Source: Catellatospora sichuanensis (GTDB lineage Bacteria; Actinomycetota; Actinomycetes; Mycobacteriales; Micromonosporaceae). From it: a DNA stretch of 64,000 bases. The stretch is taken from positions 1 to 64,000 of the forward strand of contig NZ_VIQO01000046.1 of assembly GCF_007483665.1 (NCBI RefSeq), written 5' to 3'. Both the position numbers and the translations under genes were made by a program. Below, piece after piece: positions 1 to 64,000 of this stretch (position 1 is its first letter; the number at the start of each line of letters is the position of its first letter). Below the pieces are notes generated by a model. That model did not search any database, was not told the DNA's origin, and worked only from the letters and a program-made list of their open reading frames with translations.

Positions 1-798
1 GCCCCACTGGTAGGCGAGTACCCAGATGTTGCGGGGGGCGAAGTAGAACAGCGATGGTGCGACGGTGGCGGACGACATGGTGTTCTGGCTGGCCGAGGCC
101 ATGTCGGACCAGTTGGTGAGCAGGCTGAAGTTCATCGAGCCCCAGGTCGATCCGTTGTCGTGCGTGGTGGCGTAGACGAGCTGCCTGCCGTTGTAGGGGG
201 CGGTGGTGAAGTCCTTGAGCGAGACCCAGCCCGACTTCGGGGTCGCCAGCACGCCCGTCGACGTCCAGCGGTAGCTCGAGGGAAGAGCGCACGTGCTGGG
301 CGGCGACGGTGATGCTGACGGCGACGGCGGCGCCGAGGGGCTGGTGGACGGCGACGCGCTCGGCGAGGTCGTCGGTGTCACGCCGCCGGTGCACGTCACG
401 CCGTTCAGGGCGAAACTCGACGGCGCCGGATTGCTGCCCGTCCAGGATCCGTTGAACCCGAACGACACCATGGCGTTGGTCGGGACGGACCCGTTGTAAC
501 TCATGTTGTTCGCGGTCACCGCCGAGCCGCTCTGCGTGAGCGACGTGTTCCACGCCTGCGTGACCGTCTGCCCGGTGCTGAATGACCACGTCAACGTCCA
601 TGCGGTGAGTGGATCGCCCAGGTTGGTGACCGACACGTTGGCGCCGAATCCGCCTGACCACTGCGATGACACGGCGTAGTTCACCGCACAGCCCGCGGCT
701 GCGGCACGGGCGGGCAACGCCACGAGGGCCGTCACCGACGTCAGCAACGCGACGCCGGCCGACACCAGACTGACAATGATTGATCTCGGTTTTGCCAT
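1..798 (-). CDS. CBM2-GH62 alpha-L-arabinofuranosidase, C-terminus beyond window edge
   Basis: A secreted enzyme expected to release arabinofuranose side chains from arabinoxylan. The frame is open to the window edge, giving the first 266 codons. A signal peptide (about 1-36, ending ARAAAAG) is followed by a CBM2 module (about 37-140, Trp-rich, with NMSYNGSVP), a Ser/Pro/Thr linker, and then the start of a GH62 five-blade propeller ([47 protein letters not shown]). The Asp in SLKDFT is the family's catalytic base. The ATG at 798 has an AGGAG seven bases upstream. A promoter with a CebR-like operator lies just upstream. The family call is firm; the missing half prevents judging completeness. 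Confidence 0.9.
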
Positions 799-874
799 TG
801 GCACACTCCTGACGAGTAGTCGGCCAGCGCATTCCTGGAGCAGTTTCCGGTGACTGCCAACAATCGTGTCGGAG

Positions 875-903
875 ATGTTACGGGAGCGCTCCCAGATGTA
901 CAA
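875..903 (-). promoter_or_regulatory. Promoter of the GH62 gene
   Basis: On the minus strand TTGTAC (903-898) is followed by exactly 17 bases and TAACAT (880-875), a good match to a vegetative actinobacterial promoter. The spacer is almost entirely the palindrome at 881-894, so a bound repressor would block RNA polymerase. The leader would be about 70 bases. Confidence 0.6.
881..894. promoter_or_regulatory. CebR-like operator in the GH62 promoter spacer
   Basis: CGGGAGCGCTCCCA contains the perfect palindrome GGGAGCGCTCCC and differs at one base from the Streptomyces CebR (LacI-family cellobiose repressor) box TGGGAGCGCTCCCA. It lies between the -35 and -10 elements. The implied control by cello-oligosaccharides is inference; no cebR gene is in the window. 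Apart from this site and its promoter, the gap 799-1203 holds nothing I recognise. Confidence 0.65.
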
Positions 904-1203
904 GGACGAGCGTCGATCTAATGCCGATCCATCGGCCGAGGTCGAGATCGGTCAACAGTTGTGCCAGGTCATGCGGGCTGCTTGTGGATGCCCGCCGACT
1001 TCTGCTAATGCGGATGGTGTTGACTGCGACTGTTTATGACCGGGTCCGATAACACATTTTCGCGCGCTGAATTCGTTGGTATCCGCAAAGTATTGTCGGG
1101 GAAGGTGTCATGGCGCCCATCGCGCGCCGGTCGCATGCAGGGAATGGACCGGCATGAAGAGACGGCACCCTTGGCAACCCACAGGGCGAGAGCCGGCCGG
1201 CCG

Positions 1204-2382
1204 TCACACAGGACGACCAGCCGCTGGCCGAGCCGCGGGCGGGCGCCAGTCGGCCCAGCGGGCCATCGACCGCAGTGCCATCTGCGGCGGGGTGAGCCGC
1301 ATCAGTGTGTTGCGCAGCCCCACGGCCAGTGGATTGCTCAGCTGCTGACCGATCCGCCCGATCTGCGCCGCTGCGCGGGCGACCTGCTGCGAGCGGGGGC
1401 GGCGCAGCCGGTCGTACTCGGCGAGCGCTGCCGGCACGTCGTCGCCGGGCCCGCAGACCGCGGCGAGCACCGCGGCGTCCTCGATGGCCTGGTTGGCGCC
1501 CTGGCCGAGGAACGGCGTCATGGCGTGCGCGGCGTCGCCGAGCAGCACGACCGCCCCTTGTGCGTACGACGGCAGCGGCGTGGCGAGGTGCCGCAGGTCG
1601 GTGCGGATCACCGCAGCGGGATCGGTGGCGTCGAGCAGAGCGGGAATCGGCGCGTGCCAACGGCCGAACCGTGCCCGCACCGCGGCGGCCTCGTCGTCGA
1701 CGTGCTGGTTCTCGGGGGCGTTGATCGCGGCGTACCAGTAGACGCGGCCGCCGCCGAGCGGCACCATGCCGAATTCCGCGCCCGGCCCCCACGTGATCGC
1801 GGCCGCGCGCTCGCCGTTCCAGGGCGCGGTCGTGACTCCGCGCCAGGCGGTCGAGCCGCAGTAGACGGGTCCGGGATGGCCGGGGAACAGCCGGGCGCGC
1901 ACGACGCTGTGCAGGCCGTCGGCGCCGACGATCAGGGCGGCGTCGCGGGTGACCCGCTCGTCGCGGTGACGGTAGGCCACCCGTGGCCGCGGGCCGGGTG
2001 CGAGCTCCACCACCTCGGCGCCGGTGATCAGGCAGTCGGCCGGCAGTTGGGTGCGCAGGGCCGCGTGCAGGTCCGCCCGGTGGATGCCGAGCGCGGCGGT
2101 GCCCAGCAGGCGGGTCATCGCGTCGCCGTCGATACGCGAGATCCAGCGTCCGTCGGCGTCGCGGGTGCCGCCGGGTGCGTCGGCCGCGCCGGCGGCCCGG
2201 ACCGCGTCGCCGACGCCGAGCGCGTCGAGACCGCGCAGGCCGTTGGCCATCAGGGTGATGCCCGCGCCGACCTCGGCGAACTGCGGAGCCCGCTCCAGCA
2301 CGGTGACCTGCCAGCCGCGTCGGCGCAGGCCGATCGCCGCGCACAGTCCGCCGATCCCAGCGCCGATGACGATCGCGTCCAC
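1204..2382 (-). CDS. FAD-dependent monooxygenase of the PHBH/salicylate-hydroxylase type
   Basis: A class A flavoprotein monooxygenase that should use NAD(P)H and O2 to hydroxylate an aromatic or similar small molecule; the substrate is unknown. An N-terminal Rossmann motif (GAGIGG) and a C-terminal FAD-binding segment (LLGDAAHAMTPFLGQGANQAIEDA) are both intact over about 392 residues, the usual family length. I chose GTG 2382 because GAGG (2391-2388) then sits five bases away; GTG 2388 would overlap that ribosome site. It is divergent from a TetR gene with a shared palindrome between them, so it is probably repressed by that regulator and induced by its substrate. Confidence 0.85.
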   Translation of the reverse strand: MDAIVIGAGIGGLCAAIGLRRRGWQVTVLERAPQFAEVGAGITLMANGLRGLDALGVGDAVRAAGAADAPGGTRDADGRWISRIDGDAMTRLLGTAALGIHRADLHAALRTQLPADCLITGAEVVELAPGPRPRVAYRHRDERVTRDAALIVGADGLHSVVRARLFPGHPGPVYCGSTAWRGVTTAPWNGERAAAITWGPGAEFGMVPLGGGRVYWYAAINAPENQHVDDEAAAVRARFGRWHAPIPALLDATDPAAVIRTDLRHLATPLPSYAQGAVVLLGDAAHAMTPFLGQGANQAIEDAAVLAAVCGPGDDVPAALAEYDRLRRPRSQQVARAAAQIGRIGQQLSNPLAVGLRNTLMRLTPPQMALRSMARWADWRPPAARPAAGRPV

Positions 2383-2392
2383 GCCCACCTCT

Positions 2393-2408
2393 TTCTACAG
2401 CTGTAGAA
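2393..2408. promoter_or_regulatory. 16-bp perfect palindrome, probable TetR operator
   Basis: TTCTACAGCTGTAGAA is an uninterrupted 16-bp palindrome in the 61-bp gap between the divergent monooxygenase and TetR genes. This is the classic place for a TetR-family dimer to control both genes. A -10-like GATACT follows at 2413-2418 on the plus strand. Confidence 0.7.
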
Positions 2409-2443
2409 GCGCGATACTACACACGGAGAATGCGAGGGACCAC

Positions 2444-3064
2444 GTGGTAAGCCGGTACACCGTCATCACCGACGCCGCCATCGCGCTCGTCGCCGAGCAG
2501 GGTATGCGCGGGCTCACCCACCGTGCCGTCGACGCCCGCGCCGGGCTGCCCACCGGCACGACCTCGGCCTACTACCGCACCCGTAAAGCCCTGATCGAGG
2601 CACTCGTGCAACGGCTGGCCGACCTCGACCGGGCCGATCTCGAAGCGCGCGACCTGCCCGCCGACCAGGCTCCGGCGTACCCGCACGATCGGCGCTTCAC
2701 CCCCGCGGACCTGGACGGGCTCGCGGCCGGGATAGCCGCCGTGATCGACGCCTGGCTCACCACCGGCCGCGACCGGTCCCTGGCCCGGTATGCATGCCTG
2801 CTCGAAGCCACCCACCACCCCGAACTGCGCGACATCCTCGGCCACGGCGCCGCCTCCCGCGCTCAGGCCCGCGCACTGCTGGCGGCAGCCGGAGCCCGCG
2901 ATCCCGACCGGGCCGGCGACCACTTCGTGGCCTGCGTCGACGGGTTGCTGTTCGACCGCCTCGCGGGCGCGGGCGCGCTCACCGCCCCGCCGCCCGGCAC
3001 GGCCGAAAGCAGGACGGACCTGACTCGCGCCGTAAGGGCGCTGCTGCGCGCCATGTCCGGATAA
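2444..3064 (+). CDS. TetR-family transcriptional regulator
   Basis: A 206-residue regulator. The N-terminal helix-turn-helix reads roughly VSRYTVITDAA to TSAYYRTRKALIEAL (residues 1-50), with the TetR recognition-helix signature (GLPTGTTSAYYRTR). The remaining 150 residues are a variable ligand-binding domain. GTG 2444 is the most credible start: GAGGGA lies four bases upstream and the HTH begins immediately after. Upstream in-frame codons run through the operator and monooxygenase. It likely represses the divergent flavin monooxygenase and itself through the palindrome at 2393-2408. Confidence 0.85.
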   Translation: MVSRYTVITDAAIALVAEQGMRGLTHRAVDARAGLPTGTTSAYYRTRKALIEALVQRLADLDRADLEARDLPADQAPAYPHDRRFTPADLDGLAAGIAAVIDAWLTTGRDRSLARYACLLEATHHPELRDILGHGAASRAQARALLAAAGARDPDRAGDHFVACVDGLLFDRLAGAGALTAPPPGTAESRTDLTRAVRALLRAMSG

Positions 3065-3236
3065 CGCGTCCACGGCTGAGCCGGTTCCGGCGCCTTGGCC
3101 CGCCGGGGCACGCGCGCTGCATGCCCCGGCGGTACACCTTCGGACCGCTGTTGCGGATCCTGTGGCACCGACATATGACGTATGACGGCGCTCGATGAGT
3201 GTCGAGGGCCGCCGATCAGCCGTTGCGCAGCGCGGG

Positions 3237-4877
3237 CTAGCGCCGGGTCCAGCGTTGGTTCGCCGCTCCGGTGCAGGTCCACAGGATGACCAAGGTGCCG
3301 TTCGCGGTGGCGTTGCCGTTGACGTCGACGCACAGGCCCGACTGGCGGCTGGCGACCGTGCCGTCGGAGTTCAGGTTCCACTGCTGGTTGGCGCCGCCGT
3401 TGCAGTCCCAGAGCTGTACCTTGGCGCCTGCTGTGGCATTGAGCGGTGCGTCGAGGCACTTGCCCAGTGCCTGCAGGGCCGCCCCGTTGACAGCCCACTG
3501 CTGGTTGTTCTGGCCGTTGCAGTCCCAGATGACGGGCTGGGTGCCGTTGGCGGTGTTGCTCTGCGGGACGTCCAGGCAGCGCCCGGAGGACGTGCTCACC
3601 AGCGTGGACGTCGTCGGTGCGGGAGTGGTGCCGCCGCCGCTGACCCGGTACACCACAGTGCCGTGCGCCGGGACGCTGGCGGAGATGGCTCCGCTCGTGG
3701 AGCTGGTGGTGCTCGTCCACGCGTCCAGGAGCGTGAAGGACGTGCCGGTCTTGCCGGCGGCTGCGGCCGTCGTGGAAACCGTGGTGGTCGTGGATCCCTG
3801 GTTGAACAGGGCGACCGCGACGTCGCCGTTGGCGAGCCTCTTGGCGAGCACGCGCCGCGTGCCGTCGTTGGAGACCTGCGTGGCCTGCAGGCCCAGGGAA
3901 TCCTGGTTGATGGCGATCAGGTGCGAGTTCTTGAGGATGGTCTGCGTCGCCGTGGACATGGAGCGCAGGTCGTTGCCGGCGATCAGCGGCGACGCCATGA
4001 CGGCCCAGAGCGCGAAGTGGCTGCGCATCTCGGTGTCGGTCATGCCGCCTCTGCCGACCTCCATCATGTCGGGGTCGTTGAACTGGCCGGGCCGGGCGTA
4101 GGAGGCCAGCGGAACGGTGACGTCCACGATGTTCTGGATGCCCATCGGGTAACCGTTGGTCTGCCCGGTGTTCCACGCGTTGGTGATGTCCTCGGTGGTC
4201 CGCCACATGTTGGCCACGTCGCCCCAGTTGCGCAGAGGTCCGGTCTTGGCGTGGATGCTGTTGGGGTTGATGCTGTAGACGATCTGGCGGCCGGAGGCGG
4301 CGAGCGCGTCGCGCATCTTGGCGAAGGTCGTCACCTGCTGGTCGATGGTGCCGTTGGGTGAGCACCAGTCGTACTTGAGGAAGTCGACGCCCCAGGCGGC
4401 GAACTGCCTGGCGTCCTGGACCTCGTGTCCCTGGCTGCCGGTGGCGCCCGGATACGCGCCGAAGTACTGGGCACAGGTCTTGTCCACGGGCACCTGGTAG
4501 AGGCCGAACTTGAGACCGCGGCTGTGCAGGTAGTCGCCGAGCGCCTTCATGCCGCTGGGGAACCTGGTGGGGTCGCCCTGCAGGTTGCCGGCTGAGTCGC
4601 GGTTGGGGTTGAACCAGCAGTCGTCGACCACGACGTACTGGTAGCCGAGCTCGCGCATGCCGCTGCTGACGATCGCGTCGGCGTGCTGGCGGATCAAGGT
4701 TTCGTTGATGTTGCAGCCGAAGGTGTTCCAGGAGTTCCAGCCCATCGGGGGCGTGCGGGCGACGCCGTTGTCGAGGGCATGCGCGGCGGGGGCCTGCAGG
4801 GCGAGCGCGGCCGAGATCAGCAGCAGTGCTGCGGTCAGGGCGGTGGTCAGGCGATGCCTGCGGAGGGGACGGTTCAT
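3237..4877 (-). CDS. Secreted GH27 alpha-galactosidase with CBM13 (ricin) module
   Basis: An extracellular enzyme expected to remove alpha-galactosyl (or beta-L-arabinopyranosyl) residues, for example from galactomannan or xyloglucan debris. A signal peptide (1-34) is followed by a GH27 (beta/alpha)8 barrel: PPMGWNSWN at 43-51, nucleophile Asp170 in FLKYDWC, acid/base Asp270 in FNDPDMMEVG. An all-beta domain and a C-terminal CBM13 trefoil (about 412-546) with three QxW-type repeats follow. ATG 4877 has AGGAGAA upstream and precedes a clean signal sequence. The gene reads toward the TetR gene. Its long upstream gap holds two copies of a LacI-type operator, one beside a promoter-like TTGACG at 5154-5149. 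Confidence 0.93.
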   Translation of the reverse strand: MNRPLRRHRLTTALTAALLLISAALALQAPAAHALDNGVARTPPMGWNSWNTFGCNINETLIRQHADAIVSSGMRELGYQYVVVDDCWFNPNRDSAGNLQGDPTRFPSGMKALGDYLHSRGLKFGLYQVPVDKTCAQYFGAYPGATGSQGHEVQDARQFAAWGVDFLKYDWCSPNGTIDQQVTTFAKMRDALAASGRQIVYSINPNSIHAKTGPLRNWGDVANMWRTTEDITNAWNTGQTNGYPMGIQNIVDVTVPLASYARPGQFNDPDMMEVGRGGMTDTEMRSHFALWAVMASPLIAGNDLRSMSTATQTILKNSHLIAINQDSLGLQATQVSNDGTRRVLAKRLANGDVAVALFNQGSTTTTVSTTAAAAGKTGTSFTLLDAWTSTTSSTSGAISASVPAHGTVVYRVSGGGTTPAPTTSTLVSTSSGRCLDVPQSNTANGTQPVIWDCNGQNNQQWAVNGAALQALGKCLDAPLNATAGAKVQLWDCNGGANQQWNLNSDGTVASRQSGLCVDVNGNATANGTLVILWTCTGAANQRWTRR

Positions 4878-5126
4878 GGCTTCTCCTCGGGAGTGGTTCG
4901 GGCAGGGCAGGAGCGGTGTGGTGGAGTGGCCGCCGGTCCGCGTGAGCCTGGCCCGGCGGGTCGTCGTGTTGCGGCCGGTGGGTGGCCGCGGCGAGGTGCT
5001 CGCTGGGCGGGAACGCCAGGGGCGGCCTCGCAGGCGGGCGCTCTGTCCGGACAGGGCAGAGCGTGAGGGTGTAAATGTGCTGTACGCCCGGTGCGGTGCG
5101 GGCAGCCGCAAGGCGTCGTCCTAGAC

Positions 5127-5140
5127 TGTGACCGATAACA
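5127..5140. promoter_or_regulatory. LacI-type operator copy 1 (GH27 side)
   Basis: TGTGACCGATAACA matches the form at 43015-43028 exactly and the form at 43147-43160 at 13 of 14 bases. On the minus strand TTGACG (5154-5149) lies just upstream, the same arrangement as at GH95. This suggests a common LacI-type repressor for GH27 and GH95. Confidence 0.55.
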
Positions 5141-5162
5141 TCGAAATACGTCAAGATGTTGC

Positions 5163-5174
5163 CGAAAGATTTCG
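5163..5174. promoter_or_regulatory. CGAAA/TTTCG inverted repeat
   Basis: CGAAAGATTTCG has perfect five-base arms with a two-base spacer. It resembles the CGAAA-N-TTTCG boxes reported near actinomycete xylanase genes. The role here is a guess. Confidence 0.3.
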
Positions 5175-5371
5175 AGTGACCGAACTGGTTCGCGGCGCGA
5201 TGCTGGCCCGAACCGATGGTCCCGACCCTGGTTACCTGCGAATGAGTGGTGCGGGCGCCCCGCCTGCAGCTGCGGCGGATCGGTTGGGCCGAGGTGCGTG
5301 GTGGGATTCCGTTGCGACTCAACCGTTACTAAACCACCATCGACCAACACGATCCAACGGACCGACAAGTG

Positions 5372-5385
5372 TGTGATCGGTAACA
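5372..5385. promoter_or_regulatory. LacI-type operator copy 2
   Basis: TGTGATCGGTAACA; its reverse complement TGTTACCGATCACA differs from the 43147 site at one base. It lies about 245 bp upstream of copy 1 and could support DNA looping or serve a divergent promoter. Confidence 0.4.
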
Positions 5386-5561
5386 ATGTGGACGCTCGGT
5401 GAAGCTGGCACAACGGTGTCCCGATCGAGATCTGATCCTCCGGCCTGCGGGCCGTCCTGAGCGAAGAGCGATAAGAAGATCGAGCACCAAGACGGGCGAC
5501 CAGAAGCCGGGCGGCGACTCGTCCGCTACCCGCACGCTGGCCCCACATCTGCGGGCGCAAC

Positions 5562-5580
5562 GCTAAGTCATATGATGTGT
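5562..5580. promoter_or_regulatory. 19-bp element repeated at 25832-25850
   Basis: GCTAAGTCATATGATGTGT is identical, in inverted orientation, to the sequence 75 bp upstream of the ABC sugar-binding protein gene. It contains the half-site CATATGATGT of the proposed GntR operator. Confidence 0.5.
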
Positions 5581-5702
5581 ACGCGATGCGTTTCGCGGTA
5601 AAAATCCGACCTTAGTCGCGTCGTCGAGCCGGGCCCGCCCTGGTAGTGAACAGGAACTGATCAGGCCGTTCCCGGCGCAGTGCCGGCAATCGACGGCGGT
5701 CG

Positions 5703-5732
5703 TTGACATGTGACGTGATATGTCGTTACCGT
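5703..5732 (+). promoter_or_regulatory. Promoter of the esterase-GH43-GH141 operon with GntR-type operator
   Basis: TTGACA (5703-5708), an 18-base spacer and TACCGT (5727-5732) form a plausible promoter 250 bp upstream of the GTG at 5979. The spacer overlaps the 20-bp near-palindrome GACATGTGACGTGATATGTC (5705-5724), which matches the ideal GACATATGACGTCATATGTC at 18 of 20 positions. Repressor binding here would occlude the -35. Confidence 0.6.
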
Positions 5733-5834
5733 GGCGCTGTCCCCATGGGACATGGCCCGGGGCAGAGGGCCGAGCACGGGTCAACGCCGCCGCACGGTGA
5801 AAGAACGCCGGGCCACCCGCGGTCGCGCTACTGA

Positions 5835-7334
<1,500 letters not shown>

Positions 7335-7343
7335 TCGCCTGAC

Positions 7344-7373
7344 CGGTGGCGGCGGCACGGGCCGCCGCCACCG
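7344..7373 (+). terminator. Intra-operon hairpin after the first esterase
   Basis: A perfect 13-bp GC-only stem (7344-7356 with 7361-7373) with a four-base ACGG loop lies ten bases after the stop. The next gene starts 33 bp later without an obvious new promoter, so it may be an attenuator or mRNA-stabilising element. Confidence 0.6.
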
Positions 7374-7405
7374 CCTCACCTCCTTTCAGATGACGGAGTA
7401 GCACA

Positions 7406-9223
7406 GTGGCATTCACATTGCGGCGGACGTCGACGCGTCTGCTCGCCCTGGCGGTGGGCCTCTCATGCCTGGCGGCATCGGTTCCGCGTACGGCCCTCGC
7501 GGACAACCCGATCGTGCAACACGTGTACACCGCCGACCCCGCGCCGCTGGTCCACAACGGCCGGGTCTACCTGTACACCGGACACGACGAGGACGGCTCG
7601 ACCTACTTCACGATGCGCGACTGGCGCGTCTGGTCGTCGTCGGACATGGTGAACTGGACAGACCACGGATCGCCGATGAACCTGGCGACGTTCAGCTGGG
7701 CCAGCTCCGACGCCTGGGCAGGACAGGCCGTCTACCGCAACGGCAAGTTCTACTGGTACGTGCCGGTGCGGATGGCCAACGGGTCGAACGCCATCGGGGT
7801 CGCGGTCGCGGACAGCCCGACCGGACCGTTCCGCGACGCGCTCGGCCGTCCGCTGATCCAGAACGCTGAGATCGACCCGACCGTCTTCATCGACACCGAC
7901 GGCCAGGCGTACCTGTACTACGGCAACCCGCGCCTATGGTACGTGCGGCTCAACGCCGACATGATCTCGTACTCGGGCAGCCCGACCCAGATATCGCTGA
8001 CCACCGCGGGATTCGGCAGCCGCAGCGGAGACGCGAACCGGCCGACCCTGTACGAGGAAGGACCGTGGGTCTACAAGCGCAACAACCTCTACTACATGGT
8101 GTACGCGGCGAAGTGCTGCTCTGAGTTCATCGCCTACTCCACCTCGCCCGGCCCGACCGGGCCGTGGACGTATCGCGGCACCATCATGCCCACCCAGGGC
8201 GGCAGCTTCACCAATCACGCCGGTGTCATCGACTTCAACGGCGGCTCGTACTTCTTCTACCACAACGGCGCGCTGCCCGGCGGCGGTGGCTTCACCCGGT
8301 CGGTGGCGGTGGAGAAGTTCAGCTACAGCAGCGACGGCACCATCCCGACGATCAACATGACGGCCGCCGGTGCGCCGCAGGTCGGCACGCTCGACCCCTA
8401 TGTACGCCAGGAGGCGGAGACCGTCGCCTGGGGCAGCGGCATCGAAACCGAGCCCGCGGGCGAGGGCGGGATGAACGTCGGCTGGATCGACAACGGCGAC
8501 TACATCAAGGTCAAGGGAGTGGCGTTCGGGGCCGGTGCCAGTTCGTTCACGGCCAGGGTGGCCTCGGGAGCAAGCGGCGGCCGAATCGAGGCGCGGGTGG
8601 ACAGCGCGACCGGAACGACTGTCGCGACCTGCACCGTGCCGGGCACCGGCGGCTGGCAGACCTGGACCACGGTGTCGTGCGCGGTGACCGGCGCGACCGG
8701 CACCCACGACCTGTACCTGCGCTTCACGGGCGGCAGCGGATACCTGTTCAACGTGAACTGGTGGCAGTTCACCACCGGCCAGGCCACCGGGTACCCGACC
8801 GGCTACCGCCAGCTCGTCATCGGCAACAACGGCCTGTGCGTGGATGTGAGCGGCATGTCCACCGCCGCCGGTGCGGCGATCGTCCAGGGGACCTGCAGCG
8901 GGCAGAACAGCCAGAAGTTCCAGTTCGTACCGGTCTCGGGCGGCTATGGCCGACTGCAGGCCCAGCATTCGGGCTACGACGTGGCGGTCGCCAACAGCTC
9001 TACTGCCGCCGGAGTCCTCAACATCATCCAGCAGGTGCCCAACAGCGCGGCGAACAGCCTGTGGCTGCCGGTCCGGCAGTCCGACGGCTCGTACTCGTTC
9101 CGGAACCAGAACAGCGGACTGTGCCTGGACGTGTACGGCGCCAACAGCACCGTCGGCCAGCAGCTCGATCAGTGGCAGTGCAAGAACGCGCCCGGCACCA
9201 ACCAGGACTTCACCCCTCGCTGA
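7406..9223 (+). CDS. Secreted GH43 arabinofuranosidase/xylosidase with CBM6 and trefoil module
   Basis: A secreted five-bladed beta-propeller glycosidase, most like arabinoxylan arabinofuranohydrolases. The signal peptide is 1-32. The GH43 triad is visible: Asp44 (YTADPAP), Asp157 (AEIDPTVF) and Glu218 (YEEGPWV). A CBM6-like module spans about 330-455 (VRQEAETVAW, IDNGDYIKV, FNVNWWQF), and a C-terminal trefoil (about 465-605) carries degenerate QxW repeats, less regular than the neighbouring CBM13s. GTG 7406 has GGAG seven bases upstream. It lies in the operon between two esterases, so side-chain removal and ester cleavage would be co-expressed. Confidence 0.88.
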   Translation: MAFTLRRTSTRLLALAVGLSCLAASVPRTALADNPIVQHVYTADPAPLVHNGRVYLYTGHDEDGSTYFTMRDWRVWSSSDMVNWTDHGSPMNLATFSWASSDAWAGQAVYRNGKFYWYVPVRMANGSNAIGVAVADSPTGPFRDALGRPLIQNAEIDPTVFIDTDGQAYLYYGNPRLWYVRLNADMISYSGSPTQISLTTAGFGSRSGDANRPTLYEEGPWVYKRNNLYYMVYAAKCCSEFIAYSTSPGPTGPWTYRGTIMPTQGGSFTNHAGVIDFNGGSYFFYHNGALPGGGGFTRSVAVEKFSYSSDGTIPTINMTAAGAPQVGTLDPYVRQEAETVAWGSGIETEPAGEGGMNVGWIDNGDYIKVKGVAFGAGASSFTARVASGASGGRIEARVDSATGTTVATCTVPGTGGWQTWTTVSCAVTGATGTHDLYLRFTGGSGYLFNVNWWQFTTGQATGYPTGYRQLVIGNNGLCVDVSGMSTAAGAAIVQGTCSGQNSQKFQFVPVSGGYGRLQAQHSGYDVAVANSSTAAGVLNIIQQVPNSAANSLWLPVRQSDGSYSFRNQNSGLCLDVYGANSTVGQQLDQWQCKNAPGTNQDFTPR

Positions 9224-9268
9224 CGACACACGGCACGTCCTCGCCCCGTGGCGGACAAGGAGCTGCTC

Positions 9269-13344
<4,076 letters not shown>

Positions 13345-13356
13345 CCGGTCACAGCA

Positions 13357-13405
13357 GTCGCCGACCGGGCTTGCGCTCACTTCTGGCGGAAGCCCGGTCG
13401 GCGAC
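13357..13405 (+). terminator. Operon terminator
   Basis: A perfect 16-bp stem (13357-13372 with 13390-13405) with a 17-base loop lies 12 bases after the GH141-like stop. It is positioned to end the 5979-13344 operon and faces the convergent response regulator gene. Confidence 0.75.
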
Positions 13406-13490
13406 CGGGTGCTCGTGAGGTAGAGGTTTCCGCATTCCGCGACGCTGCGTGCCTACGCGCCGCCGACCCCACGACGCCGGCGGTGTCTGG

Positions 13491-14138
13491 TCACGCGGCG
13501 TTGAGCCAGGCGAGCACGGCGAGGACCCGGCGGTTGTCGTCCGGGGCCGGCGGGAGATCGAGTTTGGTGAAGATGTTGTTGATGTGTTTGTCGACTGCCT
13601 TCTCGGTGACGTAGAGCCGGGTGGCGACGGCGGCGTTCGACCGGCCCTCGGCGATGAGCGTGAGCACCTCCCGCTCCCGGTCGGTGAGACGGTCGAGCGG
13701 GCGGGCGCTGAGCAGTCCGGCCACCACCTCCGGGTCGAGCACGGTGCCGCCGGCGGCGACCTGACGTACAGCCGCCACGAAACCGTCGACGTCGACGACC
13801 CGGTCCTTGAGCAGGTAGCCCACCGATCCGGTGCCCGCGGCCAGCAACTCGCGTGCGTACAGCGGCTCCACGTACTGGCTCAACACGACGACGGGCAGGC
13901 CGGGCCGCGACGAGCGCGCCTTCACGACCGCCTCGAGGCCCTCGGTCGTGAAGGTCGGAGGCAGCCGCACGTCCACGATCGCGACGTCCAGATCGTCGCG
14001 CGCCAGTGCATCGTCGAGGGCGTCAGCGGTGCCGACGGCCGCGACGACGGCGATGCCAGCCGCCTCGAGGATCCTCGTGAGACCGACGCGCAGCAGCATC
14101 TGGTCCTCCGCGACCAGGGCTTTCAAATCGCCCGGCAC
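13491..14138 (-). CDS. NarL/LuxR-type response regulator
   Basis: A 215-residue two-component regulator. The receiver domain (about 6-125) has phospho-acceptor Asp56 (AIVDVRLP), the acidic pair in AEDQ, and Lys in YLLKDR. A LuxR helix-turn-helix (about 150-215) contains LTDREREVLTLIAEGRSNAAVA and TEKAVDKHINNIFTKL. GTG 14138 overlaps the end of the kinase gene and GGAGGT lies directly upstream. It is the last gene of a four-gene minus-strand operon with an ABC exporter and histidine kinase, and probably activates that operon in response to an envelope stress or antimicrobial. Confidence 0.9.
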   Translation of the reverse strand: MPGDLKALVAEDQMLLRVGLTRILEAAGIAVVAAVGTADALDDALARDDLDVAIVDVRLPPTFTTEGLEAVVKARSSRPGLPVVVLSQYVEPLYARELLAAGTGSVGYLLKDRVVDVDGFVAAVRQVAAGGTVLDPEVVAGLLSARPLDRLTDREREVLTLIAEGRSNAAVATRLYVTEKAVDKHINNIFTKLDLPPAPDDNRRVLAVLAWLNAA

Positions 14139-15379
14139 CGCACCTCCATACGCACTTCGGTCCCCCCGCCGGCGGGGCTGGCCACGGTCAGTGTGCCGTC
14201 GAAGGCGGCCAGCCGCCGGGCCACCCCGGCCAGGCCGCTTCCAGCGGGGTCGGCACCGGCCCGGCCGTCGTCGCCCACCGTCAGCCGCAGCGTGCCACCG
14301 TCGTGGTCGCCGACGACCCAGGCCCGGGAAGCGCGCGCGTGTTTGGCTACGTTGGCCAGACACTCGGCGACGGCGAAATAGGCCGCCGATTCGACCGGCG
14401 GGGCGAGCCGGGGCAGTCGCAGCGCGACGGTGACGGGGATGGGTATCGGAATGGCCAGGGCCTCGATGCCCGAGACGAGTCCGCGGTCGGCGAGGATCGG
14501 CGGGTGGATGCCGCGTACGAGCGTGCGCAGATCCTCCAGCGCGCTGAGGGTGGTGTCCTGGGCCTCCCGCAGCAGCGCGACGGCGGTGTCGGGATCGGTG
14601 TGCACCAGTTTCTCGGCCAGTCCCACGTTCATACCTGCGGCGACGATCCTGGCCTGCGCGCCGTCGTGCAGGTCGCGCTCGATTCGGCGCAGCTCGGCCT
14701 CGTTGTGGTCGACCGTCGCGGAACGGGACCGGACGACCTGAGCGACCCGCTCCCGGAGCCGCTCGCCGCGTGAGTGGTCGAGGATGGCCCGGTCCGTGTG
14801 CAGGCGGGCGCGCACCATCGGCACCGTGAGGAACCACCAGACGAGCAAGAATGGTCCGGACATGGCAGCGGCGACGGTGAACCAGAGCCAGTCGCCGTGC
14901 GCGAGGCCGATGACGACGTGGACCAGCGGTCCCACGAGGAACACCACCGGCACGAGCGACATGAGCAGGCCACCTGTGCCGGAGAACCAGCAGAAGGCGA
15001 AGTCCCTCCACCGCGCCGGATCCCGGGCCCAGACGATCATGGCGGTGATCGGGTTTTTCCCGTCGGTGTCGGCGTACCGGGCGACCACCGGCTCGCCCAG
15101 CAGCCGCGCGGCGACGGACCGATGCGCTCCCGCCAGGAGGGCCGCCAGCGGAACGACCAGCCACAGCACCAGAAGACCGGTCACGGACAGCAGGGCCGGG
15201 AACGAACCGGTCATGAGCAGCGCCAGCACCAGCGCAGCGAGCCCGGCAGCCGCGTGGCCGGCCGACAGCACCGTGAGCCGGACCCGCTCGACGACACCGG
15301 CACGGCCGACGCCGGCGGGCACCGCGAGCAGCGGTGCCAGCCAGGTCTTCGGCGCCTCCACAGCGGGAGAGTAGTTCAC
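14123..15379 (-). CDS. Membrane histidine kinase (HisKA_3 family)
   Basis: A 418-residue sensor kinase. Two pairs of hydrophobic segments in the N-terminal half (about 40-90 and 140-195) form the membrane sensor. The dimerisation/phospho-acceptor helix has His in RRIERDLHDGAQARI, the HisKA_3 signature of NarL-type partners. The ATPase domain shows the N box (AVAECLANVAKHA) and G boxes (VGDDGRAG, GSGLAGVARRL). GTG 15379 overlaps the permease stop as GTGA, indicating translational coupling. It pairs with the response regulator that overlaps its 3' end. Confidence 0.88.
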   Translation of the reverse strand: MNYSPAVEAPKTWLAPLLAVPAGVGRAGVVERVRLTVLSAGHAAAGLAALVLALLMTGSFPALLSVTGLLVLWLVVPLAALLAGAHRSVAARLLGEPVVARYADTDGKNPITAMIVWARDPARWRDFAFCWFSGTGGLLMSLVPVVFLVGPLVHVVIGLAHGDWLWFTVAAAMSGPFLLVWWFLTVPMVRARLHTDRAILDHSRGERLRERVAQVVRSRSATVDHNEAELRRIERDLHDGAQARIVAAGMNVGLAEKLVHTDPDTAVALLREAQDTTLSALEDLRTLVRGIHPPILADRGLVSGIEALAIPIPIPVTVALRLPRLAPPVESAAYFAVAECLANVAKHARASRAWVVGDHDGGTLRLTVGDDGRAGADPAGSGLAGVARRLAAFDGTLTVASPAGGGTEVRMEVRCRAI

Positions 15380-16698
15380 CGGGCTGATCGGCGCTGTGCG
15401 CCCCACGCGGCGCCGACCGTCAGCACCGCCGCGGCGACCGCGATGAGCGGCGGCAGCCACAGCTGGCCGTCGGGCACCACTCCTTCATGCCGGACGATCG
15501 AGTAGGGCACCGCCGTCGCCGTCGACCCCAGCAGTCCCAGCAGGATCCCGATGACCGCCACGACCGCCGCCTCCAGGACGATGCTGCTGCGTAGCTGGGC
15601 CGCCGTGGCGCCGAGCCGCCAGAGCCGGTCCAGCTCGGGGCGGCGGTGAGCGACGACGGCGACGGAGGCGTTCACCACCATGATGGCGGTGAACAGGCAG
15701 ATCATTCCGATGACCACAAAGTTGATCATCGTGATGGTGCCGCCGACACCCTCGGGATCTCCCGCAGCGGTGAGCGTGCGTTCGTCGATGCCGATCATCA
15801 GCAGGGTGCCGACAGCGGTGGAGACGAGCACGATGACCGGGGCGAGCGCACCGGCGAGCAGGTGGGCCCGCCGGGTCGTGTTCGCTGCCGCCAGGTGGCC
15901 GCTGCCGGACATGGCCAGCAGCGGGCGCAACGGTGTCGCGAGCAGCCGCAGGAGCCCCGGCGCCAGCGTGGCCAGACCGACGCCGACCACGATCGACGCC
16001 GATCCTGACGTCTGCATGGCGGCGTAGGCGTCGTCGGCCTTCCCCGTGACGGTGACGGTGGCGACGGCCGAGGCCAGGCCGACCGCGACCAGCAGGACGC
16101 CGACCAGGATCCGCCACCGGTGCAGGCGATGCTCCGGCACATCCACCTGCCGCAGGGAGAACGCCGCGGCGCCGCGCGTGGCGCGTCGGGACGCGATCCC
16201 GGCCGCGACCGTACCGACCAGCACCACCACGCCCGCAGCGCTCGACAGCGACGCCGGCCCGCCGGCATACGTCGACGCGGGCGTGACCAGGTCGCCCCGC
16301 TGCAGGGCGCCGAACAGGGCAGGTCCGCCGACCGACGCGACGACGGCACCGGCCGACGCTGCGAGCAGCACCACCACGCCGGCCTCGTACACGATCAGCG
16401 CCCGTACCTGCCGGGGCGTCGCGCCGATGGTCCGCAACAGGCCTGCCTCGCGGGTCCGCTGCCCGGCGACGATGCCGACCGTCGACGCCACCGAGAACAA
16501 GACGATCAGCGCGGCCCAGCCGCCGACGATGCTACCCATGATGATGAGCAGCTCGCGGTCGTCGTCGTGCGTGCTGAGGGCCGACTCGACCAGGGTGCCG
16601 AACGACGCCGTCAGCGCCGTGCCGAGCAGGGCGGCCAGGAACGTCGCGACGGCGGCCGTGGGACGGTGTCGCAGCGAGCGCAGCGCGAGCGCCGTCAT
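15376..16698 (-). CDS. FtsX/MacB-type ABC transporter permease
   Basis: A 440-residue permease with an N-terminal membrane segment, a block of three helices around GIVAGQRTREAGLLRTIGATPRQVRALI (the FtsX coupling signature), and a second block at the C-terminus. It would form an exporter with the preceding ATPase for a lipid, peptide or antimicrobial. The start codon overlaps the ATPase stop (ATGA) and its own stop overlaps the kinase start, so all four proteins are translationally coupled. Confidence 0.88.
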   Translation of the reverse strand: MTALALRSLRHRPTAAVATFLAALLGTALTASFGTLVESALSTHDDDRELLIIMGSIVGGWAALIVLFSVASTVGIVAGQRTREAGLLRTIGATPRQVRALIVYEAGVVVLLAASAGAVVASVGGPALFGALQRGDLVTPASTYAGGPASLSSAAGVVVLVGTVAAGIASRRATRGAAAFSLRQVDVPEHRLHRWRILVGVLLVAVGLASAVATVTVTGKADDAYAAMQTSGSASIVVGVGLATLAPGLLRLLATPLRPLLAMSGSGHLAAANTTRRAHLLAGALAPVIVLVSTAVGTLLMIGIDERTLTAAGDPEGVGGTITMINFVVIGMICLFTAIMVVNASVAVVAHRRPELDRLWRLGATAAQLRSSIVLEAAVVAVIGILLGLLGSTATAVPYSIVRHEGVVPDGQLWLPPLIAVAAAVLTVGAAWGAQRRSAR

Positions 16699-17447
16699 CG
16701 TGCCACCCCGGTGAGCTGGTCGAGGTGGGCCAACTGAGCGGCGACCGCGTCGACGCTCGGAGCGGCCATCCGGCCGCCCACCCGGCCGTCGACCAGGAAG
16801 ACGACATTGTCGGCATACGAGGCCGCGACCGGGTCATGGGTGACCATCACCGTCGTCTGTCCCAGGTCGTCGACGGCAGCCCGCAGCAGCTGCAGCACCT
16901 CGCGCGCCGTCGCACTGTCCAGCGCACCCGTCGGCTCGTCGGCCAGCAGCACGGCGGGTCCGGTGACGAGCGCCCGGGCGACGGCGACTCGCTGCTGCTG
17001 GCCTCCCGAGAGGGCACCCGGCAGGTGCCCGGCACGGTTCTCCAGTCCCACCCGGGCCAGAGCTGTCCGGATGGCTTCCGGCTGCGCCCGCCGGCCGGAC
17101 AGGCGCGCCGGCAGCGCCACGTTCTCCGCCGCGGTCAGGTAGGGGACGAGGCTGAAGTCCTGGAACACGAAGCCGATACGGTCGCGGCGCATCCGCGTCC
17201 GCCTGGCCTCGGCCCAGTGTGTGACATCGGCGCCCTCGATCAGGACATGGCCGGACGTCGGCCGCTCCAGCCCCGCCACGCAGGCGAGGAAGGTCGACTT
17301 GCCCGAGCCGGACGGGCCCATGACGGCCGTGAAGGTGCCACGCGCGAACGCGAGGTCGATGCCGACGAGGGCGTCGACGGCCCAGGACCCGCTGCCGTGT
17401 CGTTTCGTGAGGCCCTGGACTGCGAGGGCGGGTGTGTCATCAACCAT
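16695..17447 (-). CDS. ABC transporter ATP-binding protein (MacB/LolD type)
   Basis: A 250-residue nucleotide-binding subunit. Walker A GPSGSGKST, Q-loop region FVFQDFSLVP, signature LSGGQQQRV, Walker B VLLADEPTGALD and switch His in VMVTHD are all intact. The LTAAENVALPARL segment is characteristic of the LolD/MacB family. ATG 17447 is the best start because homology begins there; no clear ribosome site precedes it. An 18-bp palindrome lies 26 bp upstream, likely the control site for the exporter/two-component operon. Confidence 0.9.
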   Translation of the reverse strand: MVDDTPALAVQGLTKRHGSGSWAVDALVGIDLAFARGTFTAVMGPSGSGKSTFLACVAGLERPTSGHVLIEGADVTHWAEARRTRMRRDRIGFVFQDFSLVPYLTAAENVALPARLSGRRAQPEAIRTALARVGLENRAGHLPGALSGGQQQRVAVARALVTGPAVLLADEPTGALDSATAREVLQLLRAAVDDLGQTTVMVTHDPVAASYADNVVFLVDGRVGGRMAAPSVDAVAAQLAHLDQLTGVAR

Positions 17448-17472
17448 GTCAGCGACGCTAGGTGCCGGTTCG

Positions 17473-17490
17473 AGCACTATCGATAGTGCT
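17473..17490. promoter_or_regulatory. 18-bp perfect palindrome upstream of the ABC/two-component operon
   Basis: AGCACTATCGATAGTGCT is fully self-complementary and sits 26-43 bp before the ATPase start, where the promoter is expected. It is a probable operator for the co-transcribed LuxR-type regulator or for an unlinked repressor. Confidence 0.6.
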
Positions 17491-17612
17491 GGGCCGACCC
17501 GGCACGGTGGGGCTGACCCCACCTGCGGGCGGCAACGGTTCTCCGTCGCCGTCTCGTAGTTCGTGGCCGAAGCCCGGGTACGGCCCTGCACCCGGCGGAT
17601 CAGCAGGATCAT

Positions 17613-17670
17613 GCGAGGGCCTTCTGTTCAGGGCGTGCAAGTCGCACGCACCCGGCCAGAGGGCCCTCGC
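17613..17670 (-). terminator. Terminator of the CE1-CBM2 esterase gene
   Basis: A 14-bp stem (17613-17626 with 17657-17670, one wobble pair) encloses a second perfect hairpin (GCGTGC/GCACGC, 17633-17649). It lies just downstream of the esterase stop on the minus strand and insulates it from the ABC operon promoter. Confidence 0.65.
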
Positions 17671-17678
17671 GATTACAC

Positions 17679-19004
17679 CTACGCGCTGCTGCAGGACGGC
17701 GAAGGAGCCGACGGAGTTCCGCCGGCGAGGAACCCGAACGTGGCCGAACCGGACGCCGGCAGTGAGCCGTTGTAGGAGACGTTCCGGACCGTGACGGCCG
17801 AGCCGTTGGCGGACAGGGTTCCGTTCCACACCTGGGTGATGGTCTGGCCACTGCTGAGCGTCCACTGGACGGTCCACCCGGTGATCGGCGAGCTGCCGGC
17901 TGTCACTGTCACTTCGCCCTGGAAGCCACCGGGCCACGAATTGACGGTCTTGTAGCTTGCGCTGCATGCTCCGCCCGGGGCGGGCGTGGACGGTGCCGGG
18001 CTGCTGGGAGCTGGACTCGAAGAAGCGCTCGGCGACGGGCCGCTGGACGGGGAAGCGCTCGGCGAGGCGCTGCCGGACGGGGAAGCGCTGGGCGAGGGGC
18101 TGCCGGGGAACTGGGCCAGGAACGTGTTCACCGCGGCCGAGGTCCACGTCCGGGTGCCGCTGGTCGCGGTCGTTCCGTCCACCGGGTGGGGAGCGTGGTC
18201 ACCGTCGAACGCGGCCCATTGGACCGGATACCCGGCACGGCATCCCGCGTAGACGGTGGTGATGTGCGTGAGGCTGCCCTGGGCGGGCTCACGTGGGCTC
18301 TGTGCGGTGCATCCGTTGTTGCGTACGAAGGTGTCGCGCACCGAACGTCCGCTGGAGATGTTGAGCACGCTGTCGTGGGTGCCGTGGATCCCGAAGTAGG
18401 CGACCGGTTGGGTGCCTCCGCTGCAGCCGCTGAGGTTGGCGCCGGAGTAGACCACGACCGCGCGGAAGACCGTCGGCCGAGCGCAGGCCAGCGCGTAGCT
18501 CATCGCACCGCCGTAGCTCCATCCCATCGCGAAGACCTGGCTGGTGTCCACGCACAGGTCGCCTTCGACGAGTCTGATCAGGTCGTCGACCAGGGTCACG
18601 TCGCGCCCGTTGGTGTTGGCCCAGCCGTTGCTGATGCCCTGCGGCGCTACGAAGATCGTGCTGTCGTTCGACAGCTGCTTCTGCCCGTAGAAGGCCCAGG
18701 CTGCGCCGTCCGCGCCGCCGGTGGCGACGTCGTTGGCCGTGCCGTTGAGCCAGTGCAGACCGAAGATGAGCCGATACGGCCGGGTGTTGTTGTACGTGTT
18801 CGGAATGCTCAGGATGTAGCTGCGGCTCTGGCCGCTGCTCTGGATCGAGTGGGTCCCGTTGGTCAGGGTCGGGGTCCTGCCGCAGCCGGCCGTCGGACCG
18901 GCCTCGGCCAAGCGCGGCACCAGTAGGACGGCGCCGGCCAGCGCCAGGGTCAGCAGGCTGCTCAGCACCCAGCGGCGCCGGGCTGGGGTGGTCATTGGTC
19001 TCAT
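17679..19004 (-). CDS. Secreted feruloyl/acetyl esterase with C-terminal CBM2
   Basis: A 441-residue secreted alpha/beta hydrolase of the same subtype as 5979-7334. A signal peptide (about 1-36) precedes the catalytic domain (38-310) with nucleophile Ser163 in MGWSYGGAMSY and a His candidate in FDGDHAPHP. A long Ser/Pro/Ala/Gly linker (about 315-343) with internal repeats precedes the CBM2 (about 345-441, WPGGFQGEVTV, GWTVQWTLSSGQTITQVWNG, NVSYNGSLP). ATG 19004 has GAGGA six bases upstream. The CBM2 would target cellulose or xylan, in contrast to the CBM13 paralogue. Confidence 0.86.
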   Translation of the reverse strand: MRPMTTPARRRWVLSSLLTLALAGAVLLVPRLAEAGPTAGCGRTPTLTNGTHSIQSSGQSRSYILSIPNTYNNTRPYRLIFGLHWLNGTANDVATGGADGAAWAFYGQKQLSNDSTIFVAPQGISNGWANTNGRDVTLVDDLIRLVEGDLCVDTSQVFAMGWSYGGAMSYALACARPTVFRAVVVYSGANLSGCSGGTQPVAYFGIHGTHDSVLNISSGRSVRDTFVRNNGCTAQSPREPAQGSLTHITTVYAGCRAGYPVQWAAFDGDHAPHPVDGTTATSGTRTWTSAAVNTFLAQFPGSPSPSASPSGSASPSASPSSGPSPSASSSPAPSSPAPSTPAPGGACSASYKTVNSWPGGFQGEVTVTAGSSPITGWTVQWTLSSGQTITQVWNGTLSANGSAVTVRNVSYNGSLPASGSATFGFLAGGTPSAPSPSCSSA

Positions 19005-21052
<2,048 letters not shown>

Positions 21053-21069
21053 CCGACGCCCAGCCCGCA

Positions 21070-21113
21070 GGCCTTCGACCCGGACCCGAACATTCAGGTC
21101 CGGGTCGAAGGCC
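21070..21113. terminator. Bidirectional terminator between xylanase and PaaX genes
   Basis: A perfect 17-bp stem (21070-21086 with 21097-21113) with a ten-base loop lies in the 94-bp gap between convergent genes, so it can serve both. Confidence 0.8.
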
Positions 21114-21146
21114 GATCGGTCGCCGGGAGTGGCGTCAGCGGAAAGG

Positions 21147-22142
21147 TCACTGCCGGCGCAGCGGGGCGGGCACATCGGCACTTGGACCGTGGCGCACCCC
21201 AGCGAGCATGTCGGCGACGGTGTGCGCACTGATACCGAGTCGGGCACCGTCGGCGTGGCGAGCCACCACGGCCTGTACGTGTTCTTCGGCGGCCGCGGCC
21301 AGACCGTCGTAGACGGCGGCGAACACTTCCAGGGCACGCCGGCGCAGCCACCCGGACGGCAGCAACTGCAGCGGCAGCTGCGGGTCGAGGGTGGGGAAGC
21401 GGCGGTACGTGTCCATCACCTCGGTGCGGGCCCGTACCGCCTCGGCGCCGGGGACCCGCCCACCGCGTATCCGGGGCAGCAGCATGCTCCAGCGCCCGAC
21501 GAAGGACTCGTACTCCGCGGCGATGGCCGGGATGTCCCACGCTTCGACAGGGTTGCGGCCGCTGGCGGCCGCGAACTCGACGTGCCGGGCCCGGAACACC
21601 GTCATCGCGCCGAGGTTGACCTGAGCCAGCTGCGCCCGCGCCTGCTCGGTGAACTCGTCGGGCGAGACCCACAGCCCGTCGAAAAGGGGCGCGTAGCCCA
21701 GCCAGCGCAGCTGGCCCCGAAGCGCTCGCCGCTGCGTGTTCTCCTCTTGTGGCAGGGAGAAGGCGATCAGCGTCCACCAGCCTTCCCACGGCCGGGGCGC
21801 CGACGCCGACGACACGATCCAACTGCCACCGGTCGACAGGTGGGCGGCGGCGGGCTGGGTCAGCCGGTGGGAACTGTTGCGTCCCTGCCGACTGCTTTCG
21901 AGCACACCCCGGCGGGTCAGGCGGCTTATCGCCGTTCGGGCACCGCCAAGGCTCACGCCGGCCTCGCCGAGCAGCGCCGTGATTGCCGCAGACGGCAGCC
22001 AGGCACGGGTGCGCAGGGTGTAGTCGGCTAGCAGCGTCACTGCCAGGCCCTGCGGCGCGTTGCCGGATTGCCGCCGGGGAAGCCGGACCGCCCCCACCGC
22101 GTCCTGCGGGAATATCTCCTCGATGTCGAAGGGGCTGGTCAC
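21147..22142 (-). CDS. PaaX-family transcriptional regulator
   Basis: A 331-residue PaaX-like protein. The N-terminal winged helix (about 35-105) includes ALLGEAGVSLGGARTAISRLTRRGVLES. The central Cas2-like domain contains WWTLIAFSLPQEENTQRRALRGQLRWLGYAPL and the C-terminal PaaX_C domain includes PEDTYRRFP-like residues (VMDTYRRFPTLDPQLP). Founding members repress phenylacetate catabolism, but many actinobacterial paralogues have unknown ligands. GTG 22142 is the start where homology begins. It is divergent from the CBM2 esterase gene, whose upstream region carries a palindrome (22321-22335) that could be its target. Confidence 0.85.
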   Translation of the reverse strand: MTSPFDIEEIFPQDAVGAVRLPRRQSGNAPQGLAVTLLADYTLRTRAWLPSAAITALLGEAGVSLGGARTAISRLTRRGVLESSRQGRNSSHRLTQPAAAHLSTGGSWIVSSASAPRPWEGWWTLIAFSLPQEENTQRRALRGQLRWLGYAPLFDGLWVSPDEFTEQARAQLAQVNLGAMTVFRARHVEFAAASGRNPVEAWDIPAIAAEYESFVGRWSMLLPRIRGGRVPGAEAVRARTEVMDTYRRFPTLDPQLPLQLLPSGWLRRRALEVFAAVYDGLAAAAEEHVQAVVARHADGARLGISAHTVADMLAGVRHGPSADVPAPLRRQ

Positions 22143-22320
22143 GTGGGCTGCTCCGGCACGGATCGAGGTGGATGTCGGTAACGACCGTAACGCAACCCGC
22201 ACGGACTCATCGGCCAGCGCCGAAGTGCTCGGGCGAGCGGAGTGGTCCTGAGCCCAGGCAGGGCCGGTCCGCGCCGAAAATCTATCGTGAATGTTCGATT
22301 GACAGTTTTGTGCCTTCAGG

Positions 22321-22335
22321 GACACACTATGTGTC
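22321..22335. promoter_or_regulatory. GACACA/TGTGTC palindrome downstream of a TTGACA element
   Basis: GACACACTATGTGTC has perfect six-base arms. A TTGACA (22299-22304) lies 16 bases upstream, so the site would overlap the -10 region of a plus-strand promoter for the esterase at 22585. The rest of 22143-22584 shows no gene. Confidence 0.45.
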
Positions 22336-22584
22336 ACACGATGACGGGCGGGACCGGATCGTGAGGGCCAGGCGCGGTACGGACCACACCGGACCTTCGC
22401 GACGTGTGCACATGTGACCAGCCGGGCCGGGTCACGCGCGCCGCCCGACGGCATCGGCGGGATGACTGCCACCGCGTCGGGCCGCCATGCCCTCAGTCAA
22501 CAGTCGGCACGCCGTGGCGTGGGTCGCGTGCGAGCGCGCCTCCGCGGCCTGCCTCAGCCCGTTGTGGGCAAAGGAGATGGACGT

Positions 22585-23952
22585 ATGAGAATCAACCGGA
22601 AGCTACTGCTCGGACTCGCCACCTCGTTGGCGGTGGCCGGACTCACGATCCCGGCGGTTCAACCCGCCTTCGCGGCGTCGCTGGTCGAGGTGACCAACTT
22701 CGGCAGCAACCCGGGCGGTATGCGCATGCACATCTACGTGCCCGACTCTCGCCCGGCCAACCCCGCGATCGTGGTGGCCATGCACGGCTGCGGGGGCTCG
22801 GGCCCGGGCTTCTACTCCGGCAGCGAGTTCGCGTCGCTGGCCAACCAGTACGGCTTCATCGTCATCTACCCGAGCGCCATGCAGGAGGCCGGTTTCGGCA
22901 GATGCTTCGACACCTGGTCGGCAGCCGCCAAGCGCCGCGACGGCGGTAGCGACCCGGTCTCGATCATGTCGATGGTCGCCTACGCGGGGCTGCAGTACGG
23001 CGGTGACCAGAACCGGGTCTACGCCACGGGAAGTTCCTCCGGCGGCATGATGACCCAGCACATGCTTGCCCTCTACCCGGACAGGTTCAAAGCCGGCGCG
23101 GCGTTCATGGGCGTGCCGTTCAACTGCTTCGCCAACGCGGCCGACTACCCGCCCGGAACCAGCCAGTGCACCGGCGGAAGCATGAACCGGACCCCGCAGC
23201 AGTGGGGTGACGCGGTGCGGCAGGTGTATCCCGGCTTCGCCGGCCCGCGGCCCCGGGTGCAGCTGTGGCACGGCACCAACGACACCCTCGTGCCGTACTC
23301 GCTGCTGCAGGAGTCGGTGGAGCAGTGGACCAACGTGCACGGACTCAGCCAGACCCCCACCTCCTCCGACACCCCGCAGACCAACTGGAACCGCCGCCGC
23401 TTCGCCGACGGGTCGGGCACCGTGCAGGTCGAGGCCCTCAGCATCCAGGGCGCAGGGCACAGCCTGCCGTCGAGCGGCATGGCCGCGTCCGCCATCGCGT
23501 TCTTCGGCTTGACCACCACGGGCCCGACACCGCCGTCCAGCCCGTCCGCTTCGCCCAGCCCGTCCACACCGCCCAGCCCGTCCGCTTCGCCCAGCCCGTC
23601 CACACCGCCCAGCCCGTCCGCGCCGCCTGGCTCCGGCTCCTGCCGCGTCACCAGCACCATCAACGCGTGGAACAACGGCCTGGTCGAGAACATCACCGTG
23701 ACGAACACCGCAAACGCCGCGATCAACGGCTGGTCCCTGGTCTTCACCCTGCCCAGCGGCCAGGCCATCACCTCGGGCTGGAACGCCGGCTACTCGCCCA
23801 CCTCGGGGCAGGTGACGGCCCGGAACCTGGCCTACAACGCCGGTATCCCCGCCAACGGATCCGTCGATATCGGCTTCCAGGCCACCCACACCGGTAACAC
23901 CGGCAAGCCGACCTCATTCACCCTCAACGGCGCGGCCTGCCTCATCACCTGA
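22585..23952 (+). CDS. Secreted CE1/PHB-depolymerase-family esterase with CBM2
   Basis: A 455-residue secreted esterase. A signal peptide (1-31) precedes the hydrolase domain with oxyanion motif AMHGCGGSG, nucleophile Ser151 in ATGSSSGGMM, Asp in HGTNDTLVP and His in GAGHSLP. A proline-rich linker built from a 36-bp tandem repeat precedes the CBM2 (about 350-455, INAWNNGLVENITV, GWSLVFTLPSGQAITSGWN). ATG 22585 has AAAGGAG eight bases upstream. The catalytic half is paralogous to 9269-10624, so each of the two esterase subtypes in the window exists once with CBM13 and once with CBM2. Confidence 0.86.
   Translation: MRINRKLLLGLATSLAVAGLTIPAVQPAFAASLVEVTNFGSNPGGMRMHIYVPDSRPANPAIVVAMHGCGGSGPGFYSGSEFASLANQYGFIVIYPSAMQEAGFGRCFDTWSAAAKRRDGGSDPVSIMSMVAYAGLQYGGDQNRVYATGSSSGGMMTQHMLALYPDRFKAGAAFMGVPFNCFANAADYPPGTSQCTGGSMNRTPQQWGDAVRQVYPGFAGPRPRVQLWHGTNDTLVPYSLLQESVEQWTNVHGLSQTPTSSDTPQTNWNRRRFADGSGTVQVEALSIQGAGHSLPSSGMAASAIAFFGLTTTGPTPPSSPSASPSPSTPPSPSASPSPSTPPSPSAPPGSGSCRVTSTINAWNNGLVENITVTNTANAAINGWSLVFTLPSGQAITSGWNAGYSPTSGQVTARNLAYNAGIPANGSVDIGFQATHTGNTGKPTSFTLNGAACLIT
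23539..23620 (+). repeat. 36-bp tandem repeat in an esterase linker
   Basis: Two identical 36-bp units (23539-23574 and 23575-23610) and a partial third encode the 12-residue unit [12 protein letters not shown] of the interdomain linker. The copy number is likely to vary by slippage. Confidence 0.8.
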
Positions 23953-23961
23953 TCGAGACGA

Positions 23962-24001
23962 GCGCCAGGGGTGGGTCCGAGCCAGGTCACACCCCTGGCG
24001 C
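23962..24001. terminator. Terminator between CBM2 esterase and sigma-factor genes
   Basis: A 12-bp perfect stem (23962-23973 with 23990-24001, GCGCCAGGGGTG) lies just after the esterase stop in the gap between two convergent genes. Confidence 0.65.
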
Positions 24002-24082
24002 CGGTACGTCGGTGGCGCTGCGCATCGTCGGCACCCAGGGACGGTACCTCCCACCGGCACCGGCGGTGGTCGCTTCCCGGGA

Positions 24083-25627
24083 CTAGGGTGCCAACGGCGG
24101 TCGTGCGCGAAACGAACACTCGGTGTCGAAGTCGGCGGTTCCGTCAGCGGCAAGGTCGACCCACAGTTCGGTTCCCCGGCGATGCACGAACCAGCCGGGG
24201 TAGTTCCGGGACTCGAGCAGTATCGCCCCGTCGAGGTCGGCGGGGCGGACGCAGAATGTCGCGTCGCCCCGGAACAGGTCGGTGTCGTCCGCGGGGCTCA
24301 GCAGCAGCCGCCACGACAAATGGCGCAGGTAGCGACCGTCGCTCGCCCGCAGCGACACACACTTGACGTCAGCAAGGCCCGCCACGACTGTGAAGGTGGC
24401 CTGCCGGCGTGCCGGTGTACCGGCGGTGGCCGTCACGGGCGAGAACACGGCGAGATCCGCGGCGGTGGTGACGAACAGCCCGGCGTCGTTCGCCGCTTCC
24501 AGCGAGGTCAGGCCGATCGCCAGCAGACCGGCGGGGCTGCGCGAGGGCGTCGGCCGCCGAGGGCCGGGTGTACGGCTGGGGCTGGGCGGGCGAACGGCAG
24601 GGCTGCGCGCGGGCGTCGCGACGGCCGCCGGCGGCGACAGGACAGCCGGCAGTGGAGGGGGAGTTGTCGCAGGCCAGGTGATCACGGCGACCGTGGCGCC
24701 CACCACCACGGTGCCCGTCACGACCGCTGCGGCGACCTTGGGGACGGCGAGGGCCTTGGCCAGGTGGCCGAGCACTCCCGCTTTCGCGGCCCCGGCCAGG
24801 GCCACCGAGGATGCCACGGTCGCCGTTCCGGCCTTGCCGAGCACGGCGGCGGTGAGCGCGACCGGCACGGGCAGCAGCGCGAGGCCCATCAGCAGTTTGT
24901 CGGCGGCCATCAGCTGAGCGGCTGCCGGATCGCAGATCGCGCAGCCGCGGACGTGCCGTGCCAGACGTTTGCGCAGTACCGAGGACGGCACGCCGTCCCA
25001 GTCGGCGACCAGCAGGTCCAATTCGCCGCATCGGGGCCGGGTGTCGAGCGCGGCCAGCAGCGCCCGGCACTGCTCCAACTGCTGGCGCATCCGCTGCACG
25101 CGCACCCCGGCGTGGGCGACACTGACTCCCGCGGCGGCCGCCAACTCGGTTCGCGTCAGCCGCCCGGCGAGTTCCAGCCACCACAGTGACAGCAGCACGC
25201 GGTCTTCGTCGTCGAGCCATCGTGCGGCCTGTGCTGCCTGGCGCCGCTGCGCGGCGATGCCCAGGCGCAGCAATGTCAGCCCTTCGAACGAACCGTCGGC
25301 GTCAGGGAACTCGGACAGCCCGGCCAGATCGCCGGCACGGGGCTCGGAACTCCGCAGCCGCTGCAGGTGGTTGCTGATCTGACGGACCGTGATGGTGCCC
25401 ACCCACGCGCGAAAGGTGGCCGGGTCGCGCAGGTCCGGCAGGTCGCGGATGACACGCACCATCGTTTCCTGCACGACGTCGTCGACGTCGGCATCGGCGT
25501 CGACGGCCCTGCGCACGATGGTGTAGACGAACGGCAGGTACGCCTCGATCAGGACGTCGAGCGCTCGCCGGTCGCCGGCCTGCGCCGCGACGATGAGTGC
25601 GGCGTCGTCTGTGCTGTGGGGTGGCAT
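24083..25627 (-). CDS. ECF sigma factor fused to zinc anti-sigma motif, membrane helix and CBM42 (AbfB) domain
   Basis: A 514-residue one-piece signalling protein. Sigma region 2 (about 10-85, ALDVLIEAYLPFVYTIVRRA, DDVVQETMVRVIRDL) and region 4 (about 130-188, ELAAAAGVSVAHAGVRVQRMR) are followed by an anti-sigma-type zinc site H225-x3-C229-x2-C232 (RHVRGCAIC), hydrophobic stretches around 245-282 and a clear membrane helix at about 298-318. A Pro/Ser/Arg-rich outer linker (320-366) leads to a C-terminal AbfB trefoil (about 368-514) with repeats such as YLRHLSWRLLLSPADDTDLFRGDATFCVRP and NYPGWFVHRR. AbfB/CBM42 modules bind arabinofuranose side chains. The reading frame is continuous. I infer that arabinoxylan binding outside is transmitted to the sigma domain inside. 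ATG 25627 is where sigma homology begins. Confidence 0.85.
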   Translation of the reverse strand: MPPHSTDDAALIVAAQAGDRRALDVLIEAYLPFVYTIVRRAVDADADVDDVVQETMVRVIRDLPDLRDPATFRAWVGTITVRQISNHLQRLRSSEPRAGDLAGLSEFPDADGSFEGLTLLRLGIAAQRRQAAQAARWLDDEDRVLLSLWWLELAGRLTRTELAAAAGVSVAHAGVRVQRMRQQLEQCRALLAALDTRPRCGELDLLVADWDGVPSSVLRKRLARHVRGCAICDPAAAQLMAADKLLMGLALLPVPVALTAAVLGKAGTATVASSVALAGAAKAGVLGHLAKALAVPKVAAAVVTGTVVVGATVAVITWPATTPPPLPAVLSPPAAVATPARSPAVRPPSPSRTPGPRRPTPSRSPAGLLAIGLTSLEAANDAGLFVTTAADLAVFSPVTATAGTPARRQATFTVVAGLADVKCVSLRASDGRYLRHLSWRLLLSPADDTDLFRGDATFCVRPADLDGAILLESRNYPGWFVHRRGTELWVDLAADGTADFDTECSFRARPPLAP

Positions 25628-25735
25628 GTCCAGATCGCTGTCGTCGGTGGTTCGCGGTGGTTGACTTTGACCGACTCCTGGCCCCGCGTCAAGACACCGG
25701 TGAGTTGGCAGGCGGGGAACGAGGGCACGCACGGC

Positions 25736-25749
25736 GTGTGACGTCATCT
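25736..25749. promoter_or_regulatory. GntR-type operator upstream of importer operon
   Basis: GTGTGACGTCATCT matches the core ATATGACGTCATAT at 11 of 14 bases. It lies between the divergent sigma-factor and ABC-importer genes, about 160 bp before the latter. Confidence 0.45.
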
Positions 25750-25831
25750 GAGCCGTGACCGGACATCCGTTCCGCGCTGACGCGGCGCCCCACCGGAGGA
25801 GCGTGGTGCGCGGGCCGTTTCCGTTGACATC

Positions 25832-25850
25832 ACACATCATATGACTTAGC
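25832..25850. promoter_or_regulatory. 19-bp element, inverted copy of 5562-5580
   Basis: Read on the minus strand it is GCTAAGTCATATGATGTGT, identical over 19 bases to the element upstream of the esterase operon 20 kb away. It lies 57-75 bp before the solute-binding-protein start, at the expected promoter position. Confidence 0.55.
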
Positions 25851-25906
25851 TTTGCTGCATTCCATCGGACGGCCGGCTCTTCCGGCCATTCTCGAGATGA
25901 GAATCA

Positions 25907-27172
25907 ATGAAGCAGCGAGTACTCTGGCCGGCCGCCGTCGCGGTGGCGCTGGCCTTGGCGGGCTGTGGAAGCGCCACCGGAAACGAACCCTCGTCCAACT
26001 CCGCGAGCGGCAAACTCGTGGTGTGGGACTGGAAGTCCAGTGACAAGACCGCAACGGCCTATGTGGAGAAGGCGAAGGCCGACTTCGCCAAGAAGCACCC
26101 CGGCGTGACCGTCGAGTTCGTCGCCCAGCCGTTCGACCAGTACTACACGCTGCTCGGGGCGGCGATCCAGGCGGGCAAGGGCCCTGACGTCATGATGTTC
26201 AACGGCGGTGGCCAGATCCGCGACCGGGTCGACGCCCTGGTGCCGCTGGACCAGTACGTCGGCCCGGACAAGGAGCGCCTGGCCGGCTGGGACGCGTTCA
26301 CCAAGGACGGCAAGGTCTACGCCTCACCGGTGACCCTGCAGGGCCACCCGATCTACTACAACAAGGACCTCTACAAGAAGGCCGGTCTGGACCCGCAGCA
26401 GCCGGCGACGACCTGGGACGGGTTCACCGCAGACTGCGCCACCATCACCAAGGCGACGAAGGCCAGCTGCTTCGCCCTCGGCAACAAGGAGGGCATCGGC
26501 ATCCAGTTCTTCCTGTCGGCGTTCGGCTCGGGCATCCTGACGCCGCAGGAGTACGACAGCTGGATCGCCGGCAAGCGCGACTGGAACTCCCCGAACGTCA
26601 AGAAGGTCTTCCAGCTGTGGAAGGACGTCAACGACCGCGGCCTCAACAGCAAGGGCGGCAACTCGACCACCATGTTCACCGACGCCTTCGGCATCTTCCA
26701 GTCGGCCAAGGCGACCAACATCATCGGCCTGATGTCCGACATCGGGCACTGGAAGGACTTCAACGAGTTCATCGGCCCCGACAACCTCGGCGTGATGAAG
26801 TCGCCGGTCATCACCACCGGAGCGACGCCCAGCCTGCCGTTCGACGGCGGCATCGGCTACGCGGTCGCCAAGTGGACCAAGGACCCGGTCCTCGCCGCCG
26901 ACCTGGTGCGCTCGCTGACCTCCACCGACGCGCTGGCCACCTTCTACGCCAATGCCGGCGCGGTCGTCTCCGACACCACCGTGAAGACCACCGACGGCGG
27001 GGCGGCCGTCACCGCCATCGTCGCCGACCTCAAGACCGGCAAGCCCGCTCTGCACGTGGCGCTGTCGTCGAAGACCATCGAACTGATGGGGCGGCTGTCC
27101 CAGCAGATCCTCGAAGGGTCCGTCAGCGTCGACGCCGCGCTCAAGCAGCTCGGCGAGTCGGACCGGAGCTGA
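25907..27172 (+). CDS. ABC sugar transporter solute-binding lipoprotein (CUT1 family)
   Basis: A 421-residue extracellular binding protein. The lipoprotein signal ends in LALAGC (Cys20). The mature part is a family-1 extracellular solute-binding protein (KLVVWDWKSSDKTA, VMMFNGGGQIRD, YASPVTLQGHPIYYNKDLYKKAGLD). It should capture a mono- or oligosaccharide for the two permeases downstream. No ATPase gene is in the operon, as is common in actinomycetes that share a single MsiK-type ATPase. ATG 25907 is preceded by GAGATGAGA. From context the ligand is probably L-fucose or a fucosylated oligosaccharide; that is inference. Confidence 0.88.
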   Translation: MKQRVLWPAAVAVALALAGCGSATGNEPSSNSASGKLVVWDWKSSDKTATAYVEKAKADFAKKHPGVTVEFVAQPFDQYYTLLGAAIQAGKGPDVMMFNGGGQIRDRVDALVPLDQYVGPDKERLAGWDAFTKDGKVYASPVTLQGHPIYYNKDLYKKAGLDPQQPATTWDGFTADCATITKATKASCFALGNKEGIGIQFFLSAFGSGILTPQEYDSWIAGKRDWNSPNVKKVFQLWKDVNDRGLNSKGGNSTTMFTDAFGIFQSAKATNIIGLMSDIGHWKDFNEFIGPDNLGVMKSPVITTGATPSLPFDGGIGYAVAKWTKDPVLAADLVRSLTSTDALATFYANAGAVVSDTTVKTTDGGAAVTAIVADLKTGKPALHVALSSKTIELMGRLSQQILEGSVSVDAALKQLGESDRS

Positions 27173-27204
27173 CCAGTGCCGCTCGGTGAATCTCCACCGC
27201 TGTT

Positions 27205-27232
27205 GGCCCGCCCCGCTCGGGCGGGGCGGGCC
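27205..27232 (+). terminator. Intra-operon hairpin with TCGG tetraloop
   Basis: A perfect 12-bp all-GC stem (27205-27216 with 27221-27232) closes a TCGG loop in the gap between binding-protein and permease genes. Such elements commonly trim or stabilise the upstream mRNA, giving more binding protein than permease. Confidence 0.7.
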
Positions 27233-27277
27233 TATGGAACAGACCCCGCGCCACGCAGGCGCTCCCGGACGGGCCCG

Positions 27278-28138
27278 ATGTCGGCCGAACGCCTGGCCCC
27301 GTTCGTGCTGATCGCTCCTGCCGTACTGATCATCGTGCTGTTCCGGCTCTGGCCGCTGCTGCTCGGCGTCAACTTCTCCTTCACCGGCGACGGCGACCGC
27401 AACGGGGCGGCGGTCGGCCTGGACAACTACGCGGAACTGTTCGCCGACCCGCTGTTCCGGGGCGCGCTGCGCAACGTCGGGTGGCTCGTGTTGCTGCTCC
27501 CCGTCGCGGTCGCGATCCCCGGCATGCTCGCGACGTTCATCTACCTGCGCGTGCCGGGCCACCGGCTCTACCGCAGCGTCTACTTCTTCCCCGCGGTGCT
27601 CTCCCCGGTGATCGTCGGTTCCATCTTCAACCTCCTGCTGTCCTTCGACGGCCCGCTCAACAGCCTGCTCGACGTGGTGGGGATCGGACCGGTCGACTGG
27701 CTGGGGGACTCCAAGGTCGCGCTGTTCACCGTGGTCGGCGTGCACGTCTGGGCGACGTTCGGGATGGCGCTGGTGGTCTTCCTGTCCGGGTTCGCGACGC
27801 TGGACCCCGCGCTGCTGGACGCCGCCCGCTCCGACGGGGCGGCCCTGCCGCAGGTGATCCGGCACGTGATCATCCCGGGCCTGTCCCGCACGATCCAGTT
27901 CGTATTCGTGACGACCATGATCGGGATGCTGACCTCCATGTTCGGCCTGATCTACGTGATGACCAGCGGAGGTCCGGGCGGCTCGACCTACCTGCCGGAG
28001 TACTACATCTGGATCCAGCAGGGCCAGATGAACCGCCCGGCGTTCGCGTCGGCGGCCTCCACGGTGCTGTTCCTGGTCATGCTCGTCGTAGGGCTCGCGC
28101 AGGTCAGCTTCCTGCGACGCACCGGCAAGGAGGACTGA
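27278..28138 (+). CDS. ABC sugar transporter permease (MalF type)
   Basis: A 286-residue inner-membrane subunit with six predicted helices. The coupling EAA loop is DPALLDAARSDGAALPQVIRHVIIPGL. I prefer ATG 27278 because upstream in-frame codons run through the hairpin at 27205-27232 and there is no start codon between the hairpin and 27278. Its TGA shares one base with the ATG of the next permease, so the two are translationally coupled. Confidence 0.88.
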   Translation: MSAERLAPFVLIAPAVLIIVLFRLWPLLLGVNFSFTGDGDRNGAAVGLDNYAELFADPLFRGALRNVGWLVLLLPVAVAIPGMLATFIYLRVPGHRLYRSVYFFPAVLSPVIVGSIFNLLLSFDGPLNSLLDVVGIGPVDWLGDSKVALFTVVGVHVWATFGMALVVFLSGFATLDPALLDAARSDGAALPQVIRHVIIPGLSRTIQFVFVTTMIGMLTSMFGLIYVMTSGGPGGSTYLPEYYIWIQQGQMNRPAFASAASTVLFLVMLVVGLAQVSFLRRTGKED

Positions 28139-28965
28139 TGCTCGGCGCTCGGATGAGCCGGTGGCTGATCGCCGTACCCATGGCGCTGCTCGCTCTGGCG
28201 ACCGTCTACCCGCTGGTCTTCACCGCCAACGCGGCGATGAAGACCCGTCGCGACTACATCCTGGACAGGTTCAGCCTGGCGGACACCCTGCGCTGGGACA
28301 ACATCAGCACCGCCTGGACCACCGCCGGCACCGCGCGATACTTCTTCAACTCGGTGCTCGTGGTGGCCGGCGCGGTGACACTGCTGCTGCTGTTCGGGTC
28401 CATGGCCGGCTTCGCGTTGAGCCACCTGCGGTTCCGCGGCTCGCGGGCACTCCTGCTGGGATGCCTCGCCGCGCTGTTCGTGCCCTTCCAGGTGATCATG
28501 GTGCCGCTCGTGCGGACCATGGCCGACACCGGGCTGGTCGACACCTACCCGGGACTGATCCTCGCCTACACGGCGCAGTTCCTGCCCTTCACGATCTACC
28601 TGATGACCAGCTACTACAGCGCGATACCTGCCGAGATCGTCGACGCGGCGCGCATCGACGGCAACACCCCCTACGGCGTATACCGCAGGATCATGCTCCC
28701 GATCGGGCGGCCGGCCCTGCTGTCGGTGGGTGTGCTCAACGCGCTGTTCTGCTGGAACGACGTGCTCATCGCGCTGCTCATGATGCCGTCCGCGGAGCAC
28801 CGCACCCTCATGGTCGGGGTGACGTCGCTGCGCGGTCAATACACGGCCGACATCCCCACCTTCGCCTCAGGGGTGCTGATCGCAGCCGTGCCCGTACTGG
28901 CGGTCTACCTGTTCTTCCAGCGCCGGATCGCCGACGCTGTCACCGCCGGTTCGACGAAAGGCTGA
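28138..28965 (+). CDS. ABC sugar transporter permease (MalG type)
   Basis: A 275-residue second permease with six helices and the EAA motif EIVDAARIDGNTPYGVYRRIMLP. A perfect AAGGAGGA ribosome site lies seven bases before ATG 28138, inside the end of the previous gene. The stop is followed after one base by the ATG of the dehydratase, so import and first cytosolic steps are in one transcript. Confidence 0.9.
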   Translation: MLGARMSRWLIAVPMALLALATVYPLVFTANAAMKTRRDYILDRFSLADTLRWDNISTAWTTAGTARYFFNSVLVVAGAVTLLLLFGSMAGFALSHLRFRGSRALLLGCLAALFVPFQVIMVPLVRTMADTGLVDTYPGLILAYTAQFLPFTIYLMTSYYSAIPAEIVDAARIDGNTPYGVYRRIMLPIGRPALLSVGVLNALFCWNDVLIALLMMPSAEHRTLMVGVTSLRGQYTADIPTFASGVLIAAVPVLAVYLFFQRRIADAVTAGSTKG

Positions 28966-28966
28966 C

Positions 28967-30115
28967 ATGCGGATCACTGGGTATCGCGCCCTGAACACCG
29001 TGCAGGAATGGGGCCGTGCCGTCGGCGACGCCAACGGCGTCTACGCCGACGGCCTCACCGAGGTGCCGCTGGTCCTGGTCACCACCGACGAAGGCATCAC
29101 CGGCGTCGGGATGGGCCCGCACGTGGAACTGGACGCGGTCTTCGCCGCGATCGACGGCGAGGACCCGCGGGGCGTCACGGCGCTCTACGACCGCATGCTG
29201 CGGCAGATGTTCAAGGCCGGACATGCCGGAACGGTCTTCGGTACCATCGGCGCGTTCGACACCGCGCTGTGGGACATCAAGGCCAAGGCGGCGGGGGAGC
29301 CCCTGTGGCGTCTGCTGGGCGGACGCGACCGCGTCGTGCCGGCCTATGCCTCCGGGCTGGACATCGACCTCGACGACGAGGAGCTGGTCGGCACCTACCA
29401 GGCATACGCCGAGCATGGCCTGCGTGCGGCCAAGCTCAAAGGCGGCCTGGACGTCGAACGCGACCGGCACCGGCTGAGCCTGGTGCGCGATGTGCTGACC
29501 GAGGCCGGCGGCGGGTCGCGGCCCGGCCTCATGCTCGACGCGAACGAGTGCTGGAGCCGCAAGCAGGCTGTCCGGCACGTCGCGGAGCTGGAGCACACGC
29601 TGGATCTGATCTGGGTCGAGGAGCCGGTGCGGCGGTGGGACGCCGAAGGTATGGCCGCGGTGGGCCGCGGGGTCCGCGCCGCGGTCGCCAGCGGCGAGAA
29701 CCTCAGCGGGCTGGAGCAGTTCCGGCCACTGCTGGCGGCCGGAGCTCTGGACATCGTGCAGACGGCATCGGTGTGGGGGGTGACCCACTTCCTGCGCGTC
29801 GCCGCGCTGGCACACGGCCACGATCTGCCCGTCAGCCCGATCGGCACCAACCCGGTCGGCCTCCTGCACGCGGCGGCGTCGGTGCCCAACCACATGGCCA
29901 GTGAGCTGCAGGTCCTGCAGCCGCCCGTCGGCGTCGCTCTCGACCTGCGCATCGAGAGCGGGGCCTTCATCCTCGGCGACTCACCCGGTCTAGGGATCGT
30001 CGTGGACGAAGAGCTGATCGGCGCCTGCGAGCTCAAACCCGCCACCGTGTCGTTCGACGGGCCGGGCGTCCGGCCGGAGCGGGCCGGTCAGCGGCTGCTG
30101 GCGGCGGCCGGCTGA
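28967..30115 (+). CDS. Enolase-superfamily (mandelate racemase-like) sugar-acid dehydratase
   Basis: A 382-residue enzyme expected to dehydrate an aldonate, by context L-fuconate, to the 2-keto-3-deoxy acid. It has an N-terminal capping domain (1-125) and a barrel with metal ligands Asp in LMLDANECW, Glu in WVEEPV and Glu in VASGENL, plus the KxK base motif in AAKLKGG. The segment where relatives have their catalytic His (PHxxG) reads SPIGTNPVG, with no His, and QTASVWG replaces the usual QPDxSRxGG. Acid-sugar dehydratase is a reasonable family-level call, but the stereochemistry and even activity type are uncertain. It is the last gene of the importer operon, before a terminator. Confidence 0.75.
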   Translation: MRITGYRALNTVQEWGRAVGDANGVYADGLTEVPLVLVTTDEGITGVGMGPHVELDAVFAAIDGEDPRGVTALYDRMLRQMFKAGHAGTVFGTIGAFDTALWDIKAKAAGEPLWRLLGGRDRVVPAYASGLDIDLDDEELVGTYQAYAEHGLRAAKLKGGLDVERDRHRLSLVRDVLTEAGGGSRPGLMLDANECWSRKQAVRHVAELEHTLDLIWVEEPVRRWDAEGMAAVGRGVRAAVASGENLSGLEQFRPLLAAGALDIVQTASVWGVTHFLRVAALAHGHDLPVSPIGTNPVGLLHAAASVPNHMASELQVLQPPVGVALDLRIESGAFILGDSPGLGIVVDEELIGACELKPATVSFDGPGVRPERAGQRLLAAAG

Positions 30116-30152
30116 CCGGCGTGGTGCGGAGGAAGGCGAGCACCCTTCCACA

Positions 30153-30189
30153 GGCGGGTGCGGTGGCCGGTCGGGCTGCCGCACCCGCC
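30153..30189 (+). terminator. Terminator of the importer-dehydratase operon
   Basis: An 11-bp perfect stem (30153-30163 with 30179-30189) extended by wobble pairs lies 38 bases after the dehydratase stop. Confidence 0.6.
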
Positions 30190-30319
30190 CTGCCTTGCGC
30201 GGTGCCGCCCGCCTTGTCTGCAGCAGGCAAGGACCCCGAACGGGGATGCGGCAATGCCCGATGGTCACACATAACACTTTCGTGCGAGAATTTTGGTAGA
30301 GGGACCCTAACCGGGCAGT

Positions 30320-30339
30320 GACATATGACATCGTACCTG
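30320..30339. promoter_or_regulatory. GntR-type operator upstream of the GntR gene
   Basis: GACATATGACATCGTACCTG has a perfect left half of the ideal palindrome and a partial right half. A second degenerate core, TGTGACGTCGTG, lies at 30339-30350. It is placed about 60 bp before the regulator's TTG start, consistent with autoregulation. A -10-like TACACT follows at 30361-30366. Confidence 0.55.
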
Positions 30340-30395
30340 TGACGTCGTGAGAGCTTGTCCTACACTTACGGCGACTATTGCTCCTGGAGGACGCG

Positions 30396-31205
30396 TTGAC
30401 GCGGCAGTTCTTGGCGGATCCATTCGGCGTACCTGTGGCGCCAGCCGCGGAGGTCGCTCCGCCGCGTGTCCGCGGAACCAAGCTGGGCATCAACGTGGTG
30501 CAGCAGATCGTCAACGACATCGTCCGGGGAGTGCTGAATCCGGGCTCGACGCTGCCGCCCGAGGCGGACCTGTGCGACCAGTTCGGGGTCAGCCGCACCG
30601 TGATCCGCGAGTCGGTCAAGGTCGTGCAGGAGAAGGGCCTCGTGCGCATCGAGCACGGCAGGGGCACCCAGGTCACCGATCCGCGCCAGTGGAACCTGCT
30701 CGACGACGTCGTGCTCACCGCCATCATCGCCCACGACGCCAACCTTTCCTTCCTGGACGAGCTGGTCGCCACCCGGACCGCTCTCGAAGCCGACATGGCG
30801 GCCACCGCGGCCGTCTCGCGCGCGGGTGAAGAGAAGCTCCGCATCAGCGCAGCGCTCGAGCTCATGCGCTCGAAGATCAATAATGTCGCGGAGTTCGCCG
30901 CCGCGGACGCGCACTTCCACGACATGGTCATGGCCGCGTCCAGCAACCGGCTCGGACGCGCCATCGTGAACAGCATTCACGACAAGGCGCGAGGGAGCAT
31001 GCGCTACCACGGCGAATACAACGAGGCGGTGATGCGACGCACGTTGGACGAGCACCAGGCCGTGCACGACGCCATCATGGCCAAGAACGCCGAGGCCGCC
31101 GCCGCCGCCATGCGTGCCCACATCACCGGCTCGTGGAGCCGTCGCCGGCCGGTCCCGGAGACTGATGCTCCCGCGGCGGCCACCCGCCGGCAGGCGACCC
31201 GCTGA
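30396..31205 (+). CDS. GntR-family regulator, FadR/FCD subfamily
   Basis: A 269-residue regulator. The winged helix-turn-helix (about 25-95) has LPPEADLCDQFGVSRTVIRESVKVVQEKGLVRIEHGRGT. The FCD ligand domain (about 105-245) carries a metal/acid-binding pattern with His in DAHFHDMV and DEHQAVHDAI. FCD members usually bind sugar acids or their aldonates, which fits control by a fuconate-type intermediate. I prefer TTG 30396, five bases after GGAGG, over TTG 30378. I propose that it binds the recurrent palindrome found upstream of the surrounding operons and itself. Confidence 0.88.
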   Translation: MTRQFLADPFGVPVAPAAEVAPPRVRGTKLGINVVQQIVNDIVRGVLNPGSTLPPEADLCDQFGVSRTVIRESVKVVQEKGLVRIEHGRGTQVTDPRQWNLLDDVVLTAIIAHDANLSFLDELVATRTALEADMAATAAVSRAGEEKLRISAALELMRSKINNVAEFAAADAHFHDMVMAASSNRLGRAIVNSIHDKARGSMRYHGEYNEAVMRRTLDEHQAVHDAIMAKNAEAAAAAMRAHITGSWSRRRPVPETDAPAAATRRQATR

Positions 31206-31450
31206 CGTAGTACCCAGGCAGACGCCACGGTCTTCGGCCGTCGGTCGAGTGGCGCTGTCCGACCCTTCCACCAGTCTGTCTGCCTCCGGTCGCCTGCGTT
31301 CCCGTGCGCCGGATCCATGTTGCATCCCCAGGTCGGCACGATATTTGCGCGAAGGTCTTGCTAAGACGTCACACGTATGATGTTCTTTCGAGGCATTGAG
31401 CGCGCGTCGCGCGCGGTTGATGCCAAGTGATCGCCGTGTCGGGCGCTGCT

Positions 31451-31488
31451 GTGTCCGGAACTGCAGGGGTTCTTACAGTTCCGGACGC
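31451..31488 (+). terminator. Hairpin 1 after gntR
   Basis: An 11-bp perfect stem (31453-31463 with 31476-31486), extendable by two pairs with one wobble, encloses a 12-base loop. Confidence 0.55.
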
Positions 31489-31504
31489 CCCGACACCACA
31501 AGAC

Positions 31505-31541
31505 GACGCCGGCCCGCACCCGCCGCGTGCGGGCCGGCGTC
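31505..31541 (+). terminator. Hairpin 2 after gntR
   Basis: A perfect 15-bp stem (31505-31519 with 31527-31541) with a seven-base loop, 16 bases after hairpin 1. It is one of the longer uninterrupted stems in the window. Confidence 0.65.
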
Positions 31542-31773
31542 CCATCTACTGGCATGAAGACCGGCCAGCGCCGATCTTCACTATGATTCGGGGCGCCAAC
31601 ACAGTGCATGAGCTGGTTTCCGGCTGGTCGGCGACAGGCCGGCCAACCGTGTACTCGGCGGTTTCCGTGAGTGTCGCAGTTCAGCATGTCGGCATCGGAC
31701 AGCTGCCCTGCGCCGCCGGAATCACGCGGCAGCCGTCGGTTCGGCTCGCTTACGGCGACGACAGGCGGCCCAG

Positions 31774-32634
31774 ATGATCATCGATGCGCACATGCAGCTG
31801 TGGACGGCGGACAGCCCCTGGCTCGCGGCGGCAGAATACGCCCCCATCCGGCGTGACCACGGGATCGACGAACTGCGGGCGACCCTGGCCGAGTCGGATG
31901 TGGATGCATGCGTGCTGGTCGAGGCCGACGGCACCAGCGCCGCGGACACGACGCGGTGCCTGGAGGTGGCAGCCTGGACCCCGCAGGTGCTGGGCGTGGT
32001 GGGATGGGCGCCGCTGACCGACCCGGATCTCGGCGACGTCATCGGCAAGCACCGGGCCGGGCCCGGCGGTCAGCGGCTCGTCGGCCTGCAGGAGCGCGCG
32101 TACGAGAAGGCCGATGACTTCCTCGACGATCCGGCGGTGCGTTCCGGGCTGGCGGTGGTCGGCGAACTCGGGCTGGTCATCGAGCTGGCGGCGCGCACTG
32201 AACAGCTGCCATCCGTGGCGCGCGTGGCCGAGACCATGCCCCAGGCGCGTTTCGTGCTGCAGCAGGCCGGCTCACCGTGGATCACCGGAGGCGCGGAAGG
32301 TCTGGCCGAATGGCAGCGCCTCATCCAGCCGGTGGCTGAGTGCGGCAACGTGCGGGCCAAGCTCGGCGGCCTGCTGACCCTCGCGCACTGGGACCGGTGG
32401 TCGGTCGACGATCTACGGCCCTTCGTGGACCACGCGATCGAGGTGTTCGGCCCAGGGCGACTCATCTTCGGCTCGGACTGGCCCACGTGCCGCCTGGCGG
32501 CCACCCACGCCGAGTCGCTACAGGCGATCAGTTCTCTGCTGGGCGGCATACACCCGGCTGTCTTCTCGCTGACCGCCGTCGGCACCTACCTGCTCGACAC
32601 CGGCGACCTGCTGCGCCGTCCCCGTCAGAGCTGA
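31774..32634 (+). CDS. COG3618 amidohydrolase-family protein with altered metal site
   Basis: A 286-residue TIM-barrel protein related to L-fucono-/L-rhamnono-lactonases. The family opening DAHxHLW reads IDAHMQLW, so the second His is Gln. The VLDHLGxP segment reads VLQQAGSPW, losing both Asp and His, whereas the C-terminal GSDWP motif is kept (LIFGSDWPTC). Its neighbour 32711-33601 keeps all of these. It may therefore be a metal-free lactonase, a sugar-lactone binding protein or a diverged hydrolase with another substrate. ATG 31774 has only a weak AGGCGG upstream. It is convergent with the canonical paralogue. Confidence 0.75.
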   Translation: MIIDAHMQLWTADSPWLAAAEYAPIRRDHGIDELRATLAESDVDACVLVEADGTSAADTTRCLEVAAWTPQVLGVVGWAPLTDPDLGDVIGKHRAGPGGQRLVGLQERAYEKADDFLDDPAVRSGLAVVGELGLVIELAARTEQLPSVARVAETMPQARFVLQQAGSPWITGGAEGLAEWQRLIQPVAECGNVRAKLGGLLTLAHWDRWSVDDLRPFVDHAIEVFGPGRLIFGSDWPTCRLAATHAESLQAISSLLGGIHPAVFSLTAVGTYLLDTGDLLRRPRQS

Positions 32635-32710
32635 CCCGGACGGACGCGGCAGCCGCGGCGGCCGCGACCGGCGGCTCGCCCCCGCCGTGGCCGGGACGAG
32701 CCGCGGACGA

Positions 32711-33601
32711 TCAGGCGGCTGCTGCTGCCAGCCGCAGCGGATCGATGCCGTACACCCGAGCCGCCGTGGCGGCGAGCACGTCGTTCCAGCCGCCGGCGTC
32801 GAGGTCGGCCAGGCTGCGCTGGACGATGTCCAGCGTGCGGCCGTACGGTTCGTGGAGCAGGCAGATGGGCCAGTCGCCGCCGTACATCAGCCGGTCCGAC
32901 CCGAAGAGGTCGAACGCTGTGCGGATGTACGCCCCCGCCCGCGCCGGAGCGCCGTCGTCCGCGACGCGCCCCGGGTACAGCCCCGAGAGTTTGACGCAGA
33001 CCCGTGGGTGTCCGGCGAGGACCTCCAGTGTCTGCCGCCACTGCTCGGCCTGTGCGGGGTCGTCGTGCAAGGGCGGTGCCCCGAGGTGGTCGAGCACGAG
33101 GTGCAGCCCGGGATGACGGCGCGCCACCTCGGCCGCGACGGTCAGCGCCGCGGACCCCGCCGCGACGAAGTCGAACGGCACACCGTGCTGTTCCAGCAGG
33201 TCCAGGCCGGCATCCACGGTACGGCCGAGGATCCAGTGCGGATCGGGCCGCTCGTGGATGAGGCAGCGCACGCCGGCGAAGAGCGGATGCTCACGCAGGT
33301 GCGCCAGTCTGCTTGCGGCGAGGGCGGGCCGGTCCAGGGGCAACCAGCCGACGACACCCACGACCTGGCGGTGCGAACTCGCGGTCTCGAACATCAGGTC
33401 GGTGTCGAAGTCGCTGTCGGCCGACTGCACCAGCACGACCGCGGTGACTCCCCGGCCGGCGAGTTCGGGCAGCACCTCGGGTAATGCCATGGCCCGGTTC
33501 ACGGGCGCCAGGCCGGAACCCAGCCACGGGTAGACGCCACGCGAGGGATCCCATACGTGCAGGTGCGCGTCGACGATGGTGCCGAGGGGAGGACTGGTCA
33601 T
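32711..33601 (-). CDS. L-fuconolactone-type hydrolase (COG3618 amidohydrolase)
   Basis: A 296-residue cytosolic lactonase, expected to open L-fucono-1,5-lactone (or a related aldonolactone) produced by the aldo/keto reductase. Canonical metal motifs are present: VDAHLHVWD at the N-terminus, LVLDHLGAPP in the middle and RLMYGGDWPIC near the end. The length is normal for the family. ATG 33601 has GGAG upstream. It is divergent from the alcohol dehydrogenase with a GntR-type palindrome midway between. L-rhamnonolactonase is the main alternative; the nearby fucosidases favour fucose. Confidence 0.83.
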   Translation of the reverse strand: MTSPPLGTIVDAHLHVWDPSRGVYPWLGSGLAPVNRAMALPEVLPELAGRGVTAVVLVQSADSDFDTDLMFETASSHRQVVGVVGWLPLDRPALAASRLAHLREHPLFAGVRCLIHERPDPHWILGRTVDAGLDLLEQHGVPFDFVAAGSAALTVAAEVARRHPGLHLVLDHLGAPPLHDDPAQAEQWRQTLEVLAGHPRVCVKLSGLYPGRVADDGAPARAGAYIRTAFDLFGSDRLMYGGDWPICLLHEPYGRTLDIVQRSLADLDAGGWNDVLAATAARVYGIDPLRLAAAAA

Positions 33602-33733
33602 GGGGCAGCTCCGACGGTGAAGTCAACAGGGGGCGGCGATCTCCGGGGGTCGACGGTGGCGTGCGGCTTGCCGTGGGGTGGCTCGCAGGCCCGGGCATCG
33701 ACCGCTCGGTCGTGACCCGTTGTCATCCCGTTA

Positions 33734-33753
33734 AACATATGATGTCATATCTG
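33734..33753. promoter_or_regulatory. GntR-type operator between lactonase and alcohol dehydrogenase
   Basis: The 20-bp segment contains ATATGA-TG-TCATAT (33737-33750), the best central inverted repeat of the proposed family. It lies 133 bp from each divergent start codon, so one bound dimer could control both. Confidence 0.65.
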
Positions 33754-33885
33754 GGCTGTCGACGCCGCAGGCTTCGGCGCTGAGCGAGGGCCGCTGTCGA
33801 CGGCGCGACGGCGGCCCTCGCGACACGCCCGTCCAGCCGTCGCGGCCCACGCTCGGCAGCAGAGCCCTGCCAGGGAAGGAACAAC

Positions 33886-34911
33886 ATGCGCCAAGCCGTC
33901 TACCACGGCGACCGTCGCCTGAGCGTCATCGACGTGCCGGAGACGCCACCGGCCGCCGGGCAGGTGCGGATCGACGTCGCCTTCACCGGGATCTGCGGCA
34001 CCGACCTGCACATCCTGCACGGTGACATGGACCAGCGGGTCGCCGTCCCGGCCGTGCTCGGACACGAGATGTCGGGCACGGTGGCCGAAGTCGGCGACGG
34101 GGTGGACGGCTGGACCCCCGGCGAGCCCGTCACCGTCCTACCCGTACTGCCCTGCGGCGACTGCACGACCTGCCGCGCCGGACACGGACACGTCTGCCCC
34201 CGGCTGACTTTCATCGGTATCGACAGCACAGGATCCATGCAGCAGCGCTGGAACGTGCCCGCACGAGCACTGGTACGCCTGCCGGCAGACCTGGATCTCG
34301 CGCACGGCGCGCTGGTCGAGCCGACCGCGGTGGCCGTGCACGACGTGCGGCGCAGTGCCCTGACCAGCGGCGAGCACGCCGTCGTGGTCGGCGGCGGCCC
34401 GGTCGGTCTGCTGATCGCCGTGGTCGCCCGGCACGCCGGCGGCCACGTCCTGATCGTGGAACCGAACCCGCGGCGGCGAGCGGTGGCCGAGCGCCTCGGC
34501 TTCGCCACCGCGGACCCGGCCGGCCCCGACGTGGCCGCGGCCGTCCACGACTGGACCGGTGGCGACGGCGCCGCGGTGGCGTTCGAGGTGTCCGGAGCGG
34601 CAGCGGCGGTCGCCACGGCCGTGGACTGCCTGGCCCCGCGCGGGCGATTGGTGATGGTCGCGATCCACGCCGCGCCGCGGGAGGTCAACCTGCACCGCTT
34701 CTTCTGGCGTGAACTCACGATGCTCGGCGCGCGGCTCTACAGCGCGGACGACATGGTGACCGCCGTGGCGATGGTGGCCTCCGGCCGGATCCCCGCCGCC
34801 GACCTGATCACCACGGTGGAGCCGCTGCACCGGGTCGGAGACGCGTTCGCCGCACTGGAATCCGGAGCCGGAGTGATGAAGGTTCTGCTCGACTGCGCAG
34901 GCCCGCGATGA
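33886..34911 (+). CDS. Zinc-dependent medium-chain alcohol/polyol dehydrogenase
   Basis: A 341-residue MDR dehydrogenase. Catalytic-zinc residues are in GICGTDLH and GHEMSGTVAEVG, the structural-zinc cysteines in PCGDCTTCRAGHGHVC, and the nucleotide site is VVGGGPVGLLIAVVARHAGG. The family oxidises threonine, sorbitol, butanediol and sugar-derived alcohols. In this operon it may oxidise a fucose-derived intermediate or lactaldehyde; the step is not determined. ATG 33886 follows AGGGAAGGAA. Its stop overlaps the SDR start by four bases. Confidence 0.85.
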   Translation: MRQAVYHGDRRLSVIDVPETPPAAGQVRIDVAFTGICGTDLHILHGDMDQRVAVPAVLGHEMSGTVAEVGDGVDGWTPGEPVTVLPVLPCGDCTTCRAGHGHVCPRLTFIGIDSTGSMQQRWNVPARALVRLPADLDLAHGALVEPTAVAVHDVRRSALTSGEHAVVVGGGPVGLLIAVVARHAGGHVLIVEPNPRRRAVAERLGFATADPAGPDVAAAVHDWTGGDGAAVAFEVSGAAAAVATAVDCLAPRGRLVMVAIHAAPREVNLHRFFWRELTMLGARLYSADDMVTAVAMVASGRIPAADLITTVEPLHRVGDAFAALESGAGVMKVLLDCAGPR

Positions 34912-35675
34912 CCGCCGCGATGTTCGACCTCACCGGCAAGCTCGCCGTGGTCACCGGCGCACGACGCGGCATCGGCCTGGCCATCGCCGACGCGCTCGCC
35001 GCCGCCGGGGCCGACATCATCGCCGTGAGCGCCCACCTCGAACCCGACGGAAGCGAGGTCGCCCGGCGGGTGACGGCCCACGGCAGGCAGTGCGAGGTCC
35101 GCGCCGTCGACCTCGCCGGCCGTGAGGCCGTCGCGGCGCTGGCCGCAGACCTGACGTCCGGGCAGCGCCCAGTCGACATCCTGGTCAACAACGCCGGCAC
35201 CATCGCGCGGGCGCCGGCGGCCGAGCACAGCGACGAGGACTGGGACCACGTCCTGGCAGTCGACCTCACCGCACCGTTCATCCTTGCCCGCGAAGTCGGC
35301 CGGGCGATGCTGGCCCGGCGCACCGGAAAGATCATATTCACGGCGTCGCTGCTGAGCTTCCAGGGCGGGATCACCGTGCCGGGATACGCCGCGGCGAAGT
35401 CCGGCATCGCCGGGCTGACCAGGGCACTGGCCAACGAATGGGCGGCCCACGGGGTCAACGTGAACGCCATCGTGCCCGGCTACATCGCCACCGACAACAA
35501 CCAGGCCCTGCGGGACGATCCGAGGCGCAACGCCGCCATCGTCGACCGCATCCCGGCCGGACGGTGGGGCACCCCCGCCGATCTCGGCGGCGTCGCCGTC
35601 TTCCTCGCCTCGGCCGCCTCCGACTACGTGCACGGCACACTCGTGCCCGTCGACGGCGGCTGGCTGGGCCGCTGA
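34908..35675 (+). CDS. SDR oxidoreductase, KduD / 2-keto-3-deoxy-L-fuconate dehydrogenase-like
   Basis: A 255-residue classical SDR. The cofactor motif is TGARRGIG, the NNAG motif is intact, and the catalytic Ser-Tyr-Lys set is visible (FTASLLSFQGG, GYAAAKSG). The C-terminal segment GYIATDNNQALRDDPRRN and DRIPAGRWG is diagnostic of the KduD/2-deoxygluconate dehydrogenase group. In the oxidative L-fucose route an enzyme of this type oxidises 2-keto-3-deoxy-L-fuconate to the 2,4-diketo acid. It is coupled to the upstream alcohol dehydrogenase through ATGA overlap. Confidence 0.85.
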   Translation: MTAAMFDLTGKLAVVTGARRGIGLAIADALAAAGADIIAVSAHLEPDGSEVARRVTAHGRQCEVRAVDLAGREAVAALAADLTSGQRPVDILVNNAGTIARAPAAEHSDEDWDHVLAVDLTAPFILAREVGRAMLARRTGKIIFTASLLSFQGGITVPGYAAAKSGIAGLTRALANEWAAHGVNVNAIVPGYIATDNNQALRDDPRRNAAIVDRIPAGRWGTPADLGGVAVFLASAASDYVHGTLVPVDGGWLGR

Positions 35676-35742
35676 CCCAGCCGCGGAGTTCGAACCCGGG
35701 CCGACGCGCCCACCGCGACCCATACCACCGAAGGAGCGCCCG

Positions 35743-36069
35743 ATGCAGGTGATCGGATTGCACACGCGGCTCAAGACCGGTCGGGAAGCCGACTACGACC
35801 GCATCCACGCGGTGCTGTCGCCGGAGCACGAACAGGCCCTGCGCGACAGCGGGGTCCACTCGTGGCACATCTGGCGCGACGGCCTCGACCTGTTCCACAC
35901 CGTGGTGTGCGACGACTGGGCGGACATGGAGTCGTCGATGGCGCGGCTGGCGCTGACCGCACGCTGGCACGAGGTCATCCACCCGCTGCTCGACATGTCC
36001 GTCTCCCAGCGCGGTCCGCTGCCGCTGGTCTGGCAACTGCCGGAGACGGCGCAGCGCCACGCTTCCTGA
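35743..36069 (+). CDS. L-rhamnose/L-fucose mutarotase family protein
   Basis: A 108-residue protein of the RhaM/COG3254 family, which interconverts alpha and beta anomers of 6-deoxy-L-sugars so that the next enzyme gets its preferred anomer. Family landmarks are LKTGREADYDRIHAVLSPEHEQALRDSG near the N-terminus and the WHIWRDG and DWADMESSMARLA segments. AAGGAG lies seven bases before ATG 35743. It stands directly before the sugar dehydrogenase. Members of this family act on rhamnose or fucose, so it cannot distinguish them alone. Confidence 0.85.
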   Translation: MQVIGLHTRLKTGREADYDRIHAVLSPEHEQALRDSGVHSWHIWRDGLDLFHTVVCDDWADMESSMARLALTARWHEVIHPLLDMSVSQRGPLPLVWQLPETAQRHAS

Positions 36070-36102
36070 GACTCTCATCGCGCCGACCATGAGGAGCCGC
36101 CC

Positions 36103-37080
36103 GTGACGCCACCAGCCCACAGCATGCCCACCCGGCCGCTGGGCCGCACCGGCCTCGACGTGACCGTGCTCGGGTTCGGTGCCGGGGGCATCGGCAACCT
36201 CGGCTACGCCAGGCCCGACCGCGACGCCGCGCAGGCCGTCGACGCGGCCTGGGCGGCGGGGATACGGCTGTTCGACACCGCTCCCCACTACGGGCTCGGC
36301 CTGTCGGAGCGCCGGCTCGGCGAGGCCCTGCGCGGCCGCTCTCGGGACGAGTACGTGCTGTCCACCAAGGTGGGTCGCCTGCTGCGCCCCCATCCCGCCC
36401 CGACCGGCTCCGACCTGGCAGCCGGCGGCTTCGACGTCCCCGACGATTTGGTGCGGGTCTGGGACTTCAGCGCCGACGGGGTGCGGCGCAGCCTGGAGGA
36501 GAGCCTGGTCCGGCTCGGCGTCGACCGGGTCGACATCGTCTACGTCCACGACCCCGACCATGCCGTCGACGACGCGATCCGCAGCGCCATCCCGGCGCTG
36601 ATCGCACTGCGTGAGCAAGGCGTGATCGGCGCGGTCGGCGTGGGCATGAACCAGTGGCAGGCACCCCTGCGGATGGTCCAGGAGACCGACCTCGACGTCG
36701 TGATGCTCGCCGGCCGCTACACCCTGCTCGACCGGTCCGGTGAGCAGCTGCTGGACGAGTGCGCCCGGCGCGGCGTGGCCGTCGTCAGCGCGGCACCGTT
36801 CAACTCGGGCATCCTGGCGCGGCCGTGGCCGCCCGACGGCGCGAACTACGACTACGGTGCGGCTCCCGACGAGGTGCTCCAGCACGCCCGCCGACTGGCG
36901 CGGACCTGCCAGGCGCACGGCGTGCCGCTGCCCGCCGCCGCGCTGCAGTTCCCGCTGCGCCACCCGGCCGTGGCCACCGTGGTGGCCGGCATGCGGTCGG
37001 CGGAGCAGGTGGCAGCTGCCGCCGGCGGCATCCGGGCGTCCGCGCCGGACAGCCTCTGGCAGGCAGCCGTCGGGATGTGA
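36103..37080 (+). CDS. Aldo/keto reductase, L-fucose (D-threo-aldose) 1-dehydrogenase type
   Basis: A 325-residue AKR. The catalytic tetrad is represented by Asp and Tyr in FDTAPHYGLGLSE, Lys in LSTKVGRLL and His in YVHDPDHAVDD. The length and the RLLRPHP and DFSADGVRRSLEESLVRLG segments match D-threo-aldose 1-dehydrogenases, which oxidise L-fucose to L-fuconolactone with NAD(P). GTG 36103 has AGGAG eight bases upstream; an internal ATG at 36124 is less well supported. It is the last gene of the operon, before a 20-bp hairpin. Confidence 0.87.
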   Translation: MTPPAHSMPTRPLGRTGLDVTVLGFGAGGIGNLGYARPDRDAAQAVDAAWAAGIRLFDTAPHYGLGLSERRLGEALRGRSRDEYVLSTKVGRLLRPHPAPTGSDLAAGGFDVPDDLVRVWDFSADGVRRSLEESLVRLGVDRVDIVYVHDPDHAVDDAIRSAIPALIALREQGVIGAVGVGMNQWQAPLRMVQETDLDVVMLAGRYTLLDRSGEQLLDECARRGVAVVSAAPFNSGILARPWPPDGANYDYGAAPDEVLQHARRLARTCQAHGVPLPAAALQFPLRHPAVATVVAGMRSAEQVAAAAGGIRASAPDSLWQAAVGM

Positions 37081-37086
37081 AACGGC

Positions 37087-37130
37087 CGCGGGGATGGCGA
37101 CCGGCGGGTCCGCCGGTCGCCATCCCCGCG
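37087..37130. terminator. Bidirectional terminator with 20-bp perfect stem
   Basis: CGCGGGGATGGCGACCGGCG (37087-37106) pairs perfectly with 37111-37130 around a four-base loop, between the convergent AKR and GH141-like genes. Confidence 0.85.
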
Positions 37131-37147
37131 AGGACAGCGGTCTCCGA

Positions 37148-39547
37148 TCAGCTGCGCAGGCTCCACTGCTGGTTCGTGCCGCCGTGGCACGCCCACAGGT
37201 GCAGCAGGGTGCCGTTGGCGGTGCCGTAGGCGCTGGCGTCCACGCACAGGCCCGACTGCACCCCCGTGATGGTGCCGTTGGCGTTGACGTTGAACTGCTG
37301 GTTGGTCTGGCCGTTGCAGTCCCAGATGACCAGGCGGGTGCCGTTGGCGGTGCCCTGCCCGGTGGCGTCCAGGCACTTGTTGCCGTACACCGTCAGCTGC
37401 TTGCTCGTGGTGTAGGTCCAGCGCTGCTGGGCGGCGCCGGAGCAGTCCCACAGGTTCACCTGGGTGCCGTTGGCGGTGCTGCCGCCCGGCACGTCGACAC
37501 AGCGGCCCGACGGGCCGCCGACGATGCTGACCGTCTGCGAGGTGCCGGACTGCACCCCGGCGGAGGCCATGACCGTCCTGGCGGCGGCGGGCCAGTTGCC
37601 GCCGGTGACCACGACCGTGCCCGTGTTGACGTTGTTCCGGGAACCGCTCGTGACGTTGGTGTTGGTGCTGGTCGTCCAGTTGTTGGTCAGCGTCAGGTTA
37701 CCCGTGTTGTTGTTGGCCCAGTGCTGCCCGTACGCCCACTGGCCCACGTTCTCGAAGACGTTGTTCGCGGCCGACAGATACCGTGAGCCCTCGTCGAAGT
37801 ACAGTCCCAGCCAGCCGTTGGTGTTGCGGAAGTAGTTCTGGTTCACGGTCGTGCCGGGCAGCGCGGACAGGCTGTAGAACGCGGCACCGTCGGTCATCTG
37901 GCGCATCACATCGTGCACGTGGTTGGCCTGCACGCGGTAGTTCTTCGCGATGGTCGCCGTGGTGTACTTCGGCTGGTAGTTGTACAGGCCTCGGTCGGTG
38001 TAGTCCTGTGCGCCGCCCGCGTCGTTGGCGCCCCAGCCGTAGCCGATCGCGATGCCGGTGTAGGGCAGGTTGTACACCTCGTTGTTGGCGATCGCCGAGT
38101 CCGCCGTGTACGTCATCAGCAGCCCGACGTGGCTGCGGTAGTCGATGGCGACGTCGTGGACGACGTTGTTGCTGTACACGATGTCGCTGTTGATCATCCG
38201 GGTGTCGCTGGGATGATGGGCGTCGGCCTGCACCCCGCCCGCGATGACCGCACCGGCCGCGAGCTGCTCGAACGTGTTGCCGATGACGTCGACGTCACGC
38301 GCGCCGAGCCCGACCCCGGTGGCGTGCGCGTTGGCGTCCATACCGATGCCGAGGGCGACCTGGCCGAGGTTGGTGAAGCGGTTGCCGGTGAACCGGACGG
38401 CGTTGGCCGCCGAAACCTGCACGGCGGCGGGCATCTGCCGCCAGTGCGGCCGGGCGGCCTCGAAGGCAGGGCAGCCCGACTGGCAGGAGTTGAGCCAGTC
38501 CGACGGCCTCGACCAGGTGCCGTAGATGTACGCACCGGTCTGCTGATCGGCGTAGCCCTGGCTGCTGTTGGGCTGCAGCCAGCTGGTGTGGGAGAACTGC
38601 AGCCCGGAGAAGGCGATGTGGTGGGCGGGCGCCGCGTAGCTGCCGCCGACCCTCAGCAGCGACTCCAGGCGGGGCAGCTGCACCTCGGCCGTGGCCATGT
38701 TCTCACCGCTGAGCGGCTTGTAGTACAGCTGGCCGGCGGCGGTGTCGAGGAACCACTCGCCGGCGGCGTCGAGGAACTCCCGCGCGTTGACCAGGTACAC
38801 CGGCCCCGAGTGGAAGGGGCGGCTGAGGGTGTCGTAGCCCCACGTGTTGTTGTTCCAGGCGGGCTGCTCCATGGTGATGGCATTGTTGTTGATGGACTGC
38901 ACCGGCACGTACCGGTCGGTGAAGGAGTTGACCGACTCCAGCTCGATGCGGCCCTCGCCGGAGACGTTGTTCAGGTAGGACAGCGCGCTGCTGGTGAACG
39001 TCATGCCGGAGGTCGTGAAGGCGAAGTCGCTGCGGTTGAGCTGGGTGCGCGCCCTGGTGGCGAGGCGGCCGTTGACGAAGAGCTGGCGGGTGTCGAAGCC
39101 GGCGCTCGCAGCGGCGCGCCAGATGTTCGCCGTGGCGTCGACCTGCGTCCAGCCGGTGACCTTCTGGCCGCCGGAGATGACCGGCAGTGCGCCGGATGCG
39201 GCCTGCCAGAACACGGTGTAGCCGTTGGTCCCGGAGTCGGCGGCGGTGAACGTGAGCGGTGCGGTCAGGGCATAGGTGCCGCCCGCGAGCTGTACGACGA
39301 TGTCGCCGGTCATCGAGGGCGCGATCGCGCGCACCGTCGTCTGGGCCTGGGCCACTGAGCACGGTTGGGCCGCCGAGCATGCCGTGCCGCTGCCGGTGGG
39401 GGAGACGTGGACGGTCGTCATGACCGCGGCTTGCGCGGGCGCCGCGGAAAGGGCGGACCCGGCCAGGAGCAGTGCGACGGCGTATCGGGACAGCAGCGCG
39501 CGGCGGCGTGTGGTTCGTGGATGTGCGCGGCTGTGGGGAGAAGCCAC
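37148..39547 (-). CDS. Secreted right-handed beta-helix glycosidase (GH141-like) with CBM13
   Basis: A 799-residue exported protein, paralogue of 10648-13344. A signal peptide (about 1-41) is followed by a beta-helix catalytic region with TVHVSPTGSGTACS, SMTGDIVVQLAGGTYAL, DSGTNGYTVFW, YLVNAREFLDAAGEWFLD and GIAIGYGWG. A C-terminal CBM13 (about 665-799) carries three repeats. GH141 contains a plant-cell-wall alpha-L-fucosidase, which matches its place beside GH95 and the fucose catabolic genes. GTG 39547 follows AGGAA. A GntR-type palindrome and promoter-like hexamers lie about 110-125 bp upstream. Confidence 0.72.
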   Translation of the reverse strand: MASPHSRAHPRTTRRRALLSRYAVALLLAGSALSAAPAQAAVMTTVHVSPTGSGTACSAAQPCSVAQAQTTVRAIAPSMTGDIVVQLAGGTYALTAPLTFTAADSGTNGYTVFWQAASGALPVISGGQKVTGWTQVDATANIWRAAASAGFDTRQLFVNGRLATRARTQLNRSDFAFTTSGMTFTSSALSYLNNVSGEGRIELESVNSFTDRYVPVQSINNNAITMEQPAWNNNTWGYDTLSRPFHSGPVYLVNAREFLDAAGEWFLDTAAGQLYYKPLSGENMATAEVQLPRLESLLRVGGSYAAPAHHIAFSGLQFSHTSWLQPNSSQGYADQQTGAYIYGTWSRPSDWLNSCQSGCPAFEAARPHWRQMPAAVQVSAANAVRFTGNRFTNLGQVALGIGMDANAHATGVGLGARDVDVIGNTFEQLAAGAVIAGGVQADAHHPSDTRMINSDIVYSNNVVHDVAIDYRSHVGLLMTYTADSAIANNEVYNLPYTGIAIGYGWGANDAGGAQDYTDRGLYNYQPKYTTATIAKNYRVQANHVHDVMRQMTDGAAFYSLSALPGTTVNQNYFRNTNGWLGLYFDEGSRYLSAANNVFENVGQWAYGQHWANNNTGNLTLTNNWTTSTNTNVTSGSRNNVNTGTVVVTGGNWPAAARTVMASAGVQSGTSQTVSIVGGPSGRCVDVPGGSTANGTQVNLWDCSGAAQQRWTYTTSKQLTVYGNKCLDATGQGTANGTRLVIWDCNGQTNQQFNVNANGTITGVQSGLCVDASAYGTANGTLLHLWACHGGTNQQWSLRS

Positions 39548-39651
39548 GATGGATTCCTTCCAGGAGGAGAGCTGCTGGCGATGGCACAGCAGGCGTCGGC
39601 GGACGTCATCAGGCGGAAACGCCGACGAAACCGATGGCCAGCATCACATCA

Positions 39652-39671
39652 CATGTATGACGTCATAGCAA
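39652..39671. promoter_or_regulatory. GntR-type operator upstream of GH141-2
   Basis: The core TATGACGTCATA (39656-39667) is a perfect 12-bp palindrome. On the minus strand TTGCTA (39671-39666) and TGTGAT (39648-39643) are 17 bases apart, so the core fills the promoter spacer. Confidence 0.6.
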
Positions 39672-39747
39672 TATTCGCCGGATGGCACCGTCCACCCTGG
39701 ACCCGGCGCCCGGAAGAGGCGGTTCGCACGGCGGAAGCCCGGCCGGT

Positions 39748-39785
39748 GCGGCTGTCCGGACAGCGGGTGCTGCCCGGACAGCCGC
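39748..39785 (-). terminator. Terminator of the GH95 gene
   Basis: A 12-bp perfect stem (39748-39759 with 39774-39785) with a 14-base loop lies 45 bases after the GH95 stop, separating it from the next promoter at 39643-39671. Confidence 0.7.
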
Positions 39786-39829
39786 CGCCCGCCCGGACGG
39801 GACAGCCGCCTGCGTGCCTGGCGGTCGAG

Positions 39830-42826
39830 CTACGAGCCGAGGGCCATGGCGAAGATGTGCATCGTCGGCACTCCGGTCGCCGGACCTGCGCTGATGTTGG
39901 GCAGTTCGACGCGCACGACGGGCTTCGCCGACAGCGGCACGCCGACGTAGTAGATGGTCGCGGCCGTGTTCTCGCGGCGGTTGCCGGGCCGGTTCTGGTA
40001 GGCCATCACGATCGCCGAGGTCGCACCCGACTTCGGAGGGCCGTACCAGTCGGGCACGCCGAGGGTGAACGCCTGGCGCGTGCCGTCGGCATACACCACC
40101 GTGGCGGTGCCGGACACGGCTCCGTAGGTGCCCGCGGCGAGGAAACCGAGCTGGCTGCCGGTGCCGCTCACGGCGATGGACTGTCCCGTGGCGACCGCGT
40201 TGTCCGGTGCGCCCGACTGCACGGCGGGCCAGCGGAAGTTCACTCCGTTGCGGCTCACCGTGGCGCCCGGCGTCACTCCGGCCTGGGCGAGCGCCTGCGC
40301 CGACAGCGTCGCCCCACCGCCGTCGAAGTTGCCGACGCCGGTGTTGTCGTCGCTGGTCGTGCTGACATTGCTGAAGGTCTCCTCCAGGGTCGGCACCTGT
40401 GTGGCGACCGGCTGCGCCCGGTAGGTCCGACCGGCTCGGACGGTCAGCCGGATGCTGTCGGAGTCGACCCGCACCGAGGCCGGCGTCGTGCCGTCGGCCA
40501 CGTCGACGACGGTGTGGCCGCCGCCGAACACCCGGCCGCGCAACTGGACGGTGCCGTCGCGATCGGCCCGGATGAGGCCCTCCGTCAACCGGCCGGCGCT
40601 CCAGGCGATGCCCACGGTGTACCCGCCCCGGCCGCGCAGGCCCGCCACCCGGCCGCTCGGCCACGCCGGCGGCAGCGCCGGCAGCAGGTGCAGCTCGCCG
40701 TTGTGGCTGTGCAGCAGCATCTCAGCGATGCCCGAGGTCGCACCGAAGTTGCCGTCGATCTGGAAAGGCGGGTGCAGGTCGAACATGTTCGGCGCGAGCC
40801 GGGACGTGGTGACGAGGTCTTTGATCAGCTTGTGGGCCCGTGCGCCCTCCTCCATCCGCGCCCAAAAGTTGATCTTCCAGGCGAGTGACCATCCGGTGCC
40901 GTCGTCGCCGCGCAGCTCCAGGGTCCGCCGTGCCGCTTCGAACAGCGTGGACGTGGTCCGTTTGGTGATCTGGTTGCTGGGATGCAGGCCGTAGAGGTGG
41001 GAGATGTGGCGATGGGTGCGCTCGGGCTCGACCCAGTCGTAGAGCCACTCCTGGATGTTGCCGCGGGAGCCCACCCGCATCGGCGCCAGCCGCTGGCGGG
41101 CTGCGCGGACCTGCGTCCGGAAGTCGGTGTCCACGCCGAGCACCTCGCCGGCCGCGGCGCATCCGTCGAACAGGTCCCGCAGGATCTGGTTGTCCATCGT
41201 CGGACCCGCGCAGACGCTGACGTCGCTATGGTGGGCGAGCTCGGGGGAGTTGGAGGGGTTGGTGACGAGGTAGCCGAGATTCGGTTCGGTCACCAGGGTG
41301 TTGAGGAAGAACTGGGCGGCGCCCTTCAGCGCCGGGTAGTTGGTCCGCAGGAACTCGACGTCGCCGGTGAAGCGGTAGTGGTCCCAGATCATGGACGCCA
41401 GCCAGGCGCCGCCGGTCTGCCACATGCCCCACAGTGCGCCGTCGACGACCGAGGTCGCCCGCCAGGCGTCGGTGTTGTGGTGGGCGACCCAGCCGCCGGC
41501 CCCGTACTGCACCTGGGCGGTGCGTGCGCCGGTCACCGCGAGGTCCCTGACCATGGCGAACACCGGTTCGTAGCATTCGGACAGGTTCGTGGTGTCCGCG
41601 GGCCAGTAGTTCATCGGCAGGTTGGCGTTGAGGGTGTACTTCGAGTCCCACGGGGGACTCATCTGGTCGTTCCAGATGCCCTGCAGGTTCGCGGGCTGGG
41701 TGCCCGGCCGGGAGGAGGCGATCAGCAGGTATCGGCCGAACTGGAACAGCAGCGCGGAGAACTGCGGATCGTCGACGGCGGAGTGCCGCGCGATGCGGAC
41801 GTCGGTCGGCTGGTCTGCCGCGGAGGTCCGCCCGAGGTCGAGCGTCGTTCGGGAGAACAGCGCCTGGTAGTCGGCGAGGTGCCGACTGCGCAGCTGGTCG
41901 TAGCCGAGGTTGCGGGCGGCGGCCAGGTGCCCGCGGGCGATGCCCCCGTAGTCGCCGCCGACATTGCGGTAGTTGACGTAGCTCGAGCCGATGGTGATCA
42001 CGAGGGTGGCGCTGGTCGCGCCCGTCACCCGCAGCACGCCGCCGGAGCTGGAGACGGTGCCGCCCGATGCGGTGACGGCGGCCAGGGCCAGGAACCGTAC
42101 CGCTCCGGTGATGCCTTCCATGCTGCCGGAGGTGCCGTCGATGGCCACGGTGGTGCCGTCGGGACTGGACAGGGTGGTCCGCTGCGGGCTGTCGAACGTC
42201 GCGGTGAAGGTGACGGCGGCGCTGCGGTCGGCGGTCAGCCGGATGACGATCGCCTGGTCCGGTGCGCTGGCGAAGACCTCCCGCTGGTACCGCACGCCGT
42301 TCATCAGGTAGCTGACGGCGGTGGTGGCGGTGGTCAGGTCGAGCCGCCGCGTGTACTGCGAGGCGCTGCCCGAGGTGGGGAAGGTGAGCCGGAGGTTGCC
42401 GACCGGCTGGTACGCCAGCTGCCCGACCGGCCGGCCCAGCATTCTCTGGTTGATCAGGTCCTGGGCCTGGCTCCACTGGTTGGCGAAGACCAGCCGCCGG
42501 ATCTCGGCCAGGGCCTGCGCCCCGGCGGTGTTGCTCGGGTCGTGCGGGCCGCCTGCCCACACCGTGTCCTCGTTGAGCTGGAGCCGTTCGACGTCGACGT
42601 TGCCGAAGACCATCGCACCGAGCCGGCCGTTGCCGACCGGCATGGCGCGCAGCCAGTCGGTGCCGGCGGGCTGGGCGTACCAGAGCGCGAGATCGTCGGC
42701 TGCGAGCACCTCGGGCGGCGCCGTCGAGCCGGCCTGCGCCTCAGCGGTCCACGGTAGGGGCAGCAGCAGGGCTCCCGTGCCGACCGCACCGGTTTTGATC
42801 ACTTGTCTGCGGGTCAGATCCGACAT
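39830..42826 (-). CDS. Secreted GH95 alpha-L-fucosidase with C-terminal beta-sandwich
   Basis: A 998-residue exported enzyme expected to hydrolyse alpha-1,2-L-fucosyl linkages such as those of xyloglucan, by inversion. The signal (about 1-33) has a twin-arginine-like TRRQVIK. The N-terminal sandwich opens with LALWYAQPAGTDWLRAMPVGNGRLGAM. The (alpha/alpha)6 barrel has Asn residues in LNANLPMNYWPADT (about 400), Glu in NPSNSPEL (about 527) and Asp in DGNFGATSGIAEM (about 692), which correspond to the known GH95 active site. After about 780 a beta-sandwich found on many actinobacterial hydrolases follows (FDGGGATLSAQALAQAGVTP, MHIFAMALG). GGAG lies seven bases before ATG 42826. It carries both operator classes upstream. 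Confidence 0.92.
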   Translation of the reverse strand: MSDLTRRQVIKTGAVGTGALLLPLPWTAEAQAGSTAPPEVLAADDLALWYAQPAGTDWLRAMPVGNGRLGAMVFGNVDVERLQLNEDTVWAGGPHDPSNTAGAQALAEIRRLVFANQWSQAQDLINQRMLGRPVGQLAYQPVGNLRLTFPTSGSASQYTRRLDLTTATTAVSYLMNGVRYQREVFASAPDQAIVIRLTADRSAAVTFTATFDSPQRTTLSSPDGTTVAIDGTSGSMEGITGAVRFLALAAVTASGGTVSSSGGVLRVTGATSATLVITIGSSYVNYRNVGGDYGGIARGHLAAARNLGYDQLRSRHLADYQALFSRTTLDLGRTSAADQPTDVRIARHSAVDDPQFSALLFQFGRYLLIASSRPGTQPANLQGIWNDQMSPPWDSKYTLNANLPMNYWPADTTNLSECYEPVFAMVRDLAVTGARTAQVQYGAGGWVAHHNTDAWRATSVVDGALWGMWQTGGAWLASMIWDHYRFTGDVEFLRTNYPALKGAAQFFLNTLVTEPNLGYLVTNPSNSPELAHHSDVSVCAGPTMDNQILRDLFDGCAAAGEVLGVDTDFRTQVRAARQRLAPMRVGSRGNIQEWLYDWVEPERTHRHISHLYGLHPSNQITKRTTSTLFEAARRTLELRGDDGTGWSLAWKINFWARMEEGARAHKLIKDLVTTSRLAPNMFDLHPPFQIDGNFGATSGIAEMLLHSHNGELHLLPALPPAWPSGRVAGLRGRGGYTVGIAWSAGRLTEGLIRADRDGTVQLRGRVFGGGHTVVDVADGTTPASVRVDSDSIRLTVRAGRTYRAQPVATQVPTLEETFSNVSTTSDDNTGVGNFDGGGATLSAQALAQAGVTPGATVSRNGVNFRWPAVQSGAPDNAVATGQSIAVSGTGSQLGFLAAGTYGAVSGTATVVYADGTRQAFTLGVPDWYGPPKSGATSAIVMAYQNRPGNRRENTAATIYYVGVPLSAKPVVRVELPNISAGPATGVPTMHIFAMALGS

Positions 42827-42945
42827 CTCGGTTCTCCAACGGGGACGGTCCTCATGGATGGGCGCCGGTCCTCATGCCACCAGCACCCGCGGCGGGGCCT
42901 GGTCGCCGCAGCGTGGGAAGCGACGGTGTTCTATGTGTATCGACG

Positions 42946-42974
42946 AGGTTAAGAGATGTGACGTCAGACGTCAA
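42946..42974 (-). promoter_or_regulatory. GH95 promoter 1 with GntR-type operator
   Basis: TTGACG (42974-42969), 17 bases, TAACCT (42951-42946). The segment 42953-42972 matches the ideal palindrome GACATATGACGTCATATGTC at 16 of 20 bases and covers the spacer and most of the -35, the same geometry as at 5703-5732. Confidence 0.6.
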
Positions 42975-43014
42975 TGTTCGCTCCGGACCTGCCGGACCCG
43001 CGCAGTCGCGCGAA

Positions 43015-43028
43015 TGTGACCGATAACA
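43015..43028. promoter_or_regulatory. LacI-type operator copy 3 (GH95 promoter 2)
   Basis: TGTGACCGATAACA. On the minus strand TTGACG (43041-43036) stands just before it, as at GH27 (5154-5149). Confidence 0.5.
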
Positions 43029-43133
43029 GGTCGGACGTCAAGGCCTGGCGAAAATGTTTCGCACGAGCGCAGGTCAGCCAGACTGACGCCGCCCAGCGCT
43101 GCGACGTGCGACAAGTCGATTGACGCGTGTGGG

Positions 43134-43161
43134 TTGACAACCGGAGTGTTACCGATAACAT
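43134..43161 (+). promoter_or_regulatory. PQQ-dehydrogenase promoter with LacI-type operator copy 4
   Basis: TTGACA (43134-43139), 16 bases, TAACAT (43156-43161). The operator TGTTACCGATAACA (43147-43160) covers the spacer's end and the -10. Its TGTTA/TAACA arms are perfectly inverted. Confidence 0.6.
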
Positions 43162-43433
43162 CGACCGGGCCGACTCCCTGACCGCGTCGAAGACCGACGG
43201 CGGGCCGCCATTTCGGCGAGCGCACAGGGACGGCGAGATCGGCAACAGTTTCGTCGAGGTGAACCGGCGGCGCGGGACCCCATCGACTGGCGATCTTTGA
43301 TGGTCATTCGCGCCGTCAGAGGCCGCCGCCTGTCGGGCGCGGCAACCGGCAGGCAGCATCCCCCGCTCCGGCATCGGACGCGACGGCGCGCGCCCGTTCC
43401 CGGTCTCACCCGCCACGAAGGGACCACACGTCC

Positions 43434-46292
43434 ATGACGGACAGACCCCACCCCCATCGCTTCAGACGCTGGACATCCACCGGCTCGGCATCGACGCTGA
43501 TCGTCGCAGCCGCATTCGCCGCAGGCCCCTCCGGTCTCGGAGGTCCTGCGCCCGCCGCGGCGCATCCCATCGTCAGTTCCGACTTCCAGCAGGTCACGCT
43601 GGCCAAGGGCGTCTCCGAGATGGGCGAGCCGATGACGCTGGCGGTGCTGCCCGACCGGTCGGTCCTGCACACCGCCCGCAACGGCACGCTGCGCCGCACC
43701 GACGCGGCCGGCAACACGTCGGTCGTCGGCACCATCCCGGTCTACACGCACGACGAGGAGGGCCTGCACGGCGTCGGCATCGATCCGAACTTCGCCTCGA
43801 ACCGGCACATCTTCCTCTACTACGCCCCGCCGCTGTCCACCCCGGGCGGTGACGCCCCCACCACCGGCAGCAACTGGTCGGCGTGGCAGGGGGTCAACCG
43901 GCTCTCCCGGTTCACCCTGAACTCCGACTTCACCGTCAACCAGTCGAGCAAGGTCGACATCCTCGACGTCGCCGCCGACCGGGGCATCTGCTGCCACACC
44001 GGCGGCGACATCGACTTCGACGCCGCGGGCAACCTCTACCTGTCGACCGGCGACGACAGCAACCCGTTCGAGTCCGCAGGCTTCGCGCCCCTGGACGAGC
44101 GGACCAGCCGCAACCCCGCCTACGACGCCCAGCGTTCCGCGGCCAACACCAACGACCTGCGCGGCAAGATCCTGCGGATCAAGGTGAACGCGAACGGTTC
44201 GTACTCGATCCCCGACGGCAACATGTTCGTCGACTCCGACGCGCGGACCCGTCCCGAGATCTACGCGATGGGTTTCCGCAACCCGTTCCGGATCGGCGTC
44301 GACAAGGCCAGCGGCGTGGTCTACGTCGGCGAGTACGGCCCCGACTCCGGCTCCACCACCAACCGGGGACCGAGCGGGCAGGTCGAGTTCGACCGGGTGA
44401 CCGGGCCGGGCAACTACGGCTGGCCCTACTGCACCGGCACGAACACCTCCAACGAGACGTATGCCGAGTGGGACTTCGCGAGCAACACGGCCGGATCGAA
44501 GTACAACTGCTCCGGCGGACCCACCAACAACTCGTTCCGCAACACCGGCCTGCCTACCCTGCCGGCCGCGAAGACGGCCTGGATCCGCTACGCCGGGGAT
44601 GCCGGCAGCCCGTCGGAGTTCGGCAGCGGCTCGGAGTCCCCGATGGGCGGACCCGTCTACCGCTACGACGCCGCGCTGAACTCCAGCACGAAGTTCCCGC
44701 AGGGCTTCGACGGGCAGTTCTTCGCCGGTGAATTCGGCCGCAGCTGGATCAAGCCGATCCACGTCAACTCCGACGGCACCCGGGGCACCATCGAGTCGTT
44801 CCCGTGGAACGGCAAGCAGGTCATGGACATGGCGTTCGGGCCCGACGGCGCGCTGTACGTGCTGGACTACGGCACCGGCTACTACAACGGCGACGCCAAC
44901 TCGGCCCTGTACCGCTACGACTACGTCGGCAGCGGCAACCGGGCGCCGACCGCGGTGGCGAAGGCCGACCGGACCTCCGGGGTGGCCCCGCTGACCGTGA
45001 CCTTCTCCTCGGCGGGATCCTCCGATCCCGAAGGGGGCACGCTCACCTACTCGTGGACGTTCGGTGACGGCACCACGTCGACGGCGGCCAACCCGGTCAA
45101 GACCTACAGCGCCAACGGCGCCTACACCGCCACGCTGACGGTCCGCGACCCCCAGGGAGCCACCGGATCGGCGAGCGTGCAGATCGGCGTCGGCAACACC
45201 GCGCCGACGGTCACCATCAGCACCCCGGCCAACGGGCAGCTGTTCAGCTTCGGTGACACCGTCCCGTTCAGCGTCACGGTGACCGACCCGGAGGACGGCA
45301 CGATCGACTGCACCAAGGTCAAGATGACCTACGTGCTCGGCCACGACAGCCACGGCCACCAGATCACCTCGCAGAGCGGGTGCACCGGATCGATCGCGGT
45401 CCCCGTCGACGGCGAGCACGACGACGCGGCCAACATCTTCGGGGTCTTCGACGCCGAGTACACCGACGCGGGCGGCCTGACCACCCACACCCAGCACATC
45501 CTGCAGCCGCGCAGGCGGCAGGCCGAACACTTCAAGACCTCGTCGGGGATCGCCACCTACGTCAAGACCGCCGCCGAGGGCGGCAAGACCGTCGGCGACA
45601 TCCACAACGGCGACTGGATCGCGTTCGAGCCGTACCGGATCAACAACGTGACCTCGTTCACCGCCCGGGTCTCCTCGGCGGGCGCCGGCGGCACCCTGCA
45701 GATCCGCGCAGGCTCGGCCACCGGCACCGTGCTCGGTTCGGCGACCGTGCCGGTCACCGGATCATGGGACACCTTCGCCACGGTCACCGGGACGATCGCC
45801 AACCCGCCGACCGGCACCGCGACCCTGTACCTCACCTTCGCAGGCTCCGGCACCGGCTTCCTGTACGACCTCGACTCGTTCACCCTCGGCACCACCACCG
45901 GCGGCACCGACCGCACCGGTCCGATCAAGGGGCTGGCCGGAAAGTGCCTGGACGTGCGCAACGGTGCGACCGCCGACGGCACGCAGATCCAGCTCTACAC
46001 CTGTAACGGCGGCAGCTCGCAGGCGTGGACGGTCGGCTCCGGCTCGACGATCAAGGCGTTCGGCAAGTGCCTGGACGTCAACGGCGGCGCCACGGCAGAC
46101 GGCACGAAGATCCAGCTGTGGACGTGCAACGGCGGTGCGGCGCAGAACTGGGCGGCGCAGTCCGACGGGTCGCTGCGCAACCCGCAGTCCGGCAAGTGCC
46201 TGGACGTGTCCAACAACAGCTCGACCGACGGCCAGGCCGTGCACCTGTGGACCTGCCACGGCGGCGCCAACCAGAAATGGACCCTGCCCTGA
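43434..46292 (+). CDS. Secreted PQQ-type sugar dehydrogenase with PKD, CBM6 and CBM13
   Basis: A 952-residue exported protein. After the signal peptide (about 1-43) comes a six-bladed GSDH propeller (45-500: EGLHGVGIDPNF, GGDIDFDAAGNLYLSTGDD, RPEIYAMGFRNPFRIGVD, GPGNYGWPYC). A PKD domain (505-590, YSWTFGDGTTS), a further beta domain, a CBM6-like module (about 695-820, RRQAEHFKTSSG, GDIHNGDWIAF) and a CBM13 (825-952) follow. The relatives oxidise aldoses at C1 with PQQ or act as AA12-like pyranose dehydrogenases on oligosaccharides. It should act at the polymer surface. ATG 43434 opens a clear signal sequence. It is followed by the ThuA-DUF1080 gene with a matching CBM6-CBM13 tail. Confidence 0.85.
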   Translation: MTDRPHPHRFRRWTSTGSASTLIVAAAFAAGPSGLGGPAPAAAHPIVSSDFQQVTLAKGVSEMGEPMTLAVLPDRSVLHTARNGTLRRTDAAGNTSVVGTIPVYTHDEEGLHGVGIDPNFASNRHIFLYYAPPLSTPGGDAPTTGSNWSAWQGVNRLSRFTLNSDFTVNQSSKVDILDVAADRGICCHTGGDIDFDAAGNLYLSTGDDSNPFESAGFAPLDERTSRNPAYDAQRSAANTNDLRGKILRIKVNANGSYSIPDGNMFVDSDARTRPEIYAMGFRNPFRIGVDKASGVVYVGEYGPDSGSTTNRGPSGQVEFDRVTGPGNYGWPYCTGTNTSNETYAEWDFASNTAGSKYNCSGGPTNNSFRNTGLPTLPAAKTAWIRYAGDAGSPSEFGSGSESPMGGPVYRYDAALNSSTKFPQGFDGQFFAGEFGRSWIKPIHVNSDGTRGTIESFPWNGKQVMDMAFGPDGALYVLDYGTGYYNGDANSALYRYDYVGSGNRAPTAVAKADRTSGVAPLTVTFSSAGSSDPEGGTLTYSWTFGDGTTSTAANPVKTYSANGAYTATLTVRDPQGATGSASVQIGVGNTAPTVTISTPANGQLFSFGDTVPFSVTVTDPEDGTIDCTKVKMTYVLGHDSHGHQITSQSGCTGSIAVPVDGEHDDAANIFGVFDAEYTDAGGLTTHTQHILQPRRRQAEHFKTSSGIATYVKTAAEGGKTVGDIHNGDWIAFEPYRINNVTSFTARVSSAGAGGTLQIRAGSATGTVLGSATVPVTGSWDTFATVTGTIANPPTGTATLYLTFAGSGTGFLYDLDSFTLGTTTGGTDRTGPIKGLAGKCLDVRNGATADGTQIQLYTCNGGSSQAWTVGSGSTIKAFGKCLDVNGGATADGTKIQLWTCNGGAAQNWAAQSDGSLRNPQSGKCLDVSNNSSTDGQAVHLWTCHGGANQKWTLP

Positions 46293-46298
46293 CGTGAC

Positions 46299-46335
46299 GG
46301 TCCCTCACCGGCGCTCGCGCGTCGCGTGAGGGACC
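46299..46335 (+). terminator. Hairpin between PQQ dehydrogenase and ThuA-DUF1080 genes
   Basis: GGTCCCTCAC (46299-46308) pairs with 46326-46335 around a 17-base GC-rich loop. The gap is only 72 bp and the next gene has its own strong ribosome site, so partial termination or mRNA processing is likely. Confidence 0.5.
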
Positions 46336-46364
46336 CTCCGGCACCGCACACCGAGGAGAACCTC

Positions 46365-48476
46365 ATGCGCAGACTTTTCCGACCCACGCTCAGCGCGGCC
46401 GTCGCCGTCCTGGCCGCGCTGGCAGGCGCCGTTCCGGCCAGCCCGGCCAGCGCCGCCGACGCACCGTACGACGTGCTGGTCTTCTCCAAGACGGCCGGCT
46501 TCCGGCACGACTCGATCGCCGCGGGCATCCAGGCGATCCAATCCCTGGGGGCGGCCAACAGCTTCACCGTCACCGCGACCGAGGACGCCGCCGCCTTCAC
46601 CACCGGCAACCTGGCCCAGTACGAGGCGGTCGTCTTCCTCAACACCACCGGTGACGTGCTCAACGCCAGCCAGCAGACCGCGTTCGAGTCCTACATCGGC
46701 GCCGGCGGCGGCTTCGTCGGCGTGCACGCCGCCGCCGACACCGAGTACAACTGGCCCTTCTACGGCAACCTGGTCGGGGCCTACTTCGCCTCCCACCCGG
46801 CGATCCAGCAGGCCAACATCAAGGTCGAGAACCGGGCCCACCCGGCCACCGCCCACCTGCCGCAGACCTGGACCCGCACCGAGGAGTGGTACAACTACCA
46901 GACCAACGCCCGCTCCACCGCGCGCGTGCTGGCCACCGTCGACGAGTCCTCGTACTCCGGCGGCTCGATGGGCAGCGACCACCCGCACTCCTGGTGCAAG
47001 ACCTACAGCGGGGGCCGCGCCTTCTACACCGGCGGCGGGCACTCGCAGTCGGCGTACTCCGAGTCGGCGTTCCGCAGCCACCTGCTCGGCGGCATCCGGT
47101 ACGCGGCAGGCCGCGCCAGGGCCGACTGCCGCCCGGAGACCGGCTACACCGCTCTCTACAACGGCTCGACCACGGGCTGGTCGCAGACCGGGCCGGGCAG
47201 CTTCAGCAACAGCGACGCCACACTGACCTCGTCGGGCGGCATGGGCATGCTCGGCTACAGCGCACGGGAGTACACCAACTACTCGCTGAAGCTCGACTGG
47301 CGGATGGCCGACGACGACAACTCCGGCGTGGTCATCGGCTACCCGGCAGGCAGCACCGCACAGGGGGCGCTGGACAACGGCTACGAGGTCCAGATCGACG
47401 CCACCGACGCCACCGACCGGACCACCGGCGCGATCTACGCGATCAAGTCCGCCGACATCGCCGCCCGGGACGCGGCACTCAACCCGCCGGGGGAGTGGAA
47501 CACCTTCGAACTGCTCGTCGAAGGCGAACGGCTCCAGGTCTTCCTGAACGGTTCGAAGATCAACGACTTCACCAACACTAACCCGGCGCGGTCGATGGCC
47601 GGCTACATCGGCATCCAGAACCACGGCACCGGCGACGCCGTCTCCTTCCGCAACATCCGGATCAAGGACCTGGGCGGGACCCCGCCCACCGGCGACATCA
47701 CCCGCCAGGCCGAGTCGTTCTCCTCGGCCGGCGGAGTCTCGGCGCTGGCCAAGTCGGGTGCGAACGGCGGCCAGGTACTGGGCAACATCGAGTCCGGCGA
47801 CTGGGCGGCGTACAACGGTCTCGATCTGACCGGGACCACCTCGTTCCGGGCCCGGGTGGCATCCGCGGGCTCCGGCGGCGCGATCCAGGTCCGGACCGGT
47901 TCGGTCACCGGGCCGGTGCTCGGCACCGTCACGGTGGCCAACACCGGCAGCTGGACGAACTTCCAGAATGTCACCACCAGCCTGTCGGGCGTTCCGTCGA
48001 GCACGCAGAACCTGTACCTGACCTTCACCGGCCCGAGCGGATTCCTCTACGACGTCGACGAGTTCGTCCTGCTCAAGGGCACCACCCCCACCACCGGCAC
48101 CGGCCCGATCAAGGGGCTGGCCGGAAAGTGCCTGGACGTGCGAGGCGGGGCGAGCACCGACGGCACCCAGATCCAGATCTACACCTGCAACGGCGGTGCC
48201 TCGCAGACGTGGACGGTGAGCCCGAACTCGACGATCAAGGCGTTCGGCAAGTGCCTGGACGTCAGCGGCGGTGCTTCGGCGGACGGTACGAAGATCCAGC
48301 TGTGGACGTGTACCGGCGGTGCGCCGCAGGTCTGGTCGGCGCAGGCTGACGGTTCGCTGCGCAATCCGCAGTCGGGTAAGTGCCTGGACGTGTCCAACAA
48401 CAGCTCTGCCGACGGCCAGGCCGTGCACCTGTGGACCTGCCACAACGGCGCCAACCAGAAATGGACCCTGCCCTGA
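46365..48476 (+). CDS. Secreted ThuA-like / DUF1080 protein with CBM6 and CBM13
   Basis: A 703-residue exported protein. The signal peptide is about 1-31. A ThuA-like glutamine-amidotransferase fold (33-245: DVLVFSKTAGFRHDSI, GGGFVGVHAAADTEYNWPFY, DHPHSWCKTYSGGRAFYTGGGH) is fused to a DUF1080 jelly roll (about 260-445: GYTALYNGSTTGWSQTG, DDDNSGVVIGYP, YEVQIDATD). DUF1080 proteins include 3-keto-disaccharide hydrolases. A CBM6-like module (450-570) and a CBM13 (577-703) follow. GAGGAGAA precedes ATG 46365. Together with the upstream dehydrogenase this suggests extracellular oxidation followed by cleavage of the oxidised sugar, which is inference. Confidence 0.85.
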   Translation: MRRLFRPTLSAAVAVLAALAGAVPASPASAADAPYDVLVFSKTAGFRHDSIAAGIQAIQSLGAANSFTVTATEDAAAFTTGNLAQYEAVVFLNTTGDVLNASQQTAFESYIGAGGGFVGVHAAADTEYNWPFYGNLVGAYFASHPAIQQANIKVENRAHPATAHLPQTWTRTEEWYNYQTNARSTARVLATVDESSYSGGSMGSDHPHSWCKTYSGGRAFYTGGGHSQSAYSESAFRSHLLGGIRYAAGRARADCRPETGYTALYNGSTTGWSQTGPGSFSNSDATLTSSGGMGMLGYSAREYTNYSLKLDWRMADDDNSGVVIGYPAGSTAQGALDNGYEVQIDATDATDRTTGAIYAIKSADIAARDAALNPPGEWNTFELLVEGERLQVFLNGSKINDFTNTNPARSMAGYIGIQNHGTGDAVSFRNIRIKDLGGTPPTGDITRQAESFSSAGGVSALAKSGANGGQVLGNIESGDWAAYNGLDLTGTTSFRARVASAGSGGAIQVRTGSVTGPVLGTVTVANTGSWTNFQNVTTSLSGVPSSTQNLYLTFTGPSGFLYDVDEFVLLKGTTPTTGTGPIKGLAGKCLDVRGGASTDGTQIQIYTCNGGASQTWTVSPNSTIKAFGKCLDVSGGASADGTKIQLWTCTGGAPQVWSAQADGSLRNPQSGKCLDVSNNSSADGQAVHLWTCHNGANQKWTLP

Positions 48477-48530
48477 ACCGCAAGAAGCCGACCTGCGCGG
48501 GATCCTGAGGCCCAGTTCAGCTCGCGCTAG

Positions 48531-50282
<1,752 letters not shown>

Positions 50283-50368
50283 ACCAGATCGGCCGCCGGC
50301 CCTGACAGGTGCTGGCGGTGCCCCGCGCCATCGCGGCGGAACCACGCCCTGCAGCCGCGAGGACAGAC

Positions 50369-50403
50369 CCGGCGATGTCGGTCGTTGGCGCCGACATCGC
50401 CGG
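50369..50403 (+). terminator. Terminator of the GH54 gene
   Basis: A 13-bp perfect stem (50369-50381 with 50391-50403) with a nine-base loop, 86 bases after the stop. The rest of 50283-50653 shows no gene. Confidence 0.7.
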
Positions 50404-50653
50404 TTCCTGAGCACCTTCACGTAGCGGTCAGCGTCCAGCCGATTGCTTTGCGTCGGTCCTCGATGGACATCCGAACCATTGCAGTCCACTTCGTGGACAT
50501 CGTTCAGCGGTGACGGAGCCATCCGATGCCCTGTCGCTGCGACAGGGCGCCGGCTCACCGGGTGAATGACGTGAGTGGGCGGGTGACGCCGCCGGCGAGT
50601 CCGGCGTGTAGCCGACCCCGCGACGGCCTGCGTGACCAGGCCGGGTGATCTGG

Positions 50654-51205
50654 TCACCTGGCGCAGAGGACCGCCTGCCGCTGTTTGGTGAGGCGGACGC
50701 TGTCAGCCGCGGCGTTGTCACCGTCGGTGAGGGCATAGCCGGCGCGTTCGTACCGCTTGATGTTGCTCGTGCTGCGGTGGCCGGTGAACAGTTCGTAGTA
50801 CGCGGTTTCCGCGGGGGCCTGCTGTTCGGCGTATGCGAGAAGCCAGGAACCGATGCCGTTGCCGGCCTGGTCGGGAGCCACCATGAGGCGACCGATCAGC
50901 CACCCACTTCCGTGTTCCCGGGCGCGGACCGCTGCCACGAGGCGCCCGTTTCGGCGTACGCACCACTGCTGCCAGGTCGACATCGATTCGCGCAGGTCGT
51001 CGAGTGTCTCCCGGAGCGGCGACAGGTCCAGGGTGTCGTTCGCGATGGCCTCCTGCACCCAGCAGCACCGCTGGAGCACGAGCAGCTCGGCCAGGTCGTC
51101 AGGCTGGGCGATGGCCAGCCTGAGCCCTTCGACCGGCCCGGACGTGCCGGTGGGAGCAGTGTCGGGTTCTGTGTGCAGGGACGCGTTCGATGCATTTGAT
51201 GACAT
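50654..51205 (-). CDS. GNAT-family N-acetyltransferase
   Basis: A 183-residue acetyltransferase. The GNAT core runs from VEGLRLAIAQPDDLAELLVLQR to the C-terminus, with the acetyl-CoA loop LMVAPDQAGNGIGSWLLAYAE (the Q/RxxGxG/A motif) and YELFTGHRSTSNIKRYERAGY. The substrate is unknown; small-molecule resistance or housekeeping is possible. ATG 51205 faces the MerR remnant divergently, sharing a few overlapping bases with it. It is convergent with the GH54 gene. Confidence 0.85.
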   Translation of the reverse strand: MSSNASNASLHTEPDTAPTGTSGPVEGLRLAIAQPDDLAELLVLQRCCWVQEAIANDTLDLSPLRETLDDLRESMSTWQQWCVRRNGRLVAAVRAREHGSGWLIGRLMVAPDQAGNGIGSWLLAYAEQQAPAETAYYELFTGHRSTSNIKRYERAGYALTDGDNAAADSVRLTKQRQAVLCAR

Positions 51206-51230
51206 GTCACCGATCCTATGCGACGATATG

Positions 51231-51264
51231 CGGCCGCCGCCAGGCGTCCCGCTACCTCAAGCCA
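51231..51264 (+). repeat. Dispersed repeat, copy B
   Basis: Near-copy of 48617-48652 and directly abutting the first codon with MerR similarity at 51265, so it marks a probable rearrangement joint. Confidence 0.6.
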
Positions 51265-51375
51265 CTGGCCGAGGCGGCGGGGGAGAACCTGCAGACACTG
51301 CGCCACTACGAACGCCGTGGCCTGTTGGCAGAATTGGCCCGCAGCCCCGGCGGGCACCGCCTCTACCCGGCCGAG
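51265..51375 (+). pseudogene. MerR-family regulator remnant
   Basis: Thirty-seven codons encode an unmistakable MerR helix-turn-helix segment (LAEAAGENLQTLRHYERRGLL, SPGGHRLYP). The usual N-terminal strand is replaced by unrelated sequence and the reading frame continues into unrelated codons and stops at 51450, so no effector domain remains. It is a broken gene between the GNAT and beta-lactamase genes. Confidence 0.75.
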
Positions 51376-51430
51376 ATCGTGTTCGTCGGATGGAGCACCA
51401 CATGGGGCTTCGGTGTCGCTGCGATGCCGC

Positions 51431-52324
51431 TCAGGGCCGGAGCGCGGTGATGGCGGCTGCCGCGGCCTGTGCGATGAGCGCGTCGTCGTACTTGGCGTCC
51501 TGCTCATCGTGGCTGGACAGGATGGCCAGGACGATGGGGGCGCCGTCGGTGGGCCAGATGACGGCGATGTCGTTGCGGGTGCCGTAGGCGGCGGCTCCGG
51601 TCTTGTCGCCGACCTGCCATCCTGCGGGGACGCCGGCTCGGATGAGCTTGGCGCCGGTGGTGTTGCCGCGCAGCCAGTCGTTGAGCACGGTGCGGTCGTC
51701 GTCGGCCAGGCCGTCGCCGAGGGTGTATGCGCGCAGATCGTCGACCAGGGCGCGGGGCGTGCTGGTGTCGCGGGTGTCACCGGGGGTGGCCTGGTTGAGT
51801 TCGGGCTCGCGGCGGGCGACGTCGGTGGTCTGGTCGCCGAGGCCGCGCAACGCCTTCTCGAAGCCGTCAGGGCCGCCGAGGTGGTCCAGCAGCAGGTTGC
51901 CGGCGGTGTTGTCGCTGTAACGCACGGCGGCATCGGCCAGGTCGCGCAGGCTCATGCCGGTCTGGACGTGCTTCTCGGTGACAGGGGAGTAGGTCACCAG
52001 GTCGGCATCGGTGTAATGGACGACGCGATCGAGCTGCTCAGCGGTGGTGGTGTCCAGGACCGCGGCGGCCGCGAGGGCCTTGAAGGTGGAGGCGTAGGCG
52101 AAGCGCTCGTCGGCGCGGTGTTCGACGGTGCGGCCGGTGCCGGTGTCGATCGCGTACACCCCCAGCCTGGCGTCGAACCGGGTCTCGAGGTCCGCGAATG
52201 CGGTGGCGGCCGAGGGCGCCGCAGCGCTGGGCGTCGGGGTGGCGGGGGTGTTGCTCGCGCAACCGCTGAGGACGAGGCAGGTGAGCGTGGCGGCCACAGC
52301 GGCCCGCCGCACAGAGATGATCAT
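51431..52324 (-). CDS. bla: Class A beta-lactamase, lipoprotein type
   Basis: A 297-residue serine beta-lactamase. A lipobox (LVLSGC, Cys22) predicts outer-face membrane anchoring. All class A motifs are intact: S79-T-F-K82, S137-D-N, E173-P-E-L-N and K241-T-G. It hydrolyses penicillins and possibly some cephalosporins. ATG 52324 has AGGAAAGGCACCC upstream. It is divergent from a LysR gene that is itself coupled to a PBP-like protein, the gene order known for inducible beta-lactamase in Streptomyces cacaoi. Confidence 0.93.
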
Positions 52325-52475
52325 GTGGGTGCCTTTCCTCGGTACGTGTCCTGCGCCGATCCGGGGTACGCCGGACGCCTAAGCCGCCAGGTTCGGGCGG
52401 CCGACGTCCCCGGATCGACGCGGTGAGCCTCCCACCGCACGTCGAATGCGGGCAAAGACGAAAACGATCGGATCC

Positions 52476-52490
52476 ATGCTGTTGTTGCAT
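52476..52490. promoter_or_regulatory. LysR-type T-N11-A box
   Basis: ATGCTGTTGTTGCAT contains TGC-N7-GCA, a T-N11-A interrupted dyad, between the divergent bla and LysR genes. A -10-like TAGGAT (52490-52495) follows, placing the LysR transcript start near its GTG, so that mRNA may be leaderless. Confidence 0.5.
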
Positions 52491-52501
52491 AGGATGATGG
52501 T

Positions 52502-53398
52502 GTGGATCTTGTAGCGGCCTGCCGTGCCTTCCTGGCGGTGAGCGGGCAGGGCAGCTTCACCGCGGGTGCGGCGATGGCGCGGATCCCGCAGTCGGTGGCC
52601 AGCAGGCGCGTCGCCGCGCTGGAGGAGCACCTGGGCGGTCGGGTGTTCGCGCGCTCGTCGCGGACGGTGCGGTTGACGCCGTTCGGGCGCGACATGCTGC
52701 CATGGGCCAGGCGGGTGGTCGACGCGGCCGACGCGATGGCGCTGGACGCGGCACGGGCCAGGCTGCGCCCGATGCGCCTGGCCGTGCCGGCGGTGTGCAG
52801 CACGCTCGCGCTCGCCAGGCTCGCCGCGGCGGGTCGCGACGAGCAGGTGCACCTGGATCTGCTCGCGGCGGGTCCGGTCGAGCGGGCGGAGCTGGTGCGG
52901 GCCGAGCAGGTCGGTGCGGCGCTGGTGGCCGTCCCGCCCGGCGGCGCCGCGTGGCAGGTGCCCGTCGGGGTGGCCATGGTCGCCGAGCCGAGCCGGTCGG
53001 CCGTGCACGTGGAGTCGCTGCGCGCCGGTAGGGTCGCGCGCGCCACGCGTCGGCGGCGGATCTGGGTGCAGCCAGAGGACGACGTGGCGCACGTGCGCGA
53101 CGAGCTGACGCGCCTGGGCGCGGCGGTCGGGCTGCAGCCGGCACAGGTTGCGACCGCGGCATCGCTGGTGGCCGCGGCGTCAGAGGTATTGAGCTCCGAC
53201 GATCTGCTGGCGTGTTCGCGTACGCAGTCGGCGGAGCTGGGTCTGCACTGGCGGCCGATCGGCGAGATCGACCTGCGCCGCGGCTACGACCTTGCGGCAG
53301 GCAGCCGCGAGGACGCCGCGGCGGTGGGGCAGCTGCTGGAGGCCGAGATCGGTCGTTGCCTTGGTGTTGCCGACGGGCAGGGCAGGGGGCGGTCGTGA
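52502..53398 (+). CDS. LysR-family activator of beta-lactamase (BlaA-like)
   Basis: A 298-residue LysR regulator. The N-terminal winged helix (1-60) has ACRAFLAVSGQGSFTAGAAMARIPQSVASRRVAALEEHLG and RVFARSSRTVRLTPFG; an Ala/Arg-rich effector domain follows. The gene is divergent from bla, and its TGA overlaps the GTG of the PBP-like gene. In S. cacaoi the equivalent BlaA activates blaL. The GTG at 52502 lies 6 bases after a -10-like hexamer, without a ribosome site. Confidence 0.85.
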   Translation: MDLVAACRAFLAVSGQGSFTAGAAMARIPQSVASRRVAALEEHLGGRVFARSSRTVRLTPFGRDMLPWARRVVDAADAMALDAARARLRPMRLAVPAVCSTLALARLAAAGRDEQVHLDLLAAGPVERAELVRAEQVGAALVAVPPGGAAWQVPVGVAMVAEPSRSAVHVESLRAGRVARATRRRRIWVQPEDDVAHVRDELTRLGAAVGLQPAQVATAASLVAAASEVLSSDDLLACSRTQSAELGLHWRPIGEIDLRRGYDLAAGSREDAAAVGQLLEAEIGRCLGVADGQGRGRS

Positions 53399-54306
53399 AC
53401 GACGCCGCGGTCGTGGCAGAAGCCCGAGCAGCCCTGCACGATGCGGGCTTGCGAGGTTCGTTCCTGGTGCGGGACCTGGACTCCGGGCAGGAGCTGGGCA
53501 TCGAAGCGGACGTGGAGTGGCCGGTCGCGTCACTGGTGAAGGTGCCCATCGCGGTCGCGACGCTGGAGCGCGCCGCGCGCGGCGAGATCGACCCGGCCGC
53601 GCCGGTCACCGTCCAGCCTGGACGGGTGAGCACACCAGGCCCGACGGGGCTGAGCAGGTTTCGGCACCCGGCGACGATCGCCGTCGAGGACCTGGCGTAC
53701 CTGGCCGTGGCGGTGAGCGACAGCACCGCCGCCGACGCGCTGCTGGCGCTCACCCCGCCCGAGCAGGTCACCGCCGAGCTGCGCAGGCTGGGTCTGGTCG
53801 GCATCAGCGTGCGCTACCTGATGCGTGAACTGACCCGCACCCCCGCCGAACTTCTCGACCGGGGCCAGGCGCACGTCGCGCACTCGCTGGCCATCGCCGG
53901 TGCCACGCCGACCGGCGGTCACGCGGTGGCGCAACTGGACGTCGCCCGCGCCAACACCGGCTCGGCGCGCGCGTTCGTCGACCTGCTGCACGCGCTGTGG
54001 CGGCCCTCGACCGTGCACACCGCGGTCGCTGAGCGGGTACGGGAGCTGATGGGTGCCAGCGTGATGCGCCACCGTCTGGCGCCGGACTTCAGCTCGGACG
54101 CCTCGGTGTGGTCGTCGAAGACGGGCAGCCTGCTCAATCTGCGCCACGAGATCGGCGTCGTCGAGCACGCCGACGGTCAGACCTTCGCCGTCGCGGCGCT
54201 CACCGAGTCCAGCGTCGCGGCCGCGGTGCAGCCCGAAGCCGAGGCGCTCATGGCGCACGTCGCCAGGATGCTGCGCGACCAGCTACGCCGCTTCGACCGG
54301 TTATGA
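53395..54306 (+). CDS. PBP/beta-lactamase-like serine protein (BlaB-like)
   Basis: A 303-residue soluble protein of the serine beta-lactamase fold. Motifs are S46-L-V-K49, SDS (in VAVSDSTAADALL) and KTGS, but no class A Glu166-type loop is obvious and there is no signal peptide. In S. cacaoi the cytosolic BlaB, cotranscribed with the LysR gene, is needed for beta-lactamase induction, so a sensor or modulator role is inferred. GTG 53395 overlaps the LysR stop as GTGA. Confidence 0.8.
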   Translation: MNDAAVVAEARAALHDAGLRGSFLVRDLDSGQELGIEADVEWPVASLVKVPIAVATLERAARGEIDPAAPVTVQPGRVSTPGPTGLSRFRHPATIAVEDLAYLAVAVSDSTAADALLALTPPEQVTAELRRLGLVGISVRYLMRELTRTPAELLDRGQAHVAHSLAIAGATPTGGHAVAQLDVARANTGSARAFVDLLHALWRPSTVHTAVAERVRELMGASVMRHRLAPDFSSDASVWSSKTGSLLNLRHEIGVVEHADGQTFAVAALTESSVAAAVQPEAEALMAHVARMLRDQLRRFDRL

Positions 54307-54437
54307 CCGTGCCTTGCACGAGCGCGAAACTCCTGCAGGCCGCTTGATCCACCCGCGCGGATACCACCACCCCTCGGCGACGCCGAGCAGCGCGAGCGCG
54401 ATCTGGATTGCGCCGCCGAGGATCAACGGGGCGTGCG

Positions 54438-54476
54438 CATCGGGCCCCGGGGAGGTCGCGTTCCCGGGGCCCGATG
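54438..54476. terminator. Bidirectional terminator between blaB-like and protease genes
   Basis: A perfect 14-bp stem (54438-54451 with 54463-54476) with an 11-base loop lies between convergent genes. Confidence 0.75.
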
Positions 54477-54482
54477 TCGCGC

Positions 54483-57400
54483 TCACCGCAGGCCGTACGC
54501 CCGGATGATCTCCTGCTTGATGCTGTAGTCGGTGTCCATCTCGGCGCTCGCGCGGACGGAGATGAAGCCGCCCTTGCCGGCGGGCTTGAGGGTGCCCTTC
54601 CACCAGCCGTCGTCGTTCTTGGTCAGGGTGACCTTCGCCCACGTGGCGCCGTCGTCGTACGAGACGTCGAGGGTGACCGTGGTGACCTTGCCGGGCAGCG
54701 TGCCGCCGTGGGACGGCACCGACCGGACCTCGATCCGCGCCGGCGCACCTGCCTTGACGTCACCGTGCAGGTCGGACTCCAGCCGGTAGTCCAGCTGCAT
54801 CACCGAGAACGGCTCGCGGTAATCGGAGTCGACGGTGTCGGACATGAACGTCCACTCGGTGTGGGTGCGGGTCGACAGGCGGAAGACGTCGGCGTCGCGT
54901 TCCGCGTCGAGGACGACGCGGTAGGGCAGGTTGCCCGCGGGCACCCGCTGCCACTGCACGTCCGCACCCCACACGTTGTCCCTGAGCAGCGTGTCGCCCT
55001 GGAACAGCTGCAGGTGGGTCGGGCTCTGACCCCACGGCAGGTTGCCGCCCTGCTGCATGACATCGCTGTAGGAGCTCCAGGTCTGCACGTTCCAGGTCAG
55101 GTAGTCCCGCGCCCGCGAGGTGCGCACGCCGAACGTCTCGCTGAACGCCGGGCGGATCGCCGGGGCGAACCAGTCGACGCGTGTCGTGCTGCCGCTGCCG
55201 AACGTGTTGAAGCCGGACGTGACCGACCACGGCAGCGTGCCGGTGATGTTCTGCGTGTGCGACTCGACCCAGACCTGGCCGGGGGTGACCCACTCGGTTC
55301 TGGTGCCCGGATGCCATTCGCGCTCCAGGAAACCGAGGGAGGGGCTCAGTGTGACGTCGAAACGGTAGCCGCCACCGATGCTCGGGGCCGCGGCGTTGTA
55401 GTGCCGCGCCTCGATCTTGGCCAGGTCGCCGTGGCTCGGCGTGTAGACCAGGGGCCGGTCCGGCACCTGGCCGGGGTAGTCGCGGGTCAGGTCGTACACG
55501 AAACTCGTGTACTCGGTGCGCTTGGCGGTCAGCGTGAAGATGCCCAGCTTCGCCAGGGCGATGAGGACCTTGCCGGCGTCGCGGTGCACGGTGGCCACCG
55601 GGATCGGCGACTCACCGACGTGCTCGAGCAGGCCGCCGACCCCGTCGTTGACCACGATCAGGGCCTTGGCGCCGGCGGCGGCCGCGGCCGCGGTGCGCTC
55701 GGCCGGTGCTACCTCGTCGCTGCGCTCGATGACGACGATCCGGCCCCGGGCGTCGACCTTCTTGTAGTCGGCTGCGGCGCCCTTGCCCGCGTAGACCGCC
55801 CGGGCTGAGTCCGTGCCGCTGGCGGTCACGCTGCCGGATTGAACGATGGTATCGAAACGCAGCAGGCCGCCGAGCGCGCTCAGGCCGAGCAGGGGCTCGC
55901 CCTTACGCCAGCGGGTGGTCAGGGTGAACCGGTTCTGCGTCGTCGCCTCGGTCGGCGAGACGTACAGGTCGTCGTAGGCGGTCGGGATCTGGTAGGCGTT
56001 GCGCAGTTCCATGCCGAGGCTGTCGACGATGCTCAGGTCGACCTTGCGCTGGCGGTCCTCGGCGCGCTGGGGCGCCCGCGTGTCCAGCAGCCGCGCCTTG
56101 CCGGCGTCCAGCACGATCTCGGCGGAGGTGTCCAGGACCGTCTCGGGGTCGACCAGGGTGGCCAGACCCGAGCGGTCGGGCTTCTCGCCGGGAACCTCGA
56201 GGTAGGCGAACGACGCATAGGTGCCGGGGGGCATGCGCAACGTGGCCGAACCGTCGACGTAAACCTGGTACGGCCAGTAGTCGCCGGTCTTGCTGAGCAC
56301 GACCACGCCTGCGGCGGGGCTGCCGTCCTTGCCGAGCAGCTTGATGGTCAGGTCGTAGCGCTCGTCCTCCTTGACCATGCCGACCGAGGTGCGGGTCAGC
56401 GGCCGGCCGGTGGCCGCGTCGGTGCCGACCACGTAACCGGTGTGGCGGCCGGAGGCGGCGGTCCGCGGGTCACCGGTCACCGGGACCGCGGCGGTGCCGC
56501 CGGCCGGGACGGTCACCGTTGACGCGCCCAGCGTGAACGGGCCGCCCGTGTTGGTCAGCGCCAGGTTCAGCGTCACGTCGGCCGCGCCGTGGTTGGTGAA
56601 GGTCAGATCCTTCATCACGGCGACGTCACCTGGCTCGTGCGGCCAGTTGTAGTTGCCGAAGAACAGCGAGCCGGTGCCGTCGACCGTGGTGCGCACGGCG
56701 GCGGCGACATCAAGGCGCCCGGTGCCCACCTCGTACGGCGAGTACCGGTCCGCCAGACCCTTCGACGTGCTCATCAGATGCTGCTTGAGCTGCGCACCGG
56801 TCCAGTCCGGGTGCTGCTGAGCCACGATCGCCGCGGCACCCGCCACATGCGGGGTCGCCATCGACGTGCCACTGATGGTCCGGTACAGACCCTCACCGCC
56901 GTCGGTCATCTCCTGCGACCGCGCCGCCGTGATGTCCACCCCCGGCGCAGCGATGTCCGGCTTCATCCCACCCGAGTAGGCCAGCGGACCCGTGCTCGAG
57001 AAGTACGCCAGGTTGTCCTGCTTGTCCGTCGCCGCCACCGTCAATGCCGACGCCGCCGCACCCGGAGTCGAGATCGTCTCCGGACCTCCGTTACCCGCCG
57101 CGATCACGAACAGCGTCCCGTACTGCGCCGACAACGTATCCACCGTCTGCGACATCGGGTCACTGCCGTCCGAGGGCACCGAGTCGCCGAGGCTCATGTT
57201 GACGATGTCCGCGCCGGACTCCGCGGCCCACTGCATCCCCGCGATGATCCAGGAGTCCTGGCCGTAGCCCTCCGGACCGCCGAGCACCTTACCCACGATC
57301 AGGTCGGCGTCGGGGGCGACACCCTTGAGCTCACCGCCGGACGCCGATCCGGTGCCGACGATGGTGCCCGCCACGTGCGTGCCGTGACCGTTGACATCGG

Positions 57401-58241
57401 TGACCGCCTCACCCGGCACGAAACTGGCGGTGCCGTCGATCTGGTCCTTGAGATCCGGGTGGTTGACGTCGACCCCGGTGTCGAGCACTGCGACCTTCAC
57501 GCCCCTGCCGGTGAAACCGGCGGCCCACGCCTCGGGCGCGCCGACCAGCGGCACGCTCTCCTTCAGGTTGACCTTCACCCGCCCGTCGAGCCACAGCTTG
57601 GCCACACCCCCGCCCAGCGTCGCGCTGCCCTGGACCGCCACGGACCCCGGCGCGGCCGAGGAGGACGCGGCCGAGGGTGGCGCGATCGTGCTCCAGAAGG
57701 TGCGGGCCTGCTTCTTCTCCGCGCTCAGCGCCGCACCGCCGATACCGGCCAGCCTGCGCACCAGCCTGCTGCCACGCGGCGCCTTCGGCTCCACCGCCGC
57801 CCGCGACTTCGCCGGGGTGTACGTCGCGATCAGCGGCACCCCACCGGACTTCGCATCGTCGTAACCCATCTCGATCAGATCGGTTACGTTGAACAGCTCC
57901 CGGTCGAGCCGGTCCGCGGCGAGCAGACCCGCCGCCTCGTCCGGGATGACGTAGACGTCACCCTTGATCTGCTGGAGCCGCACTCCGCCGACGGCGTCGT
58001 CCGGCCGGTCGACATCGGCGGTCTGCTTGCCGTCGGCCATCGTGGTGACCGTGACGACATCGCCGGTGACCAGCGTGACCTTATGGGTCGCGGTGGCTTT
58101 CGCGGGCACGGCGGGACTGCTCGCCACGGCATGTGCGGGCGCCTGGACGACGGCGATGCTCGCCGCCAGCAGCGGCACCACGCCGGCCATCGAGATCAGC
58201 CGCCCGCGCCGGAAGGATGAACCTTGTGAGGGGAAGATCAT
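54483..58241 (-). CDS. Giant secreted S8 subtilisin-like protease with PA domain
   Basis: A 1252-residue exported serine protease. The signal peptide is about 1-38, followed by a propeptide region (THKVTLVTGDVVTV). The S8 triad is complete: Asp near 252 (VAVLDTGVDVNHPDL), His near 290 (DVNGHGTHVAGTI) and Ser near 457 (ISGTSMATPHVAGAAA), with the oxyanion Asn in IAAGNGGP. Behind it lie a fibronectin-like region and a PA-like insertion (GRIVVIERSDEVAP, AAGAKALIVVNDG), then about 350 residues of beta domains. ATG 58241 lacks a ribosome site; TAGACC lies 6 bases before it, so a leaderless mRNA is possible. It is divergent from a similar protease. Confidence 0.9.
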   Translation of the reverse strand: MIFPSQGSSFRRGRLISMAGVVPLLAASIAVVQAPAHAVASSPAVPAKATATHKVTLVTGDVVTVTTMADGKQTADVDRPDDAVGGVRLQQIKGDVYVIPDEAAGLLAADRLDRELFNVTDLIEMGYDDAKSGGVPLIATYTPAKSRAAVEPKAPRGSRLVRRLAGIGGAALSAEKKQARTFWSTIAPPSAASSSAAPGSVAVQGSATLGGGVAKLWLDGRVKVNLKESVPLVGAPEAWAAGFTGRGVKVAVLDTGVDVNHPDLKDQIDGTASFVPGEAVTDVNGHGTHVAGTIVGTGSASGGELKGVAPDADLIVGKVLGGPEGYGQDSWIIAGMQWAAESGADIVNMSLGDSVPSDGSDPMSQTVDTLSAQYGTLFVIAAGNGGPETISTPGAAASALTVAATDKQDNLAYFSSTGPLAYSGGMKPDIAAPGVDITAARSQEMTDGGEGLYRTISGTSMATPHVAGAAAIVAQQHPDWTGAQLKQHLMSTSKGLADRYSPYEVGTGRLDVAAAVRTTVDGTGSLFFGNYNWPHEPGDVAVMKDLTFTNHGAADVTLNLALTNTGGPFTLGASTVTVPAGGTAAVPVTGDPRTAASGRHTGYVVGTDAATGRPLTRTSVGMVKEDERYDLTIKLLGKDGSPAAGVVVLSKTGDYWPYQVYVDGSATLRMPPGTYASFAYLEVPGEKPDRSGLATLVDPETVLDTSAEIVLDAGKARLLDTRAPQRAEDRQRKVDLSIVDSLGMELRNAYQIPTAYDDLYVSPTEATTQNRFTLTTRWRKGEPLLGLSALGGLLRFDTIVQSGSVTASGTDSARAVYAGKGAAADYKKVDARGRIVVIERSDEVAPAERTAAAAAAGAKALIVVNDGVGGLLEHVGESPIPVATVHRDAGKVLIALAKLGIFTLTAKRTEYTSFVYDLTRDYPGQVPDRPLVYTPSHGDLAKIEARHYNAAAPSIGGGYRFDVTLSPSLGFLEREWHPGTRTEWVTPGQVWVESHTQNITGTLPWSVTSGFNTFGSGSTTRVDWFAPAIRPAFSETFGVRTSRARDYLTWNVQTWSSYSDVMQQGGNLPWGQSPTHLQLFQGDTLLRDNVWGADVQWQRVPAGNLPYRVVLDAERDADVFRLSTRTHTEWTFMSDTVDSDYREPFSVMQLDYRLESDLHGDVKAGAPARIEVRSVPSHGGTLPGKVTTVTLDVSYDDGATWAKVTLTKNDDGWWKGTLKPAGKGGFISVRASAEMDTDYSIKQEIIRAYGLR

Positions 58242-58812
58242 GAATAGGGTCTACCGGGCCGTGGCGCGCATGGTGAATAGTTGATGTTGGCGGGGTCGTG
58301 CCATGGCTGGATTCCGCCAACGACGCGGGCCGACCGCCTCAACCTGGACCTGGTGCACACGCTGGATGAGACGCCGCCGGGCTGGACCGGCGAGACCGGC
58401 CGCATCACCGTCGACATGCTGCGCCGCCACCTGCCAACCGGCCACCATGGCTCGTCTGACACGGCGCGGGACCCGGCCGGGGCATGGCGTTGGCACCGGT
58501 CGTCCTCGGCGGCATCCACATCGTCCTCGCGGTCGGCGGCCCGCGCCGGCGCACACTGCACCACCTCGAGGACGTCTTGCATGACGCCGTTCCGGGAGCT
58601 GTCGTCATCTGGGACAGGGACACGCTGCAGCGGGAGGCCGACACCCGCCGCGGAGAGCCCACCGGCCATGACACCCCGGCCGGTCGCGTCGGCGTGAGTG
58701 ACATTGGCGGGCTTCCGCCATGGCGCAGGCCCGCCCCCGTCGGGTGTAGATCATCATCGGTGCCTGTGGCACCTTGGGGCGGCCCATCGGCGACTCCATA
58801 CAAAGGAGACCA
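58242..58812. other. Intergenic region between divergent proteases holding a gene remnant
   Basis: Apart from the oxidoreductase fragment at 58326-58436 I see no functional gene. It must carry both protease promoters. Confidence 0.5.
58326..58436 (+). pseudogene. Fragment of a ferredoxin/flavodoxin-reductase-type NAD-binding domain
   Basis: About 37 codons read RADRLNLDLVHTLDETPP followed by GWTGETGRITVDMLRRHLP, a pattern typical of oxidoreductase NAD-binding domains between the pyridine-binding strand and the following helix. Both ends run into unrelated sequence, so it is a decayed fragment. Confidence 0.6.
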
Positions 58813-61800
58813 ATGATCGCCACCCGCCGCAATGCTGCTGTAGTTGCCGCAGCCACACTTCTATCTCTACTTACCGCTCCGGCACACGCCGGACCAGACA
58901 GCACGAGCGGCGAGGTCGGCGCGCTCGGCCAGGCGAAGGTCACCACCGTCACGCTGATCACCGGTGACCGGGCGGTCCTGCGGACCGACGCGAACGGTAT
59001 GCACTCCGCCGGCCTGGAGCGCGACGGACTGCCCGCTTCGGACTACCTGACCCGGCAGCGGGGAGCCGACCTGTACGTGATCCCGGCCGAGGCCGTGCCG
59101 CTGCTCGCCGGCGGCCTGCTCGACGAGGAGCTGTTCAACGTCAGCGGTCTGGTGGCGCAAGGCTACGACGACGCGTCCACCGACACCATTCCGCTGCTGG
59201 CGGTGGCGAAGGACGATGCCGCCGCGGCGCGGGGGGTCCTGCCGGTCCCGAAGGAGGCGACACGGGGCCGGACGCTGCCATCGGCGTCCGCGGTCGCGTT
59301 CACCGCACCGAAGAACAAGACCGCGCAGGTATGGTCCGACCTGGCCGCAGAAGCGACCGGGGCCGGTGGCCCCCGCACCACGATCTGGCTGGACCGCAAG
59401 GTGAGCGCCAGCCTCGACAGCAGCGTGCCGGCGATCGGCGCGCCCGCCGCGTGGAGTGCCGGCTTCGACGGCGCGGGCACCAAGGTGGCGGTCCTGGACA
59501 CCGGGTACGACGCCGCGCACCCCGACCTCGCGGGCCGGGTCGTTGCCGAGCAGAACTTCACCTACACGTGGAAGATCGACGACTTCGACGGCCACGGTAC
59601 GCACGTCGCGTCGACCATCGCCGGTTCGGGCGCCGCCTCCCAGGGCCGGTCCCGCGGCGTGGCCCCCTCAGCCCAGCTGCTGGTCGGCAAGGTGCTCGAC
59701 GACTACGGGCACGGGCAGACGTCCTGGATCATCGCCGGCATGGAGTGGGCCGTCGCCCAGGGCGCCGACGTGGTCAACATGAGCCTGGGCAGCGAGTCCC
59801 CCGACTGCACGGACCCCCTTGCCGTCGCCGTCGAGCATCTCGCCGCGACCAGCGGAGCCCTGTTCGTGGTGGCGGCGGGCAACGCCGGCCCGGGTCGCTC
59901 GACGGTGTCGTCGCCGGGCTGCGCTCCCAGTGTGCTGACTGTCGGCGCGGTCGACGACAAAGGCGCCACCGCGCAGTTCTCCAGCCGCGGCGCCGTCGCC
60001 GGAGGCGGGCGTAGCAAGCCCGATCTGGCTGCCCCGGGCGTCGCCATCATGGCGGCCAAGGCCGGCGGCAACGGCGACAACGCGTACACGGCCCTGTCCG
60101 GGACGTCGATGGCCGCGCCGCACGTGGCCGGCGCGGCAGCGATCCTGGCCCAGCAGCACCCGGACTGGACACCCGCGCGGATCAAGGCGGCACTCGTATC
60201 GGCGGCGCATCCCCGTACCGCATCGCGTGTGCAGGAGCAGGGCGCGGGCATGCTGGACGTCGCGCGTGCCACCCGGCAGACCGTGCTCGGGCCCGGACTT
60301 GTCGATGTGGCCGCCTTCAGCTGGCCGCACGGGCGCGACCAGACCGCGACGGCGCACATCGCCTACACCAACACCGCGAGCACCCCGGTCACGTTGAACG
60401 TGAAGCTGGGCGAGGTCACCGGTGAGGACGGGGCCCCAGCGCCCCGCGGCATGGTCTCGCTGGGTGCCGGCAGCGTCACGGTCCCGGCCGGGGGCACCGC
60501 CGAGGTCCCGGTCACCGTCGACGCGAGCGCGAAACTGGCACTGGAGGCGTACGGCTCCTTCGGCGGCCGCCTGACCGCGCGCACCGCGGACGGCAGCCAG
60601 GAGGTCGTCACGCCGTTCGCGTTCTGGGTCGAGCCGGAGACGGTGGAGTTGACCATCCGTACCACCGACCGGCGGGGCGAGGGCGCGACCTTCTCCAGCA
60701 GCGTCGAGGTGACCGGCCTGGACGACGCGACCTGGCAGGACTACTTCCCGGCAGGGGTGCGCGAGCAGACGATGCGGCTGCGGGCCGGCCGGTACGCGAT
60801 CTCCGCGTTCATCTTCAGCGGTGAGCCCGGCACCACAGGTCAGCAGGGTGTCGCGCAGTCGGTGGCCTACCTCGGTGATCCCGAGATCGTCCTCGACCGG
60901 GACACCGTCCTGCACTACGACGCTCGGCGGGCGCACCGCATCCGGGTGGAGGCGGACCGGCCCGCGGAGAGCCAGGGCCTGCGCCTGGACTACGGCCGCT
61001 GGTGGGACAGATGGCTGGTCACGGGCGGGATGACGCTCGGCAAATACACCGACGAGGTGTACGCCGCACCCACCGGCAAGGCGAGGACCGGCGGATTCGA
61101 GTTCTCGGCGACGTGGCGGATGTTCGCTCCGGAGCTGTCCGTGACCGTCGCGGGTGACGGTGCTGCGGTGCCGGTCGAATACCTGCCGCGCTCACCGGCG
61201 CTGCCCGATACCCGTATCGCGGAGCTGGTCGATGCCGGATCCGGCACCGCGGCCGAGCTCGCGGCAGCCGGCGCCACCGGGCGGCTGGTGCTGGTGAACA
61301 GCCCGACCGACGTCAACCAGGCGGTGTACGAGGCGACGAACGCCGGCGCGCTCGGTGTGGTGCTCGCCCATGATGCGCCCGGCCGGTGGCTGCCGCGGCT
61401 GTACGCGGGCCCGTCGCTGCCCACGCTCTCGGTCACCCAGCCCGTGGAGGAGCAGCTGCGCGGCCGGCTCGCGAAGGGACCCGTTCGGCTCGCCTGGCAG
61501 GGCACGCCGGTCTCCCGCAGCCCGTACGTCTACAACCTGTCGTTCATCGCGGACGGCCGGATCAACGGTGCCCTTCGCGTGAAACACCACGACGACCGGC
61601 TGGCCAGGGTGCAAACCGACTGGTACACGAAGGGCGCGCCCGCGTCCTTCTACGACGTGATGTTCGTGCAGCGCCCGTACGCCGCGGATTTCAACCTCGG
61701 CGCGAACCTCGTCGGTGACGTCCACCCGCTCGACGCCCCGGTGACCCGGGTCGAGTACTACACCCCGGACAGCACACTGTGGTGGCACGGTGCGATCAGC

Positions 61801-62586
61801 GGGACCTGGAACGGGCTGGACACCGACGGCCCGAGGAGGCACGTCGCGGGCCGCAGCTCCGAGAGCTGGTACAAGCAGCCGGCCCGGCCGGGTGTGGGCT
61901 GGACCTACACCGGTGTCCGGGCGCCGATCGGCATCCGCGAGGCGAACACCGTGACCGCGTCGATCCCGCTGTGGCGCGACAGCGATCCCCACCATTTCGG
62001 GCAGGCCGCGGCCTATGACTACGGGCGGGTGGACCTGTACCGCAACGGAACCCTGTTCGGCCGCGGCGAGGCAGACCAGCCGGGGTACATGGTGCTGCAG
62101 GTGCCGGACGCGCCGGCCGACTACCGACTTCGGCTGTACGTGCAGAGATCTCCTGAGGTGGACCCGAACTGGCAGATGTCATTCGGGACCGACACCTTCT
62201 GGCGCTTCCGCTCGGCCCGCCCCGCCGACGGGGTCGCCGAACGGCTGCCGCTGCTGCTGCCCGAATACGACATGGAACTCGACCTGTACAACCTGGCGCC
62301 CGCCGTGTCCCACTACCCTGTCCGGCTGTCGGCGGAAGGTCAGCCCGGCTATGACGCCGGCCGGATCGTCGCGGCGCGGGCATGGGTGTCCTACGGCGCC
62401 CCGACCGAGGCTTCCGAGATCACCGACTGGATGGAGGTGCCGGTCGTGCACACCGGCGAGGGCTGGGTGGCACAGGTGAACAACGCCGCCGCGTCCGGCC
62501 GGTACGTCTCGCTGAAGGTCGACCTGCTCGATGAGCATGGCAACGGCGTGGAGCAGGCGATCGTCAGAGCGTACGGCGTGCGGTAG
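58813..62586 (+). CDS. Giant secreted S8 subtilisin-like protease with PA domain
   Basis: A 1257-residue exported serine protease, paralogue of the divergent gene. The signal peptide is about 1-27. Catalytic residues: Asp near 228 (VAVLDTGYDAAHPDL), His near 261 (DGHGTHVASTI), Ser near 432 (LSGTSMAAPHVAGAAAI); oxyanion Asn in VAAGNAGPG. A PA-like segment (RLVLVNSPTD, AGALGVVLAHDAPG) and a long C-terminal beta region ending EQAIVRAYGVR follow; the partner ends in nearly the same way (KQEIIRAYGLR). AAAGGAG lies four bases before ATG 58813. It presumably feeds on extracellular protein. Confidence 0.9.
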   Translation: MIATRRNAAVVAAATLLSLLTAPAHAGPDSTSGEVGALGQAKVTTVTLITGDRAVLRTDANGMHSAGLERDGLPASDYLTRQRGADLYVIPAEAVPLLAGGLLDEELFNVSGLVAQGYDDASTDTIPLLAVAKDDAAAARGVLPVPKEATRGRTLPSASAVAFTAPKNKTAQVWSDLAAEATGAGGPRTTIWLDRKVSASLDSSVPAIGAPAAWSAGFDGAGTKVAVLDTGYDAAHPDLAGRVVAEQNFTYTWKIDDFDGHGTHVASTIAGSGAASQGRSRGVAPSAQLLVGKVLDDYGHGQTSWIIAGMEWAVAQGADVVNMSLGSESPDCTDPLAVAVEHLAATSGALFVVAAGNAGPGRSTVSSPGCAPSVLTVGAVDDKGATAQFSSRGAVAGGGRSKPDLAAPGVAIMAAKAGGNGDNAYTALSGTSMAAPHVAGAAAILAQQHPDWTPARIKAALVSAAHPRTASRVQEQGAGMLDVARATRQTVLGPGLVDVAAFSWPHGRDQTATAHIAYTNTASTPVTLNVKLGEVTGEDGAPAPRGMVSLGAGSVTVPAGGTAEVPVTVDASAKLALEAYGSFGGRLTARTADGSQEVVTPFAFWVEPETVELTIRTTDRRGEGATFSSSVEVTGLDDATWQDYFPAGVREQTMRLRAGRYAISAFIFSGEPGTTGQQGVAQSVAYLGDPEIVLDRDTVLHYDARRAHRIRVEADRPAESQGLRLDYGRWWDRWLVTGGMTLGKYTDEVYAAPTGKARTGGFEFSATWRMFAPELSVTVAGDGAAVPVEYLPRSPALPDTRIAELVDAGSGTAAELAAAGATGRLVLVNSPTDVNQAVYEATNAGALGVVLAHDAPGRWLPRLYAGPSLPTLSVTQPVEEQLRGRLAKGPVRLAWQGTPVSRSPYVYNLSFIADGRINGALRVKHHDDRLARVQTDWYTKGAPASFYDVMFVQRPYAADFNLGANLVGDVHPLDAPVTRVEYYTPDSTLWWHGAISGTWNGLDTDGPRRHVAGRSSESWYKQPARPGVGWTYTGVRAPIGIREANTVTASIPLWRDSDPHHFGQAAAYDYGRVDLYRNGTLFGRGEADQPGYMVLQVPDAPADYRLRLYVQRSPEVDPNWQMSFGTDTFWRFRSARPADGVAERLPLLLPEYDMELDLYNLAPAVSHYPVRLSAEGQPGYDAGRIVAARAWVSYGAPTEASEITDWMEVPVVHTGEGWVAQVNNAAASGRYVSLKVDLLDEHGNGVEQAIVRAYGVR

Positions 62587-62636
62587 CAGCAAGATCCACC
62601 CGTACCGCGCGATCGAAACGCAGGTACGCCGGCTGC

Positions 62637-62671
62637 GGGGACGGTGAGGCCGTCGAAGCCTCACCGTCCCC
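62637..62671 (+). terminator. Terminator of the second protease gene
   Basis: A perfect 14-bp stem (62637-62650 with 62658-62671) with a seven-base loop, 51 bases after the stop. Confidence 0.75.
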
Positions 62672-62693
62672 CGACGTACGTCGAGTACGCCAT

Positions 62694-62876
62694 TTGTACG
62701 TGGATCTCGCCGGCGTCACGTTCGGCGGAGCCGGCCTGGTCCACTGCCTCTACGCGCTCTCGGCGCGTCTACCGGGCGTGGCCATCACGCTGTGCGGACC
62801 GTCGGGGATCACCCGCCAGGTCATCGTGTTGACCTGGCTGGACCAGGTGGCCGCTCTGTGCGACAGCACCCGTGAG
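62694..62876 (+). pseudogene. Truncated STAS-domain (anti-anti-sigma-like) fragment
   Basis: The codons read LYVDLAGVTFGGAGLVHCLYAL then LPGVAITLCGPSGITRQVIVLTWLDQ, the C-terminal two-thirds of a STAS domain. The first strand and helix are missing and a terminator hairpin lies immediately upstream, so it looks like a 5'-truncated remnant. An alternative is a small STAS-like protein starting at TTG 62694. Confidence 0.45.
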
Positions 62877-63001
62877 CAGTGCGGTTCCTCGCAGCAGTTC
62901 GCCGGCGGCTCGGCGAGCTTCCTTGTGCGAACCAGCGTAAAATCGGGCAAGACGGGCTTTGGGAAAGATTGTTTGACGTCCGTGTTCGGAGGGCGGTAGC
63001 C

Positions 63002-63481
63002 ATGACTGTTCGAACTCCTTCCATCGAAGATCATCCCGACCTTGCCGAGCTTCGGTTGCGGTACGAGGAAGCCGCCGAAACCAAGGCGGCACAGGTAGTA
63101 GAAGGTCTGACCTTCCTCGCGGGTCTCTACCTCGCCATCTCGCCATGGGTGGTCGGCTTCACCAGCCACTCCAGCCTGACCGCGAGCAACGTCTTCACCG
63201 GTGTCGCACTGGCGGTGCTGGCATTGTGCTTCGCCACCATGTACGGACGTTCGCACCGGATCGTGTGGGTCGCCCCGATCATCAGCGCATGGGCGATCGT
63301 CGCACCTTGGCTTGTCAGCGGACCCGCACCAAGCGTGGGCGCCATCGTCAGCAACGTCATCGTCGGCCTGGTGGGCCTGGCGTGCACCCTTGCGATGATG
63401 TCCGTAGGCAGGCGAAGGGCCGCCGGCACGGCAGGCCTCGGGGCGTCGGCCGAACCTCTCCGCGACGGGCGTCGGTTATAG
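63002..63481 (+). CDS. SPW-repeat membrane protein
   Basis: A 159-residue integral membrane protein with four predicted helices. Two repeats carry the SPW-type motif at helix ends (LAISPWVVGF, AIVAPWLVSG). Function of this actinobacterial family is unknown. The N-terminal 30 residues are charged (DHPDLAELRLRYEEAAETKAAQVVEG) and probably cytoplasmic. GGAGGG lies eight bases before ATG 63002. Confidence 0.8.
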   Translation: MTVRTPSIEDHPDLAELRLRYEEAAETKAAQVVEGLTFLAGLYLAISPWVVGFTSHSSLTASNVFTGVALAVLALCFATMYGRSHRIVWVAPIISAWAIVAPWLVSGPAPSVGAIVSNVIVGLVGLACTLAMMSVGRRRAAGTAGLGASAEPLRDGRRL

Positions 63482-63586
63482 ACCCCAATCCCGTAGCGCG
63501 ACGGCACCGGAAAGTACGTGGGACGATCCCGCGTAGGCACATCATGCGGCCGGCCGTTTCCGTCTGACGGGCGACCACGCTCGACG

Positions 63587-64000
63587 TCAGCCGGTTGTCG
63601 TCGCGACCAGGGACCTGAACGCGTCCACGCCGGTGAGCTCGGCCGACAACTCCCACAGGCGCGCCGCCTCTGCGGGGTCTATCGCGTGGGCGTGCACGCC
63701 GCCCGAGTCGCTTGCCGGGCCGGCGATGTCGCAGTCCTCGCAGTACACGCCGCCCATGCCCGCGAGCTGCGGTGAGGTCGCTGCCCACACCTGCGTCGCC
63801 GCGCCCTGCTCGAGGGTCTTGAAGGTCGGGTCGGCCAGGTTGCCGTCCTCGTCGATCCAGCCTGCGGCGACCATCTCGTCTGTGGACAGGTGACGCTGCA
63901 AGGGGGTGAGGATGGCACCGGGGTGCAGCGCGAACGCTCGGACGCCGGCATCGCGCCCGAGCTTGTCGAGGTGCACGGCGAAGAGCACGTTGGCTGCCTT
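63587..64000 (-). CDS. Short-chain dehydrogenase/reductase, N-terminus beyond window edge
   Basis: The last 137 residues of an SDR. The visible start KAANVLFAVHLDKLG contains the Lys of the YxxxK catalytic motif and its helix, followed by VRAFALHPGAILTPLQRH and a C-terminal extension with two cysteines (VYCEDCDIAGP). This pattern fits the retinol-dehydrogenase/WWOX-like oxidoreductases common in actinomycetes. The Rossmann half lies outside the window. The substrate is unknown. Confidence 0.75.
   Translation of the reverse strand, partial: KAANVLFAVHLDKLGRDAGVRAFALHPGAILTPLQRHLSTDEMVAAGWIDEDGNLADPTFKTLEQGAATQVWAATSPQLAGMGGVYCEDCDIAGPASDSGGVHAHAIDPAEAARLWELSAELTGVDAFRSLVATTTG

Follow-up and report, generated by a model that had tools for sequence, protein, structure and literature searches.

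A fused ECF sigma factor with a C-terminal CBM42 trefoil in Catellatospora sichuanensis, a probable one-protein sensor of arabinofuranosyl-decorated polysaccharide

The window analyzed here (64,000 nucleotides of contig NZ_VIQO01000046.1 of Catellatospora sichuanensis) encodes a 514-amino-acid protein in which an ECF sigma factor, a zinc-type anti-sigma motif, a membrane helix, a proline-rich linker, and a C-terminal CBM42 (AbfB) trefoil follow one another in this order. We consider it probable that the protein is a membrane-bound one-protein ECF sigma factor that senses arabinofuranosyl-decorated polysaccharide, most likely arabinoxylan, and that its sigma part, freed by proteolysis or by a change of shape, drives xylan and arabinose-side-chain genes.

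The gene lies on the minus strand, with an ATG start at 25627 and a stop codon ending at 24083 (514 codons). The preliminary description of this DNA had named the frame but no strand. A longer frame from the ATG at 25840 would give 585 amino acids, and the alignments of homologues begin near 25627, not at this upstream ATG. A chance ORF was ruled out, because relatives match over the full length. Together with the domains and the motif described below, these whole-length relatives bear out the earlier claim that sensor, anti-sigma motif, and sigma factor reside in a single chain. In the AlphaFold model (built from 28 sequences; mean pLDDT 76, pTM 0.45), sigma region 2 and a four-helix region 4 each form a unit, the zinc segment is short and helical, and most of the trefoil exceeds pLDDT 90. 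Residues 263–347 were modelled at low confidence, and the mutual placement of the domains is not to be trusted because the pTM is only 0.45.

Two profiles identify the N-terminal part as an ECF sigma factor. Sigma70_r2 matched residues 26–92 (E 4.6e-15), and the sigma-70 ECF superfamily model TIGR02937 scored 61.3 bits over residues 22–186, above its curated cut-off of 42.9. Region 2 (residues 1–94; 25346..25627, minus strand; pLDDT mostly above 90 for residues 11–80) therefore stands as originally claimed. Region 4 (residues 114–196; 25040..25288, minus strand), claimed at the same time, is recognized by the TIGR02937 match and by the four helices in the model, but no match to the 514-residue protein was obtained from the Pfam region-4 models. 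The Foldseek matches for the model include sigma-E (1or7) and AlgU (8z6g); VIA-align hardly probed the sigma part, since trefoil matches fill its list. The following segment (residues 197–247; 24887..25039, minus strand) contains C200-x24-H225-x3-C229-x2-C232. The ZAS motif is defined as His-x3-Cys-x2-Cys plus an upstream ligand, and the segment has both. The four ligands are identical in all 28 aligned rows among the relatives listed, including six rows that lack a sensor. The HxxxCxxC zinc site seen at first thus holds as a motif, but the zf-HC2 profile gave only 13.3 bits against a cut-off of 22.2; we therefore call the segment ZAS-like rather than a member of the Pfam family.

Two stretches of the protein, about residues 245–263 and 298–316, have a hydropathy above 2.3. 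We take the second alone (about residues 298–319; 24671..24736, minus strand) as the predicted membrane helix, in agreement with the helix noted before; its hydropathy is 2.33 over residues 298–316, and residues 298–322 carry no charge. The first stretch could provide an alternative topology. Five Arg/Lys and one Asp/Glu are found in the segment preceding the helix, and the charge rule for topology is not clean because the linker following the helix has six Arg/Lys. We read the predicted inside-to-outside orientation from the proline-rich linker (residues 323–367; 24527..24661, minus strand; low pLDDT) and from the type of the C-terminal domain.

The C-terminus is a CBM42 domain by both profile and fold. 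AbfB matched residues 375–507 (E 3.2e-30; 24107..24505, minus strand), and the model shows a trefoil there, so that the AbfB trefoil claimed for residues 368–514 was found, and the proposed arabinofuranosyl-type binding domain is borne out as a family assignment. Among PDB sequences, the nearest is the CBM42 carried by the anti-sigma factor RsgI5 (9fnk, E 4.4e-15), which also heads the Foldseek list (TM 0.92 relative to the target, rmsd 1.4); in VIA-align, the GH54 arabinofuranosidase 1wd3 leads (Z 24.8), and 9fnk takes sixth place (Z 22.9). According to the available text on AtAbf43C, arabinose in the beta pocket is contacted by H70, Y73, and D89 (PMC12493170), whose counterparts in the window protein are, by spacing, H436, W439, and D455. 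In alignment A2, from which L009, L037, L071, and L091 were excluded, as they were from the model, the beta-pocket His and Asp are both present in 22 of the 22 AbfB-bearing rows listed. Counted by column, Asp accounts for 22 of 22 letters and His for 22 of 23, the exception being a stray Tyr of the sensorless row L063; position +3 is Leu in 13, Trp in 5, and Phe in 4 of the AbfB-bearing rows listed. The gamma-pocket Asp, mapped by spacing like that of the alpha pocket, occurs in 4 of 23 letters in the rows listed, and the alpha-pocket Asp in none of 21. The beta residues are kept and the gamma and alpha Asp are mostly lost; thus the window trefoil seems to retain one putative sugar pocket of three, the beta pocket with H436 and D455. 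Elsewhere in the same genome, an AbfB domain with 47% identity to window residues 338–511 is attached to a likely membrane anchor in a protein that has no sigma part (L012:12275-13120, minus strand, contig C18) and whose gene adjoins a YidC-like (60KD_IMP) gene. This anchored protein is a possible co-receptor or decoy.

A survey for the same architecture across actinomycetes, which had been suggested in the preliminary description, was carried out as one scan of public genomes. The best 80 of at least 216 relatives were used, all of which bear actinobacterial titles. The 9.45-Mb genome of the window itself encodes a full-length paralog of 63% identity, a paralog of 41% identity with a Pel9A-like C-terminus, and weaker relatives. 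Among the best 80 of at least 216 relatives, the window protein, and the two own-genome paralogs, the C-termini comprise AbfB (26, one frameshifted), a domain without a match (22), CAP (15), Glyco_hydro_cc (13), and a Pel9A-like domain (1), and 6 proteins have no sensor. The class labels come from BLAST clusters with Pfam run on representatives, and a distant CAP paralog (L011) was excluded; the frameshifted member, L091, has its AbfB part in a different frame. The AbfB-sensor group, which the present analysis adds, occurs in Streptomyces and Micromonosporaceae. When the sensor type was placed on a tree of the sigma parts of the relatives listed, 7 changes were needed, compared with a minimum possible of 6 and a shuffled mean of 48.5. 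The lineages thus keep their sensors, and sensor type tracks sigma lineage.

The other outside domains are diverse. The Pel9A-like beta-helix forms the outside domain of the paralog at L010:7991-10198 (minus strand, contig C3), and this gene is directly followed on its strand by genes for a pectinesterase and a pectate lyase. At L040 and 21 more loci listed, the outside domain is about 210 amino acids long; two representatives gave no Pfam match, and the fold search gave no match at E 0.001 or better. At L048, a locus of this class, the sigma gene and a beta-lactamase-family gene are divergently oriented, and similar secreted-looking ORFs are divergent at several further loci. The outside domain at L038, L055, and L058 is Glyco_hydro_cc by Pfam. 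Two candidate catalytic glutamates (NEPD and TEF) of the L038 domain seem kept by eye, so this sensor may be an active enzyme.

These comparisons bear on the possibility that the trefoil is a mere tether, fastening the cell or the protein itself to plant fibre, with the sigma factor set otherwise, for example by phosphorylation or protein level. The degeneration of two of the three sugar pockets in most rows listed is in line with a tether, and the studied ECF52 member SCO4117 is described, in the available part of the report on it, as phosphorylated and under complex regulation (PMC5826349). Against this stand the one pocket kept in every AbfB-bearing row listed, the close agreement of sensor type with sigma lineage, and the position of the Pel9A-like sensor beside pectin genes. 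We regard a mere tether as unlikely and favor a sensing role for the trefoil.

The six sensorless relatives among the best 80 of at least 216 (L034, L035, L036, L039, L042, and L063) stop about 13 to 120 residues past the zinc motif, and the membrane and sensor parts are absent. They group as a single clade among the AbfB lineages of the tree (97/64). A tblastn search of the six loci found no significant match to the trefoil downstream of the genes. Genes like those of the window transporter operon are located beside them: MR_MLE at all six loci listed, the binding protein at five, and GH95 at four. The gene setting thus persists in a clade that has no sensor, and the sensor is not required in every case. 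By a simple count, dN/dS is 0.21 to 0.44 in three diverged pairs; for close pairs, with few changes to count, the values spread between 0.06 and 2.0, the value of 2.0 (L035/L042) resting on very few. These ratios suggest that the sensorless sigma part is under selection to stay working. The clade also lends some weight to the idea that the zinc segment is the true sensor, of redox state or zinc as in RsrA, and that the outside domain is accessory, since the set of four zinc ligands is complete in the six relatives, which remain next to sugar genes. This idea nevertheless appears quite unlikely: the AbfB-bearing rows listed keep the sensor pocket without exception (22 of 22), and the neighbours are polysaccharide genes, the sole kind of gene that the neighbourhood count covered.

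The gene neighbourhood points to xylan and its arabinose side chains. The GH62, GH43, GH54, and GH10 genes named earlier were each found in the window: a CBM2-GH62 gene identified by its Pfam profile and cut by the contig edge (1..804, minus strand), a GH43-CBM6-ricin trefoil gene (7406..9223, plus strand), a GH10 xylanase gene with a ricin-type trefoil (19349..21052, plus strand; Pfam), and a GH54 arabinofuranosidase gene with a ricin-type trefoil (48549..50282, plus strand). GH62 and GH10 are possible targets. A sugar ABC transporter operon (25907..28965, plus strand) is divergent from the sigma gene and resembles the genes beside the sensorless relatives; its binding protein and first permease were identified by Pfam, and its second permease was recognized solely by its ORF. 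Upstream of the transporter gene, a 43-base segment containing TTGACA (window 25822-25864) is identical in Catellatospora. Window 28967-37080, which encodes an MR_MLE dehydratase, amidohydrolases, a rhaM mutarotase, dehydrogenases, and an aldo/keto reductase, resembles a pathway for the oxidation of deoxysugars and is followed by GH141 and GH95 genes. At window 1-291 and at the end of contig C42 of the same genome, two GH62 genes of near-identical sequence are cut off by the contig ends at one and the same profile position; the assembly was probably interrupted there by a repeat.

Of the 26 AbfB loci, 19 have a GH10 catalytic domain no more than five genes away, compared with 1 of the 50 sister-sensor loci (best 80 of at least 216 relatives plus 3; rough gene calls made in this analysis, domain seeds taken from the window, L091 scored as AbfB). 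By class, GH10 was found in 0 of 22 loci with the unmatched domain, 1 of 15 CAP, 0 of 13 Glyco_hydro_cc, 2 of 6 sensorless, and 0 of 1 Pel9A-like loci listed. The Fisher value for 19/26 against 1/50 is 3e-11, in a test that ignores shared descent. GH10 is the next gene on the same strand in the 14 Streptomyces loci listed and is at +2 in L091; because these form one clade, the count does not represent 19 independent events and the Fisher value is overstated. Other GH10 arrangements beyond this clade are present at L030, L031, L078, and the window. The first gene after the 63% paralog encodes a ricin-GH62 protein. The earlier suggestion that the xylan and arabinose genes are plausible targets is borne out by GH10 near the AbfB loci listed and by GH62 at the paralog and in the window. 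A furanosyl polymer other than arabinoxylan, such as arabinogalactan, pectic arabinan, or the cell-wall arabinan of actinobacteria, is a very unlikely ligand. In its favor, the available text of PMC12493170 describes CBM42 pockets as binding arabinose itself, so the domain would not set the backbone polymer, and GH95, GH141, and GH27 genes also occur in the window; against it, the AbfB loci listed are mostly near GH10, and the paralog is followed by GH62.

A bipartite promoter-like element, GTTAYS-N16/17-GTC, recurs at these loci, with a GYC form before the Streptomyces GH10 genes. The window copy reads GTTATC-N17-GTCGCA with an A-rich lead and faces GH62 (1028..1053, minus strand), 226–232 nt before the candidate starts 804 and 798; the element of the 63% paralog sigma gene is similar to it. 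The form GTTAYS-N15..18-GTC faces sigma within 260 bp upstream in 7 of 15 CAP, 6 of 13 Glyco_hydro_cc, and 20 of 22 unmatched-domain loci listed, amounting to 33 of 50 sister-class loci, compared with 0 of 50 facing away and about 0.5 expected. GTTATC-N15..18-GTCTCC with up to two mismatches faces sigma in 47 and faces away in 4 of these 50 loci. TTTT..GTTACG-N16..18-G(C/T)CTCC faces GH10 in 13 of the 14 Streptomyces sigma–GH10 spacers listed, a post hoc pattern drawn without a control from the same spacers, which are conserved over a longer stretch too. The strict form AAANNGTTAYS-N17-GTC has two copies in the whole genome of the window, both upstream of the paralog (control 0), and the window copy differs from it by one extra base between the A-tract and GTTATC. 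Upstream of sigma in the AbfB class, the element is perfect in 3 of the 25 loci listed, compared with 2 of 25 facing away, and no good element was found upstream of the window sigma gene and GH10 (2 and 3 mismatches, respectively).

In most AbfB loci listed, the same element reads away from the gene as SRTAACNNTTT. There were 26 copies near sigma or before GH10 in 25 AbfB loci listed (1.2 expected; 22 near sigma), 21 in the unmatched-domain class listed (0.4 expected), and none in the CAP or Glyco_hydro_cc loci listed; SRTAACNNTTT also occurs before transporter genes and a GH12 gene. A first orientation, GAC-N17-SRTAAC toward the genes, which came from the AbfB loci, was dropped in favor of GTTAYS-N16/17-GTC because the element faces sigma in the CAP, Glyco_hydro_cc, and unmatched-domain classes. 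Two own-genome patterns each gave 4 matches, 3 of them at the window or the paralog (controls 2 and 1), and an eight-genome pattern gave 33 matches against 24 in the control, only a slight excess; among the 30 loci listed, several lacked a convincing gene. Site L123 in Catellatospora was left out of the targets, because it is 711 nt from the transporter gene, which has its own conserved stretch. One-mismatch copies at GH27 and the gene at 5922 in the window were no better than facing-away controls (3/15, 3/13, and 2/22). The element may serve as a promoter for the sigma factor, or it may consist of paired sites at which a second factor also acts. Separately, CCGGAAGTTTCG is present upstream of GH10 in three places (window 19217-19229, L120, and L122) and may be a repressor site.

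The sensing mechanism that we propose would operate as follows. The external trefoil, judging from its family, its fold, and the one intact pocket, would bind arabinofuranosyl groups. Without ligand, the zinc-type segment would, as its motif implies, keep the adjoining sigma factor inactive at the membrane. Ligand, or load on the long linker, would cause the chain to be cut within or close to the membrane helix, or else to change its shape, and the sigma part would then be freed, by analogy with the proposals for ECF52/53 and with IutY and RsgI. The freed sigma factor would drive GH10 and GH62, probably through GTTAYS-N16/17-G(T/C)C, an element derived by comparison whose polarity is not fully settled. 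More tentatively, and with rather less than even confidence, we suggest that actinobacteria hold modular one-protein polysaccharide switches, in which a related sigma/zinc/membrane chassis carries lineage-specific outside modules (CBM42, Pel9A-like, Glyco_hydro_cc, CAP, and the unmatched domain) and shares the GTTAYS-N16/17-G(T/C)C promoter type, one lineage being sensorless and soluble in the same sugar-gene setting.

The fusion itself, presented at first as the novelty, is not unprecedented. The available texts on ECF52 and ECF53 describe the same layout in actinobacterial proteins, namely a sigma factor, a zinc segment, and one or two membrane helices, with a proline-rich part in ECF52 and with carbohydrate-binding or glycosyl hydrolase domains in some members, and propose proteolytic release (PMC8999054, PMC10766802, PMC5826349). 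The zinc segment (by motif), membrane helix (by hydropathy), proline-rich linker, and carbohydrate-binding domain are all present in the 514-residue protein, which by the described layout is a further ECF52/53-type protein. It differs from SCO4117, whose knockout affected development and antibiotics (PMC5826349, as far as available), in having a CBM42 sensor in place of smart00776. Our literature search found no paper joining a sigma factor with an AbfB domain, the founding classification papers, where an earlier mention is possible, being beyond its reach; the literature that it found pairing an ECF sigma factor with CBM42 concerns Clostridium thermocellum. In the available text of a 2024 review, the predicted carbohydrate domains of ECF52/53 are said to still await experimental validation (PMC10766802). 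With a likely class of ligand, a pocket defined by its residues, candidate target genes, and a tentative promoter, the present locus makes the signal of a fused ECF sigma factor testable, and the protein would be a compact part for arabinose-polymer biosensors.

IutY of Pseudomonas putida (ECF243), named as the only characterized case in the available part of PMC8999054, likewise has its sigma factor fused to a membrane anti-sigma factor and is processed by Prc and RseP. Unlike the window protein, IutY answers the siderophore aerobactin, and that part of PMC8999054 mentions no carbohydrate domain for it. The AbfB/CBM42 arabinofuranosidases (1wd3, 3akf, and 9nxh) share the trefoil fold, but their trefoil serves an enzyme, whereas the alpha and gamma pockets are degenerate in most of the rows listed here. 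RsgI5, which acts with SigI5 in C. thermocellum and whose CBM42 is described in the available parts of PMC4711584 and PMC12203970, is similar in that a CBM42 is joined to a sigma inhibitor. RsgI has an autocleaving periplasmic domain (PMC12203970, as far as available), and a Pfam search to E 1 found neither the RsgI N-terminal nor the periplasmic domain in the 514-residue protein. The partner of RsgI5 is a SigI-type sigma factor that is a protein in its own right, whereas in the protein described here the sigma factor is fused to its CBM42-bearing inhibitor.
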